From positions 1 through 64,000 of the forward strand of contig JASAND010007645.1 of assembly GCA_030248195.1 (NCBI GenBank): a DNA stretch of 64,000 nucleotides, written 5' to 3'. The first letter of the stretch is position 1, and each line of letters opens with the position of its first letter. The notes under the pieces were generated by a model. That model ran no database searches. It worked only from the letters and a program-made list of their open reading frames with translations, and was not told where the DNA came from. Below are positions 1 through 64,000 of the stretch, piece by piece. A program made the translations under genes and the position numbers. This DNA comes from Trissonchulus latispiculum. Its lineage: Eukaryota; Nematoda; Enoplea; Enoplida; Ironidae.

Positions 1-13
1 AGACATCGAAATT

Positions 14-650
14 TTGAAAGCTAAGGTTGAATCCTTATCAGCCGCTAATGCTAGAAACAGTCCTGACTTCCGGGACGTAAACGGCGGGAATGATATCCCC
101 CACTATGCCGCTTTGGAAACCAGAGTTGGTCTCTTGGAAAAAGCTCTATCTCCTTTCGCCGTTTCGGACCTCATTGCGTCGTCGATTCAGGAATACGCAG
201 AAGCTGAGTCAAAAAAATGAACCTCGTTGCAATCGGTATATATACCCGAAGAGATTAAAGACGCTGAAAACAAGAAGATTAATGACTTTGACTGCATAGC
301 TAACATAGCCGATAAGGTTAAGGTAGATCGGGCGGATATTTTCAAAGTTTTCCGGGATGCGTCCGGGAAGGACCGTCCCCGAATCCTGAAGATCGTCTTT
401 GGAAACGGTGCTGCCCGGCGCAGTTTCCTGAACGATTTCAAGGACGGGAAATGTCGTTCCCGGGTTGGAGAAAGCCTGGATACGGCCCGATCTGACGTTT
501 CGTCAACGAGAACGCGATCGTCGGTTACGTGACGAACTGTCAGCTCGACGGGCTAAAGGAGAGTATGTTAAAATATCTCGTGATAGAATAGTTTCTGTAC
601 CTGCTCCGCAGCAGGCTGGTAATGATGACGGACAGTCAAACCAATCGTGA
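14..650 (+). pseudogene. LINE ORF1 remnant
   Basis: The reading frame from 14 is broken by a TGA at 218-220 and continues in the same frame to about 455. It then shifts by one frame, where the C-terminal piece ends at the TGA at 648-650. The C-terminal piece contains the motif RPDLTFRQRERDRRLRDEL, a charged segment often seen in ORF1-type proteins of invertebrate CR1/L2 LINEs. The frame-2 middle part (IFKVFRD..GKDRPRILKIVF) looks like an RNA-binding ORF1 domain. Such proteins bind the element RNA. The stop overlaps the start of the endonuclease frame by a few bases. No intact ORF1 can be read here. Confidence 0.65.
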
Positions 651-3515
651 TTGCCGAACCAGAGATCGTAGCTGACTCAATTCCCTCCACCCCCAAATCT
701 TTATTATGTCTTTACTTTAATGCTCAGTGCCTTTTGAACAAAATAGACGATCTAATTTTTAAAATTGACTCGGAATCCCCTGATATTTTTTGTATTTCTG
801 AAACGTGGCTTAAACCCGAGGACAAAAATGCCCTTTTTAATGATCTCACCGAATACGTTTTATTTAGATCGGATCGTAGCAACCGTTTACATGGCGGTGT
901 TTTAGCTGGTGTTAAGAGTAGACTGAAGCCCCGGTTGGTCGGGGCTAAAAGTTATGGTGGTTATGTCGAGCTACTTTGGCTCGACATATATCTGTGCTCA
1001 GCGAAACCAATAAGCCTTGGAGTCCTGTATAGGTCGCCTGGCACTCCACTGGAAATAGACCAAAGTTTTGTCGACGATTTTACAAATTTAAGCGGATTCG
1101 GCAGAAAGTAATAAAGATTTTGTTCTGGTAGGTGATTTTAATGTTCCAAATTTATTAACGGAAAATTTTCAAGCCGTAACACCTAGAGATTTTATTTATG
1201 CAGAAATTTTCCATGATTACGGAGTTTCCCAACTTGTTAATGAATCGACCCGTGGGAACAACGTTTTGGACTTGGTTCTTACCACAGATGTTCATCTTGT
1301 ATCACAACTAAAAATATTGGAACCTTTTAGCACCAGTGATCATAATTCGATTGAATTCAACATAAATTTTGCTGTAATTGATACGTAACAGGAAGGTTTG
1401 AAATTGTTTAAGGACTTTCGCTCTGCGGACTATGTGGCATTGACCGCTTTTCTTGATACAATAAATTGGACAAACCTTTTCGATGATTGTTCGAACGTAA
1501 ACGAAGTATGGGACACTTTCTCCAACATACTCGAATATTCAGTAGAACTTTTCGTCCCTAATAGGAAAATTATCAGGAAGCACCCCGTGAATTGGTCGAA
1601 ACAGACCAAGTTTAAATTTAGAACAAAACGTAAGCTGTGGAAGCGTTATAAAAATAGTAGATCGGAAGATGACAAAATTGCCTATAAGAACATTGCTAAG
1701 GAAGCTAAAAAATAAGCTTCGGCTGATGTTTTTAAAGCTGAAGAAAATATTCTTAAGTCAAACTGTAAGCAACGTTTTTTCCGCTTTGCAAATTCAAAGC
1801 TTTCTTCCAAGGCAGCAATACCAACCTTAGAACTAAATGGCGTTGAGGCTATTTCTGACACGGCCAAAGCAGAACTGTTAAATCAGCAGTTTTGTAGCGT
1901 TTTTACTGCAGACAATGGAGAACTGCCTGTCATGAATCAAGTGACAAATAATACTTTAGAAGACGTAACCTTTTCAGAAACTTTGATTTTGAGTCATCTA
2001 AATAAACTACCTGACAAGTTGTCATGTGGCCCAGATGGTTTTTCCGGGTATTTTCTAAAACGCGTTAAACATTCTATTTCAAAACCTTTAGCATACATCT
2101 TTGAGAGAAGTTTTCAGTCAGGCGAATTGCCAAAAAATTGGTTAGTAGGTAAAATTTCACCTATTTATAAACGTAAGGGCGATGTTTCTAAGCCAGTAAA
2201 TTATAGACCTGTAAGTTTAACCGTTGTATGTTGTAAAATTATGGAAAGCATTGTACGAGATGTTCTCTTGGAGTTTTTTCAATTGAATAAACTTTTTTGC
2301 AATCAGCAGCATGGCTTTCTAAAAACGCGGTCTACAGTTACAAATGTTATGAAATCTTTAAAGGACTGGGCAGAAATAGTTTCAGGCGGAAAAGCTGTCC
2401 ACTGTTGTTTTTTAGATTTTGCAAAGGCGTTTGATACAGTATCTCACCAGAAACTGATTTATAAAATCGAAAAATACGGCATTAAAGGAAAACTCCTCAA
2501 ATGGATAGAAGCGTTTCTAGTTAATAGAACTCAGTTTGTTCAAATCGGTAACTGTAGATCGGATCGGGCAAATGTCACTTGCGGGGTACCACAAGGTACA
2601 GTACTAGGTCCTGTTCTCTTTCTTATTTTTATCAATGATCTGGTTAAATGCATCAAGTATAGCAAAATTCTCATATACGCTGACGACGTGAAACTGTACG
2701 TAGGAGTCGACAGAAAATCTCCCTTTAGTCTTGATTTGCAAGATGATCTGACCCGGGTGTACGAGTGGTCTTCTAAATGGCAACTAAATCTTGCCATTAA
2801 AAAGTGTTCTGTTTGTGTTTTTGGAAACCACTCAGTTCCCCCGGTTTATACTATAAATAACGAAGCACTTGCCGTGGAAACTTCGCTTAATGACCTTGGT
2901 TTTAGTATTAGTGGCAACTTTAAATTCAGTGAGCACTGTACAAAAGTTTATCGCAAGGCAATGGCTGTACAGTCTCTCATTTTTCGAGCGTTTAAAACCA
3001 GAACGAAATCTTTTCTTTTAAAGATGTTTACAACTTACGTTAGACCCATCGTCGAATGTGGCACGGAAATCTGGTCACCTTATTTACTAAAAGACATCGA
3101 CCTAATTGAAAATGTTCAAAGAAAATTTACAAAGCGTATTCCGTGTTTAAGAAATCTGCCTTACATGTCGAGGTTACGCGATCTAGGTGTTCAGTCGTTA
3201 GAACATCGAAGAATTCTCTTTGACCTAAATTTGTTATATAAGATTATCCACAAAAAGGTGGATTTAAATTTTGACGACTTATTTTGTTTCGCACCGCCAG
3301 CACCTACACGGAGCCACAGTCTACGCTTAATGCTGCCTCCTAATACAGGCAGAACTTTCTTGCAAAATTTGTTCTTTCATAGGATTATAAGAGCTTGGAA
3401 TACTCTACCAAAAAACGTAGTCGAAGCAAAAAGTCTCAGTGTATTTAATGATCGTCTGGCCAATTTAGATTTAACAAGTTTTCTCAGGGGGCGAGGGTTA
3501 GGTGATCACGATTGA
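647..3515 (+). pseudogene. LINE ORF2: endonuclease plus reverse transcriptase, broken
   Basis: The endonuclease N-terminal part is at 647-1111, with FNAQCLLNK and ISETWL (expected metal and nicking residues). A single-base shift near 1085-1092 moves into a second frame that carries LVGDFNVP and STSDHNSI, the remaining endonuclease motifs. That frame runs to 3515 but has TAA stops at 1386-1388 and 1713-1715. The RT domain (about 1932-3515, 527 codons without a stop) shows NYRPVSL, FLDFAKAFDTV, GVPQGTVLGP and the catalytic IYADDVKLY box, followed by a LINE-type C-terminal region. The RT active-site residues are intact; the endonuclease half is not translatable in one frame. Both TAA codons could derive from CAA by C-to-T change. 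Confidence 0.88.
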
Positions 3516-3668
3516 TCCTCCTCGTCCGTCTCAAGACTCGAATTTATTTAGTTTGTTTGTTTCTTTTTGTCATTTATGCTACACTAACTGCTATATACGC
3601 GTTATTTAGTTTCTGTACTTATTTTGCATTCCGTTTCTTTTCTGCTTTTTTTTCCATTCTTGAGTAAA

Positions 3669-3688
3669 CTTCTTCTTCTTCTTCTTCT
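3669..3688 (+). repeat. (CTT)n microsatellite at LINE 3' end
   Basis: Short CTT repeat about 150 bases after the RT stop codon. It probably marks the 3' tail of the LINE. The following bases up to 3965 show no gene. Confidence 0.6.
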
Positions 3689-3962
3689 ATATATATACAA
3701 GGATAAAAAATATATATCAAAAATGCTCCGCAGCAAAGAGCTTAATATTTGTGAGTGTTGGTCTATAAAAAAATCCGGTAGTAGGCAGCTGAGACGTCGC
3801 TCTGCGCACCTTATATATATATAAAACTGCTGACAATTAACCTAATTATTTAGTTTATGCAGAGCTCATATACGTATACTGCATGGCTCGGTTTTGCACG
3901 GTGAGATGCATCCATATTTTATAATACCTGTCAGTAGATTTCATAATAAATTTTTCATAGAC

Positions 3963-3965
<3 letters not shown>

Positions 3966-4026
<61 letters not shown>

Positions 4027-4029
4027 GCG
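3966..4029 (+). repeat. (CA)n then (CG)n microsatellite
   Basis: About 46 bases of CA repeat pass directly into about 18 bases of CG repeat. Alternating purine-pyrimidine DNA of this kind can form Z-DNA. A single TTCTAGAA-centred palindrome (4062-4085) follows and matches the array at 8476-8620. Confidence 0.95.
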
Positions 4030-4286
4030 TATTGCACGTATTTTGTATGAGCAAAACAGTATTGCCGATTTCTAGAAATCGGCAGCGAATATTTTCGGTT
4101 TGTGGCCAAACTAAAACCGACGTATTGCTCACAGTTTACGCAGAACCAGGCAGTTGACTTCAAATTTGGTGAACATGCTTTCGACAACTGATTCAAAATC
4201 TGAATATTTTGCTTGGAACTGAAAGAAAACAAAAGAATTCGAAATTTCCAGGTTAGCAGAGTCGATGTCATCAAAACTAAAAATCA

Positions 4287-4880
4287 TTGGATCTTTTCTG
4301 CAATATATATCCCCCAGCCCAGAAATAGTTAACGGCTCAACTGATTTTGTTCAAATTTGGAGGGTAGAATGCCCGATCCCGATGCTTCCTGAATACAAAA
4401 ATTTAAAAAATTTAGATTTTTAAAAATTTTTAAATTTGTTAAATTTCAAATTTTTCAATTTTTTCGGATAGAATAGAACACGCTGAACATTTTTATCATT
4501 GCACCAACATCTGGAAATGTGTTCTGTGTTCGTTTCAGCCGTTCAAAATCTGGAGATCAAAGGTAAATGCCGCCGTTATAGCTGACCAATAGAAGGGCGG
4601 CATTTTCCTTTGATCTCCAGACTTTGAACGGCTGTACCGAACGCAGAACACATTTTCAGATGTTTGGTGCAACGATAAAAATGTTCAGCGTGTTCTATTC
4701 TATCCGAAAACATTGAAAAATTTGAAATCTAACAATTTTTAAATTTTAAAAATCTAAAAATTTTGAACTTTTTGTATTCAGGAAGCATCGGGCACTCTGC
4801 CCTCCAAATTTGAACAAAATCGGTTGAGCCGTTAACTATTTCTGAGCTGGGGAAGAGGGATATTGCAGAAAAGATCCAAA
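4287..4880. mobile_element. Palindromic (foldback) element, about 594 bp
   Basis: Two arms of about 280 bases are inverted copies of each other around a centre near 4584. Outer ends read TGGATCTTTTCTGCAATAT on the left and its complement on the right. The arms share the GTTAACGGCTCAAC-like block and the GATGCTTCCTGAATAC block with a few mismatches. The central stem is TGCCGCC..GGGCGGCA. There is no coding capacity. It is a MITE or foldback-type insertion; no clear TSD was seen. Confidence 0.8.
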
Positions 4881-7168
4881 TCATTTTGTAGACGTTCCAT
4901 TTTCTTCGACTGGCGATAACGATATATACTACATTGTGCTTGAAAATTAGAAGAATTCTGCAGTGAACCAGAAGGATCTTCTTACAATCCTAAACCCGAA
5001 AATCAAGGTTCCTCCCACACTATCCCAACACCACAGTGTCTGAAGAAGCAAATCGCATTATTTCCACCACAGTGTCCGAAGAAGCAAGATTTGACGGATT
5101 GAGTTGAAATTTGGTAGCGGTAGGTTTTCGGACCTGCTAATTTCAAAAATGCAAAAAGTTTGAAATAATTTTAAAATTTAAGCTTTCTTCTTTTTTTTCA
5201 AACACTAGGTTTTTTTTGGTCAAAAATAGCGTCGTTTGCAGAAATGAACAATAGTTTTGACGACGCCAAAATAAAAATGACGACAGAATGACCAAGCCAA
5301 AATGTGGAAGTGGCACTCAAATTTAACAAGTTTCTATTACGACGAAACGTTCGACGATGTTTGAACAGTCAATCAGTATATCTATTTTATATATACAAAG
5401 CCATAGGCTGCGAGTCTTTATGCTACATACTTCAACTGCATTTTTGATGCAAGTTTCTCATACCAATTTCTCGGAATATTTTCTTTAAAAACTTTCTCTT
5501 CGGATTATCTCAGCTAGAATGGAATGAGAGCTTATATATATGTACGTATGTGCCAGGATAGGATGTTTAAGAACGTTTATTGCATAAATGTTATAACTAC
5601 TAGGGATAGATCTGGAGGGCAGCTCTGTCGTTGCGATTTGAAGGTAAGTAAAAGCAAACAGGAAAAACAGAAAAAAAGACATGTCAACAAAATTTCGTGA
5701 GCGCGTATATATACGTATATTGCCAACGTTTTTACCAGATTTTTGGATAGAAAAAGCTGTTTAGCTGTGCGAGTTTAGCAAAAAATTCTTATTTTTCCCT
5801 TCAAAAAGGGTAAACTTTTAAAAAATTTCTTGTTTGTGCAAAATGAAAAGAATTAAAGATTTAAAGGACGATTTCATCTAAAAAGCAAAAAATTTCTTCC
5901 CCCATATTGTGTCGAGTTGTTCTCGTCATTGTTAATGCTTAAAGACATGATGTATGCATAGATATCAGATATCTGTATTGTATATATGAGTACGTAAGTT
6001 AGAATATATTCGCGGGACAATGCGAAATATGAAGCAACACACGCCAGCAAGGGAAAAATTCAACCAAAATTACGAATATAGCCTAAAATCATAACAAAAC
6101 TGCATTTCTGCAAAAACTTTATTTTTGACGTTGGACAAATAAAAATGCCGCTCAGAAAATAAAAATGACGAAAATTTGATGAAATCCGATTTTGAAAAAA
6201 ACGCTGTTCAAACATCATACCACAGGGTTTTTTTGAAAATCGGACCTGCGTAAATTTTGCGTATTTTTGTTTTCGAGTGCGTATTTTTAATTTCGACTGC
6301 GTAAAATTACAAAAATCGCTTCTCAACGTTATAAAAGCTATAAACGCATTTAGCGTCGAATTAATGCTGTTTTTAAGAGTTTTAAACAACGTTAAGAATC
6401 TTAGCTCCAGTTTAAATTGCGTGCTCTCTTTGTGGTGTAAGAGTATGAATTAATACTTAATAGGTGACGAAAAATAGATATGCAGGGGGTCAGGGGGGCG
6501 CAGCCCCCCAGAAGTTGAAGAAAATTTTAAATTTCGGAGTAAATTTGCTCTTAAAACTTTGAATTCTTTGCCTTCAACAGTTTAATAGAAGTCAATATTT
6601 GGTTAGACAAATAGAGTTACTGTTCCCTTGATTGAACACATACGTATATAAGATGTACAACGTGGGCTTAGGCAGAAAGTACAAATCAAATGTAGACGGA
6701 AGGAGAATCGAAGTGATATGAGGGGGGTCTGGGGGGCGGAAGCCCCCAGAAGAAGTCAGAGCCCAAACTACGGTAAATTGTCTCAAGAAATTAATTTAGA
6801 GCACTCTAGAAATTCCTACTACCGAATTTTTCAGCTGCGTATTTTGGTGCGTATTTTTGTTTTTGACTGCGTATTTTTAAGCTCGACTGCGTAAATACGC
6901 AGTATTTTACGCAAAAAAACCGTGCATCATACCGTAAAATTCCTCCGCAAAATAACGCCACGTTTAAGCAATAGGTTGGGGAGCCTACCATACTTTCTGA
7001 AACAACAAAGCTTGTATACCACGGGCCTGAGGACACAACATACGTATACGTATACTACAAAGTTAGCGTTGTGAATTTGCATTATTATTGTTACCACAAA
7101 TATTAAGAAGAAGAAGAATTTTAATACTCAAAAGCGCTGGCTTTACAATACTACTAAGATAGTATAAG

Positions 7169-7170
<2 letters not shown>
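4881..7170. other. Gene-free A/T-rich stretch with dispersed repeats
   Basis: I see no supported gene here. Two copies of a block built on GCGTATTTTTG / GACTGCGTA occur at about 6245-6312 and 6835-6905. Two copies of a GGGGGTC..GGGGGCG..GCCCCC..AGAAG module occur at about 6484-6515 and 6722-6756. The module recurs in several other repeats of the window (about 7780, 23065, 27480, 32570, 33180, 48540, 49430). The rest shows nothing recognisable. Confidence 0.5.

Positions 7171-7174
<4 letters not shown>

Positions 7175-7243
<69 letters not shown>
7175..7243. repeat. (TA)n microsatellite, left part
   Basis: Long TA repeat interrupted by the element at 7244-8308 and resuming at 8309-8379. This is consistent with insertion of that element into one TA tract. 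Confidence 0.95.
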
Positions 7244-7246
<3 letters not shown>

Positions 7247-8305
7247 TGGCGTAGATAGGTCATTGCTTCGGGGGGGGCGGATTTTCGGCAAGTCGTGGGG
7301 AGGGGGTCCGGAGCCCCACCCCCCCCACCCCGAAAATGTGCAAATTTTTACCTCGACCCCCAAACAGCATTAAAAAATTCAATAAGTAAAATTGAGTTTT
7401 TCAGATTTTCACCAAAAACGGGTACAGCAGCTTTAATTCTTACATAATTAGTATCTAAACTTGAGAAATTTTCTCAGATTTTCACCAAAAACGGCTTGAT
7501 TATTAAAGCTGACATTTTTCTGATTTTCACCAAAAACTGCTAGAGAAACTTTATATATATAATTCTTTAATGCCAGTTGAAAATTTTTAACTTTCTAAAT
7601 TTTTTGAAAGGAATTGCTTTTGAATCCACAGAAGTTGAGAATTTTTGATATTTCAGACTTGAAAGCAGTTTTTCAATGCACTTTTTATTTCAGATCAGCA
7701 AATAATCTGAGAGCTAGCATTGTACGCGTGGAAGCGCTGTGGAGAAACCAAATGTCGCGAAGAAATAGGACCCGCGGGAGTCTGGGGGCGGAGCCCCTCG
7801 AAGTTGCAGAATTTTTCATATTTACACTCCCTGAGGAATAATTTTGAGCACTTTCTTTATTAAGTGCCACATCTGCAAGACTAAAGAGAGAAACATTTAT
7901 TTTAGGAAAACGAAGTAATCAATATCAAGTTGTCATAGTAGTTAGCAATATGAGTAAGAACGCACAATCAGGAGTATGGGAGCGCTGCCCCCAGTAGAAA
8001 ATTTTCAGAAATATTACGTTTTAAACCTATTTTTCCGGTAACTTTCGCACAAAATCGTCATCTACATTTGTCATCTACATCTACGTCATCTGTATTTGAC
8101 TCAGAGCGAGCAAATTTTTTGAAAAATTAAAGGCTTGAAACCTATATATATTTCAGACTACTGTTCCAGCAAAAACTGGCGCAGTAAGTTAAGCTCGCGC
8201 TGCGCGCGAGCTTAAAAATTTTTTCCACTGGCAAAATTTACAGGGGGGCAAAGGTGCTTCGGGGGGGGGGGGGGCCCCCCCGGGGGCCCCCCCCCTTATC
8301 TACGC

Positions 8306-8308
<3 letters not shown>
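7244..8308. mobile_element. TIR DNA element inserted in a TA tract
   Basis: Starts CAGTGGCGTAGATAGG and ends CTTATCTACGCCC, an inverted match except for the outermost bases on the right. It is flanked on both sides by TA repeat, so the TSD cannot be read. The interior is A/T-rich with several TTTTCACCAAAAAC-like direct repeats (about 7405, 7475, 7525) and long G and C runs next to both ends. No transposase is seen. TIRs of the CAGTGGCGTAG type are common in hAT-like MITEs; the family is uncertain. Confidence 0.65.

Positions 8309-8379
<71 letters not shown>
8309..8379. repeat. (TA)n microsatellite, right part
   Basis: About 70 bases of TA repeat, the continuation of the tract at 7175-7243. 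Confidence 0.95.
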
Positions 8380-8383
<4 letters not shown>

Positions 8384-8475
8384 AGTAGTGTAAGAAAATT
8401 AGTTGAGCACATCAAATTCAGAAGTTTACTGCGGATTTCTTAAAGAAGACAAATAAAATTCTGATCAAAATTTGC

Positions 8476-8620
8476 TTGCCCATTTCTAGAATTCGGCAAT
8501 TTAAACTTTTGCCGATTTCTAGAAATCGTCAATGGATTTTGCTAATTTCTAGAAAAGGGCAGGACGCTTGCCTATTTCTAGAAATGAGCAAAAATATTGC
8601 TGATATCTAGAAATCGGCAA
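8476..8620. repeat. Array of five 24-bp palindromes centred on TTCTAGAA
   Basis: Five degenerate copies at 8476-8499, 8509-8532, 8539-8562, 8568-8591 and 8597-8620, spaced 33, 30, 29 and 29 bases start to start. Each has a TTGC-type left end, a core TTCTAGAA (TTCTAGAA in copies 1-4, ATCTAGAA in copy 5) and a GGCAA-type right end. A sixth copy sits alone at 4062-4085. The regular spacing suggests a binding-site array or a tandem repeat kept by its palindromic form. Confidence 0.85.
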
Positions 8621-8830
8621 TTTCGGGAATTAGGCACGACATATATTATTTAACACTGGAGTTGCATCAAACCTGAATGTATGACCGAATTTTTCCACAA
8701 AAGCGGACAGGAACAACTGTCAGTCTCATTTTACATAGCCCTTTGTCTTTAGATATTGTACAACAGTCAACACATATATACGTCGCTTGTCGCTTCTTAA
8801 ATTAAATGAAGTATAAAAGTATATATACAT

Positions 8831-10503
8831 AGTGGCACTTATGTAGATGGGGGCGATTTTTTTCGCCTTGGTCCCCCCTTATGGTTCGAAAAAAATTTTT
8901 GTCTCCGATTTGGCTGAGAACTTGCCCTTAGGGTAAATCGAGGTCGCTGATTTCAAAAATCGAATCGAGAGATCGATCCGATCGATCGATCGATCAGTAG
9001 AATCGATCGATCAAAATCGATCGAAAATTTTTTTGTCACAATTTTTTTTCGAAATCGCGGTCCGAGCTGCCAAAATCGAGTAATTGTCGAATTTTTGAAA
9101 AATCGATGAAAATCTATTTTTGCGGGCGAACGATCAATTTTTATGAAATTTCGACTGCAGATTCGGAATCAGCGCCCCCGAATTACCCTAGGGGCGACTT
9201 TTCGCGAAAATTGGTGACAAAAAATTTTCGATCGATTTTGATCGATCGATTGATCGGATCGATCTCTCGATTCGATTTTTGAAATCAGCGACCTCGATTT
9301 ATAGCCATGGGGGAAAAACCCACCCCCTTTTGGAGGGGAAAAACCCACCCGCCTCCTGGACCATGGGTTGGAGCTATGAGCTCCAAAACATAGCAGCAGA
9401 AAGCGCGACACTTTCTTACCTATGTGTGCAAAGATCAAGTCATTTGGTTCACTCCTGCTCATTTTATGACATTTTGAAAATGACACCTACTTTTTGGTCC
9501 AACCATGCCAAAATTTTGCAAAAGTTTGGACCGATGTAACTTTTGACTGGGTTGGGATAGAAAAGTTTTGCAAATATCTGCAATGATGGCAAGTCTTCCT
9601 CTTTGCACACAGCCAGAATTAGATCGATCCGGTGCACCGTTGGTCTGGCACATTGCCAAATGTGGCGGGGAAAAAACCGACTTTGGGGGGAAAAAACCCA
9701 CCCAATTTTTTTTGAAAAATTTTTTAACAATCAAACACGGAAACAATTCGACACTATAGCACGGTACTATCGAGGACGCTGCATCATCCTATGGCGTCAG
9801 ATTTGGATAATTTTACTTCCCTGGCTAGCTAGGGGCCAAAAACCCTAAGTGCCATTTCGGTACTGGAGGACCCAGGACAGGTCCAATTGTGGATTTTAAC
9901 AGCCAATTGAACGTAAAAACCATTCTCTACACGATAGACTAATAAGTTGTATCAAATTACATCGTTTTTAGCATTTTTCAAAAATTGCCCTATGTTTATG
10001 TGTTAAACTTTATGAAACCTATCCGTTTGATGCTGCATTTTCAATGGCACATGAAATCTCAAAAAAAGGTACTTAGATCGGGTTTTTTGATTTATACTAG
10101 CTAAAAAAGAGTTGAATTTTACACCGGAAGTTTCAGAATAGCGCTACTACAATTTTTGAGACCTGTGAGGGGTGGGTTTTTCCCCCCATTTGGGTTTTTC
10201 CCCCCATTGGGTTTTTTCCCCCGCTACTTTTTGCATTATACCGGTCTAACGGTACAACATAGAGAAGTGCAAATGGGCTTAAAAGATAGATCTAAGTACG
10301 CCAAGTACGATGGTATATAAAGTTCTCATATAGCGCTTATAATAAAAAAGTTCCAGCCAAAATCCGAAAATGTGGGTTTTTTCCCCCCATGGCTATACCC
10401 TAAGGGCAACTTCTCAGCCAAATCGGAGACAAAAATTTTTTTCGAACCATAAGGGGGGACCAAGGCGAAAAAATCGCCCCCCCCCCATCTAAATAAGTGC
10501 CTA
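8831..10503. mobile_element. Large inverted-repeat element with nested insertion
   Basis: The left arm (8831 to about 9035) is an inverted copy of the right arm (about 9205-9300 plus 10396-10503). Outer ends are AGTGGCACTTATGTAGAT and ATCTAAATAAGTGCC. The arms share CTTGGTCCCCCCTTATGG, CTCCGATTTGGCTGAGAA and a GATCGATCGATCGAT-rich block. The right arm is split by another element (9302-10395). The middle (9036-9204) is the loop. No coding capacity. Confidence 0.78.
9302..10395. mobile_element. TA-flanked element with GGGGGAAAAACCC ends, 1.09 kb
   Basis: Inserted into the right arm of the element above, so the empty site is visible in the other arm (TTAGGGTAAATCGAGG). Ends read TAGCCATGGGGG and CCCCCATGGCTA, flanked by a TA duplicated at 9300-9301 and 10396-10397. 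Inside, GGGGAAAAACCCACC motifs recur near both ends. TA target duplication is typical of Tc1/mariner-type elements, but no transposase is present. A sister with the same plan is at 36531-37776. Confidence 0.72.
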
Positions 10504-10719
10504 CATAGTTTCCAGCATTATATATACAGCAGTTTCCCAGGAGCTTTGGTCCGGGGGAGGGTAAACTTTCAAAATATTGGTGTCGACATCCGAAATGTAT
10601 AGGGGGATGGGATGGGATGGAACACACAGCGACCCGAACCATAGTTTAACCAGAATTTTTGTCAGGGGGGAGTGTTTTTAGTATATATAGTTTCCTTTAG
10701 ACAGGAGGGGTAGACTGGC

Positions 10720-11304
10720 CATAGTTTCCTTTGGGCGGTATCCCCCCAAATTTTTACCAACTTTACCCCCCCCCATAAGATTTGTTTGACATATATATAA
10801 GCCATGGGGGGCATAGGTGTGGCTGGCGAAAAGTCGATTTGGGGGGAGGGGTAAGAAAAATTTTCTAGGGGGGGATCGGCGAAAAATTTCGAAAAAAGTC
10901 GGTTTTTCGTTAAAAAAATGAGTAATTTTCTCAATTTACAGCAATTTTTAACGATTTTTAGCTTAATTAAGCGAATTCTAGCAATTTTTCGCTAATTTTT
11001 GGAATTTTTTGGAAAAATTCCGAATTTTTAGCTAAAAATTTTCAAAAATTTAGGTAGGGGTTTGAAAATTTTTAGGGGGGAGGGGTCTGAAAAAATCGAT
11101 TTGGGGGGAGGGGTAGGAAAAAATTTTTAGGGAAGAAAAAAGTGCTAATTACCGAAAATTTCGCATTTTTTGGACATTTTTCGAAATTTCTGAGGTCCAA
11201 ATCTGGGATGGGTTGGGGGTAGCGGTAGCCCATCACTTTTGTTGGGTCGACCACCAACCTTCCAAGACTGACCGCCCCAGACCCAAAGTCCCAGGGAAAC
11301 TATG
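10720..11304. mobile_element. MITE-like element with CATAGTTTCC ends
   Basis: Starts CATAGTTTCCTTTGGG and ends CCCAGGGAAACTATG, flanked by GGC on both sides (10717-10719 and 11305-11307). This is compatible with a 3-bp target duplication. The interior has two GATTTGGGGGGAGGGGTA blocks and no ORF of note. Confidence 0.5.
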
Positions 11305-11948
11305 GGCATAGGTGTAACGGGGATTTGGGTTGGGGGGCCCCCTCCCCCGGCATTTTTTTAGGGTTTTGAAAGTGGGGGGGGGGCTTCGCCCCCCCCCCCC
11401 CTAGGGAGGGGGAAGTGGGGGGGGGCTTCCGAAAAGTGGGGGGGGGGGGCGAGCCAAAAGTAAAATATACCGAAATTTTTAGCGAAAAATTAGCATTTTT
11501 AAGGTAAAAACGCAAAAAATCGCTGTTTTTAAGCTTAAAATGAGCTTATAAGTCCATAAATTAGCTAAAAATTGAGAAAATTTTTGAAAATTTGACCTCA
11601 AAAACCTAATTTTTTGACACTTTTGGGCGACCCCAAAAAAAAAGTGGGTGGGGGCTTGCCGAAAAGTGGGAGGGCGAAAGTGGGGGGGGGCTCCGAAAAG
11701 TGGAGGGGGGAACCGAAAAGTGGGGGGCCGCCCCCCACCCCCCCCCCACTAAAAAAATGCCGGAACCCCCCCCACCCCAAACCTCCCCCAAAAAATTTTT
11801 TCTATTTTTACGTCAAAAATCGCATTTTCAGTCATTGCTAATGCCAAAAAACATTCAACTATGAAGTAATTTTGACATTAGACAGGGGTTTTAAACATAG
11901 GTGTGTTAGGGGGGGGGGGGACCCCTCCCCCCAAATGGAGGGGTCGCC

Positions 11949-12190
11949 ATTAGCGTAGCCAGAAAAAAATTTCGGAGGGGGGCAAGCTAAAACTTTTCAG
12001 AAATTAGTACTGAAACGGAACCTGTGGAGGACTGTTTAAAGTGCAAGCTGGTATTTTTGAGGTATTTTCGTCGAAAATTAGCTCCGCAGGCGAAATTTTT
12101 TGGAAATATTTATCAGAATTCCTATTTGGTGCTCAAAGTTATCCTTTCGCCTCCGATTTCGGGGGGGGCATGCCCCCCGGCTACGCGCCT
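11949..12190. mobile_element. Short MITE-like element with GCGTAGCC ends
   Basis: ATTAGCGTAGCCAG at the left and CCCCCGGCTACGCGCCTG at the right are imperfect inverted repeats about 240 bases apart. The arms carry GGGGGGCA-type runs. It resembles the CAGTGGCGTAG ends of the element at 7244. No target duplication was recognised. Confidence 0.4.
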
Positions 12191-12989
12191 GGGGGTCGCG
12201 GACCCTCCCCCCAAATCGGCCTTCGGCAATCCGCGCAATCCCGCTTCAAAACTTCGGCGTCTCCGATCAGGGCGGTTTTGCCAATTTTTGACAATTACAC
12301 AGTAGCTGTATAACAATGATTATATTCATTCGAAAGATCTTGCTGAGCTCTACATTTTTATTTTTTAAAGAATCTTTCGAGCTTTTTGCTATCGCGAGAT
12401 ATAGCCGATTTCATTTTTTGGCGTTGAAAACTTCTCATTTTTGCAGAAATCAAATAATCCGCCATTTCTTGAACTACACAGGCCGTAAAATTAAACTACG
12501 GGTGTCAATTTGAAGGTCTCGTCGAGGCCGACTATCCGTGACATTATAATCTTTTAAGTGCTATCCCGTAGGCTGCTATCATAAAAAATATAGTTTTTGC
12601 AAAAACATGACCAACTTTAATCCAGCGACTGTGGAGCATTCACTATGCAAGCTAGAGGATTGCCACTTACTGGACGAGTTTTACACAAAAATACCCAGGG
12701 ACCCTTTTGTAGTTCCCAATTGCTGCTTTTTAGCTAAAGTGGTCGCTTCCCAAACTTGGGAAAAGTAGGCAAAATCCAGGTTGCGCATACATTTTAGCTA
12801 ATTTTTTATAATGAAGAGCGGTTTCATAATAATTGAAAAAGCGTCCCCAGCTATTTGATAGTAGAATCGAATGATGTGGCCAATTACTCACGAAAAAATT
12901 TACTTCAGTCTGCAAAAAATCTGGAAAATTAAATTACTTCGAAAATGCAGTAAACTAATTTTCAAAACCTAAAGCTAGTTTCGTAATAG

Positions 12990-13431
12990 CAAGAGTACAT
13001 AATACATAAGAGTGTGACAAGCGTCACACTCTATGTAATCAGCTCGAGCGCCATGCTCTGCGCGCTAATGGCCCACCCCCCCACAATTGCGTACCTAGTG
13101 GACCCCCCCCGCAAATCAGTACCTAGTACGCAATTGCGTATGTTCACTCGCTGCTGCAATATTCCTTTTATCGGGACCCTCCCCCCGCAAATGCGACCTA
13201 TCATTCGACATTGAAAAGTGGTAGGTCACATTTGCGGGGGGGGGGGGTCCCGATAAATGGAATATTGCAGCAGCGAGTGAACATACGCAATTGCGTACTA
13301 GGTACTGATTTGCGGGGGGGGTCCACTAGGTACGCAATTTGCGGGGGGGCCGTTAGCGCGCAGAGCATGGGTCTCGAGCTGATTACATAGAGTGTGACGC
13401 TTGTCACACTCTTATGTATTATGTACTCTTG
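12990..13431. mobile_element. Foldback element, 442 bp, with 7-bp target duplication
   Basis: Nearly perfect palindrome. Ends are CAAGAGTACATAATACATAA and its complement. The flanks are GTAATAG at 12983-12989 and 13432-13438. Each arm also contains an inner hairpin (GAGTGTGAC..GTCACACTC) and a stretch of C or G run. No coding capacity. A second member lies at 20678-21026 with the same ends and its own 7-bp duplication. Confidence 0.88.
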
Positions 13432-13639
13432 GTAATAGTCATTAAAAAGAGCAAATGTTAAGCTACATTTGGATATAAAAATGGCTTCTTAACTCAAGTA
13501 ATAAGGGTTCAAAGTTGATGTCTCCAAAAGGAATCACCACCTTAAGGTGGTGGCATCCTTTTGTGCAGTGCTTTTGTGGTGATTTTTTGAAACGCTATAA
13601 CTTTCGCAATCTTGGGAGTTGCAAAGAATTTTATACATA

Positions 13640-14207
13640 ATATTTACGGATATACACCTTTCGCACGTCCAACGTCACGATTAGACATTGCGAAGGCCTG
13701 CCATTTCGAAACCAGCAGGTCCAAAAGCTGTTGCTTCTGCTCTGCACCAACAGCAGCATCACCAGTTTGAGCTTCTTGGCGTATGTGATCAGTGACAGCA
13801 TCACCAGAAGACGACGACCCCTTAGTCTCCACATCGCCACATGTCGTAACGTGATGCTTCGACTGAAAGGAATCTGGTTGCTCAATCCAGCCGCTTATTA
13901 TAGACTTGTGTACTTTCTTTGGCTCCGAGGACCAATTCATGGTCTCCACTGGGACCACTTTGTTAGCGCGGAAACCAATGCTCGTGCCGTCAAAGGCCTA
14001 TTCACTTTCGGCATATTGTCTTTAGGTTCGAAAGGTAGACAGACGCTTCATCGAGATCGTCACCAGAATCAACGTGGCAATTGATTATCCTTCGCGTGCG
14101 AGCAGGAATTGTTTCGGTATGCACCAAATTTACCGCAACTTCACTCGCAATGCACAGACAGGATCAGGATTATCACAAACCACTGTCGGCTCATCGTTAA
14201 GTCCAAG
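13640..14207 (-). pseudogene. Pol fragment: linker between protease and RT, truncated
   Basis: The minus strand continues from the protease past a TAG (near 14205) into a region with IPARTRRIINCHV and then, in another frame, QQLLDLLVSKWQAFAMSNRD. The last resembles the segment just before the RT fingers of Ty3/Gypsy-type Pol, where a conserved F..S..D.G pattern occurs. The frame ends at 13644 or 13631 depending on frame, before any RT catalytic box. At least two frame breaks are present. The RT itself is missing. Confidence 0.6.
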
Positions 14208-14690
14208 CTATTTTCGAATCGCTTCGGCGGTGCCCCCTCGCTCCGGAAGGTAAAACCCCAGTATCATGTCATAAGCGTAGCAATCCGGCAAAAGATAAAC
14301 ACGATGATGAACCGTGTGTTTTCCAACGGCGATATCAATGAGTACAGAACCCAAATGCTGAAGGTTTTCCTCGTTTAAAACAGTAGCATCAATACCAACT
14401 GGTTGAATGTTGAGCTGCAGAGGTTTCAAAAGAATCTCCTTTACAAGAGTTATTTCTGAACCAGTGCCAAGCAAGGCACAGGTTCTAATTTCGTCATTCA
14501 GGCAAACAGTTGTTGTGAATTTGGCATTGTGAGTAGAAGATACCGATACTTTTCTTGGCGAATGATTAGCTGTATCCGATGCTGATTCCTGACCTGCAAC
14601 GCCAGGTCGCGATGACTGAGACAAATAGAGATTAGTATTCGTCACCTTTACCTGGTTAGAGGAATTGATGGGTTTCCATCGTTAGAAAGC
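14208..14690 (-). pseudogene. Retropepsin-like protease domain, catalytic Asp lost
   Basis: Frame open on the minus strand from about 14690 to 14208. The active-site loop reads ALLGTGSEITLV where aspartic proteases have D in place of the first G (D-T/S-G). This implies an Asp-to-Gly change, consistent with one A-to-G substitution, and predicts an inactive enzyme. Further on, HHRVYLLPDCYAYDMILGFY fits the second half, with the hydrophobic ILG element typical of retropepsins. It starts about 10 bases after the helicase frame ends, in a different frame. In intact Gypsy-type elements the protease directly follows the zinc knuckle, so its place here defines where the helicase lies. Confidence 0.72.
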
Positions 14691-14697
14691 AGATCTG

Positions 14698-17000
14698 TCA
14701 GCGATCAGGACATCCTGAGCATTGCAGTAGTAAGTTTCGAACAGTTCGAAATAACGGGGCTGCTTTGCAAAGTTGATTTACGTCAGCAATTAATACTTCT
14801 GCCCGTTGTGCCCTGGTCGTCGCTACATTCAAGCGGCGCTTGTCCTGTAGAAAGTCAGCAATGCGATCATCGGCGCGAACGAAACTAACCACAATGAAGT
14901 ACTTTTCCCCACCTTGGAAACGGTCAACGGTACTGATTTTCAACCCTCTTTGCAAAAGGTGACGAAGCTTCTTTAGCAGTAGTCGTTCTTGTGCTTTATA
15001 GGGAGTAATAATGCCAATCGATGACGGTTCTATCTGTGCTATTCCCATTAAAAATTGGACTACTTCAACAACAGTTTCAGCCTCGATGGGGTTTAGGTAG
15101 CTTGTACCATTCTTTTCCTGAAAACGGTGAGATTGAAAATTCCACAGCATTAACGCTTTACCAGAAGGAAGCTGATTGAAAAACATTTTTTTAGTTTTCC
15201 GTAATAGAAGGGGTGATTACTGTATCCTGCCACGATCTCAGGCATGCGATACTGCTCATTCAACAGGAGCGGAGTGAGTTATTTGCTTTGATAACATGCT
15301 CCATGATTGAAAGAGCCAATCTTTGCTGCCGGGCATCCGGACTCAAAACGGTTGGTCGCAATTGTTTCAGATCTCCAACGAGTACCACCCTGGACTTCCA
15401 ACAAGTAGTTAATGGAATAAGTGCTTCAGGTACCATGCACTGACCAGCTTCGTCCAAAATTACTGTGCTGTAAATCTGACCAGCAACCACAGCTTGGCCC
15501 ACTTCAACGCAGGTAGTACACACAATAGACGCAGTAGACAGTACAGTCCTGCTAAGTTCTTTGAAATTCGACTTGTACAATCGTAGTTGGCTCAGCGACA
15601 ACTTATTCTGGAGAAACCGTTTATACATATCACGGAAGTCTGGACCGCCGGCGTCTACTACGTAATTACATAGCGACACTTCGACCAGTGGTCCACTGAC
15701 GTAAGGTTCTATCATTTCTGAGTGAACTCGTACGAGCCCTTTTGTCCCAAAAATAGTTTTGAGATGCATGGTTATGACATCGACTGCAGCGTTCGAGGAC
15801 GCACAGACCAATATTTTCCCCTCCGGTTCGGTACGAAGCTCTTTGACAAGATTATCAGCTGTGAATGTTTTCCCAGTACCAGGCGGACCCTGTATCACTG
15901 CAGCATGGCCCTTGATCGCAGCCACCACAGCATCCCCTCTGCGAAGGATTGAGTGAAGAAGAAGGAGCGAAAGTTGGCTGACTGCGCAAACCAGGAGCGT
16001 GCAGAGTTTCGAATAATCGAAGCACTGTTGTAGCTTCATACTCAGCTACGTCGAGAGTTGCAAAAGCATCCACTGCGGCCCTATGTCGTCGAAAAGAGTC
16101 AAAATCAGGGTTTGGCATAACAGCTACCTTGAAAATCTGCCCTAAGACATTTTGAATGCAACTCCACTCACACTCTTCTTGGAAAATGTCCTCTTCGTCA
16201 TTACTGTCAGCCGAAAATCCAAATAAGATTAACTCGACGTCTACTTGTTCGCCATTTGTATGTTTATGTAAGACATAGGCTCCAATTGTTTCATCCTCGT
16301 CGTCTGGAACACTCAGTTGAAGCCTGTCGTTTACACCAACTTCTGGACAGAATAGTTGAGCAAATTTCCGAGACCCGGAAAAATCCCATTCAACATCAAC
16401 TAAAACTTCAGAATTCCAGGCCCGCGAGGTTTGCTCGTCCTGCTCTAAAGTCAGTAGATTAGCATATCTATTGGCCAACTGCAATCTATCTAAGGATTCC
16501 TTTTGGTTCGATAGAGCGGCGACGGCGGGATGACGATCGGCCGGCCGTAGTCGCTCATAGGAATCAAGTACTGCTGGATCTTGCAAATGGGATACCAAGG
16601 TATCCAAGGACACCAACACCTCTTGCAAATCTGGTAAATCCTTGCAGTCTGAATTTCGATAAAGAAATTCTGTAAGGCCATTAATGTCAAGAACGGAAAA
16701 CAGATGGCGAAGCATTGACTTACACAATCGACTCCGGGCTGATGTCTCATCGTAGCCGATTCCTTCTTTCCAATTCCCATCAACCTTAAGTCTGGCAACA
16801 AAATGGGCACGGCATCCTTTCCTCTTCTTGAAGCATAACACCTTTATTGTTGCGTCCAAATCAGAATGATTATGTATTCCCATACGGGACAAATAACTTG
16901 CTGCCTCATTTATGCTAAACAAGTCAGTCATAAGCGCGGACGGAGCAGTGCCCTCTCGAAATCGGAAAGAAAACGAGGTGCCATCTGGTATATTGTTACC
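14698..17000 (-). pseudogene. SF1 (UPF1-like) helicase, copy B, all motifs, frameshifted
   Basis: The minus strand holds a complete set of superfamily-1 helicase motifs: NPSQR (Q motif region), GPPGTGKT (Walker A, near 15862-15892), VILDEAGQ (Walker B, near 15441-15460), VGDLKQLRPTV (motif III), EQYRMP (near 15235-15250), IGIITPYKAQ (motif IV), STVDRFQGGEK (motif V) and RLNVATTRAQ (motif VI). The set and spacing fit the UPF1/SMUBP2/ZNFX1 branch, which unwinds RNA or DNA. Three single-base shifts break the frame: an extra C in the run at 16999-17003, an extra C at 15934-15937 and one near 15270. The N-terminal part (about 16990-16690) contains CRAHFVARL..GIGYDETSAR, which loosely resembles a dsRNA-binding domain. 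The frame ends in a TGA at 14698. Confidence 0.82.
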
Positions 17001-17757
17001 CCCTCGCTGACACCATTCGTACAGAAACGGAGCTCCGTGATTGCCGTCCCCGACCAGAGCCAAAAGTACGTCCACGAGAAACCGTCCACGAATCATCATC
17101 TTTGAGTTTGAAACATTCCTCTTTGCTGTGTCCAGGTTTCCTACAATGGGAACAGAATTTTTGCATAAGTGAATTAGCAGATCCACGCTGATACTGCTTA
17201 GAACCACGCATTTGGAAGTTATTTGTGGTTGGGTTGCCGTTGTGACGTCGCCGATTTTGGTAGAGCTCTTGCTCGAGCTGTGGAACTCTTTCCTGTAACG
17301 ACGCCTGTTCTCCTGATTTGGTTGCTACTGTAGCAACAGTTTTTGGGGTTTCTGCTGGTTGAGCTTTAATAGAATCAGAACCCACATTTTTCATACTACT
17401 ACTTTTGCTGACACCAGCAACTTGCCAAGATGTAGGCAAATCAAAAAGTACGGTCGTTTGTTCTTGTTCAGGAACAAAAGCGGAAGCTCCAAGAGCCGCC
17501 TTAAACACCTGACGTTCATTGAATATTTTCTCAGCCATCTGAACACTCTCACTGTATGTGCTAGGTTCCCGCCGCATTGTTTCCCACATGAGCCAGGGTT
17601 CTATCCCATGCAAAAAGCAACGCCGCACTTGAGTGTTCAGAACGTCCTCTGTAACCTCGCCAAAAGCGCTTTTCGCCAGCTCTAGCATTTCATGACTGCA
17701 TTGCATGACACTTTCATCGGGTTTTTGCTTGCGCGTGCTCAAGAGAAGAGCAAACAT
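15594..17757 (-). repeat. Tandem duplication, unit B (partner 17758-19920)
   Basis: The segment matches 17758-19920 base for base apart from a small number of substitutions and two single-C insertions. The offset is 2165 bases at the low end and 2163 at the high end, which accounts for exactly those two insertions. The junction at 17757/17758 joins the middle of the helicase to the 5' part of gag. Confidence 0.95.
16996..17757 (-). pseudogene. Gag (capsid and zinc knuckle), copy B
   Basis: Capsid-like segment beginning FALLLSTRKQKPDESVMQCS, followed by a Gln/Glu-rich linker and a CCHC knuckle CSHCRKPGHSKEEC. It ends in an Arg/Ser/Gly-rich tail. All four zinc ligands are present in this copy. 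The frame passes toward the helicase but is thrown off by the extra C at 16999-17003. The 5' part of gag is missing because the tandem duplication junction lies at 17757. Confidence 0.78.
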
Positions 17758-19920
17758 CAGCGACTACTTATTCTGGAGAAACCGTTTATACATATCACGG
17801 AAGTCTGGACCGCCGGCGTCTACTACGTAATTACATAGCGACACTTCGACCAGTGGTCCACTGACGTAAGGTTCTATCATTTCTGAGTGAACTCGTACGA
17901 GCCCTTTTGTCCCAAAAATAGTTTTGAGATGCATGGTTATGACATCGACTGCAGCGTTCGAGGACGCACAGACCAATATTTTCCCCTCCGGTTCGGCACG
18001 AAGCTCTTTGACAAGATTAGCAGCTGTGAATGTTTTCCCAGTACCAGGCGGACCCTGTATCACTGCAGCATGGCCCTTGATCGCAGCCACCACAGCATCC
18101 CTCTGCGAAGGATTGAGTGAAGAAGAAGGAGCGAAAGTTGGCTGACTGCGCAAACCAGGAGCGTGCAGAGTTTCGAATAATCGAAGCACTGTTGTAGCTT
18201 CATACTCAGCTACGTCGAGAGTTGCAAAAGCATCCACTGCGGCCCTATGTCGTCGAAAAGAGTCAAAATCAGGGTTTGGCATAACAGCTACCTTGAAAAT
18301 CTGCCCTAAGACATTTTGAATGCAACTCCACTCACACTCTTCTTGGAAAATGTCCTCTTCGTCATTACTGTCAGCCGAAAATCCAAATAAGATTAACTCG
18401 ACGTCTACTTGTTCGCCATTTGTATGTTTATGTAAGACATAGGCTCCAATTGTTTCATCCTCGTCGTCTGGAACACTCAGTTGAAGCCTGTCGTTTACAC
18501 CAACTTCTGGACAGAATAGTTGAGCAAATTTCCGAGACCCGGAAAAATCCCATTCAACATCAACTAAAACTTCAGAATTCCAGGCCCGCGAGGTTTGCTC
18601 GTCCTGCTCTAAAGTCAGTAGATTAGCATATCTATTGGCCAACTGCAATCTATCTAAGGATTCCTTTTGGTTCGATAGAGCGGCGACGGCGGGATGACGA
18701 TCGGCCGGCCGTAGTCGCTCATAGGAATCAAGTACTGCTGGATCTTGCAAATGGGATACCAAGGTATCCAAGGACACCAACACTTCTTGCAAATCTGGTA
18801 AATCCTTGCAGTCTGAATTTCGATAAAGAAATTCTGTAAGGCCATTAATGTCAAGAACGGAAAACAGATGGCGAAGCATTGACTTACACAATCGACTCCG
18901 GGCTGATGTCTCATCGTAGCCGATTCCTTCTTTCCAATTCCCATCAACCTTAAGTCTGGCAACAAAATGGGCACGGCATCCTTTCCTCTTCTTGAAGCAT
19001 AACACCTTTATTGTTGCGTCCAAATCAGAATGATTATGTATTCCCATACGGGACAAATAACTTGCTGCCTCATTTATGCTAAACAAGTCAGTCATAAGCG
19101 CGGACGGAGCAGTGCCCTCTCGAAATCGGAAAGAAAACGAGGTGCCATCTGGTATATTGTTACCCCTCGCTGACACCATTCGTACAGAAACGGAGCTCCG
19201 TGATTGCCGTCCCCGACCAGAGCCAAAAGTACGTCCACGAGAAACCGTCCACGAATCATCATCTTTGAGTTTGAAACATTCCTCTTTGCTGTGTCCAGGT
19301 TTCCTAAAATGGGAACAGAATTTTTGCATAAGTGAATTAGCAGATCCACGCTGATACTGCTTAGAACCACGCATTTGGAAGTTATTTGTGGTTGGGTTGC
19401 CGTTGTGACGTCGCCGATTTTGGTAGAGCTCTTGCTCGAGCTGTGGAACTCTTTCCTGTAACGACGCCTGTTCTCCTGATTCGGTTGCTACTGTAGCAAC
19501 AGTTTTTGGGGTTTCTGCTGGTTGAGCTTTAATAGAATCAGAACCCACATTTTTCATACTACTACTTTTGCTGACACCAGCAACTTGCCAAGATGTAGGC
19601 AAATCAAAAAGTACGGTCGTTTGTTCTTGTTCAGGAACAAAAGCGGAAGCTCCAAGAGCCGCCTTAAACACCTGACGTTCATTGAATATTTTCTCAGCCA
19701 TCTGAACACTCTCACTGTATGTGCTAGGTTCCCGCCGCATTGTTTCCCACATGAGCCAGGGTTCTATCCCATGCAAAAAGCAACGCCGCACTTGAGTGTT
19801 CAGAACGTCCTCTGTAACCTCGCCAAAAGCGCTTTTCGCCAGCTCTAGCATTTCATGACTGCATTGCATGACACTTTCACCGGGTTTTTGCTTGCGCGTG
19901 CTCAAGAGAAGAGCAAACAT
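17758..19920 (-). repeat. Tandem duplication, unit A (partner 15594-17757)
   Basis: Near-identical to unit B. Runs of four C at 19163-19166 and three C near 18099 keep the reading frame open, while unit B has one more C in each. Confidence 0.95.
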
Positions 19921-19935
19921 ATCAGTGTTATGCAA
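17764..19935 (-). CDS. Gag-helicase fusion frame, copy A (open, truncated)
   Basis: A continuous 723-codon frame. Order: capsid-like region (residues about 1-150), basic/Gln-rich linker, zinc knuckle (207-220), Arg/Ser/Gly-rich tail (to about 256), helicase N-terminal domain with a dsRNA-binding-like patch (about 290-345), acidic region (about 500-530), Q-motif region NPSQR, Walker A GPPGTGKT at 628-635, motif Ia-like ASSNAAVDV. It stops at residue 723, just after the duplication junction, so motifs II-VI are missing. The knuckle reads CSHFRKPGHSKEEC: the second zinc Cys is Phe, probably disabling it. The first codon is inside gag; an ATG occurs at residue 6, but the true start lies upstream. 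The frame shows that gag and helicase were fused in frame before the duplication. It is unlikely to be functional alone. Confidence 0.75.
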   Translation of the reverse strand: MHNTDMFALLLSTRKQKPGESVMQCSHEMLELAKSAFGEVTEDVLNTQVRRCFLHGIEPWLMWETMRREPSTYSESVQMAEKIFNERQVFKAALGASAFVPEQEQTTVLFDLPTSWQVAGVSKSSSMKNVGSDSIKAQPAETPKTVATVATESGEQASLQERVPQLEQELYQNRRRHNGNPTTNNFQMRGSKQYQRGSANSLMQKFCSHFRKPGHSKEECFKLKDDDSWTVSRGRTFGSGRGRQSRSSVSVRMVSARGNNIPDGTSFSFRFREGTAPSALMTDLFSINEAASYLSRMGIHNHSDLDATIKVLCFKKRKGCRAHFVARLKVDGNWKEGIGYDETSARSRLCKSMLRHLFSVLDINGLTEFLYRNSDCKDLPDLQEVLVSLDTLVSHLQDPAVLDSYERLRPADRHPAVAALSNQKESLDRLQLANRYANLLTLEQDEQTSRAWNSEVLVDVEWDFSGSRKFAQLFCPEVGVNDRLQLSVPDDEDETIGAYVLHKHTNGEQVDVELILFGFSADSNDEEDIFQEECEWSCIQNVLGQIFKVAVMPNPDFDSFRRHRAAVDAFATLDVAEYEATTVLRLFETLHAPGLRSQPTFAPSSSLNPSQRDAVVAAIKGHAAVIQGPPGTGKTFTAANLVKELRAEPEGKILVCASSNAAVDVITMHLKTIFGTKGLVRVHSEMIEPYVSGPLVEVSLCNYVVDAGGPDFRDMYKRFLQNK

Positions 19936-20276
19936 CTGACATTTGGCTGCTAACTCGGATACTAATAACTTATATGTACCTTGACTTTAGCATCAAAGGG
20001 CTGGGTCCTCTAAATAGCCTACTAGCTTACGAGTTTTATCCGGTTCTGACCTTAACGTGACTTAACGCTTGTGCTTCAAACAGCCGAAGCCATTTTTGAA
20101 ACGTTATTCGTTTTTCGGAGGTCTATATTTTCAGCCTCCAAAGCTGCTAAGCGTCGTTCAATTGCTCTCAAATCTCGCTCAACTGTTGGATCTGGCCCAC
20201 TCATTTCGAAAAAAGGATTATTTAAGCAGCTATGCAGCTGTTGAAATTGAAATGGTTTCAAAACAGAAACCTGCAA
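19936..20276 (-). pseudogene. Gag N-terminal remnant with coiled-coil segment
   Basis: Upstream of copy A on the minus strand, VSELAAKCQL continues the capsid frame, but stops occur beyond it (near 19980-20000). At 20276-20076 a separate frame contains TVERDLRAIERRLAALEAEN, a heptad-like segment suited to a short coiled coil. This is probably the start region of gag, now split by frame breaks. No LTR or primer-binding site was recognised upstream. Confidence 0.5.
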
Positions 20277-20677
20277 TCAAATTAAAATCTTTAAGCAGCT
20301 ATGCAGCTGTCCACCTTCGAGTTTCGAGAATGAAACCAAAAATGATATTTTGAGCCAGACACAAGATGAAAGAATACATGTGTTCTACCCTGGTTATGAT
20401 TTCGAGCAAGAAATCAGAACAGTTGAACGAAATAATACACAACTTAAAGGTATTCATTAGCCCAGAAGCTAATTACAGCAGCGGCTTTCCATTTTCGGAA
20501 AGGAATTCTGTTGATCACTTGAAACTGTATTAAAGATAGAATATAGCAGAGACTCCAAAAAGCAGGAAAGTTGCAACTATATTCACGAAAAGAATATAGC
20601 ACACTCCAAATAGTTCACAGGTGGATCCTCCAGTTAGTTCCTGTGAAACGTTAAACTAACAACCGGTTTACTTTGAG
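20277..20677. other. Gene-free stretch with a short direct repeat
   Basis: TTAAGCAGCTATGCAGCTGT occurs at 20222-20241 and again at 20291-20310. Its CAGCT..AGCTG core is itself an inverted repeat. Nothing else is recognised up to the foldback element. Confidence 0.5.
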
Positions 20678-21026
20678 CAAGAGTACATAATATAAGAGTG
20701 TGCCACTAGCTACACTCTCTGTTATCAGAGCAAAAACTATGCTCTGCTCGCTAACGGCCCACCCACCCCCGCCAATTAGACCCTTCACTTCAATGAATTT
20801 TGTGCGCTATGTTTGTGTTCTAAAGCTCGAAGCAGGCACAAGATTCGCGCACGCACTGCTTGTGTTTTCGAGCTTAAGCACATAAACATAGAGCGAGTGA
20901 GCGTACCCCCGTTTCGACTAGGTACTGATTTGCGGGGGGGGGCGGGCCGTTAGCGAGCAGAGCATAGTTTTTGCTCTGATAACATAGAATGTGCCTAGTG
21001 GCACACTCTTATATTATGTACTCTTG
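20678..21026. mobile_element. Foldback element, 349 bp, with 7-bp target duplication
   Basis: Ends CAAGAGTACATAATATAAGA and complement, as in the element at 12990. It is flanked by CTTTGAG at 20671-20677 and 21027-21033. The arms include AGAGTGTGCC, ATGCTCTGCTCGCTAACGGCC and a C/G run. The centre differs from the other member. Confidence 0.87.
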
Positions 21027-21033
21027 CTTTGAG

Positions 21034-21170
21034 CAACAATAAATATGCGGTTAAAAAGTAGAAAAATCGAAATTTTTTGGTTTTTGCCCTTTTTCCTCTT
21101 TCTCTCCTTAATTTTTCCTACCTTCGAATCGCGACGGGGGGCGCCGCCCCCCCCCCTGGATCCGCCCCTG
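21034..21170. mobile_element. hAT-type MITE, right-hand fragment
   Basis: Matches the right third of the intact MITE at 23016-23401 and ends in CCTGGATCCGCCCCTG followed by CTCCTGGG. The left part has been lost. It marks the start of the 2.2-kb tandem unit. Confidence 0.8.
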
Positions 21171-21186
21171 CTCCTGGGGTAAACCT

Positions 21187-21442
21187 TTACCTTTTACCAG
21201 GGCTCTGATGGCTGCTGCACTCATGGGTCGCATGGGTCCAGAGGTTACAGTCGGTACAGAGGATGGATGATTGGGACCTCCGGACAGCCAGGCCGCAAGT
21301 GGCATACGGCCAGCGGGGCCTGGGTGCAGGTTGAGGATCGGGGTTCCATTCTACATGTCTCCGTGATTCCACTCCACTCGATAAGCCGCTCCACTGCGGC
21401 AAAGAGGGATTCTTTGGAACGGTTAAAATTAAAGCCGTTCAA
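21187..21442 (-). pseudogene. LINE PHD-like zinc-finger fragment, copy 1
   Basis: The minus-strand frame contains ATCGLAVRRSQSSILCTDC followed by NLWTHATHEC, giving C..C, C-x2-C, W-x2-H-x3-C spacing. PHD-type fingers of this form are found at the N-terminus of ORF2 in several CR1/L2/Jockey-like LINEs. The frame is broken upstream. The same fragment occurs at 23418-23673 and 27818-28073. Confidence 0.6.
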
Positions 21443-21734
21443 AGGTAAAGGTAAAATTAAAGTTCAAAGGTCAAATTAAAACCGGTTAAAATTAAACTTC
21501 CCTAAAATCTTCAAAAGAAGCAATGTAGTTGTACTATACAACGTCTTGGCGCCTGCGGCGCTTTTTTACCTCAATTTTTCGCGCCTGCGGCACTATGCAA
21601 TTCATTTCAATTATATTAAATTTAATTAAACAAACAGTTAACAAACTTAACAAACAAGTGCAACATTACTGCACTGCACGCCTAACATCAAACAGCCCAT
21701 CCCATCCCAGCCCAATTTATGTTACAATTTTTTT

Positions 21735-21850
21735 ATGACTGACAGAATTAAATGCTTTTTTAACATCCAAAAATATAACATCAACATAATCACCCCTGTC
21801 AATTGCCGATCCCCAATCAAAAGTAGCATTAATCAATCTGAAATCAATTA
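21735..21850 (-). pseudogene. LINE RT fragment (domain A), copy 1
   Basis: On the minus strand the frame reads DYVDVIFLDVKKAFNSVSH, the RT domain A with the first catalytic Asp. It belongs with the motif 0-2 piece at 22228-22465. The two are separated by an insertion carrying an RTE-type 3' end and the 41-bp repeats. Confidence 0.75.
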
Positions 21851-21851
21851 T

Positions 21852-21960
21852 GAGGGGAGTAGAAGAATCCGCGTCCGGTTGGAGATCTCCTTCTTGCTGT
21901 GGTCGATGCTGCTGGTGTTTATCCTTTCACGTGCTCCCTGGGGCGCCTGACCAACGCGCC
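21852..21960 (+). mobile_element. RTE-type LINE 3' end fragment, copy 1
   Basis: Contains GAAGAATCCGCGTCCGGTTG, TGGAGATCTCCTTCTTGCTG and TGCTCCCTGGGGCGCCTGAC. The same blocks follow the RTE-like ORF at 47047-47080 and 47689-48009, which identifies the fragment as that element's 3' UTR. Confidence 0.65.
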
Positions 21961-21999
21961 CCAGGGTTTCCAACCCACTTTCCAACCCAGTTTTTAAAG

Positions 22000-22232
22000 T
22001 TTGTCTCGCCTGCTGCGCTTTTCTGTCTCGATTTTTATAATTTTCCTCGCCTGCGGCGCTTTTCTAACTCAGTGTTTAAAATTTTTCTCACCTGCGGCGC
22101 TTTTCTGTCTCGATTTTTATAATTTTCCTCGCCTGCGGCGCTTTTCTAACTCAGTGTTTAAAATTTTTCTCACCTGCGGCGCTTTTCTAACTAAATTTTC
22201 AAAATTTTTCGGGCCTTCGGCGCCTTTCTAAC
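22000..22232. repeat. 41-bp tandem repeat, about six units
   Basis: The CCTGCGGCGC (or variant) core starts at 22009, 22050, 22091, 22132, 22173 and 22214, exactly 41 bases apart. Two unit types alternate (CTGTCTCG.. and CTAACTCAG..), giving an 82-base higher-order period. Each core (GCCTGCGGC) is a small hairpin. A second array of the same kind is at 26525-26725. Confidence 0.92.
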
Positions 22233-22465
22233 TGAATTTAAAAATTTTCAGAGTTGACCTTTTCTTAAGGAATCCATGCTGAAAATTTGAAAAAAGGTTT
22301 CTGCGATTTGCAAAATCAATGAAAACTTCATTTATAATATGTAATTTCTGATGGCTTAATTGTATTCGAAACAATACTAACATCGCGATAATTTTCAACC
22401 ATGGCACGATCTCCCTTTTCAAAAATTGGTGTTACATTAGCACACTTCCAAATTTCAGGCATCTA
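22228..22465 (-). pseudogene. LINE RT fragment (motifs 0-2), copy 1
   Basis: The minus strand shows KCANVTPIFEKGDRAMVENY, a typical start of a LINE RT (P..WK.A.V.PI.K.GD...NYR), then NLFSNFQHGFLKKRST in another frame (RT motif 1-2, usually QHGF..RST). Frame changes and stops make it a relic. It pairs with the domain-A piece at 21735-21850. Confidence 0.72.
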
Positions 22466-22904
22466 GCCCGTATTGAATGAAAAGTCATACAAACAGAGAA
22501 AGCGGTTCTGCCAATTCAGCCGCAAACGTTTTTAAAATTCTATCTCGATTTTAACAATTTAAAATTTTAACAATGCGCCTGGCAGAGCTTTTTATTCAAA
22601 TCTTTTCAAGCTTTCCAATACAAATTTTGCCATTATGTCAAAGAATTTCTCAACTTTATTGAAATTTTTTTAAAGATTTCCACTACGGGTTTTTTTAAAT
22701 TTCAAAAAATTTTTCAACTTCGGGGGGGCGGACCCCGCGTCGACTGGCGGCTGGTCCTAAATCTCGTCATTCTTGCTGCTCCCAAAATGAACTCTTAGTT
22801 GAAAACCTTGCCACCGCCACCCCCCCCCCCCACGCATAAACGTGTCAGGCGAAAGCAACTTTTTTCCGGCTCGACCCCCCCTTTTCAAAATCCTGGGTGC
22901 GCCT
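22466..22904. other. Spacer of the tandem unit
   Basis: A/T-rich sequence followed by a G-run (about 22720) and a C-run (about 22820). It is repeated at 27000-27345. I see no gene; parts may be remnants of the same minus-strand LINE. Confidence 0.4.
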
Positions 22905-23015
22905 CTGCACGGATGCAGTCATCATTTGAGGTGACACTCCTGGCTCTGCGGCTAAGAATCCGGGGATGAGCACCGGCACCCCATGTCCTGCGGCAGGACG
23001 GAGATATCTCCTGGG
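22905..23015 (+). mobile_element. SINE 3' part, copy 1, split by MITE
   Basis: Matches the 3' half of the tRNA-headed SINE at 51678-52000: ATGCAGTCATCATTTGAGGT, GGGGATGAGCACCGGCACC and CGGAGATATCTCCT. The rest of its end (CCTGGGGTAAACCTTTACC) continues after the MITE at 23402. Confidence 0.75.
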
Positions 23016-23401
23016 CACTGGCGGATCCAGGATTTCGCGACGGGGGCGGTAAATCTTTTCCAGCGGGGGGTGTGGGGGGCGAAGCCCCCCAGAAGTTGAA
23101 GAAATTTTTTGTTTTTGCAATAAAATCGGCCTTCGAATCTTTAATTCTTTCTATATATACTGAAGAACTGAACAAATTTTTAAAAATTCTTGACATTTTT
23201 GGGCAAAAATGGTACTTTTTTCCGATAATTCGGATGCATTTCGAGCTTTTTCTTCACAAATACAATAAATATGCGGTTAAAAAGTAGAAAAATCGAAATT
23301 TTTTGGTTTTTTGCCCTTTTTCCTCTTTCTCTCCCTAATTTTTCCTACCTTCGAATCGCGACGGGGGGGCGCCGCCCCCCCCCCCCCTGGATCCGCCCCT
23401 G
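23016..23401. mobile_element. hAT-type MITE, intact, 8-bp target duplication
   Basis: Ends CACTGGCGGATCCAGG and CCTGGATCCGCCCCTG. Flanks CTCCTGGG at 23008-23015 and 23402-23409. The SINE at 51980 shows the approximate empty site. An 8-bp duplication with CA..TG-ended TIRs is the hAT pattern. The interior carries a GGGGGGCGAAGCCCCCC palindrome and A/T-rich sequence; no transposase. Confidence 0.88.
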
Positions 23402-23417
23402 CTCCTGGGGTAAACCT

Positions 23418-23673
23418 TTACCTTTTACCAGGGCTCTGATGGCTGCTGCACTCATGGGTCGCATGGGTCCAGAGGTTACAGTCGGTACAGAGGATGGATG
23501 ATTGGGACCTCCGGACAGCCAGGCCGCAAGTGGCATACGGCCAGCGGGGCCTGGGTGCAGGTTGAGGATCGGGGTTCCTTTCTACATGTCTCCGTGATTC
23601 CACTCCACTCGATAAGCCGCTCCACTGCGGCAAAGAGGGATTCTTTGGAACGGTTAAAATTAAAGCCGTTCAA
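23418..23673 (-). pseudogene. LINE PHD-like zinc-finger fragment, copy 2
   Basis: Near-identical to 21187-21442, with the same C-x2-C and W-x2-H spacing. Part of the second tandem unit. Confidence 0.6.
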
Positions 23674-23959
23674 AGGTAAAAGTAAAATTAAAGTTCAAAG
23701 GTCAAATTAAAACCGGTTAAAATTAAACTTCCCTAAAACCTTCAAAAGAAGCAATGTAGTTGTACTATACAACGTCTTGGCGCCTGCGGCGCTTTTTTAC
23801 CTCAATTTTTCGCGCCTGCGGCACTATGCAATTCATTTCAATTATATTCAATTTAATTAAACAAACAGTTAACAAACTTAACAAACAAGTGCAACATTAC
23901 TGCACTGCACGCCTAACATCAAACAGCCCATCCCAGCCCAATTTATGTTACAATTTTTT

Positions 23960-24087
23960 TATGACTGACAGAATTAAATGCTTTTTTAACATCCAAAAAT
24001 ATAACATCAACATAATGTCAACCTGTCAACCCCTGTCAATTGTCGATCCCCAATCAAAAGTAGCATTAATCAATCTGAAATCAATTA
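23960..24087 (-). pseudogene. LINE RT fragment (domain A), copy 2
   Basis: Duplicate of 21735-21850 with a small internal length change near 24015-24035. Domain A can still be recognised on the minus strand. Confidence 0.65.
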
Positions 24088-24159
24088 TGAGGGGAGTAGA
24101 AGAATCCGCGTCCGGTTGGAGGTCTCCTTCTTGCTGTGGTAGATACTGCTGGTGTTTAG

Positions 24160-26148
24160 GGTAGGTAGGTAGTTTAGGTGTCTTGGCAATCCAAACTCCA
24201 AATCTTTTTTTAAGTTCGTTAAGAATTCGCTATCGTCTAGCCGGAGCATTTCTATGTTGGTGGATGGGAATAGTCAAATAAATAACTGAATGTCGAGAAA
24301 TGTCAAATGCCTTTGTTACTCAGTTCTCTTCTGTGTTTGTAACGGATAATGGCATTCTGCCAAATAAGCCTGATTTGGATGTTGAGCCTGACGATATTGA
24401 TTTGTTAAGTAATTTTACAATTACTCTCAAGCATGTGGAGGAATCAATTGGTAAATTGAAAGTGGATTCAAGTGGGGGACCCGATCGGCTTCCTGCGATC
24501 TTTTTTAAAAAATTTGGCTCACTTCTATGTATTCCCTTCCAACTTCTTTTCCAAAAATCTTTTGAGGAGGCCAGGAGGGGGATATTCCTGATAATTGGAA
24601 ATTAGCTAATGTAGTTCCCATTTACAAGGGGAAGGGCAGCCGAACCGCCGCTGTAAATTATAGACCTGTTAGCTTAACCTGTATTTGCTGCAAGCTCATG
24701 GAACGTATTTTGCGTAACTGTTTGTATGATTATTTTTGTTCAACCGGGTTTTTGTCTAAGACTCAACATGGATTTATGTCTGGGAGGTCAACACAAACAC
24801 AGTTGCTCAGCTGTGTACATGATTGGGTTACGTCTATTGATGAAAAAGTTCCCGTTGATGTAGTTTACATTGATATCAGCAAGGCGTTTGACACCGTTAG
24901 TCACTGTAAATTGTTGTACAAATTACGTAAATATAGGATTCCCCCTAAGTTTCTGAAGTGGATTGAATGTTTTTTGTCAGGCCGTTCTCAAACTGTTACT
25001 GTAAACGGGGTTAGCTCTATATATGTCATCTAGTGTTATAAGTAGCGTCCCCCAAGGAAGTGTACTGGGACCTCTTCTTTGCCTAATTTATATCAATGAT
25101 TTAGTAAATCGTGTCATGTCTAGTACTGTCAAAATACGTATACGCCGATGAAACAAAATTGTATCTCCCATGCAAATTTGACTCAGATAACGGAAGCTTG
25201 CTACGTGATATCGAAAACGTCTTTAACTGGGCCAATGAAAACCAATTAAAAATAGCCCTTGAGAAATGTGTTCTTACGCATTTTGGTTTTAATAATCCCC
25301 ATCACGTTTATACCGTCGAAAATGTAACTCTACCAGCAGTTGAAACATTTAAAGATCTTGGAGTGCTGATGGATAACAAGCTTAGTTTTTCGGAGCAGTG
25401 TGCATCTGTTAGTGTTAAAGCCTCTGCCCGCGCGAACCTCATTTTTAAAACTTTTAAGACCCGGGACCGGGATTTTCTTAAGGCTATGTTTATTACCTAT
25501 GTTAGGCCTGTGCTCGAATATAATTCTGTTGTTTGGTCTCCTTTTCTGCTTAAGGACATTAGTATTTTGGAAAATGTGCAGAGGCGCTTTACGAAGAGAG
25601 TCCCAGGCTTGAGTACTAAATCTTACTCCCAACGTCTTGAAATTTTGGGTTTAGAATCGCTCGAGTTACGTCGTGTGAAAGCAGATTTATGTCAATGTTT
25701 TCGTATTGTTAAAGGGATTGATAAGGTTGATTTTTCTGACTATTTAATGTATAGGGATGATACCGGTATGAGAGGTCATACTCTAATGCTACAACCAGCG
25801 TTTTCACGCAGAAACGAAAAAAAAACTTTTTCAGTAATAGGGTTGTAAAAGTTTGGAATTCTCTCCCCAATGAGTGCGTGACTACTGAAACACTAGCCTC
25901 CTTTAAACGTAAGTTGGAAGGACTCAACCTGAGCGCATTCTGCAAGACCGCTTGATATGCTTTAATTATATATATTGTAATTTTGTTATCTTCTATGTAT
26001 TATGGAATCACGTAAGTAGTTGTTTGTGCAACTCTGTGAATATCCTGTTCAGTAAAGCGTTTTATTTTTTGTACGACTGTACTTGTGCTTGCTTTGTTTG
26101 CTGAATAAACCAGTTTGTTTGTTTGTTTGTTTGTTTGTTTGTTTGTTT
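24160..26148 (+). mobile_element. CR1-like LINE, 5'-truncated, with (TTTG)n tail
   Basis: Inserted in the RTE-type 3' end sequence: the left flank stops at GCTGCTGGTGTTTA-like sequence (24159) and the same sequence resumes as TTTATCCTTTCACGTG at 26146. The uninterrupted form is at 21900-21930. The 3' end has AATAAACC and then a (TTTG)n tail (26112-26147). This insertion postdates the 2.2-kb tandem duplication because the first unit lacks it. Confidence 0.85.
24300..25960 (+). pseudogene. CR1-like reverse transcriptase, broken
   Basis: Pieces in three frames: 24300-24605 (SSGGPDRLPAIFFKK), about 24590-25033 (NYRPVSLTCICCKLMER, TQHGFMSGRSTQTQ, VVYIDISKAFDTVSH) and 25040-25848 (SVPQGSVLGPL, IYADETKLYL, then the LINE C-terminal region). 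The catalytic box is YADE rather than YADD, so one metal-binding Asp is Glu. Frame breaks lie near 24590, 25025 and 25845. The endonuclease half is missing, as expected from 5' truncation. Confidence 0.85.
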
Positions 26149-26417
26149 ATCCTTTCACGTGCTCCCTGGGGCGCCTGACCAACGCGCTAAATGGATTCTG
26201 CCTTTGCGGGGCATGACTGTGGCTGGTGACCTTGGTCATCGGTCAGTCATTGGTCATGTCGGAGAACAATTCATAGACCTCAAGTTATGCTGCCGAGTCG
26301 CTGGACCTACTGCACTAATCCGTGCTACTTTGGTATCCCAGCGGCGAAGAGGTGTGCTGGATCGTGGATTGATCGTTCCCTGTATGGACTTATCCGCCTG
26401 CCGCCAGAATAGATAGA
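26149..26417 (+). mobile_element. RTE-type LINE 3' end, copy 2, with (GATA)-like tail
   Basis: Nearly the same as 47727-48009 (TGCTCCCTGGGGCGCCTGAC to CGCCAGAATAGATAGATAG). The left part is at 24088-24159, separated by the CR1-like insertion. Confidence 0.7.
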
Positions 26418-26524
26418 TAGAAATCAATTATGAAAATTTTTCGGTTCCGACCCCCCCCCCGGAAATTTTTGGGGAGAAAGCAAAAATTGAGCTATTTTTG
26501 GTGCATAAACTGTCGAGTTTTTAT

Positions 26525-26725
26525 AATTTTCCTCGCCTGCGGCGCTTTTCCAACCCAGTTTTTAAAGTTTATCTCGCCTGCTGCGCTTTTCTGTCTCGAT
26601 TTTTATAATTTTCCTCGCCTGCGGCGCTTTTCTAACTCAGTGTTTAAAATTTTTCTCACCTGCGGCGCTTTTCTAACTAAATTTTCAAAATTTTTCGGGC
26701 CTTCGGCGCCTTTCTAACTGAATTT
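26525..26725. repeat. 41-bp tandem repeat, second array
   Basis: Cores start at 26536, 26577, 26618, 26659 and 26700, again exactly 41 bases apart. One unit fewer than the array at 22000. Confidence 0.92.
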
Positions 26726-26744
26726 AAAAATTTTCAGAGTTGAC

Positions 26745-26990
26745 CTTTTCTTAAGGAATCCATGCTGAAAATTTGAAAAAAGGTTTCTGCGATTTGCAAA
26801 ATCAATGAAAACTTCATTTATAATATGTAATTTCTGATGGCTTATTGTATTCGAAACAATACTAACATCGCGATAATTTTCAACCATTGCACGATCTCCC
26901 TTTTCAAAAATTGGTGTTTCATTAGCACACTTCCAAATTTCAGGTATCTAGCCCGTATTGAATGAAAAGTCATACAAACAGAGAAAGCGG
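26745..26990 (-). pseudogene. LINE RT fragment (motifs 0-2), copy 2
   Basis: Duplicate of 22228-22465 on the minus strand with small indels. Same RT motif remnants. Confidence 0.65.
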
Positions 26991-27344
26991 TTCTGCCAAT
27001 TCAGCCGCAAACGTTTTTAAAATTCTATCTCGATTTTAACAATTTAAAATTTTAACAATGCGCCTGGCAGAGCTTTTTATTCAAATCTTTTCAAGTTTTC
27101 CAATACAAATTTTGCCATTATGTCAAAGAATTTCTCAACTTTATTGAAATTTTTTAAAAGATTTCCACTACGGGCTTTTTTAAATTTCAAAAAATTTTTC
27201 AACTTCTGGGGGGCGGACCCCGCGTCGACTGGCGGCTGGTCCTAAATCTCGTCATTCTTGCTGCTCCCAAAATGAACTCTTAGTTGAAAACCTTGCCACC
27301 GCCACCCCCCCCCCCCCCACGCATAAACGTGTCAGGCGAAAGCA

Positions 27345-27420
27345 ACTTTTTTGCGGCTAAGAATCCGGGGATGAGCACCGGCACCCCATGTCCTGCGGCA
27401 GGACGGAGATATCTCCTGGG
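27345..27420 (+). mobile_element. SINE 3' part, copy 2, split by MITE
   Basis: Shorter piece of the same SINE as 22905-23015, from GCGGCTAAGAATCCGGGGAT to ATCTCCTGGG. It continues at 27803. Confidence 0.7.
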
Positions 27421-27802
27421 CACTGGCGGATCCAGGATTTCGCGACGGGGGGCGGTAAAACTTTTCCAGCGGGGGGTTGTGTGGGGGCGGAGCCCCCCAG
27501 AAGTTGAAGAAATTTTTTGTTTTTGCAATAGAATCGGCCTTTGAATCTTTAATTCTTTCTTTATATATATATACTGAAGAACTGAACAAATTTTTAAAAA
27601 TTCTTGACATTTTTAGGCAAAAATGGTACTTTTTTCCGAAAATTCGGATGCATTTCGAGCTTTTTCTTCACAAATACAATAAATATGCGGTTAGAAAGTA
27701 GAAAAATCGAAATTTTTTGGTTTTTTGCCCTTTTTCCTCTTTCCTTAATTTTTCCTACCTTCGAATCGCGACGGGGGGGCGCCCCCCCTGGATCCGCCCC
27801 TG
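27421..27802. mobile_element. hAT-type MITE, second intact copy
   Basis: CACTGGCGGATCCAGG to GGATCCGCCCCTG. Left flank CTCCTGGG (27413-27420); the right flank begins TCCTGGG, having lost one base. Same site as 23016-23401 because both lie in the duplicated unit. Confidence 0.85.
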
Positions 27803-27817
27803 TCCTGGGGTAAACCT

Positions 27818-28073
27818 TTACCTTTTACCAGGGCTCTGATGGCTGCTGCACTCATGGGTCGCATGGGTCCAGAGGTTACAGTCGGTACAGAGGATGGATG
27901 ATTGGAACCTCCGGACAGCCAGGCCGCAAGTGGCATACGTCCAGCGGGGCCTGGGTGCAGGTTGAGGATCGGGGTTCCTTTCTACATGTCTCCGTGATTC
28001 CACTCCACTCAATAAGCCGCTCCACTGCGGCAAAGAGGGATTCTTTGGAACGGTTAAAATTAAAGCCGTTCAA
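27818..28073 (-). pseudogene. LINE PHD-like zinc-finger fragment, copy 3
   Basis: Third copy of the PHD-like fragment, in the partial third unit. The match to the other units ends at about 28160. Confidence 0.6.
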
Positions 28074-28215
28074 AGGTAAAGGTAAAATTAAAGTTCAAAG
28101 GTCAAATTAAAACCGGTTAAAATTAAACTTCCCTAAAATCTTCAAAAGAAGCAATGCAGTTGTACTATATAATAGCGGTAATGGCAATGGTATTTATTTG
28201 TTTTAGAAATATTTA

Positions 28216-28218
<3 letters not shown>

Positions 28219-28262
<44 letters not shown>
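28219..28262. repeat. (TA)n microsatellite
   Basis: About 44 bases of TA repeat between the tandem LINE block and the palindromic element beginning at 28351. Confidence 0.95.
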
Positions 28263-28264
<2 letters not shown>

Positions 28265-28350
28265 TTACTGATCTGATGTAAGGCTACAGATATATATGGC
28301 GGAGTCTGAGCATCAGGACTGTACCTCTTCTTTGTCGGGATGGGTACGTA

Positions 28351-28386
28351 ATATCATAGGGGTCGCGGTAGCGACCCCTATAATAT
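28351..28386. repeat. Terminal hairpin H1
   Basis: ATAGGGGTCGC, loop GGTA, GCGACCCCTAT, extended by ATAT on both sides. Followed by AATATGAGTG. Similar hairpins occur at 32877-32912, 34691-34727, 41260-41294, 42051-42085 and 52356-52394. Confidence 0.92.
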
Positions 28387-29039
28387 GAGTGAAAATGGTC
28401 GAATGGCCGTGTAAAACAAGGCAGTGCAGAAGCTGCGCAGATTATGTGCGCAAAAATTTGTACGTGTCGAGTTTAGTATATTCGCCAAGTTTCATCCCTT
28501 TCCGTTAAACTTTCCGTTAAAAAGTTGCGCCAAAAATCGCTTACGAGAGTGATGTTTTTTCCGGTTCTCCGCTTTGACGTCTGGTAAGGGGGTTTTGTAA
28601 CTTTAATCACTACAGATTTTTTCTACACTAAATTTTTTGCCTATGAAAACCATATATATTCTTGGAGTACGCAACAAAAATAAGCCGATAGGCTAGTTTT
28701 TATGCCTCCCAGAGCCGGAAATAATTTTTGGCGGGGGGGGGGCAAAGTCGGCCAAAACGCTAAAATGGCCAAAAAGTATGCTTCAAAGGCGCCGTAATAA
28801 GTGAGTCTGGGCTATATATGGGACAATACTGCCTATATGTCTGAATAGGACACATATCAAGGTCGTTCAATTGCTGTATGATTTTCCGGCCCTGAGCGTA
28901 ATTTTTGGGTACTGGCCTGCCAAAGTTGGTGAATTTTGGGTCCAACTTTGAACTTAGTTTTTTCGCTTATTTTGCGACCTGGAAGCCTCAAATCTTGCAT
29001 ACAAAGGTTTTTGCGGACGGAGAATCGATCCCCGCTATC

Positions 29040-29640
29040 AATTTTGCCGCCCGACTGACCCAAGTTGCTGGGCTGGTTCCACTTTGCCGTCTGGAGGGTC
29101 GTGTCGGCAACCGCTACCTGGAGGCCCATACTAGGCCCTACTTGGCCTCTCATAACTTTGCCTATAGGGTTTTTTGGTGCGCCCAGCTCACTCCCGGTGT
29201 CCGTTTTGCCGTTCGACTCATCCATCTTGCCGGGCTGGTTCCACTTTGCCGTCTGGAGGGTCATGTCGGCAACCGTTTCCTGGAGGTCCATACTAGGCTC
29301 TACTTGGCCTATCAAAACTTTCTATAGGGATTTTCTGGTGCGCCCAGCTCATTACCGGTGTCCGTTTTGCTGTACAACGCACCCATTTTGCTGGGCTGGC
29401 TCCACTTGACCGTCTGAGGGGTCAGGTGGTCCAAAATAAAATTTTTCAAATGTGGTCAAATTTGGTACCAAATGATAGCCCTAAGTGAGCTGAGCAACTT
29501 TTGTCATAGAATTGCATGCTCAAAGTGGCTGTACAGTGCTATGAGGGGTGGGGTGAGGACGTATGTAAGCGATTTTGGGTCAAATATGAAATTTTCCAAA
29601 AGCGGTCAAAATAGTATCTGCTTGCTCATGGTGTTCGGAA
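29040..29640 (+). repeat. Tandem repeats of about 162 bp and about 148 bp, left arm
   Basis: GGCTGGTTCCACTTTGCCGT recurs at 29071, 29233 and (as GGCTGGCTCCACTTG) at 29394, a period of about 162. It is followed by one unit of a second repeat (GGTACCAAATGA..AGCCCTAAGTGAGCTGAGC) whose period elsewhere is 148. The same arrays appear inverted at 30595-31300 and 39070-41040, and direct at 42700-42780 and 48020-50870. Confidence 0.85.
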
Positions 29641-29691
29641 ATATATTATGTTGGTTCTTTTTTGCGCCTACATATGTAAAAGAATGGAAAA

Positions 29692-30481
29692 CAAGAACCA
29701 AAAATGCTCCTTCGTCGCATGTAAAATACATATGAGTACTCTCAGGCAGGTTGTACAAGCACGGAAACTAGCATGTAAAATGCATATGAGTGGCGTTGAG
29801 GTTGTAAATTAAGGAAAACAAGTTGCAACGGCTTAACATATGAGCCTGTCCTACAACGAGGCTCATATTGGCGTCACAGTGCAGCCTTCTTAAAGATCAT
29901 CAGGTCATCATATTAAAGAAAAAACGAATGAATAGACATAGCATGTTAACATTGGGGCTTGAAAGAAATTGACAGAACGAAGTGAACTGCGACACCTCAA
30001 GTTTAACTGTACATGCAAGCTGATGTTTCCAGAAACACCATGGCACCTACTTTTTCCGGAAGTACTATAGTACGCCTGTATTCTCGGAACACTATGACAC
30101 ACTACTCTCACATACGCAATGCTTTCCCCACATGGCTCTGAGTCAGAGCGCAGAGTGGCATGCCGTATAATGCACAGTATATATATATATAATGTCTTAG
30201 CGACAAGATGTGTGAAGGACAATTTTGTAATGAAAAGCTTTACGTGCTATTTATATGAAGATCAAATATCGACAAATTATATTATGACATACGTACGCCA
30301 ATATGAGCCTCGTTATAGGACAGGCTCATATGTTAAGCCGTTGCAACTTGTTTTCCTTAATTTACAACCTCAACGCCACTCATATGCATTTTACAGGCTA
30401 GTTTCCGTGTTTGTACAACCTGCCTGAGAGTACATGTACTCATGTATTTAACATGCGACGAAGGAGCATTTTTGGTTCTTG
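29692..30481 (+). mobile_element. E1 palindromic module, 790 bp
   Basis: Ends CAAGAACCAAAAATGCTCC and complement. The arms are about 190 bases. Each arm carries repeated GTAAAATRCATATGAGT and AGGTTGTA blocks and ends in CATATGAGCCTGTCC..GAGGCTCATATTGGCG, itself a hairpin. The 400-base centre is not palindromic and gives the module a direction. E2 (38206-38995) is the same length and in the opposite direction. Confidence 0.85.
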
Positions 30482-31860
30482 TATATATATACAAGTAACA
30501 AAAATGCTCCGCACAAAAGGGGATAATATGTGTGTTGGCCTATGTCTATCCTTTAAATTCCGGTTGAGAAAGGCATAAATCCGACACCGCAACAGTTGCT
30601 CAGCTCACTTAGGGCTTTCATTTGATACCAAATTTTACCACTTTTGAAAAATTTTATTTTTGACCCAAAATAGCCTACGTCCCCACCCCACCCCACCACA
30701 GCACTCTACAGCCACTTTGGGTACGCAGTTCTATGACAAAAGTTGCTCAGCTCACTTAGAGCTTTCATTTGATACCAAATTTGACTACTTTTGAGAAACT
30801 TTATTTTCGACCATTTGACCCTCCCACCCGACTGACCTTCAAACGGCAAAGTAGAACCAGCCCAGCAAAATAGGAACGTCGGACGGCAAAACGAATACCG
30901 GGAACGAGCTGGGCACACCAGAAAACCCCCACAGACAAAGTTTTGAGAGGCCAGGTAGAGCCTACTATGGACCTCCAGGAAGCGGTTTCCGACTTGACCC
31001 TCCAGACGGCAAAGTAGAACCAGCCCAGCAATATAGACACGTCGGACGGCAAAACGAATATCGGAAATGAGCTGGGCACACCAGAAAACCCCTATAGACA
31101 AAGTTTTGAGAGGCCAGGTAGAGCCTACTATGGACCTCCAGGAAGCGGTTTCCTACTTGACCCTCCCGGCGGCAAAGTGGAACCAGCCCAGCAAGATGGG
31201 TGGGTCTGACGGTAAAACTGACTGCGGGAATCGATTCTCCGTGCCAGAAAACTATTGTATGGAAGATTTGAGCTTTCAAAGTTAAATAGCGAGAAATTTC
31301 GATTTTTCATTTTTCGAATTTTCGCCATCTTTGACGGGCCACTGTGGTCGCTAGGGAAGTGATAGAGAAACGCAACCTGGACCGTTAGTTAGTTCAATAT
31401 ATATATATGTAATTTCAGAATATAAAAAGAAATCCGCTCCAGCTCGTAACGTTCGACCTGAGCGACGACCACAAAAATGGTCACTTTTCGCTATGAGTCG
31501 ACTTTGCGGCGCCACTGCGGCGCTGTGGCGCAGCTGCGGTACAAAAAAGTTGTGATTCTTAAATTATTTATAGGGTACTACTAGACCCTATAGCCCTTTA
31601 GGTTGGCCCACCGCTGCAGATCACGTGAAAGCGGCGAACGTTATGTACAATACAACCATCAAATAGGAGAAACCGGAAAAAAACATCGCCGCCATAACCG
31701 GTCCGGGGCGCAACTTTTTAACGGTAAGTGATACGGTGCTGAAACTTCACAGACATACCAAACTCGATGTGCTCTACAATTTGCGCATGAAATCTGCGCA
31801 GGATCTGCGCAGGATTTTGCGCAGCTTCTGCGCAGCTTATTTTACACTGTCTCCAACCAC

Positions 31861-32865
31861 TTTGTGTTTTTGTTTTGCGAAAAAAACTGCGAAATTCCGC
31901 ACTTTTTTTGAAAATTCCGCAACTTTTTTCGGAGCTCTGCGTAAAGTTCCGCAAAAATTTTTATCTTCGAGTAGAAATTTTCAGCTATATATATATATCT
32001 GATAATAAATCCACGTGTTTTCGGTAGTTTTTGCAGAAAATTTCAAATAATTTTCGCGCCTTCGGCGCGTATTTCTGTATTGTAGACACCTTCCAGTCTT
32101 ATGATAGGACTCTTGTCCGAGATTATGTTGAATATTTTGTAGTGAAAGCTTATCCAATAGAATTCTTTTTTCGCATAAACTTTCCTAAAATACCTGAAGA
32201 AGTACACGCGTACACATAGTAACCACTCTAGTAAGATGATAACCACTCTAGTAAGATGATAACCACTCTGAAGTATGCATTTGTTGAACTGAGTCGTGGA
32301 TATACGTACCCATTTTACCCCATTTTTAAATTCGTTTTTATCTTGGCGTTTGTGCTTCATTATGATTGCTATGTTCTTTCTGTTTTTACTATTTTTCCGA
32401 AATCTTTCTATCTGATTTTAATTTTAAAATGTTGTATATAAATGTTCCCAAACCAAATTTTATACTAATTTTTTCCTGTGGCAGCTTTGGTTTTCTGGCT
32501 GCCGAAATCAAAATTTTGAGTGTTTCTATTAAGGTTTTTTACAGTTTTACAAAATTTTCGCAGCTTCTGGGGGGCTCCGCCCCCCCAGACCCCCCGCATT
32601 TTCGCCTGTAATTTTATATTCTTGTCAAAAACACACGTATATATATACATACACATGCTTCGACTTTGGAAAAATACTTGTATATAACTTGGTTATACTA
32701 TTAGTAAATGTTAAGCATGCGTTCAAATGCAACATAATCAATAAAATTCATTAATTATCATTGCAAAACTAAAAACTAAATTTCGCAATTTTTTGCGAAG
32801 TTCCGCAAAAAATTTTGGAGGACTGCGTAAAAGTTCGCAAAAAGTTTCGACGAAAAAAACACACA
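31861..32865. mobile_element. F element, copy 1, about 1.0 kb, nested in G1
   Basis: Ends TTTTGCGAAAAAAACTGCG and GTTTCGACGAAAAAAACAC are inverted, with long arms rich in TGCGGAATTTCGC and ACGCAG blocks. Inserted near the right hairpin of G1. The interior includes GGGGGGCTCCGCCCCCCC (about 32566) and GCGCCTTCGGCGCG (about 32056). A second copy is at 48703-49402. Confidence 0.65.
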
Positions 32866-32876
32866 GCTTTTCACAC

Positions 32877-32912
32877 ATATTATAGGGGTCGCTGCCGCGA
32901 CCCCTATGATAT
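32877..32912. repeat. Terminal hairpin H2
   Basis: Right-end hairpin of G1, ATTATAGGGGTCGC loop GCGACCCCTATGAT. Confidence 0.9.
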
Positions 32913-33129
32913 ATATTTTGCATGGTGTACGTATATATATATGTATTTATATTATATAGAAGGTGAACGTTCTTTGAATTCGGTCATGTTTTGAACTTTA
33001 ACATTTTATTGATTTGCTTGCACCACTTCCCCTTGTTGACCTCGTGAATTATCAGCTGTTTTATCAAATCTCCTTACTCTCAATTGGCTACGTTTAGCAG
33101 TTTGACAGCTTATATATATATTCGTATAT

Positions 33130-33443
33130 CAGGCCCGCACCCAGGATTTTGAAAAGGGGGGGGTCCAAGGTAAAATTCAGCGGGGGTCTGGGGCGGCGGA
33201 GCCTCCCAGAATTTGAAGAATTTTCGCATTTTTGCCCAAAAATCGTGCATTGGATGTTTATTTCTTGCCAAAAGTAAACTGTCGTTCCGAAGGCGACCAA
33301 AATTTTTTTAAAAATAGCTGTTTTTGCTACAAAAACATTTTTGCTATCTTTGCTTTTTTGCTACAAAAATAGCAAAAATTTTCTATTCTGTCACCCCAAA
33401 AGGGGGATCTAGACCCGTTGAACCCCCCCTGGGTGCGGGCCTG
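33130..33443. mobile_element. hAT-like MITE with CAGGCCCGCACCCAGG ends
   Basis: CAGGCCCGCACCCAGG and CCTGGGTGCGGGCCTG are perfect inverted ends. The flanks are TCGTATAT (33122-33129) and ACGTATAT (33444-33451), a 7 of 8 match, fitting an 8-bp hAT-type duplication. The interior shares the GGTCTGGGGCGGCGGAGCC module of the other MITEs. Confidence 0.82.
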
Positions 33444-34055
33444 ACGTATATATATAATTATTCCTCCAGAGTGCTTCCTTTGTAGCCGGCTATCATAGGT
33501 AAATTTTATGTCAAGGCACCTGGACCTACGAAATTACGGGATACGTATATATATCCGAATAAATCACAGCATCATAAAGTTATCGCTAAACACTTGCAAA
33601 ATGTTTATCCTTATTAATATTTGAGTTAGTTTTGGCATTACATTGCAATTTCATTGAGTTTTTAAAATCTCCCCTCCAGTGAAAATAAAGAATTTTTACT
33701 GATGTGCACTTTAAGTCGCAAATTTTGGATTTTTTTGGGAAAAATTGTCGTATATACGCACATTTAAGTGTGCATTTAACGCGAGAGGGTGTATTTTCTT
33801 GAATAAGTGTGCCAATGCACTGTGATTTGCACAAAAACTGACAGGTATTGGAACGTTCCGGTTCCTACAAACAAGCTAAATATACGTACACACACACACA
33901 CACTCACACAAACACACACACATATATATACGTATATATACTGTAATTGAAAAATGCCCAAAAGTCATAAAAATTATCTGTTTTGTTGTTTTACAGACCT
34001 GGTTCTGGTTCTAGTTTTTAGTTTTGTCCGTATTTATATTTATTGTCTGTTTCAG
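33444..34055. other. Upstream REV1 intron sequence
   Basis: A short CA/TA microsatellite lies at about 33888-33940. No exon encoding the REV1 N-terminus could be recognised here or further upstream in the window. Splice acceptor TGTCTGTTTCAG at 34044-34055. Confidence 0.5.
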
Positions 34056-34170
34056 GGCCATTATATGAGCGAAAAGAAAAGGAAGCTTTCTGAACAGTTT
34101 GCAGAACGCAGAAACACTGAGAGTTCATCTTTGTTTAATGGCATTACTATATTTGTAAATGGTTACACAG
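34056..34170 (+). CDS. REV1: REV1 exon: start of BRCT domain
   Basis: REV1 is a Y-family translesion polymerase that inserts dCMP opposite damaged G or abasic sites and serves as a scaffold for other bypass polymerases in the nucleus. This 115-base exon encodes GHYMSEKKRKLSEQF and then SSLFNGITIFVNGYT, matching the REV1 N-terminal lead and the first beta-strand of the BRCT domain. Acceptor TTTCAG and donor GTGAGA are good. It ends in phase 1 and joins the next exon at 54832 after a 20.7-kb intron. Vertebrate REV1 has about 20 more residues before this point, so an upstream exon with the start codon is expected, although an internal ATG is present. Identity is by resemblance to known REV1. Confidence 0.88.
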
Positions 34171-34317
34171 GTGAGATCCAGTGATCTTATGTGCAAGCTG
34201 GATTTTAGGAATGTATTCTTAGTAGCGGCTGGCGTACATTTTGCTAAAAATTGCTTTATTTTCCAACAGGCACTGTAAAAGTTGTTTTTTGCAAAACTAC
34301 GTATATATAGTACGTAT

Positions 34318-34682
34318 CTGGGCTTATTCTAGGGATTTTTTCTTGGGGGGGGCTCCTTGGTGGGGGGCCCAAAAGTCCGAGGGGCAAGGATTTTGGGGAG
34401 GGCGAAAATATTTCGAAAAATGCTAAAAATAGCGCTATTTTTCTGGCATATAAATAAAAGTTGATTTCTATAGCAAAAATAAGCGGATTTAGTGTTGAAA
34501 AGGGCAAACATTGAGTAAAAATCTCCGGCGAAGCCGGAAAATTTTAAAAATTTGGCCTCCTGAGCGAGTTTTTCAGGGGGCACCCACTTTTTTGGGGGGG
34601 GGATTTTTGGGGGGGGACGATTTTTGGGGGGGGAGGGTGTTTAGGGGGGGGGGCCCCATCCCCCCCACTAGAATAAGCCCAG
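34318..34682. mobile_element. TIR element CTGGGCTTATTCTAG, 5-bp target duplication
   Basis: Inverted ends CTGGGCTTATTCTAG and CTAGAATAAGCCCAG, flanked by CGTAT at 34313-34317 and 34683-34687. Long G or C runs lie just inside both ends. A larger relative is at 61131-62106 and a variant (CTGGCTTATTTTTA) at 60249-60658. Confidence 0.85.
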
Positions 34683-34690
34683 CGTATACG

Positions 34691-34727
34691 TATTATAGGG
34701 GGGCGCGATAGCGCTCCCCTATAATAT
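34691..34727. repeat. Terminal hairpin H3
   Basis: ATTATAGGGGGGCGC, GATA loop, GCGCTCCCCTATAAT. Variant with GGGGGGCGC in place of GGGGTCGC, shared with H6. Confidence 0.9.
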
Positions 34728-35740
34728 GGGTGTAAAAGGCTCAGCGCGGCCCTTAGAGACCCGTTCGAACACCGTGCCAGCTAAATACTCAACCAAACTA
34801 GACAAATTTGGTATCGTTGGAATCAGCACGACGAATACAACAAGTAGCAAAAAAGTTTGTGTCAAAATTTTCAACTTTGAAAATTTTCGCTTCCGGACAA
34901 GTTAGTTTCGTCTGTTACTTTTTTCCGTGTAAGTCACGCTTGGGGGAGCCGTTTTAGTCTAACTCACAAACTGAACGATGTGGGCATTTTCAGCCGGTGA
35001 AGTTTGGTTTTTCTGAGAGTAGTATTTGTGTTAACGTACCTTTTGGACAATTTTCCGCTGCCCGGCCCGGCCGGCCACCTGTGCGGCCGGCCAAAAGTGG
35101 CCTGACCGCTAACATGGCCAAAAAAGGCCAATTTTGTGTCACGGCTACAGCGGCTCAGGGAACAAGTTAGAGAGACGCGGCTTGTTGCATAAGAAACTTT
35201 GGGATGGGTAGCGTGTCATAACGAGGGCGATTTTCGATATCTGTCCGGGATCGTTCAGGCGGCCGGCCCAAAGTTGGTCCGGCCAAATAGCCATTTTCGG
35301 AAAATTTCTAAGTCCCAACTCCACAGAAAATAGTCAAAAATAGGCCTAAATATTATGTTGTTTTGGGCCATCTAGTGGGACGCATATAAGGGTTATCGGG
35401 ATCGCTGAACACGATGAGCATAGTCGCAGCGCTGTGCGGTGCTACTATCGTGCTGTACTGTTATGCAGCAACCATAGCACGCTGTCTGTAGACTTACTGT
35501 AAACGGCTAAACATATGAAACTTGGTGATAATTGTGTCTGTAGTAAGGGGGAACTGTAGCTGTGTTAGTTGGTGCACTCTCTAGCTTCCACCGTGCTGTG
35601 TGTGCTGTTCGAAAACACAGCACCGTCGATAACTAGTTATTGATTTGACACTGACATTTGAAATTCGGCATACAGATAGTTTAGGACATGACAAACAATT
35701 ATTTATAGGTTTCGTATACTTACTACGATGTTACTATATG

Positions 35741-36400
35741 GTGGCGCTGCAGTAGAGTGCTGCAGGAGTACAGCACGGCCTATAACTAACTACAGCAATC
35801 GCCTGAAATTCTGCAGGCACGTGCAGAATAGCATTGGAAATGATGCCGTATAAGTCTCCTTTTTTGGCAGTGACGTTTGCGTCTAGTTGCGCTGCAGTAG
35901 AGTGCTGCTGAAGTACAGCACGGCCTATAACTAGCTACACAAAAGTTGCAATCGTCCGAAATTTTGCTTATTAGTACGACAGAGCTTTAGAAATCTTTAG
36001 AAAGCTTCTTTCACTGACAGTAAAGTTTGCATCTGGTTGCGATGCAGTAGAGTGCTGCTCAAGTACAGCACGACCTATAACTAGCTACAGATACGTTGCA
36101 ATTGTCCAAAATTTCGCATAAACTGCAGAAGAGCAATTGAAATCGTGCCGTATAAGTTTGTATCATCGACAGTATAATTTGCATCTTGTTGCGCTGCAGT
36201 AGAGTGCTGCTCAAGTACAGCACGGCCTAATACTAGCAACAGATAAATATCAATAGCCTGAAATTCTGCAGGCACGTGCACGATAACGTTACAAATCATG
36301 CCGAATAAGTCTACTACTTTGGCAGTGAGGCTTGCGTCTGTTTGTGCTGCAATAGAGTGCTGCTGAAGTACAGCATTTCTTATAACAAACTACATATAAC
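35741..36400 (+). repeat. About 150-bp tandem repeat array, 4-5 units
   Basis: The GTTGCGCTGCAGTAGAGTGC core starts at 35741, 35886, 36036, 36188 and 36340, giving periods of 145-152. Each unit contains GTGCTGCTGAAGTACAGCAC, a small hairpin, then CCTATAACTAGCTACA. The array is homologous to 53401-53890. Confidence 0.92.
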
Positions 36401-36530
36401 TTTGTGCAACTTTCTAAAATATTCTTATTTGTAGTGGATGAGGGCTTTTCTGCCAAAATCAAGAAAAATGGAGAAATTGGTACTTTTCAAGCTTCTTTGT
36501 TCTATGGTTTGGTTGACTATTACGTAATTA

Positions 36531-37776
36531 TAGTCAGAGGGGGGAAAAACATCACCGGCAAAGTGGGGGAAAAAACAATGGCTCACCTTGCTCGACTGGC
36601 ATAAGATAGAGATACAAAATCTAGTGCAAATAAAAGTTCAAGTCTTGTACTTTAAGATCATAATACAAATAACCGTTCCTGTCGATTGAGCCTTCGTGTG
36701 GCATGGGTCCGAAGTTGACACCCAAAAATTGTCCAAAAACCTAAGGATTTTTCAGATTTTCTAAGATTATGCCAACTTACTGGTAATAGTTACAGGAGTC
36801 ACTTTGTGCATGAAGGGGTTTGTGGATGTGCTCTATAACGTGGGCTAGTCGGATTTTCGCTTGGTCATGCGGTTGAGAAATAGTGACCATCTTTTTTTCC
36901 CCCACACTTTTTGCACCAGAGGGGGGAAAAAACAACGGTGTGCTTTTTTGCCCGCAGTTTCGTTTTTTTGATTTAAGCAAAAATAACGACTAATTGTTTA
37001 CTCATTTGAACTGTTATACCCCCCAATTGACCTTCCGCTGCCGAAATGCGCCATATACCTGCCCCTGTGGAGGAATGCTGGCAAATATTCCTAGGGGGGG
37101 CAAATCATGCTGATAACAAGAAAATTAGGGTCCATAAACAATATTTTTGTGATATTATGAACTGTAGACATTCCAGAGTTTCACAAGTATGGATATGCAA
37201 AAGACTACACCCGAAATGGATGACCCCTGAACACTTTTGTGCGATTTTGCCACCCATCATAAATAAAACACTCTATTTCTTGCGGGTTAATATTGCAAAA
37301 TGGTGTATTTTATCATTGCAAGTTAACACAAAAGGCGATTAAATTATAAATTACCGGAAAAAATAAGATTTTGTTGACCAAAAATCTTAATTTCCTAGCA
37401 ATGTTGGCCCATTACTAAGTTTGGCTTTTATGATGGATAATACTAAGCCTGGCTGCCGGCAACGAGTTTTTAGAAGTAGATATTGCGTTTTATGCCTTTA
37501 AATGCCATTTACCTGCTGCTATGGTGGTAAAGGAACGAAATTTGGTGCCATCTTTTTTTCCCCACCCCCATCTTTTTTTCCCCCACTTGTGGGGGAAAAA
37601 GATGGTCAATATTGAGGCTAGCCTACTAGAAGTACAACCGAATGCTGATTTTACTGGTGGTATAGAAAGTACAGGCCAAGCCCTACATGCTGGTATATAA
37701 AGCGTCTGGCTAGCTACAGTCTGTAGCGAGTAATAACCTTATTTCGAAAATCGTTGTTTTTATCCCCCCCTGACTA
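36531..37776. mobile_element. TA-flanked element with TAGTCAG-GGGGGG ends, 1.25 kb
   Basis: Starts TAGTCAGAGGGGGGAAAAAC and ends CCCCCCCTGACTA. TA is duplicated at 36529-36530 and 37777-37778. The empty site is visible in the homologous element at about 54010-54020. Inside, GGGGGAAAAA and TTTTTCCCCC motifs recur. No transposase. Same design as 9302-10395. Confidence 0.82.
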
Positions 37777-38205
37777 TATTGGGGGAATTTTTAAAGTTTC
37801 TTTCATAAAGCTTTAACATTTTTGCTTAAGGTTTACTCAGAACCTTAAAAATGAAATAGGACAAGAATAAAAATGCTCCGATGGAGCATGAAAAATGCAA
37901 TATGGGTGACACTGGGTTTTAAGCGGACAGAGGACTAGGTTTTAAAACGTTAATATGGGAGGGGCAGGTTGTAAATGCCAGGAGGACTAGGTTAAAAGCG
38001 CACTAATATGGAGCAGCTTCGCTGAGCAACCCATATTCGCGGGTACGCATGCTCCACTCCGCATTTGACCATTATTGTCTTAAGTTCTAAATTCGTCAGC
38101 TTTCCAGGCGAGCTTGCTGATTTTGAAATATTAGGCTTTATATACCTCAATCGTTTTATATGGAGCTGCGAGAGCACAATTTGTGACACCAATTTTTACT
38201 GCATA

Positions 38206-38995
38206 CAAGAACAAAAAGTGCTCCTTCGTCGCATGTAAAATACATATGAGTCTTCGTAGGCAGGTTGTACATAAGCAAAAACTAGCCTGTAAAATACATA
38301 TGAGTTCCGTAGGGAGGTTGTAATAAAGGAAACAAGTTGCAACCGCTTAACATATGAGCCTGTCCTACAACGAGGCTCATATTGGCGTATGTCATAATAC
38401 GAATAATTTGCAGATATATACTTTACTTTTATATAAATACATACTGCATAAAGCTTTTCATTACAAATTGTCCATCACATAGCTTGTTGATCAGTCATTA
38501 TAGTGTGCATATGCTCAATACGGTACGCCATGAGGCGCTCTGACTCAGAGCCAAGTGGGAACGCATTCTGCGTGTGTATAATGTGAAAGTGTTTCGAGAA
38601 TGCATTAGGTGTACCGTGTATCACAGCGTATCGCGAAATATTAGGTGTGCCATAGTATTTCAGGAAACATCAGATTGCATGTACAGTTAAGCTTGAGCAG
38701 TCGTAGTTCACTTCAGTCCATTTCTTCTGGGCCACAACGTCTATTCATTTTTTCCGTAATGTGGATGGAGCTGAGGCTCTTTAATGAGGCTTTAATGTGG
38801 AATACACTGTGACGCCAATATGAGCGTCGTTGTAGGACAGGCTCATATGTTAAGCGGTTGCAACTTGTTTTCCTTAATTACAACCTCCCTACGGAACTCA
38901 TATGTATTTTACAGACTAGTTTTTGCTTATGTACAACCTGCCTACGAAGACTCATATGTATTTTACATGCGACGAAGGAGCACTTTTTGTTCTTG
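38206..38995 (-). mobile_element. E2 palindromic module, 790 bp
   Basis: Ends CAAGAACAAAAAGTGCTCC and complement. Internal asymmetric part is the reverse complement of that in E1. Contains AGGTTGTAC and CATATGAG direct repeats in each arm. Confidence 0.85.
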
Positions 38996-39744
38996 TTTTC
39001 TATTTTTTTATATATGTATGCTCCTGAAGGTATGTATAGATATCTTTCAACAGTAGCAAGCAAGCCAACCACAGCTCGTACCGCTTACACTCTACAGCCA
39101 CTTTGGGTACGCAGCTCTATGACAAAAGTTGCTCAGCTCTATGACAAAAGTTGCTCAGCTCGCTTAGGGCTTTCAGTTGATATTATATATATATACCAAA
39201 TTTGGCCACTTGAAAAATTTTAGTTTTGACCCAAAATCGCCTAAGTCCCCACCCCACCCCACCACAGCGCTCTACAGACACTTTGAGCATGCAGTTCTAT
39301 GACAAAAGTTGCTCAGCTCGCTTAGGGCTTTCATTTGGTACCAAATTTGACCACTTTTGAAAAATTTAATTTTTGACCACATTTTTTTTAAACCCGAGTA
39401 AATCACGCCTTGTTAGTACTATATGTCTTTTATTACATAGACGTGATTTGCCCCGCGGCCGCCCAACCCCAATGCCGCGTCCACATACAACAGGTATTAC
39501 ATCTGCCACGGCGATGCTGATGCATGCAAGCGGCTACGTCGTGACAGGATTAGTAGACAATTATATATAAACTCATACAAGAGCATGAGCGTATATATAT
39601 ACACACAGTGACGCAAGGTTGGCAGCCCGGGTTTGTATGCTATTAATGTTTGAATAAAATGCGACTGAGAAAAAACAAATTTGAGGTTAGTTTATGAAAG
39701 TACATACATTGCGTGAAACGAAATAAAATATGGCATGCAAAGGA

Positions 39745-40182
39745 CTACTGTCCTTGTAATGCACGCCCCCGCATAAACTTGTGCAGGTGAGCTTCATGCT
39801 TTAACAATTTCGACTTAAATGTGCTCAGAGAGGAACAGGTAACAATACTGTCCGGTAAACAGTTCCAAACATTGCAAATTCTATAGAAAAAGAAATGGCT
39901 AGCTCTAGACTTTTTATATCGCTTAGGTCTAATAGACAAACTATTATGGCCCCTTGTCCCTGCGTCAGGCGAATATGTAAAATAATCATCAAAAGAACAA
40001 TCAAAGGCATTATACACTATACTATGCATCAAATATAAATCATACATTAACCTTCTCATTTCCAATGATTGTAGGTTGCAACGTTTAAGTCTTTCCTTGT
40101 AGGTAAAATTTTCAAGGCCATACAGTCGTTTTGTAAATGCACGCTGTACTCCCTCCACAGCGTCAATGTCCTCCAACCTCAC
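39745..40182 (-). pseudogene. CR1-like LINE, 3' end of RT ORF
   Basis: The minus-strand frame of 145 codons matches the C-terminal part of CR1-like ORF2 (VQRAFTKRLYGLENFTYKER, LQSLEMRRLMYDLYLMH, TRGHNSLSIRPKR, FFFYRICNVWNCLPDSIV). The same region of the LINE at 1-3690 reads VQRKFTKRIPCLRNLPYMSR. No RT catalytic motifs remain, so it is strongly 5'-truncated. It splits the inverted arrays of the partial G-type element. Confidence 0.85.
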
Positions 40183-41259
40183 ATGACCTCCAACCTATCT
40201 GACCCTCCAGATGATGGCAAAGTGGAACCAGCATAGCAAGATGGATGGGTCCGACGGCAAAAGAGATGCCAGGAATGAGCTGGGCGCACCAGAAAACCCC
40301 TACAGACAATGTTTTGAGAGGCTATGTACAGTTCTATATGGTGTTCCCGGAAGTCGGTACCGACCGGACCCTCCAGACGGCAAAGTGGAACCAGCATAGC
40401 AAGATGGGTGGGTCAGACGGCAAAAGAGATGCCAGGAATGAGATGGGCGCACCAGAAAACCCCTATAGACAAAGTTTGGAGAGGCTAAGTAAAGCCTACT
40501 AGGGACCTCCGCGAAGCGGTTACCGACCTGACCGATCAGACGGTCAAGTGGAACCAGCCCAGCAACAAGGATTACTCGGACAGCAAAACTGCTAACGGGA
40601 ATCGATTCTCCGTCCCAAAAAACCTTTGTATGCAAAATTTGAGCCACCCATGTAGCAAAATAAGCGAAAAAATTAAGTTCAAAGTTCGATCCAAAATTCA
40701 CCAACTTTAGCCGGCCTGTACCGAAAAATTACGCACAGAGACGGAAAATCACATAGCATTTGAACGACCCCGATATGTGTACTGTTTAACCATATAGTCA
40801 GTACTGTCCCATATATAGCCCAATCTGACTTATTAAGGCGCCTTTGAAGCATACTTTTTGGCCATTTTAGCGTTTTGGCCGACTTTGGCCCCCAGCCCAA
40901 AATTTTTTCCGGCTCCGGGAGGCATAAAAACTAGCTTATTTTCTTATTTTCGATTTGTACTACAAGAATATATATGGGTTTCATAGGCAAAAATTTTTCT
41001 ATCTGTAGTTATTCAAGCTACAAAACCCCCTTATGAGACATCAAAAGCGAGAAACCGGAAAAAAAGAAAAAACACAATTTTCGTAAGCGATTTTTGGCGC
41101 AACTTTTTAACGGAAAGTGGTACGGGGATGAAACTTGGCAAATATACTAAACTCGACACGTACAATTTTTTGCGCACATAATCTGCGCAGGATCTGCGCA
41201 GGAATTGGCGCAGCTTCTGCGCAGCCTTGTTTTACACGGTCATTCGACCATTTTCACTC

Positions 41260-41294
41260 ATATTATAGGGGTCGCTACCGCGACCCCTATGATA
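41260..41294. repeat. Terminal hairpin H4
   Basis: ATTATAGGGGTCGC, TACC loop, GCGACCCCTATGAT. It points left, toward the inverted arm and E2. Confidence 0.9.
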
Positions 41295-41675
41295 CGTATG
41301 CTGTATTATGTTGCATTACATGTGTAAGTGTTGTCTATATATGCATTTAATTAATTAAATCAAGTTGCATATTATGTAATTATTAAGTATTACGAACACA
41401 ACTACAAATATAGTTGCAGACCCAGAGCTATGCTCACAAATTAGTAAACTGTTACTGGTAAACAGCCACCAGCATCAGTCCGGGTAGTTTCCGCGAATAA
41501 GGGGTTTTCAGCGAAGCTGGTCCATATTAGTGCGCTTTTAACCTAGTCCTCCTGGCATTTACAACCTGCCCCTCCCATATTAACGTTTTAAAACCTAGTC
41601 CTCTGTCCGCTTAAAACCCAGTGTCACCCATATATATGGCATTTTTCATGCTCCATCGGAGCATTTTTATTCCTG

Positions 41676-42050
41676 TATATATTAGTGGTAAAAAATCAAA
41701 AAATTGCGCAAAGGACTACAAGAATTCTGGTAATTAGGCCTTTGCCCAAAGGGGCGCCTTTTGTTGTGGGAGGGGAGTGTCGTTAACGGTCTTCCTCCAG
41801 TAGAATGATCACGGCGTAAGTGTATATACACGTTAACTCGAAATTGAGAATATTTTTGATCAATTGGTCCAGAAAGCTGAACTGTTTTTGCCATTTAAGT
41901 GCCTGCCACAGCAGGCCAACCTGAAAGGTCTAGGCTCGCTGGGCTTGTTAGGGAATTTTTCTTGGAAGGCCCTTTGGGGCGAGACATTTTTAGGGTTATT
42001 CGAAAATTTTCCAAAAACTAAAAATATGCTAAAAATTACATATATAACGT
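41676..42050. other. Gene-free intron stretch
   Basis: No gene recognised. A short stretch (41955-42035) has TTAGGGAATTTTTCTTGGA-type sequence like the outer part of the CTGGGCTTATTCTAG elements. Confidence 0.4.
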
Positions 42051-42085
42051 ATGATAGGGGGTCGCGGCAGCGACCCTTATAATAT
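42051..42085. repeat. Terminal hairpin H5
   Basis: ATGATAGGGGGTCGC, GGCA loop, GCGACCCTTATAAT. Confidence 0.88.
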
Positions 42086-45069
42086 GAGTCCCCCAATGAC
42101 AGCCTTCAGAGGCGCTGCGCAGAGGCTGCGCAGATTTTGTGCGCAAAAGAAAGTCCGTGTCGAGTTTAGTATAATTGGAAAATTTCATCCCCTTAGCACT
42201 TACCGTTAAAAAGTTGCACCCGCTGGCAGTTTATGCCGAACCGGCGATGTTTTTTCGGTGTCTCCGTTTTACCCTCGTATGTCACCTTTTTGTAGCCTCT
42301 TTCATAGAATTTAGCGAAGGGCAGAGACCTATTGCGGTATATCATCAATATATAGGTTACTGACTTTCGATATATGTAGTCGCCGCCGCGCCACAGTGCG
42401 CCGCAGCGCTACAGCGGCGCCACAAAGTCGGTTCTGAACGACGAAATGACTAAAATTATATATGCCTGGGATTAGCTTCTTTCCAGCTCTTTGTGCAAAT
42501 ACAGGCAAGACAAGTCATATATGGTTGATAAGGTCATGTATCCGTATTATGACGTCTGAAGTCGAATTTTTGATATGTTGCGCCACAGCGCCACAGTGGC
42601 CCGCCAAAGTTGGTGAATGTTGGGCCCTTAGTTTTATCGCTTATTTTTCAAGATAGACCTCTCAAATTTTGCATATAAAGGTTTTTGGGGACGGAGAATC
42701 CATTCCCGCCATTCGATTTGCTGCCTGGTTTACCCAAGTTGCTGGGCCGGTTCCACTTGACTGTCTGAGGGGTCACGCCTTAATTCCGCCTACGCCCGTG
42801 TGTGGTCTGTTGCCAGCAGCCTGTGCCAGTGTGTAGCCAGTCCCAAGCCTGGAAAAAGGAGGAGGGTTGCTACCCCGGCCAGGTAGTTGTAGAACTCGCT
42901 AAGATGGCTATGTATCACCATGATTACAAGAATGAACACAAATGCTACGATATCTCCGTCCCTGCGTGGGCGCACCGGGCGCCGGGCGAGAGTAATGATA
43001 CCGGTTGCGAAGCGTTTAAGAATTGCTAATTGGAATGTCCGATCGTTAAATGAAGTAGGAACCCCTGAACTTCTGATCCGTGAACTTTCTCATGCATCAA
43101 TCGGCATTGCTGTCATCAGCGAAGCTCGTTTGCCTGGCAGTGGCAACAGGACTATTTCATTCGAACGTTCTCGATGCCAATTGTATTATTCCGGTTAAGA
43201 CATCAATGCAACACATGGTGTTGCTTTTGCCATACGCAGCGACCTTAATGACTGTGTTGCTTATTTCGAACCGATCCCTAGTCGAATTGCTTTACTAGAA
43301 TTAAACGGTATTGTGCCTTATCGCATCATCGACGTATACGCCCCCACTGATTGCTCACCTACAGCAGCCAAAGATAAATTTTTTACCGACCTACAAACAG
43401 TCATCACCCGTCTAAACAGAAACGGCGTTTGTTTAGTCGTCGGCGACCTAAACGCCGTAGTGGGATCTGTCCGAACCGGATGGGAAACTGCTCTTGGACA
43501 CTATGGGCTAAACCAAATGAATGACAACGGACTCCGTCTATGTTCCTTCGCTCAATATAATAATCTCTCTGTCCTGAACACGTGGTTTAAACATAAACCT
43601 CAACATCATTTGACCTGGGATTCGAACGACCAACGTACGACAAAACAACTCGATTATTTCCTGATTAATCGTCGCTTTGGTCATCTGTGCACGACGTCCG
43701 TGTGAACCGTCTAGCTGACATCGGATCCGACCATCGCTTGGTTATATGTACCATGAAGCTGCGTCTTAAATCGGAACCTCCTCGCCCCCGCTGCAAACGT
43801 TATAATGTATGCGAACTACTGGATCGTAGGAAACGTGAACAATTTGAACTCCAACTGTCCAATCGTTTTTAGCCTCTGTCTGACCCTGACGTCAATATCG
43901 ACGCGTGCTACCAGGATTTCAAATCTGCAATCTCAGATACAATTTCCGTCCTGTCCGATAAAGCGCGAGCGAACAAGACCCTGGATCTCTCCGCATACCC
44001 TGTTGATGAACGCAAAGCAACCAAAAACGTCAACAAGCGCCGGTATAACTATTTGCACCGCGAAATCAACCGTCACCTGAAGGAAGATTGGGAAAAATGG
44101 TGGAACGAAGTTGCTCTAGAAATGGAAAATGCAGCGAATCAAGGCAACTCGCTGAAACTCTTCAACCTAATCAACCAGGTCTCCAAACCCAGAGTGTCCA
44201 TCTCCGAATCTATTCTTAACCAACAGGACGAGTTAATAAAATCGAAAGAAGACAAACTAGATAGGTGGGAGGAGTACTTCGCTGGTCTCCAAAACCGTGA
44301 CGACCCTCTGCTCACCGATCCAACGCTCGACGAACCCAGCCAACCAAATCCGACAATAGACGTCTCTCCCCCAACCTTCGAAGAAATCAGACGCGCAGTA
44401 CGAAGCCTCAAGTCTCGCAAGGCTTGTGGTAGTGACGACATACCCGCTGAAGCCCTCAAGGCTGGCGGGACGGCAATGATCCAAATTCTGTACCGCATAT
44501 TCGAAGCAATTTGGCGTTCTGAGCGTATGCCCGCTGAATGGCTACAAGACGTCATTGTACCTACGCTCAAAAAAACGGACCGCCGCAAATGTTCGAACTA
44601 TCGAGGAATTACGCTGATTTTAATCGTCAGCAAAGTTTTTACTTCCATCATCCGTTCCCGAATCGCCGCAAATCGAGAAATGACTGGGCGTAAAGAACAA
44701 GCGGGATTCCGGCCTGTCCGAGGCTGTAGTGATAACATTTTCAATGTCCGCAGTATCTTCACCAGACGAATACGTTACTGTAAACCCTTCATAGCCGTCT
44801 TTATCGAATTCGCTGTAGCTTTTGACAGTGTTCACCGATCCTCGTTAATGAAGGCACTGTCACACGATGTTGTTCCCACAAAAATAGTTAACCTCATCCG
44901 GGAGCTCTACGGCAGCACGACATGTGCCATCCGCGTCTACAATGAAATCACCGACACCTTTCAAATCCGAACCGGTGTCCGGCAGGGCTGTATTTTATCA
45001 CCTTTGTTATTTAATGTTATTATTAGCTATGGCAGGCTTGGAAGGTGTTTCTTACCGCAGCCACCTTAT

Positions 45070-45426
45070 GGTGATTTCATAGTCCCAGTCGCATCTTGAC
45101 GCGCGTAGACGCACGTCGACGTGCGTAGACGCGCGTCGAAGCGCGTCAACGCGCTACACTGCCATGTCACATTTGGAAGCGTCGACGGACGCGCGTTGAC
45201 GCACGTCGACCCGCGTAGACGCGCGTCGACGCCTCCAAACGTAACATCACGTCCTGGTGCTATGCTAGCACTGAAAGCGTCGACGCGCGTCAACGCGCCC
45301 AATTGTAGCATGCCAGTTTACGCGCATCGACGCACATCGACGCGCGTTGATGCGCGCAAAATGATATTGACGTTTGTAGACGCGCGTCGACGCGCGTACA
45401 CCTGCGTTCGCGACTATGAAGGCACC
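45070..45426. mobile_element. CpG-dense element of ACGCGCGT units inserted in the RT
   Basis: Imperfect inverted ends GGTGATTTCATAGTC and GACTATGAAGGCACC. Between them lie more than a dozen copies or near-copies of ACGCGCGT / GACGCGCGTCGACG in both orientations, broken by three short unique blocks. It interrupts the RTE-like RT between the GVRQGC and YADD boxes. No clear TSD. Confidence 0.7.
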
Positions 45427-45812
45427 TTTAAGGTCACGGACCTTGCATACGCTGATGATATCTGCCTCTTTGCTGAGAACGCTAACGCCGCCGAACTAGC
45501 GCTTAATCGCGTTCAACGAAGTCGCATCTAAATTCGGCTTGGTTATCAGTGTCCCAAAATCTAAAGTACTATCGAATGAACCAGTCCGACCCATACTACT
45601 CAATGGGCAACAACTGGAACAGGTCGACTCGTTTATTTACCTCGGCTCAACATTGAACGCAACGGACACCTCGTCATCGGCCGATATCAGTGTTAGAATC
45701 GGAAAAGCATTAGCAGTATTCGCCAAACTAAAAAATATGCTGTGGAAGCGTAAGGAACTTTCCTTTGCACAAAATTGCGAGTGTACAAAGCGATGGTTCT
45801 TCCGACCCTTAT

Positions 45813-46565
45813 AGAGGTCGGGGAAAAAACCAACCCGCAAGTGGTGGGGAAAAACCAACCACCCGTTTGGGCGATGGGGATGAGCTAGCGGGCTCAAATT
45901 TGGCGTGCAAGTTGGCAGGGCCCATCCCACCTACCGCATGCAATTTGAGCAAAATCGGACCACTTTTGAGTAAACATTTTTGACATTTTGAAAATATTGG
46001 CATTTTCGCCCCCCAAAAATTCAAAATTTGCCTATTTTTGAAGGCCTGTAATAGCAGTTAGATAATAACTTTTAATACTTTCTATGAGAACAACATGTGC
46101 TCTTTCCAAAAATGTCGGTCTCGCCTTCCTGCGACGCTTGGCAAGCTGCCAGCAGAATTTTTACAAAATGGGAAAAAACCAAGGGGTGGGAAAAAATAAC
46201 CAATTTTTGCTTTTGCTGCCAAACTCCCAAAAATGGTTCTTAGTTGCTCAAAAGTCATCCACATAGCAAGTTTAATGCATTCTTTCACGTGAACAGCTCA
46301 AAATTGCATTTGGACTTGGCAATTTTGTGCTAGCCGGTAAAAACCTCATTTCGGCGGATCGGCTGTTTGGATCAGCTCAAGCGGCCAAAAAGTACTCTGG
46401 GACAAAGAAATACGCGAAAAAACACTGAAACAACGTTTATTTTATTTCATCGAATTTTGAAAGATTTACAAATTTTTGCATTTTAACATAGAAAGTGGCA
46501 AATTTGATGAAACCTAGCCAGCTGATGCTGCAAATATTGATGTTTGATTTTCTCACTTATTATAC
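45813..46565. mobile_element. G-run element fragment in RTE-like LINE
   Basis: The RT sequence stops at ..CCGACCCTTATA and resumes at TATACGGAATATC near 46560. The insert starts TAGAGGTCGGGGAAAAAACC and repeats GGGGAAAAACCAACC, like the TA-flanked elements at 9302 and 36531, but no matching right end was found. Probably a truncated member. Confidence 0.5.
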
Positions 46566-47080
46566 GGAATATCGCAAAAATAAGTGCAGATATGAAGTCA
46601 GCGACGCCGATTTAACCTGTTGCATGCATAAAATCGCTAATATGAGTTACCCTGACCGAATACTGGGGTTGGTTTTTCAGCATCTCCGCAACGATCTGAT
46701 CCTCGAATTGTACCTGAATCAACCTCTAGTAGCGGATATCGTTAGCAAACATCGCCTCCGTTGGGCTGGACACGTATGGCGTATGCCCGATTCACGTCTA
46801 CCCAAACAATTGTACGACGCTCAACAGCCGGCTGACTGGCGAATCGGATGTAAAGCACCCCGAAAGCAGTGGACAGACAACCTAGCAAAAGATCTGCGAA
46901 AACTGCATTTCACATTCGCAAGTAGCCGCCCAAAACCGGCTTCAATGGCGTGCTATCATTCGTGATCATGGTGCAGCTCCATCGTGGACGAAGGTCTCGT
47001 ACCCGTACCAGCGATAACGCTTTAAGTCAGGTAAGTCAAGTTGGGGAGCAGAAGAATCAGCGTCCGGTTGGAGATCTCCT

Positions 47081-47688
47081 CTCTCTCTCTGTTCGGGAAT
47101 CTCGCTAGGCATAGATTGGTGTTGCCACCTTTGCTTCTCCCCATCAGTCATATCTAGTATGACTTTCGCTATGTCGCCTGGATGCCGTCCCACAGTGGGA
47201 GGCTGGAGGGAGCCCGTCGTGTGGCCTTTCGGCTCAGGGTTATCTAACCTCCATTAAGTGCTCATGCGTATAACAGTGGAGCACAGCGTCTTTCGACGCT
47301 CCAAGCCCCTAGCGCAGATGGGTGGGATCAGAAGCAAACCCGGGGGTGTGTCCATATTTAAGTGCGTGACTCTGGTGTACCTAGCACCCCTTCGCAGGGG
47401 GTAGGCGGACTCGTTGCAGGGTACTGGTTGATCCCAAGAGAGGGGGTGCCTTTCCGCCGGGAGCTCAGCGCCCTACTCTTATCGATAAGCGGATTAGGGT
47501 TCTTTAGCGTGCCTGTCCCCAGCAAGACAGTACACGGGCCCACCAATTTTACGCCTCATCCGACCGGCGGAGCTGTAGCCTAAGTTTCTTGCTCAAGGAA
47601 ACAATGTAGCGTCATTATGGCTAAGGTGGGGATCGTACCATGTTCCGATTCGAAGTCCACCGCCTTAACCATTCAGCTACACGGCCAC
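47081..47688 (-). mobile_element. tRNA-derived SINE with 12-bp target duplication
   Basis: On the minus strand it starts GTGGCCGTGTAGCTGAATGG (A-box-like) and continues GGTACGATCCCCACC (B-box-like), the head of a Ser/Leu-type tRNA. It then has CCTTGAGCAAGAAACTTAGG and ends in a (GA)n tail. TGGAGATCTCCT flanks it at 47069-47080 and 47689-47700. Length about 608 bases. It is inserted in the RTE-like 3' UTR; the uninterrupted form is at 21890-21910. Pol III transcription is expected for the family. Confidence 0.85.
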
Positions 47689-48216
47689 TGGAGATCTCCT
47701 TCTTGCTGTGGTCGATGCTGCTGGTGATTATCCTTCCGCGTGCTCCCTGGGGCGCCTGACCAACGCGCTAAATGGATTCTGCCTTTGTGGGGCATGACTG
47801 TGGCTGGTGACCTTGGTCATCGGTCAGTCATTGGTCATGTCGGAGAACAATTCACAGACCTCAAGTTATGCTGCCGAGTCGCTGGACCTAATGCACTAAT
47901 CCGTGCTACTTTGGTATCCCAGCGGCGAAGACGTGTGCTGGATTGTGGATTGATGGCTCCCTATATGGACTTATCCGCCTGCCGCCAGAATAGATAGATA
48001 GATAGATAGGGGTTAGGTTGGTATCCGCTTTCGGGAGGTCCATATATAGTTGGCTTTACTTAGCCTCTCTAAACTTTGTCTATAGGGGTTTTCTGGTACG
48101 CCCAGCTCATTCCCGGTGCCCGTTTTTCCGTCCGACCCAACCATCTTGCTGGACTGGTTCCACTTTGCCGTCTTGAGGGTCCGGGTGTTACCGACTTCCG
48201 GGAACACCATATAGGA

Positions 48217-48617
48217 CAGGGGCGGATCCAGGGGGGGGGGGGGGGGGGGGGGCCCCCCCCGTCGCGATTCGAAGTTAGGAAAAATTAAGGAGAGAAAGAG
48301 GAAAAGGAGCAAAAAACCAAAAAATTTCGCGCCTTCGGCGCGAATTTTCTACTTTTAACCGCGTATTTATTGCATTTGTGAAGAAAAAGCTTGAAATGCA
48401 TCCGATTTTTCGGAGAAAATTACCATTTGTGCCTAAAAACGTCAAGAATTTTAAAAAATTTGTTCAGTTCTTCAGTATAAAAAGAATTAAAGATCCGAGT
48501 ACCGATTCTAGTGCAAAAACAAAAAATTTCTTCAACTTCTGGGGGGCTCCGCCCCCCAGACCCCCCTCAGGAAAAATTTTGCCGCCCCCCCTTCACGAAA
48601 TCCTGGATCCGCCAGTG
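48217..48617. mobile_element. hAT-type MITE, inverted copy, 8-bp target duplication
   Basis: CAGGGGCGGATCCAGG to CCTGGATCCGCCAGTG, flanked by ATATAGGA at 48209-48216 and 48618-48625. Opposite orientation to 23016-23401. It contains a run of about 22 G, GCGCCTTCGGCGCG and GGGGGGCTCCGCCCCCC. Inserted in a 162-bp repeat unit of G3. Confidence 0.92.
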
Positions 48618-48702
48618 ATATAGGACTGTACATAGCCTCTCAAAACTTTGTCTATAGGGGTTTTCTGGTGCGCCCAGCTCATTCTCCGTTTTGCCGTCCG
48701 AT

Positions 48703-49402
48703 CTGTGTTTTTTCGTCGAAACTTTTTGCGAACTTTTACGCAGTCCTCCAAAATTTTTTGCGGAATTTCGCAAAAAATTGCGAAATACTTATTTTTTAGT
48801 ATTTTAAAGATAACTAATGAATTTTAGTAATTTGGGTGTATTTAAACACATTTTTAATATTTAACGCATGGGATTAACCAAGTTATAACTACTTTTCGAA
48901 AGTCGAAGCATGTATAAGCGTGTTTTACAAGTATACTTAATAGTGAAGAGATGCGGGGTGGGGGGACTGGGGGCGGAGCCCCAGAAGCTGAGAAAATTTT
49001 GTAAAAGCGAGGAAAAGCCTTAGTGGAAATTCTCAAAAGTTTAGTTTCGACTGTCAGTAAAATCCTAAGATATAAGCAAACTGCTAATAGGTTAATAATT
49101 GTTTAAAATTATGGTACGTATGTTATGGTTTCAAGGCTAAAAGAATTTCATTGCATAGCTGTCACTAGACATTCTAACTCAGCTAAGATTGAAAGGTGTC
49201 TACGTATATTGAAATACGCGCCGAAGGCGCGAAATTTTTTGAAAATGTTCTTCAAAAAGTATCAGAAACACGCTTATTTTTCATCTGAGACAATTGAAAA
49301 TGTCTACTCAAAGATAAAATTTTTTGCGGAACTTTACGCAGAGCTCCGAAAAATGTTGCGGAATTTTCAAAAAAGTGCGGAATTTCGCAGTTTTTTTTCG
49401 TG
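48703..49402. mobile_element. F element, copy 2
   Basis: TGTGTTTTTTCGTCGAAACT at the left and GGAATTTCGCAGTTTTTTTTC at the right. The arms are inverted copies rich in TTTACGCAG and GCGGAATTTCGC. The orientation is reversed relative to 31861-32865. It abuts and removes the left end of the MITE that follows. Confidence 0.62.
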
Positions 49403-49766
49403 ACGGGGGGGCGGTCAAGTTTTTTTCGTCGGGGGGTCTGGGGGGCGGAGCCCCCAGAAGTTTGAAGAAATTTTTTGTTTTTGCAATAAAATCGGTCTTC
49501 GGATCTTTAATTCTTTTCATTCTGGAGAACTGAGAAATTTTTTAAAATCCTTGTCATTTTTAGGCAAAAATGGAAATTTTCTGCGAAAAATCGGATGCAT
49601 ATTAAGCTTTTTCTTCATAAATGCACTAAATATGCGGTTAAAAAGCAGAAAATTCGCGCCGGAGGCGCGAAATTTTTTGGTTTTTTACCCTTTTCCTCTT
49701 TCTCTCCCTAATTTTTCCTACCTTCGAATCGCGGCGGGGGGGGGGCCCCCCCTGGATCCGCCCCTG
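49403..49766. mobile_element. hAT-type MITE, left-truncated
   Basis: From GTGACGGGGGGGCGG to CCTGGATCCGCCCCTG. Same interior as 23016-23401, with GCGCCGGAGGCGCG in place of the A/T version. The left TIR is missing at the junction with the F element. Confidence 0.75.
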
Positions 49767-49869
49767 GTCTATAGGGGTTTTCTGGTGCGCCCAGTTTCCC
49801 GGTGTCCGTTTTGCTCTACGATCCACTCATTTTGCTGGGCTGGTTCCACTTGTCCGTCTGGGTATCATG

Positions 49870-50870
49870 TCTGGAAAAGTGACAGATGGTCAAAAATAAA
49901 ATTTTTGAAAACTGGTCAAATTTGGTACCAAATGAAAGCCACAAGTGAGCTGAGCAACTTTTCTCATAAAAGTGTATGCTCAAAGTGACTGTAGAGTGCT
50001 GTGCTGGGGTAGGGTGTGAGGTCTAAGGCATTTTGGGTCGAAAATGAAAATTTTCAAAAGTGATCAAATTTGGTACCAAATGAAAGCCACAAGTGAGTTG
50101 AGCAACTTTTCTCATAAAAGTGCAGCGCGGTGTGCCGCGATGACCGAGTGGTAAGGTGTTCGACTAAAGATCTTACAGTCCCAGGTTCGAATCCCCGCTG
50201 CCACAAGGCTTTCGCAAATCCCCTTGAGCAAGGGACTAAGCACATATCGGTTCGCCGTGGGCTCCAGCCAACCCAGCTGCCTTTCCTTAACTGGTCGGTA
50301 AATGGGTACCACTGCGGTGGGAAGGTAACAGGAGTCTTGTGTTCTAGCGTATATATTGCCTGATGATGGGCTGGCCCCCCTTCCACAGATGTAGTCATTA
50401 TTAGAGTTGTCGCTCCTGGCTTCGGGCTGTGAATCCGGAGATAAGCACCGGCTCCCTATAACCTTCTGTAGGTTGGAGTTCTCTCCGGGGGTCACTTTTT
50501 TACCATGCTCAAAGTGGCTGTAGAGTGCTGTGCTAGGGTAGGAGTGGGGTCTTAGGCGAGTTTGAGTCGAAAATGAAAATTTTTGAAAACTGGTCAAATT
50601 TGGTACCAAATGAAAGCCACAAGTGAGCTGAGCAACTTTTCTCATAAAAGTGCATGCTCAAAGTGACTGTAGAGTGCTGTGCTGGGGTAGGGGTGAGGTC
50701 TTAGGCGATATTGGGTCAAAAATAAAATTTTTAAAAGGTGGTCAAGTTTGGTATCAAATGAAAGCCCTAAGCGAACTGAGCAACGTTTGTCATAGAACTG
50801 CATATCCAAAGTGGCTGTAGAGTGCTGTGGTGGGGGTTGCCATAGAACCACACACGTGATCCAGATGATT
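49870..50870 (+). repeat. 148-bp tandem repeat array, split by a SINE
   Basis: TTTGGTACCAAATGAAAGCC starts at 49921, 50069, 50599 and (variant) 50747. The period is 148, apart from the gap that contains the SINE. Each unit has GTGAGCTGAGCAACTTTTCT and GTAGAGTGCTGTG. Confidence 0.9.
50127..50504 (+). mobile_element. tRNA-headed SINE, about 380 bp
   Basis: Head GCCGCGATGACCGAGTGG (A box) and AGGTTCGAATCCCCGC (B box), then CCTTGAGCAAGGGACTA, GGTAAATGGGTACCACTGCG and a region shared with the SINEs at 22905 and 51678. It splits a 148-bp repeat unit at AAAAGTGCA / TGCTCAAAG. No clear TSD was seen. Not a functional tRNA gene, since it lacks a sound cloverleaf. Confidence 0.8.
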
Positions 50871-50945
50871 TATATAATGCATTGCATAATGCTTACTGAT
50901 TCTTTAACGCTTTTATGTCAACGACATGTAAAAAGTGGTTAAAAA

Positions 50946-52195
50946 AGTAATAAAAATGCTCCTAAAGAGCGAAGAAGGGAATATGAGTCAACATGGAACA
51001 TGTAAAATGCTAAATATTATCAGTTGTAAATTAGAATAAGACAAGCATGTAAAATGTTAATATGGTTTCTGGTGAGGTTGCAAAGTGCAGAAGACAAGTT
51101 TGTACACGCACCAATTGCATGCCAAATAGACTCATATTGGCATGCCATAAAAACAATAATGCATGCATCCTTTGCGGAATTCTAACGTATATATTGCTAC
51201 GCAGGAGCAGACATGTGCAGGAGGAGAAATTTTGGGGGGGGGGAAGGGTGGCCGAAGGCCGCCGAAAAACCGGATTTTTCCGGTTTTTTACCGGAAAAAT
51301 CCGGATTCTGGGGGGGGGTGAGCTCAGGTCTGGGGAGGTGAACCCCCCCCAAGCACACGTATGCGCAGGAGGCAAGACGAATTAGTAGCATTCTTGACGT
51401 CATATGGAAATCCCAACCATGGGCAACATTGTCAACTTTTCCCAAATGTATTCCCAAAATCTCATGTATTCAGAGACTCAAAGTAAAATCTGATGTTAAC
51501 TTTCGTGACATATATACGTAGTGATATATATATACGTGCGCAACCTGTGTGAGCATCCTGTCCTCCACCCTAAAACTATCCTCTCGTCTTCCCGACATTA
51601 CGTAAGTGATAACCTAAATTCGCAACCACTTGCCTTCAATACTAATAATGCCAGTATGAGTCTGGATTGTCAGTTATGTGTCGGGATGGCCGAGTGGTCT
51701 AAGGCGCTGGTCAGAACTTCTAATCTTACGGTCGGTGGTTCGATCCCGGGAGGCCACAAGGCTTTCTCGACTCTAGCCAACCCAGCTATCCATCCTTAAC
51801 TGGTCGGTAAATGGGTACCACTACGGTGGGAAGGTAACAGGAGTCTGTGTAGAAGGGCCGGCCCCCCTACCACGGATGCAGTCATCATTTGAGGTGACAC
51901 TCCTGGCTCTACGGCTGAGAATCCGGGGATGAGCACCGGCACCCAATGTCCTGTGGCAGGACGGAGATATCTCCTTCCTGGGGTAAACCTTTACCTTACC
52001 TTTTTTTTATTTGGCATGCACTCATATTGGTGCGTGTACAAACTTGTCTTCTGCACTTTCCAACCTCACCAGACTCATATTAGCATTTTACATGCTTGTC
52101 TTATTCTAATTTACAACTGACAATATTTAGCATTTTACATGCTCCATGTTGACTCATATTCCCTTCTTTGCTCGTTAGGAGCATTTTTATTACTT
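50946..52195 (+). mobile_element. E5 palindromic module, with SINE inserted
   Basis: Left arm from TAATAAAAATGCTCCT (50950) to about 51150 and inverted right arm about 52005-52195. The arms contain AACATGTAAAATGCTAA, GTGAGGTTGCAAAGTGCAG and CTCATATTGGCATGC, the same plan as E1-E4 with different sequence. A G-run repeat (about 51233-51360) and the SINE at 51678-52000 lie within. Confidence 0.75.
51678..52000 (+). mobile_element. tRNA-Leu/Ser-headed SINE, about 320 bp
   Basis: Head TGTCGGGATGGCCGAGTGGT with A box, then GGTGGTTCGATCCCGGGAGG (B box). Body GGTAAATGGGTACCACTACG, ATGCAGTCATCATTTGAGGT, GGGGATGAGCACCGGCACC, end CCTGGGGTAAACCTTTACC followed by a T-rich stretch. It is the most complete member of the family whose 3' halves carry the hAT MITEs at 23016 and 27421. 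Confidence 0.82.
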
Positions 52196-53400
52196 GTATA
52201 TATATTACATTTATATATATTAAATTACATTTATACATACATATATATATACGTATCTGCCTTCTAAGTAAATTTTTGTCAGAACCCCTACTTTTCAGTA
52301 AATTTTGTCAAAACCCCTTCCTTTTCAAAATCCTGGATACCCCCTGCTTACTTTGTATTATAGGGGGGCGCGAGAGCGACCCCCTATAATATGGGTGTAA
52401 AAGGCTCTGCGCGGCCCTATGAGACTCGTTCGAGCACCGTGCCAGCTCAATACTGAACGAAACTCGGCAAGTTTGGTATTTTTGGAATCTGCACGACGAG
52501 TACAACAAGTTGCAAAAAAGTTTTGGTCGAAATTTTCAACTTTGAAATTTTTCACTTCCGGACAAGTTAGGTCCGTTTGTTTTTTTTTCTGTGTTAGTCA
52601 CGCTTGGAAAAGGGCTATTTTGTGCAGAGGTGTTTGAAAGATGTGGGCATTTTCAGCCGGAAAGGTTTATATTTTCTGAATGCCGATATGGTCCCATGTG
52701 CCCCGCGCTATATTTTTTCGCTGCCCGGCCCGGCATGCCACCTGTGCGGCCGGCCAAAAGTGGCCAAACGGCGTTTTTGGTCAAAAAAGGCCAATTTTGT
52801 GTCACGGCCACAGGGCTCAGGGAACAAGTTAGAGAGACGCGGTTTGTTGCATGAACAAGTACGGAGGGGATACTAGTGCGTAACGTTGGCCGATTTTTGA
52901 TTTAGGTCCTGGACCGTTCAGGCGGCCGGCCCAAAGGAAGTCGGTCCAAATGGCCATTTTCGGAAAAATTTCTAAGTCCCAACTGCACAGAAAATAGTCA
53001 AAAATAGGCCTAAATATGCTGTTTTGGGCCATATAGTTGGACGCATATAAGGGTTATCGGGGTCGCTGAACACGATGAGCATAGTCGCAGCTCTGTGCGG
53101 TGCTGCTATCGTGCTGTACTATTATGCAGCAACCATAGCACGCTGTCTGTAGGCTTACTGTAAACGGCTAAACATATGAAACTTGGTGAAAATTATGTCT
53201 GCAGTAAGGGGGAACTGTAGCTATGTTAGTCGGTGCACTCTCTAGCTTTCACCGTGCTGTATGTGCTGTCCCAAACACAGCACCGTCGATAACAAGTTAT
53301 TCATTCGTCACTGGTATTTGAAATTCGGCATACAGATAGTTTAGGACATGACAAACTATTATAGATACGTTTCGTATACTTATTACGATGTTACTATGTG

Positions 53401-53890
53401 GTTGCGCTGCAGTAGAGTGCTGCTGAAGTATAGCACGGCCTATAACTAGCTACAGGTAAGTTGCAATCGTCCGAAATTTTGCACACAAGTGCGGCAGAGC
53501 ATTGCAAATCATGCCGTTTGAGTTTCCCTCACCGACAGTAAAGTTTGCATCTGGTTGCGCTGCAGTAGAGTGCTGCTGAAGTACAGCACGACCTATAACT
53601 AGCTACAGGTAAGTTGCAATAGTCCGAAATTTTGCACACAAGTGCGGCAGAGCATTGCAAATCGTGCCGTATGAGTTTCCTTCACCGACAGTAAAGTTTG
53701 CATCTGGTTGCGCTGCAGTAGAGTGCTGCTGAAGTACAGCACGACCTATAACTAGCTACAGATGAGTTGCAATTGTCCGGAATATTGCACACAAGTGCGG
53801 CAGAGCATTGCAAATCGTGTTTTATGAGTTTGCTTCACTGACAGTAAAGTTTGCAATTGGTTGCGCTGCAGTAGAGTGCTATATGCTAAA
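53401..53890 (+). repeat. 153-bp tandem repeat array
   Basis: GTTGCGCTGCAGTAGAGTGC starts at 53401, 53554, 53707 and 53860: exactly 153 bases each time. Each full unit has the GTGCTGCTGAAGTACAGCAC hairpin and CAGAGCATTGCAAATCGTGC. Confidence 0.95.
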
Positions 53891-54099
53891 TACAGTAACT
53901 AAAACTATTGCAGCCATGGGTACTGGATGTTGGATTTCTGTCAAAATAGAGAAAAAGGAAGAACTTGGAACTTTTCAAGCTTCTTTGTTCTGTTTTTTAC
54001 TTTCGGTTGACGATTAATGATTGGCGGAATTTTTAAAGTTTCTTTCACACAGCTTTAACGTTTTTGCTTTTTACTGAGAACCTTAAAAATGAAATAGGA

Positions 54100-54799
54100 C
54101 AAGAATGAAAATGCTCCGGTGGAGCATGAAAAATGCAATATGGGTGCCATTCGGTTGTAAATGGACAGAGGACTAGGTTTTAAAACGTTAATATGAGAGG
54201 GGCAGGTTGTAAATGCCTGGAGGACTAGGTTAAAAGCGCACTAATATGGACCAGCTTCGCTGAACAACCCATATTCGCGGTCACTCATGCTCCACTCCAC
54301 ATGACATACGAGTAATATCTACATTCTTCAGCTTTCAAAGCAAGCAGGACGATTTTGAAATATTAAAGCTTATTCCAAATAAACAATGCAGTTCTGATAG
54401 AAAGGTGTTCAAGGTGTTTTTCTGCACTGTCAGCGCAGAATCTTGTATTAAGTTGATGCGAAAAGCAGTTGACATTATGCACGTGTATTATTAAGTATTA
54501 TAATAAGGAGCACGACCACATATACTTGCAGGCCATGCTGACAAATCGTACAATTTTCCGAAGAACTGCCAATAGCAATATATAGCAAGCAGCAGCCGAT
54601 AGAAACTCTGGACAGTTTTCGCGAATATGGGTTGTTCAGCGAAGCTGGTCCATATTAGTGCGCTTTTAACCTAGTCCTCCAGGCATTTACAACCTGCCCC
54701 TCTCATATTAACGTTTTAAAACCTAGTCCTCTGTCCATTTACAACCGAATGGCACCCATATTGCATTTTTCATGCTCCACCGGAGCATTTTCATTCTTG
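54100..54799 (+). mobile_element. E4 palindromic module, 700 bp, uninterrupted
   Basis: CAAGAATGAAAATGCTCCGG to its complement. The arms are about 190 bases with GGTTGTAAATGGACAGAGGA, GACTAGGTTTTAAAACGTTA and GGTTAAAAGCGCACTAATAT. A short internal hairpin (TGCTCCGGTGGAGCA) lies at the outer end. The centre is asymmetric and matches E3. Confidence 0.88.
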
Positions 54800-54831
54800 T
54801 GTGTTTATTTTTTCAGTTTGCTTTGTTATAG

Positions 54832-55000
54832 AACCATCGGCATCCGAGCTGAAAGTGTTAATGAAGAATCACGGTGGAAACTATCACAGCTATCAAAGTT
54901 CAACTACTACTCATGTTATCGCCACAAATTTGCCTACCAGCAAAGTGGAAAAATTAAAACTTGGGGATAAAATTGTTAGCCCTAAATGGATTACAGATAG
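54832..55000 (+). CDS. REV1: REV1 exon: BRCT domain
   Basis: 169-base exon. Acceptor TTTGTTATAG, donor GTTAGT, entry phase 1 and exit phase 2. It encodes EPSASELKVLMKNHGGNY, THVIATNLPTSKVEKLK and SPKWITD, the BRCT core with the HGG turn, the THVIA strand and the conserved Trp of the last helix. The BRCT domain targets REV1 to damaged DNA ends and to PCNA. The acceptor tract is only 32 bases long before a mobile element begins (54799). An alternative AG at 54815-54816 (TTTTTTCAG) would shift the frame, so the TTATAG acceptor is preferred. Confidence 0.88.
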
Positions 55001-55019
55001 GTTAGTATGCTACTGTTTT

Positions 55020-56279
55020 ACGTACATATATATTTCAAGTTAAATTTATTTCTTGAAATATATCTTAAAAAGGCGTTTAACTCTTTATCAGTACCTAAGT
55101 TACGACTTCGGTTGGAAGCATATGGTTTTAGAAATAAATTGCTTAAAATTATAATGGCTTTTGTGAGTGGAAGACGACAAAGAGTGCGTATAAATGATTC
55201 TTTTTCCTCTTGGAGTGCTGTAGTTAGTGGTGTTCCCCAAGGCTCTGTCTGTGGACCTACGTTATTCATTATGTATATTAACGAGTTTCTTTGTCAAACT
55301 GATAGTAGTTTATGTTCTGCTTATGCTGACGATGTAAAATTTTATAGTTATGGGGCAGATCGAGGGCATCAACTACAACAAGTTTTAACTGCTTTTTATA
55401 ATTGGGTTAATGAATGGCAACTTAACATAAATGTTAATAAATCCTTTATTGTTAAATTTGGCACTCAAAGAGACCTCCAGTACTACAATTTTGATGGGGA
55501 AATGTTAAATTCGATTGAAGGATGTTCTGATTTAGGAGTTTGGATGTCTGCGGACCTTAAATTTGGCACACGTATTAAAAAGGTCGCAACTAAAGCTATG
55601 TCTACGTTACACTTATTACTACACAATTTTGCAACTACTGACATATCGGTCAAAGTAAAACTGTATGTTGCTTATGTCATACCTGTGTTGTCGTACGGGT
55701 CTGAAATTTGGAATCCACATTTAATTAAGGATATTGAGATTTTGGAAAAGGTGCAGAAGAAATTCTGTTCATCATTTATTGATTTCTCGGACTTATCTTA
55801 TAATGAATGTTGTCGTGAGTTAGGACTGATTAGCCTAGAACTGAGACGCTTGCTAGCTGACCTTGTGTTAACGTATAAAATTATTTTTGGTATGACTGTT
55901 ATTTCGCCTGACTCAATATTCACATTTGCAAATCAGCCGTACAATACTAGAGGGCATTTGTTAAAGCTGGTAGCTCCGAAATTTGCTTTAGATGTTAGAA
56001 AATATTCGTTTGCTTGTAGAGTTGTAGGACCTTGGAATGCACTCCCTGAAAGTGTTGTCCTTAGTAAGGATGTAACTGTTTTCAAAACTTCTCTACTTGA
56101 ATGTAAAACTTTGTTGTCTAGATTTTTGAAAGTTTATGTCTGATATTATATTTTCATTAGTAAAATTTTTCTGTATTTGAAATTTGAATCCTGTTTGTTA
56201 ATTTAGATGATCGTATATATATCTTTGTTGTTATTGCTACTGTGCCGTCGTCTGTTGTTTCTTTTTGGAAATAAACTTT

Positions 56280-56317
<38 letters not shown>
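55020..56317 (+). mobile_element. CR1/L2-like LINE, 5'-truncated, with (CTTT)n tail
   Basis: Inserted in the REV1 intron about 20-50 bases after the splice donor, same strand as the gene. It begins within RT domain A and ends with AATAAACTTTT and a (CTTT)n tail (56281-56317). The TSD was not resolved. Confidence 0.82.
55058..56143 (+). pseudogene. LINE reverse transcriptase C-terminal two-thirds
   Basis: An uninterrupted frame from KKAFNSLSVPKLRL (domain A, catalytic Asp just lost by truncation) through SGVPQGSVCGP, SAYADDVKFYSYG (intact YADD), LNINVNKSFIVKFG and the LINE C-terminal region with VQKKFCSSF and RVVGPWNALPESV, to a stop at 56143. The lack of stops over about 360 codons suggests a fairly recent insertion. 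It is not a gene of its own, because the endonuclease and most of domain A are missing. Confidence 0.87.
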
Positions 56318-56318
<1 letters not shown>

Positions 56319-56825
56319 ATTATGCAGAATTAATTTAATTAAATTAATACAAGAAATAGACGTCTAAATATGATTACTATAGCACGAATATGTATATATA
56401 TTAATTAATTAATTAATTAACAAATAAATAAATTATCAGTAGCAGTCAATAAGCCGGAACAATACATAGTAAATGTTGAGTCAAGTTAACAAGAACAAAT
56501 TAGATTTAAAAAATAATAAAACATGAGCTAATATATAAAACATAATAACAAGCTTTAGAAGTATGCATAAACTATTATAAAAATAAAGTAAACGATTATA
56601 CTAAAGTTAAAAGCAGCTATAAACACAAATATATTGCACTATAAGTTCGTAGTTTAAAAATTACGCATGTGTCCAACCCTGCTAGATTCCAACACATAGA
56701 TAATTTACTCATCTGTCCAGACAGATTGCGATAATTGTAAAACTTTATCTATCTGTCTGCGCACATGCATAATTTATCTATCTGTCTGGACACTTTCAGA
56801 AGTGTCCAATTTACTCATCTGCCCG

Positions 56826-56909
<84 letters not shown>

Positions 56910-57719
56910 TATTATTTTAAGACATTATACATTTTAACAAGATTTGAAAATTTCAGACCCACTGAAATGTTGGGTTTTTCAAATTATATAGGTCTTGTGC
57001 TTTTCTGAAATTTTGTTGGAAAGCTGCTGCTGCAGGAAAGGATTTATATATATATATATAGCTGCTATACAGACTCAGGGCTAAATTCGACTGAACTGAA
57101 TCAAAACTTTGTAAAAATTGAAAATGCTAGTTACAAATAAAATTTGAACTCGAATTATTTATAAGTAGATAAATAATTTTCAGCAGCAATGAGATTGGTA
57201 TTTTATTTATTTCTCACGCTCCATAATTTATTTAAGCGGTTTTTTGAACAACTTTTATCGTAAATTGTTCCATGTTTCTATGTAATTGGCATGTCCAAAC
57301 ATTCCAAGAATTCTTTAGATATAATCTAATGAAAATGATATAGTTTTTTCAAGCAAAACTTTGTTAAATAAAGTCATTTGCATCATTTAAACAAAGCGAG
57401 ATTGCTGAAATTCATTAAATAAAATCATTCACAGCATTAAAACATAATCAAAGCCATAGAAAACCCCATAAGCGTTAACAAACTAAAGAACAAAGTTTAA
57501 AAATTTGTATGCATTTTGAAGGCTAGATCCGGATCCGGCCGGATCCAAACTGGAACCTGGTCCGGAGCCGGCAAAATTTTGGATCCGGTCGATCCCTAAT
57601 ATATATACATAAATAATATGCCAAGTTTGCGTTTGTTACCAGTAACTTTATTATTGTGCACGTTCTTTACTTCTGTTCTTTGCGGAATACGTACGTATAT
57701 ACGTTTTTGTGTTTTGCAG
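56318..57719. other. REV1 intron, A/T-rich
   Basis: No gene. It holds a few ATCTATCTGTCTG-type direct repeats (56735-56820), a (TA)n tract (56829-56902) and an A/T-rich tail. Splice acceptor TTTTGTGTTTTGCAG at 57705-57719. Confidence 0.6.
56829..56902. repeat. (TA)n microsatellite
   Basis: About 74 bases of TA repeat in the intron. Confidence 0.95.
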
Positions 57720-58216
57720 CATCAGTGCTGGTCGTCTCCTAAGCGATACAGATTATTTGCTCTATGCTGAGAAATGTCGAATTCCAGCAGGCGGAAAGAT
57801 GGATCAGTTTGTTTGCGATCCGGGAAAAGTTTCAGCAACTCATGCCAGAATGGATGGAACTGATTCAACTTCTCCAGCCAAATCTAGCACGTCTTTGACC
57901 ACGCAGTCCGCTTTTCCAAAAACTGTCAGTCCAAATTTTTTAATGGAATTTTATGCGCATTCTCGGCTGCATTTTATTTCCTGCTTGGCGCAAGACATGA
58001 AGGATTATGTGCATAGAGCACGAAAAAAGGCCCAGCATACAGGGAATTCGGAAACCACTGGCGTAATGAAGATTACAGAATGGATAAACTCAACAAATGC
58101 AAAAGTGTCTTTGCCTACAGAAATTCTGGAAAAAGAACCACTAAAAGTAATCATGCACATTGATATGGATTGCTTCTTCGTTTCGGTGGGAATCCGAGAT
58201 AAACCTCACCTTCGTG
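57720..58216 (+). CDS. REV1: REV1 exon: end of BRCT, linker, N-digit, start of palm
   Basis: 497 bases, entry phase 2, exit phase 1, donor GTAAGT. Order: SISAGRLLSDTDYLLY (end of BRCT), a low-conservation Ser/Thr-rich linker, then FLMEFYAHSRLHFISCLAQD. In REV1 that last segment is the N-digit. Its Arg pairs with incoming dCTP and the next Leu pushes out the template base; both are present (S-R-L-H). Then VIMHIDMDCFFVSVGIRDKP, the start of the palm with the first catalytic Asp pair of Y-family polymerases. All key residues visible here are intact, so the gene is probably functional. Confidence 0.92.
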
Positions 58217-58294
58217 GTAAGTTTTCTACATGTATGTTATGTGCCGATGAGTAGTTCGGACACTTCTGAAAATATCCAGACAGATAAATTCTTA

Positions 58295-58719
58295 CAACAA
58301 AAATAAAAATGCTCCAGTGGAGCATGAGAAATGTAGTATGTGTGACTTTAGGTTGTAAATGGACAGAGACTAGGTTTAAAACGTTAATGGGAGGGGCAGG
58401 TTGTAAATGGCAAAGAGGACTAGGTTAAAAGCGCACTAGACCAGCTTCGCTGAACAACCCATATTTGCGAAAACTGACGAGACAGTTGCTATCGGCAGTT
58501 CGGCTTTACAATTTGTGAGCATGACTCTGCAAGTAACTGTGCTCGTACAACAACAACTTAATCATACACTTACGTAATGCCAACTGTTTTCGCTTTCGTT
58601 ATTCAAGATTCTAAATTTCTACTGCAGAATAAACACCTTGAACACCTTGTTACCGGAACTGCATTGTTTATTTGGAATAAGCTTTAACATTTCAAAGCCT
58701 GGAAAGCTGAAGATTGTAC
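58295..58719 (-). mobile_element. E6, half of an E-type module in REV1 intron
   Basis: Starts AACAAAAATAAAAATGCTCC and contains GGTTGTAAATGGACAGAG, GTTTAAAACGTTAATGGGAG and GCGCACTAGACCAGCTTCGC. Its inner part (58560-58719) is the reverse complement of the E4 centre. The other arm, the array and the hairpin are missing. It lies 78 bases after the REV1 exon donor. Confidence 0.75.
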
Positions 58720-58801
58720 AGCGCGGCGGGAAAGAACTCAGTCCGAGATGCGGGAAAAAACCCATCGCCAGTGTGAGCGACCCAGATGAGCTAGATCGGA
58801 T

Positions 58802-60008
58802 TTAAGGGGGGGCCCACTAAAGGTTTGCCCCGACTTTGTCAGATGTAGAAGTAGAGCATGGGTGTGGTCAAAAAAATATCGGGTACTGAGATCTTATCTG
58901 CCTTCCAGCCATGTGCAGCCGTCGGGTTTATGTGCCCGAACCCCCGTTTTTCACAACAACCAACATAATTAATTAAAAATCTCTGCTGGATGCAAGATCA
59001 TAGCTTCAAAGCTGCCATTTGCAAATATGATTTGGCACATGTGCCCCTTCCCTATCTGCCAAAAATACTAGACTTTTGTACCTTATCTGCATCTCTGGAA
59101 ATTACTCTTGAAAGTTGAAGTTTCGGCCAAAATTTAAAAGTTTTTGGCTAAGGAAAGGAAAATTTTATTACTGGTGCGAGCTATGAGGCTGTAATTTGGC
59201 ACAAAAGGAGGCCCTATAGAAGTACTCATTTGTGCCAAATGGCAAGAGATTTTGCCGCGTGGAAAAATTTTTATGTCAACTTTAATCTTCAAAAATTGCC
59301 AAAATCGCCTTTTTTGGGCACTGGCACCCCAGAAATCGAAAAAATCAAATTTTATGAAATTACATTTTTTGATATATTTGAACTCAGCGTGGTCGAAAAC
59401 ACACCCACAAACGATTTCAGCTCGATTACTGAATTTTTGCGACTTGGCTGCAGAAAGCCTCTACACAGGATCCGACAGACTGAAAATGGCGATTTTGGCA
59501 ATTTTTGAAGATTAAAGTTGACATAAAAAATTTTTCACGCGGCAAAATTTCTTGCCATTTGGCACAAATAAGTACTCCTATAGGGCCGCCTTTTGTGCCA
59601 AATTAAAGCCTCATAGCTCGCACTAGTAATAAAATTTTCCTTTCGTTAGCCAAAAATTTTTAAATTTTGGCCGAAACTTCAACTTTGAAGAGTAATTCCC
59701 AGAGATGCAGATAAGATACAGACGTCTAGTATTTTTCTGCAGATCGGGGCACATGTACCAAATCATATTTGCAAATGGCAACTTTGAAGCTATGGTCTTG
59801 CATCCAGCAGAAATTTTTAATTAATTATGTTGGTTGTTGTGAAAAACGGGGGTCGGGCACATAAACCCGACGGCTGCACATGGCTGGAAGGCAGGTAAGA
59901 TCTCAGTACCCGATATTTTTTGACCACACCCATGCTCTACATCTTCGCCAAAAAGTAGGCCAATCGGACAAAGTCGGGGCAAGTCGATTTTAGTAGCCCC
60001 CCCCTTAA
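58802..60008. mobile_element. Large palindrome flanked by TTAA, 1.2 kb
   Basis: Two arms of about 540-600 bases are inverted copies around a centre near 59405. Ends are TTAAGGGGGGG and CCCCCCCCTTAA. The arms share GAGCATGGGTGTGGTCAAAA, GATCTTATCTGCCTTCCAGC and CATGTGCAGCCGTCGGGTTT-type blocks. TTAA at both ends could be a piggyBac-type target duplication or part of the palindrome. Sequence just before it (58730-58800) has GCGGGAAAAAACCCATCGCC, a relic of the G-run elements. Confidence 0.85.
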
Positions 60009-60248
60009 TAGCCTATCTTAAAGAGCGTCCAAAACTAACCTTGAGGGTGTATTATTGTAGCTCCCGCTGCCTGTCAGCAAATTTTTTGGGGCATTAAAAT
60101 TTTTGGTCCCAACATGGGGGTCAGACAGGGTTAACATTGGGGGGTGTCACCTTGAACTACTAGAAAGGCCTAGTCCGAAACAGATTACAGTTTCACAGAG
60201 GATATGTCTCGAAGTTCACGAGGGTGTAGGCAATTTGACTCTAGTGCC

Positions 60249-60658
60249 CTGGCTTATTTTTAGGCCAAAATTTATGGGGGGGCGATATGGGGGGGGCTCA
60301 AAGTTGCCCCCCTCCCATCGATGGGGGGGGCTCACCAAAAGTGGGGGGGCATATTTTTGGAAAAAAATTTGCAAATTTTTACGATTTTTTGAGTAAACAT
60401 CGCCAAACATCGCTAAAAAATGACTAATTTTAGGTGTTTTTTACGCTAAAATAGCTAAAATTTCGTTAAAATTCCGGCGAAGCCGGAAAATTTTTGAAAA
60501 TTTAGGGTAAAAATGGTGAAATCTGGCAATTTTTTGGCTTATGGGGGGGAGGTAAAAATTTATGGGGGGGGGCTTTTATGGGGGGGGGAACCTCGAATGG
60601 GGGGGGGGAGGTTGCCGAGTGGGGGGCCCCCCCCCCCCCCCCAGTAAAAATAAGCCAG
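60249..60658. mobile_element. TIR element CTGGCTTATTTTTA, 5-bp target duplication
   Basis: CTGGCTTATTTTTA and TAAAAATAAGCCAG ends, flanked by GTGCC at 60244-60248 and 60659-60663. G and C runs lie inside both ends. Related in end sequence and duplication length to 34318-34682. Confidence 0.85.
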
Positions 60659-61130
60659 GTGCCTGTGGTGCGACCTGGGGATGACCTAGACTCGGCGGGA
60701 AAAACCCAAATTTCAAAATCAACTAGATTAATGCCTTGTATCTTTCGTGGATCCGCCTGCTGGCCCGGGTTTACCTCATTTTCTTGATGTAAATGCTGTT
60801 TGTATCTCTACGGAGATCCGCGGGCCACTGCAGTCCTCTTTCTGTGCATAGCACTACAGTCAGAGAGGTTTTGATAAAACCTTCTCTGGCTATGTTGCAG
60901 CACAGATAGAGCCGAGCTGGCTGTCCTTCTGGGACAACCAGGCAGGAACTCCAGAGACTAGTTCTCTCTGGGTAAGAGCGCTCACACAGCGCCCATTGGC
61001 TCTCTCCTGTTCGGACTAAGGCTTCGGCCTTAGTGACTGCAGGCAGGCGTTTTTCATTATTTCTCTCTGTGTTTATAGAGTTGTTATTTAACTTTTGTGC
61101 AAGAATTTCGAATGAGAAAACTTCATAATG
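60659..61130. other. Gene-free intron stretch
   Basis: Contains CCGGGTTTACCTCAT near 60765 (loosely like the SINE 3' end) and a stretch with many short CAG/CTG inverted repeats (60820-61030). I cannot assign it to a family. Confidence 0.4.
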
Positions 61131-62106
61131 TTGGGCTTATTCTAGTAGGGGTGGGGTGGGGGCCCCCCATAAACACCCTTCTCCCCAAAAAATCGCTTCC
61201 CCCCCAAAAAGTGGGTGCCCCTTTTGATACCAACTTTTGCCGGGTCTTATCTCGATTACCCCTCCCACCACTCAAATTCCATAAAACTTGACCAAATGAG
61301 CTAAAATTTGGTGTGGGTATGTTTTCGACCACGCTGAGTTCAAATATCGCAAAATTTTTCGATTTCGCGAAATTCGATTTTTTTCGATTTCTAAGGGGGG
61401 ACCAAGGGAAATCGAAAAATTTTTTGTCTTCGATTTTGCTGAAAAGATGTATATAATATAGGGGTTTTCGGGGGCGTAGAACACGAATCCGAAGTCCGTT
61501 TTTTGTTTCAGCTTTTAGTTAGCTCAAGCTCAAGCTCAAGATTTAAGCTTAAGATGTACGCTTATACTGAGCTAACGAAAAGCTGAAACGAAAAACGGAC
61601 TTCGGATTCGTGTTCTACGCCCCCGAAAACCCCTGTATACATCTTTTCAGCAAAATCGAAGACAAAAAATTTTTCGATTTCCCTTGGTCCCCCCTTAGAA
61701 ATCAAAAAAAAAATCGAATTTCGCGAAATCGAAAAATTTTGCGATATTTGAAATCAGCGTGGTCGAAAACATACGCACACCAAGTTTTAGCTCATTTGGT
61801 CAAGTTTTAGGGAATTTGAGTGGTTTGGGGGTAATCTAGATAAGACCCCTTTTGCCCAGAAAAAATCGCTCAGAATGCCAAATTTTCCGGCTTCGGCGGA
61901 GATTTTTAGTCTATTTTTGCCTATTTAAGCACTATTTACGCTATTTTTGCACTAAAAACGAACTTTCTTGGCGATTATTATAAAAATAGCGCTATTTTTA
62001 GCATGTTTTTAAAAATATTTAAAAAATTTTCGCCCCCCCCCCCGCCCCCAAGAATGACTCGCCCCCCGAGGGGCCCCCCAAGAAAAATTCCCTAGAATAA
62101 GCCCAG
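61131..62106. mobile_element. TIR element TTGGGCTTATTCTAG with inner palindrome, 976 bp
   Basis: Ends TTGGGCTTATTCTAG and CTAGAATAAGCCCAG. Flanks TAATG (61126-61130) and TAATA (62107-62111), a 4 of 5 match. Inside is a long palindrome (about 61275-61835, centre near 61555) with arms containing CTTGGTCCCCCCTTA-type sequence and CGTAGAACACGAATCCGAAG. The right end lies 39 bases before a REV1 exon. Confidence 0.8.
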
Positions 62107-62145
62107 TAATAATATGTTTGAAGAACCTAGGTTTTGTTTCTTTAG

Positions 62146-62404
62146 GCAAGCCAGTGGTTGTGACACATTCTAAAGGGAAAGGTCCTGCTGCCGCCTCGGC
62201 TTCCTCTGCCACGGAGGGACATGGACACGACTTTGAATCTAGAGCTGAGATAGCTTCTTGTAGCTATGAGGCCCGTTCTTGTGGAGTTTCAAATGGAATG
62301 TATCTGGGTCCTGCTTTGAAACTATGCCCTGACCTAGTTCCGATTCCTTATGATTTTGATGCTTACAAGGATGTGTCCAGGCAGTTCTACGATGTTGTGC
62401 TTAG
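62146..62404 (+). CDS. REV1: REV1 exon: palm and fingers
   Basis: 259 bases, acceptor TTTGTTTCTTTAG, donor GTATAC, entry phase 1 and exit phase 2. It encodes KPVVVTHSKG, a short Ala/Ser-rich insert, SRAEIASCSYEARSCGVSNG and LCPDLVPIPYDFDAYKDVSR. SRAEIASCSYEAR is a strongly conserved REV1 fingers segment. The insert before it is shorter than in vertebrate REV1. Confidence 0.92.
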
Positions 62405-62896
62405 GTATACGTATATGTATATCCATGGACTTTCTGACCACAACTTCTTGGAACGGAATCGCGACCTGCTATTCTACATTCACATTTGAAGTTAGTTGGT
62501 TAGGTTAGTTAGCTATAGAATGCAAATTTCGAGAATCCATGAGAATGCGAACGATCCATTGAAGCTAATCTCAAAATGTGAATGCAGGACAGCCGCTCAG
62601 AGTTAATTTCCAGGAATTTTTGGCGAAATCTTAGTTTGCAGCTGAATGATTATTTCTCATTAAAAATACTCAATTTATTGTGTTTGAAGTTCGCAGATGC
62701 TTCTGAATCTATTGTTTTGGTATGCAGGTGTGTGGTTATGTCAGATGAACTTAGCTTAGCACACGAGGTTCCGAGATTGTATATACATAAATGTATTTCA
62801 TAGTAGTATAGTCAATAAGTCCGTTAAGCTGTCCGTTAAGCTGTGCTTTTATGTTTGCATAAATTTTTAAAACATTACCCCGTTGTTGTGTTTAAG
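62405..62896. other. REV1 intron, 492 bp
   Basis: Short intron with no recognisable repeat or gene. Acceptor TTGTTGTGTTTAAG at 62883-62896. Confidence 0.7.
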
Positions 62897-63174
62897 CTAT
62901 ACCCAAAGCATTGAAGCTGTGAGTTGTGATGAAATGTATGTTGATCTCAGTGACCTGCTAAGAGCTACTGGAACCAGTTTACCTTTAACATTGGCCGCTT
63001 GTATTCGCCATGAGATATCTTCAGTGACCGGTTGTCCTGTTTCTGCCGGTCTCGGTCCCAATATGCTGCTTGCTCGAATGGCCACAAAAAAGGCCAAGCC
63101 ATGTGGGCAGTACTACATTACGACGGATGAAGGATCTTGCTTCATGGCGGACCAACCGGTTAAATCCCTTCCGG
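62897..63174 (+). CDS. REV1: REV1 exon: catalytic palm
   Basis: 278 bases, entry phase 2, exit phase 1, donor GTTAGT. It encodes YTQSIEAVSCDEMYVDLSD, containing the second catalytic Asp-Glu pair (CDE), then VSAGLGPNMLLARMATKKAK, the conserved Y-family segment following the palm, and DQPVKSLPG, the start of the helix-hairpin-helix thumb. Catalytic residues are intact. Confidence 0.93.
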
Positions 63175-63442
63175 GTTAGTGTTAGTGGTGGCTGATTTGT
63201 TTGTTACTGCTGAATTACCGTACCAGATATGGGGCACAAACAAGTTGCATGTTAAAGCTTCTCATGGCACTTGTTGTTTTGAACCCAACTCAAGTGCTAC
63301 TTATAATTTATACTTTATATTATTGTATGGGGGGCTGTTATATATGTTTTATTTTGTTGTAGTTGTCAACGTTTTAGTTGTTTTGTTTTCATATTTTAGT
63401 TTTAGTGTTACAATGTTTTGCTGGCATGCTTTACTGTTTCAG

Positions 63443-63663
63443 GTGTTGGCTATGTTATGTCAAAGAAACTGGAAGATCTCAATATTAAAACTTGTGCTGA
63501 TCTCAAAGCTATACCTTTTAGCACTCTGAGTACAGAACTGGGCTCGCATAATGCACAGATGTTGTATGACTATGCCAGAGGCATTGACAGCAGACCACTG
63601 AAAGAAGATCGTGTTAGAAAATCGGTTTCCTGTGATGTTAACTATGGGATTAGAATAACAGAG
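63443..63663 (+). CDS. REV1: REV1 exon: thumb and start of little finger
   Basis: 221 bases if the donor is GAG|GTGCTT at 63663/63664. Acceptor TTACTGTTTCAG. It encodes GVGYVMSKKLEDLNIKTCAD, LSTELGSHNAQMLYDYARGI and RKSVSCDVNYGIRITE, matching the REV1 thumb and the RKSVS..NYGIR junction into the little-finger domain. The rest of the little finger, ubiquitin-binding motifs and the C-terminal domain lie beyond the window. The exact donor is inferred from frame only. Confidence 0.9.
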
Positions 63664-64000
63664 GTGCTTACGTTGCGTAGTTAGTAGATTGCATTGCGAG
63701 TTTGGTTGAGTTAGTGCATTACCTTTGAGCTAGTTGCATTACCGAAAATTTGAACGACTGAAAATGAACCATGTTATTTTATTTTTGAGAAATTGCCGCC
63801 GTACGAAGGCAGTTCGATTGGGGGTACTTGGTACTCTGGGTCAGCACAGGATGCACTCGGTTTGTAGTATCTGTCCTCTGTTTACGTTGTATGTGAAATT
63901 TACATGCTGATTTACCTCGTGGTCCAGGCAAATTTGAAAATTACTTTCAGTATTGTAATGACTTGTCATTGCCCTGCAAACTTTGCAATTTAGGAATGGG
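63664..64000. other. REV1 intron, start
   Basis: No exon or repeat recognised before the window ends. Confidence 0.6.

What the first reader, a model, noticed from the sequence alone, without database searches (positions are those of the whole stretch)
14208..19935. Superfamily-1 helicase captured inside a Gypsy-type retrotransposon, between zinc knuckle and protease
Seen: gag capsid, CCHC knuckle and a UPF1-like helicase share one open frame in copy A (17764-19935). In copy B the same helicase runs through motifs I-VI and is followed about 10 bases later by a retropepsin-like domain and a pre-RT linker on the same strand. No poly(A) trace separates helicase and protease, so a simple processed-pseudogene insertion is not favoured. 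Known: Ty3/Gypsy-type elements normally go straight from the knuckle to the protease and carry no helicase that I know of. Inference: the element acquired an RNA helicase as part of its Gag or Gag-Pol protein, which could act on packaged RNA, on host RNA surveillance (UPF1-like proteins serve there) or on reverse transcription.
Basis: partly seen in the sequence, partly recalled or inferred. Interest (0 to 1): 0.87.

Follow-up and report, generated by a model that had tools for sequence, protein, structure and literature searches.

The report
Retrotransposon carrying its own RNA helicase
The window holds a decayed copy of a jumping gene (a Gypsy-type retrotransposon) whose relatives elsewhere in the same genome carry an extra enzyme, a UPF1-like RNA helicase with a double-stranded-RNA-binding domain, built into their core protein, which suggests the element brings its own RNA-remodelling machine.

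Summary
The two "copies" are one 2,164-bp tandem duplication inside a truncated, decayed Ty3/Gypsy element. In the same 734-Mb genome the order gag, dsRNA-binding domain, UPF1-like helicase, protease, RT recurs: of 33 helicase loci examined, 30 have the Gypsy protease beside the helicase, 25 also gag, 19 also RT, in the stretches fetched. One relative (C16919) has gag to integrase in one 2,403-codon open frame between identical 187-bp LTRs. Between lineages synonymous sites of the helicase are saturated while 11-32% of nonsynonymous sites differ. Element helicases, with one solo locus, form one clade; UPF1 is the nearest sampled outgroup. RT separates helicase elements from 15 relatives; the two opened carry env-like or NADAR plus env-like modules in the same gap. 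Likeliest: one capture, then vertical retention. Function is inferred: a Gag-linked RNA remodeller aiding replication or countering silencing. Viral-type SF1 helicases in insect retrotransposons and modules in Burro are precedents; my literature searches showed no UPF1-type helicase in Gypsy Gag-Pol.

The parts
20576..20690 (-). remnant of 5' LTR end and leader, cut by a MITE on its outer side
   Evidence: blastn match of 20576-20636 to the LTR-end/leader of intact relative C16919 (75%, E 3e-5); a PBS-like stretch and the outer limit were read by eye
19987..20204 (-). Gag N-terminus (coiled-coil start, similar to that of C16919), broken into several frames
   Evidence: three-frame translation compared by eye with C16919
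17764..19986 (-). copy A: one open frame of 740 codons, Gag capsid + degenerate knuckle + dsRBD + helicase N-terminal part up to early RecA1
18859..19110 (-). double-stranded-RNA-binding domain (copy A)
   Evidence: profile of 13 sequences (this one included) hits ADAR2 (1.1e-5), ILF3 (1.1e-3) and Staufen; 14 of 15 PDB hits up to E 10 are dsRBD proteins; limits by eye from alignment A2
17757..19920 (-). first unit of the 2,164-bp tandem duplication
15592..17757 (-). second unit of the tandem duplication
   Evidence: 99.6% identical to the first unit
16996..17763 (-). copy B Gag capsid and CCHC knuckle
   Evidence: Gag of the window region 75% identical over 142 aa to that of C16919
15855..17324 (-). 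copy B frame with dsRBD and helicase N-terminal region
15260..16045 (-). copy B helicase RecA1, motifs I to III
   Evidence: AAA_11 E 7.7e-39; UPF1 best in PDB, 88 bits
14698..15216 (-). copy B helicase RecA2 C-terminal motifs and stop codon
   Evidence: AAA_12 E 4.8e-34; UPF1 best in PDB, 72 bits
14208..14681 (-). retropepsin-like protease, active-site Asp lost
   Evidence: Pfam 0.0031, below cut-off; 57% over 109 aa to C16919 protease
13644..14207 (-). pre-RT linker, frameshifted; the recognisable element ends here
   Evidence: by eye

Best explanation
The window holds a dead, 3'-truncated, internally duplicated copy of a Ty3/Gypsy lineage that took up a UPF1-like SF1B helicase preceded by a dsRBD, in frame between Gag and protease, and has passed it on vertically since (order and selection shown; single capture is the simplest reading of two trees). 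Intact kin encode Gag-dsRBD-helicase-protease as one polyprotein, with RT-RNaseH-integrase either in the same frame (C16919) or in an overlapping +1 frame (C13543, C4797, C20727, C13847, C16240), plus an ORF3 in the complete ones. Inferred mechanism: the helicase is made at Gag level and enters particles with the genomic RNA; the protease releases it; it then remodels structured or double-stranded RNA. I think it most likely helps RNA packaging and reverse transcription (about 0.45), as host dsRBD helicases such as RNA helicase A are recalled to do for retroviruses, or removes/shields dsRNA from silencing (about 0.35). Mimicry of UPF1 in RNA decay is less likely (about 0.1), because the UPF2-binding zinc domain is absent.
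For: Order repeated: 30 of 33 loci helicase+PR, 25 with gag, 19 with gag and RT in the stretch fetched (the 33 are 29 of the top 30 AAA_12 matches plus 4 chosen lower ones). C16919: one 2,403-codon frame gag to INT and 187-bp LTRs 100% identical. C13543 and C4797: LTR pieces 100% identical but cut by contig ends; C20727: 165 bp, 98.8%, 4-bp flanking repeat TTTA. Selection: near-copies dN/dS 0.23 (RecA1) and 0.43 (RecA2), against 0.23 gag, 0.42 PR, 0.30 RT; between lineages, pairs C13543-C9947, C4797-C1417, C16240-C20727 and C16919-C2385 have RecA1 pS 0.77-0.89, pN 0.11-0.32. One clade of 23 element helicases plus C9857 (100/99), UPF1 next (87/87). RT tree: 22 helicase elements plus two deletion derivatives against 15 others (95/90). 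Distances of helicase and gag, PR, RT correlate: r 0.95, 0.97, 0.80. dsRBD. UPF1 zinc domain found only on 3 contigs, none of them an element locus examined.
Against: Function untested; no expression or packaging data. With one copy per lineage the helicase-RT correlation is weaker (r 0.63; 39 of 2,000 permutations as high). C9857 is a helicase of this clade with no gag, PR, RT or dsRBD found in 5.25 kb; it falls inside the element clade (91/71), and only 10% of 200 bootstrap trees have the elements alone as one group, so a host or free-standing origin is open. C13505 joins C16919 in the helicase tree (100/93) but the C13543 group in the RT tree (99/96); these agree only if the root is placed differently. 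The helicase tree has no MOV10, SEN1, ZNFX1, DNA2 or viral rows. AlphaFold models were poor (mean pLDDT 43 and 50), and a fold search with one found nothing. The N-terminal (1B) region showed no sequence match to UPF1. Only one genome was searched.
Confidence: 0.88

Rival explanations
1. Chance insertion: a host UPF1-like gene or its processed copy was hit by a gag fragment, only here.
For: The window copy is decayed, truncated and rearranged.
Against: Same neighbours at 30 of 33 helicase loci, with intact frames and LTRs at several; host UPF1 is intron-split with exons 60-97% identical to human UPF1, while an element helicase is about a third identical to UPF1 (by eye from the alignment).
Confidence: 0.02
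2. The helicase serves to suppress RNA silencing or dsRNA sensing rather than replication itself: the dsRBD binds dsRNA from antisense transcription and the helicase unwinds or sequesters it.
For: dsRBD fused to the helicase; insect retrotransposon viral-type helicases were reported to suppress silencing weakly in a plant system (PMC6338049, parts 1-2 of 4 read).
Against: No small-RNA or expression data; Gag-level linkage fits a particle role at least as well.
Confidence: 0.35
3. UPF1 mimic: it competes with host UPF1 so that element RNA escapes nonsense-mediated decay.
For: Nearest sampled helicase is UPF1.
Against: UPF1 zinc domain on 3 contigs only, none an element locus examined; an added dsRBD, and no sequence match to UPF1 outside the RecA domains.
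Confidence: 0.1
4. The gag-helicase part was domesticated by the host after the element died.
For: In the window, gag-helicase frames look less broken than the flanks (by eye); C9857 is a solo helicase frame.
Against: Copy A lacks most of RecA1 and RecA2, copy B is frameshifted; intact copies elsewhere are full elements with identical LTRs.
Confidence: 0.04

Closest known systems
Ty3/Gypsy LTR retrotransposons (Metaviridae)
   Same: Gag capsid with knuckle, retropepsin, RT, RNase H, integrase in Gypsy order, LTRs with a purine-rich tract
   Different: dsRBD and UPF1-like helicase between Gag and protease; an ORF3 after integrase
Burro giant Gypsy elements of planarians (PMC6431247, section 7 read)
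   Same: foreign modules inside the polyprotein between Gag and protease; env-like module in the same gap in two sister elements here (C8717, C17503)
   Different: modules named there are env, BCL2, ankyrin, MATH, BIR and others; no helicase is named in that section (an AAA ATPase, midasin-like, is)
Viral SF1 helicases in insect retrotransposons (Lazareva 2015 PMC4686597 and Morozov 2017 PMC5563155, passages seen; PMC6338049, parts 1-2 of 4 read)
   Same: SF1 helicase fused to retrotransposon proteins and retained with its motifs
   Different: those are described as coming from plus-RNA viruses and sit in LINE ORFs or in Ty1/Copia-type fusions; here UPF1-type, Gypsy, between Gag and PR, with a dsRBD
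UPF1 (RENT1/NAM7)
   Same: RecA1/RecA2 motifs, best PDB match 199-215 bits against 142 for SMUBP2
   Different: no CH zinc domain; dsRBD instead; intronless and in a polyprotein
NADAR-bearing Gypsy elements of Ectocarpus (PMC12477816, passages seen)
   Same: NADAR domain captured by Gypsy
   Different: there at the N-terminus of Pol; here in ORF3 (weak) and in sister C17503 between gag and env

Membership tests
Ty3/Gypsy | Gag with CCHC knuckle | tested here: met
   Retrotrans_gag 2.6e-5 (C13543) and 3.0e-5 (C20727), just over cut-off; Ty3_capsid 6e-5 to 3e-4, below cut-off, in others. C16919 itself shows only PNMA 0.026 among the 25 rows printed. Knuckle by a pattern that also allows Tyr first: 17 of 17 tried, C9015 with Tyr
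Ty3/Gypsy | protease-RT-RNaseH-integrase order | tested here: met
   C16919 and C13543; in the window itself nothing beyond the pre-RT linker
Ty3/Gypsy | flanking LTRs with PPT and PBS side | tested here: met
   C16919, C20727, C1417 with both ends inside the stretch; C13543 and C4797 cut by contig ends; GGAGGTT after the 5' LTR in four, its tRNA not tested; clear target-site repeat only in C20727
UPF1-like SF1B helicase | motifs I, II, III, QYRM, V, VI | tested here: met
   23 element cores by pattern: I 23, DExx 22, GDxxQL 23, QYRM 22, V 19, VI 23; cores were chosen by motifs I and VI
UPF1 orthologue | CH zinc domain (UPF1_Zn_bind) | tested here: not met
   8 matches on 3 contigs, none an element locus examined
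UPF1 orthologue | 1B domain (UPF1_1B_dom) | tested here: inconclusive
   not among the rows printed for window or relatives (up to 25 rows each) nor found by profile in PDB; the genome search for it did not complete; a divergent barrel is not excluded
viral SF1 helicase of insect retrotransposons | Viral_helicase1-type core of plus-RNA virus origin | tested here: not met
   AAA_11/AAA_12 far stronger than Viral_helicase1 (L004: 1e-42 and 8e-55 against 3e-4; L007: 2e-39 and 3e-52 against 1e-6); no viral rows in the tree
dsRBD | dsRNA-binding motif sequence and alpha-beta-beta-beta-alpha order | tested here: met
   profile hits; single members rarely reach Pfam dsrm (1 of 13, 0.029); single-sequence prediction has that order at very low confidence
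Burro | giant size and Burro module set | tested here: not met
   C16919 LTR to LTR about 9.3 kb; Burro modules other than env not among Pfam rows printed

The most novel reading that the evidence does not exclude
A Gypsy lineage took up a cellular UPF1-type helicase with a dsRBD once, at its base, and has kept it under selection as a Gag-linked particle protein that remodels the element's RNA: the first retrotransposon with a built-in dsRNA-directed SF1B helicase, within a group that uses the Gag-protease gap as an exchangeable slot (helicase, env, NADAR).
Probability: 0.5. Interest if true: 0.87.

Novelty: new variant of a known kind. Interest (0 to 1): 0.76.

Why it matters
LTR retroelements are recalled to borrow host RNA helicases (RNA helicase A, DDX proteins) and to be restricted by UPF1-like ones (MOV10). 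A lineage that encodes its own dsRBD-helicase next to Gag makes it testable what a helicase does in packaging, reverse transcription or silencing escape. The gag-protease gap holding a helicase in one clade, and env or NADAR plus env in two sisters opened, points to modular evolution of Gag-Pol, and is a case of a cellular RNA-surveillance-type enzyme turned into a transposon part.

Tried and rejected
Processed-pseudogene or chance junction: rejected by the family. Two separate element copies in the window: rejected, one tandem duplication. Host domestication as the main reading: kept as a weak rival. AlphaFold models were too poor; a fold search with one was uninformative. A MOV10-family search of the genome did not complete, nor a UPF1_1B search, nor a COX1 search to place the host. 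Papers: terms pairing Gypsy/LTR retrotransposon with helicase, UPF1-like, dsRNA-binding domain and NADAR showed no UPF1-type helicase in a Gypsy element; most listed papers were seen as listings only; subscription journals and Repbase are not covered.

The pooled 'between lineages' line mixes in two near-copy pairs (C20727-C9208, C7405-C7936), so only single pairs are cited. The tree does not give helicase elements as a strict group (3 changes), because C13739 and C12772 were labelled 'other'; both proved to be deletion derivatives. The 20 RT rows added there were chosen from the 150 scored of 5,134 candidates. Of the 15 other RT rows only C8717 and C17503 were opened upstream; the other 13 are merely absent from the list (150 scored of 221).
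Full report
Observation. On the minus strand the window holds a 740-codon open frame (17764-19986) with a Gag capsid, a knuckle-like motif and the first part of an SF1 helicase. A second, longer run goes on through the helicase motifs (AAA_11 7.7e-39, AAA_12 4.8e-34), a stop, 16 bases, a retropepsin-like frame and the pre-RT linker, and ends near 13641. The two runs are units of one tandem duplication of 2,164 bp, 99.6% identical with 7 substitutions and 2 one-base indels. Copy A is cut inside RecA1 and has lost a knuckle cysteine. Copy B is frameshifted and its protease lacks the catalytic Asp. No Gypsy RT match was found in 12001-22000, the only part of the window searched with one. RT frames elsewhere in the window that I tested with Pfam (1716-3512, 43873-45096, 55001-56140) matched RVT_1 and look LINE-like by eye. 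MITE-like palindromes lie on both sides (13010-13450 and 20690-21060, by eye).

Family in the same genome. The assembly (G000, 733.8 Mb, 21,732 contigs, unnamed) gave 150 scored AAA_12 matches of 221 candidates. I examined 33 loci: 29 of the top 30, and four chosen lower ones. The Gypsy protease is beside the helicase in 30 of 33, gag as well in 25, and gag plus RT in 19, in the stretches fetched (for C12093, C122 and C13847 no stretch reaching gag was fetched). The exceptions are C9857, C18579 (ZNFX1 domain) and C21083. (99 matches, 91 of 148 candidates scored) placed the window copy in a small subfamily: C3849, C10247, C10763 and C19910 are 91-93% identical over most of the helicase N-terminal half, parts of C10336, C4200 and C12483 75-85%, and C16919 48%.

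Complete elements. C16919 has one 2,403-codon frame from Gag to integrase and 187-bp LTRs that are 100% identical, with a purine-rich tract before the 3' LTR. C13543 and C4797 have identical LTR pieces cut by contig ends; C20727 has 165-bp LTRs at 98.8% and a 4-bp repeat TTTA; C13505 131 bp at 96.9%; C1417 175 columns at 82.9%; C16676 only 43 bp; C10692 none found. Copies thus range from very recent to old. In C13543, C4797, C20727, C13847 (near-identical to C13543) and C16240 RT starts in an overlapping +1 frame after the protease, so Gag, helicase and protease are encoded together. Downstream of integrase lies an ORF3 of about 410 aa with weak NADAR (3 of 5 members, best 1.2e-5, below cut-off) and GDSL (1 of 5, 1.3e-4, below cut-off) matches and no PDB match.

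dsRBD. A profile of the region between knuckle and helicase from 13 sequences hits ADAR2 (1.1e-5), ILF3 (1.1e-3) and Staufen; 14 of 15 PDB hits up to E 10 are dsRBD proteins. A larger, overlapping alignment gives 13 of 15 (ADAR2 7.2e-5). Single members rarely reach the Pfam dsrm model (1 of 13, E 0.029). The single-sequence AlphaFold model has the alpha-beta-beta-beta-alpha order but mean pLDDT 43, and its fold search found nothing useful.

Selection. Near-copies: dN/dS 0.23 (RecA1, 8 pairs, 1,781 codons), 0.43 (RecA2), 0.26 (N-terminal region), against gag 0.23, PR 0.42, RT 0.30. Between lineages synonymous sites are saturated: for RecA1 pS/pN is 0.77/0.15 (C13543-C9947), 0.89/0.11 (C4797-C1417), 0.86/0.14 (C16240-C20727) and 0.87/0.32 (C16919-C2385). 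Only frames without stops and above a length limit entered these counts, so decayed copies are left out.

Origin. In PDB an element helicase (C16240) matches UPF1 best (215 and 199 bits), then SEN1 158, SMUBP2 142, DNA2 137, ZNFX1 95. In a tree of 39 rows, 23 element helicases and C9857 form one clade (100/99) with UPF1 as neighbour (87/87); C9857 falls inside it (91/71), and only 10% of 200 bootstrap trees set the elements apart alone. MOV10, SEN1, ZNFX1, DNA2 and viral helicases are not in that tree. The UPF1 zinc domain occurs on three contigs, none an element locus examined. Part of one of these genes (C7478) has exons 60-97% identical to human UPF1 with introns between. So the element helicase is neither a recent copy of host UPF1 nor an NMD orthologue.

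One capture, vertical descent. An RT tree of 39 rows separates 22 helicase elements plus C12772 and C13739 from 15 others (95/90). C12772 keeps gag but the helicase and half of the protease are deleted; C13739 lacks gag and helicase matches in the stretch fetched and has a truncated protease; so I read both as deletion derivatives. Helicase distances correlate with gag (r 0.95, 20 copies), PR (0.97, 21) and RT (0.80, 16); with one copy per lineage gag and PR stay at 0.93 and 0.96, but RT falls to 0.63 (11 copies; 39 of 2,000 permutations as high). C13505 joins C16919 in the helicase tree and the C13543 group in the RT tree, which agree only under different roots. Two of the 15 other elements were opened: C8717 has a fusion-glycoprotein-like env between Gag and protease (2.2e-10), and C17503 has NADAR (1.4e-22) plus an env-like part (1e-4, below cut-off) there. 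The Gag-protease gap therefore looks like an exchangeable slot in this group, as in Burro (PMC6431247 section 7).

Mechanism (inference). Linkage to Gag predicts one helicase per Gag precursor and entry into particles; protease would free it. dsRBD plus helicase fits remodelling of genomic RNA, primer annealing or strand displacement, or removal of dsRNA that feeds silencing. I rank replication help at about 0.45, silencing escape 0.35, decay mimicry 0.1, other 0.1.

Known work. Viral-type SF1 helicases in insect LINEs and Copia-type fusions are in print, as are NADAR in Ectocarpus Gypsy and GDSL-like ORF3s of rotifer LTR elements (PMC5408684, passages). The searches listed under Tried and rejected showed no UPF1-type helicase in Gypsy Gag-Pol. 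I file this as a new variant of a known kind.

Noticed in passing
L050 (C8717) and L051 (C17503): Sister Gypsy elements carry an env-like fusion glycoprotein, or NADAR plus env-like part, in frame between Gag and protease, like Burro.
   Followed up: partly
L010:1135-2367, L018:4234-5457, L022:808-2034, L020:4219-5439, L016:4282-5460: ORF3 after integrase, about 410 aa, weak NADAR then SGNH/GDSL-like part.
   Followed up: partly
L005/L029 (C9857): Solo 730-codon frame with a helicase of the element clade but no gag, PR, RT or dsRBD found in 5.25 kb (LTRs not tested): possible donor, exapted gene or fragment.
   Followed up: partly
L027 (C21083): Another intronless helicase frame (1,290 codons in the stretch) with a weak N-terminal GDSL match and no Gypsy domains; many AAA_12 matches near 50-70 bits with frames near 1,500 codons may belong to it.
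   Followed up: no
L010, L018, L020, L004, L007 at the end of ORF1: In 5 of 5 elements looked at (two of them near-identical) the protease frame ends in ATTTGA or ATTTAG inside a +1 overlap with the RT frame: possible programmed +1 frameshift.
   Followed up: partly
window 13010-13450 and 20690-21060: Two palindromic MITE-like elements of one family (ends AAGAGTACATAATA) bracket the Gypsy remnant, each with its own flanking repeat (by eye).
   Followed up: no
window 62058-62489: Host REV1 exon (IMS 2e-17; REV1 best in PDB 1.1e-19); 57646-58254 looks like another by eye, without a Pfam hit.
   Followed up: partly
L004 (C13847), L038 (C2446), L048 (C7936): ORF3 sequence lies close behind the protease or an RT stub: internal-deletion derivatives.
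   Followed up: no
window 13641-20204: Frame lesions look rarer in gag-helicase than in the Gag N-terminus and the protease-linker; counted by eye only.
   Followed up: no
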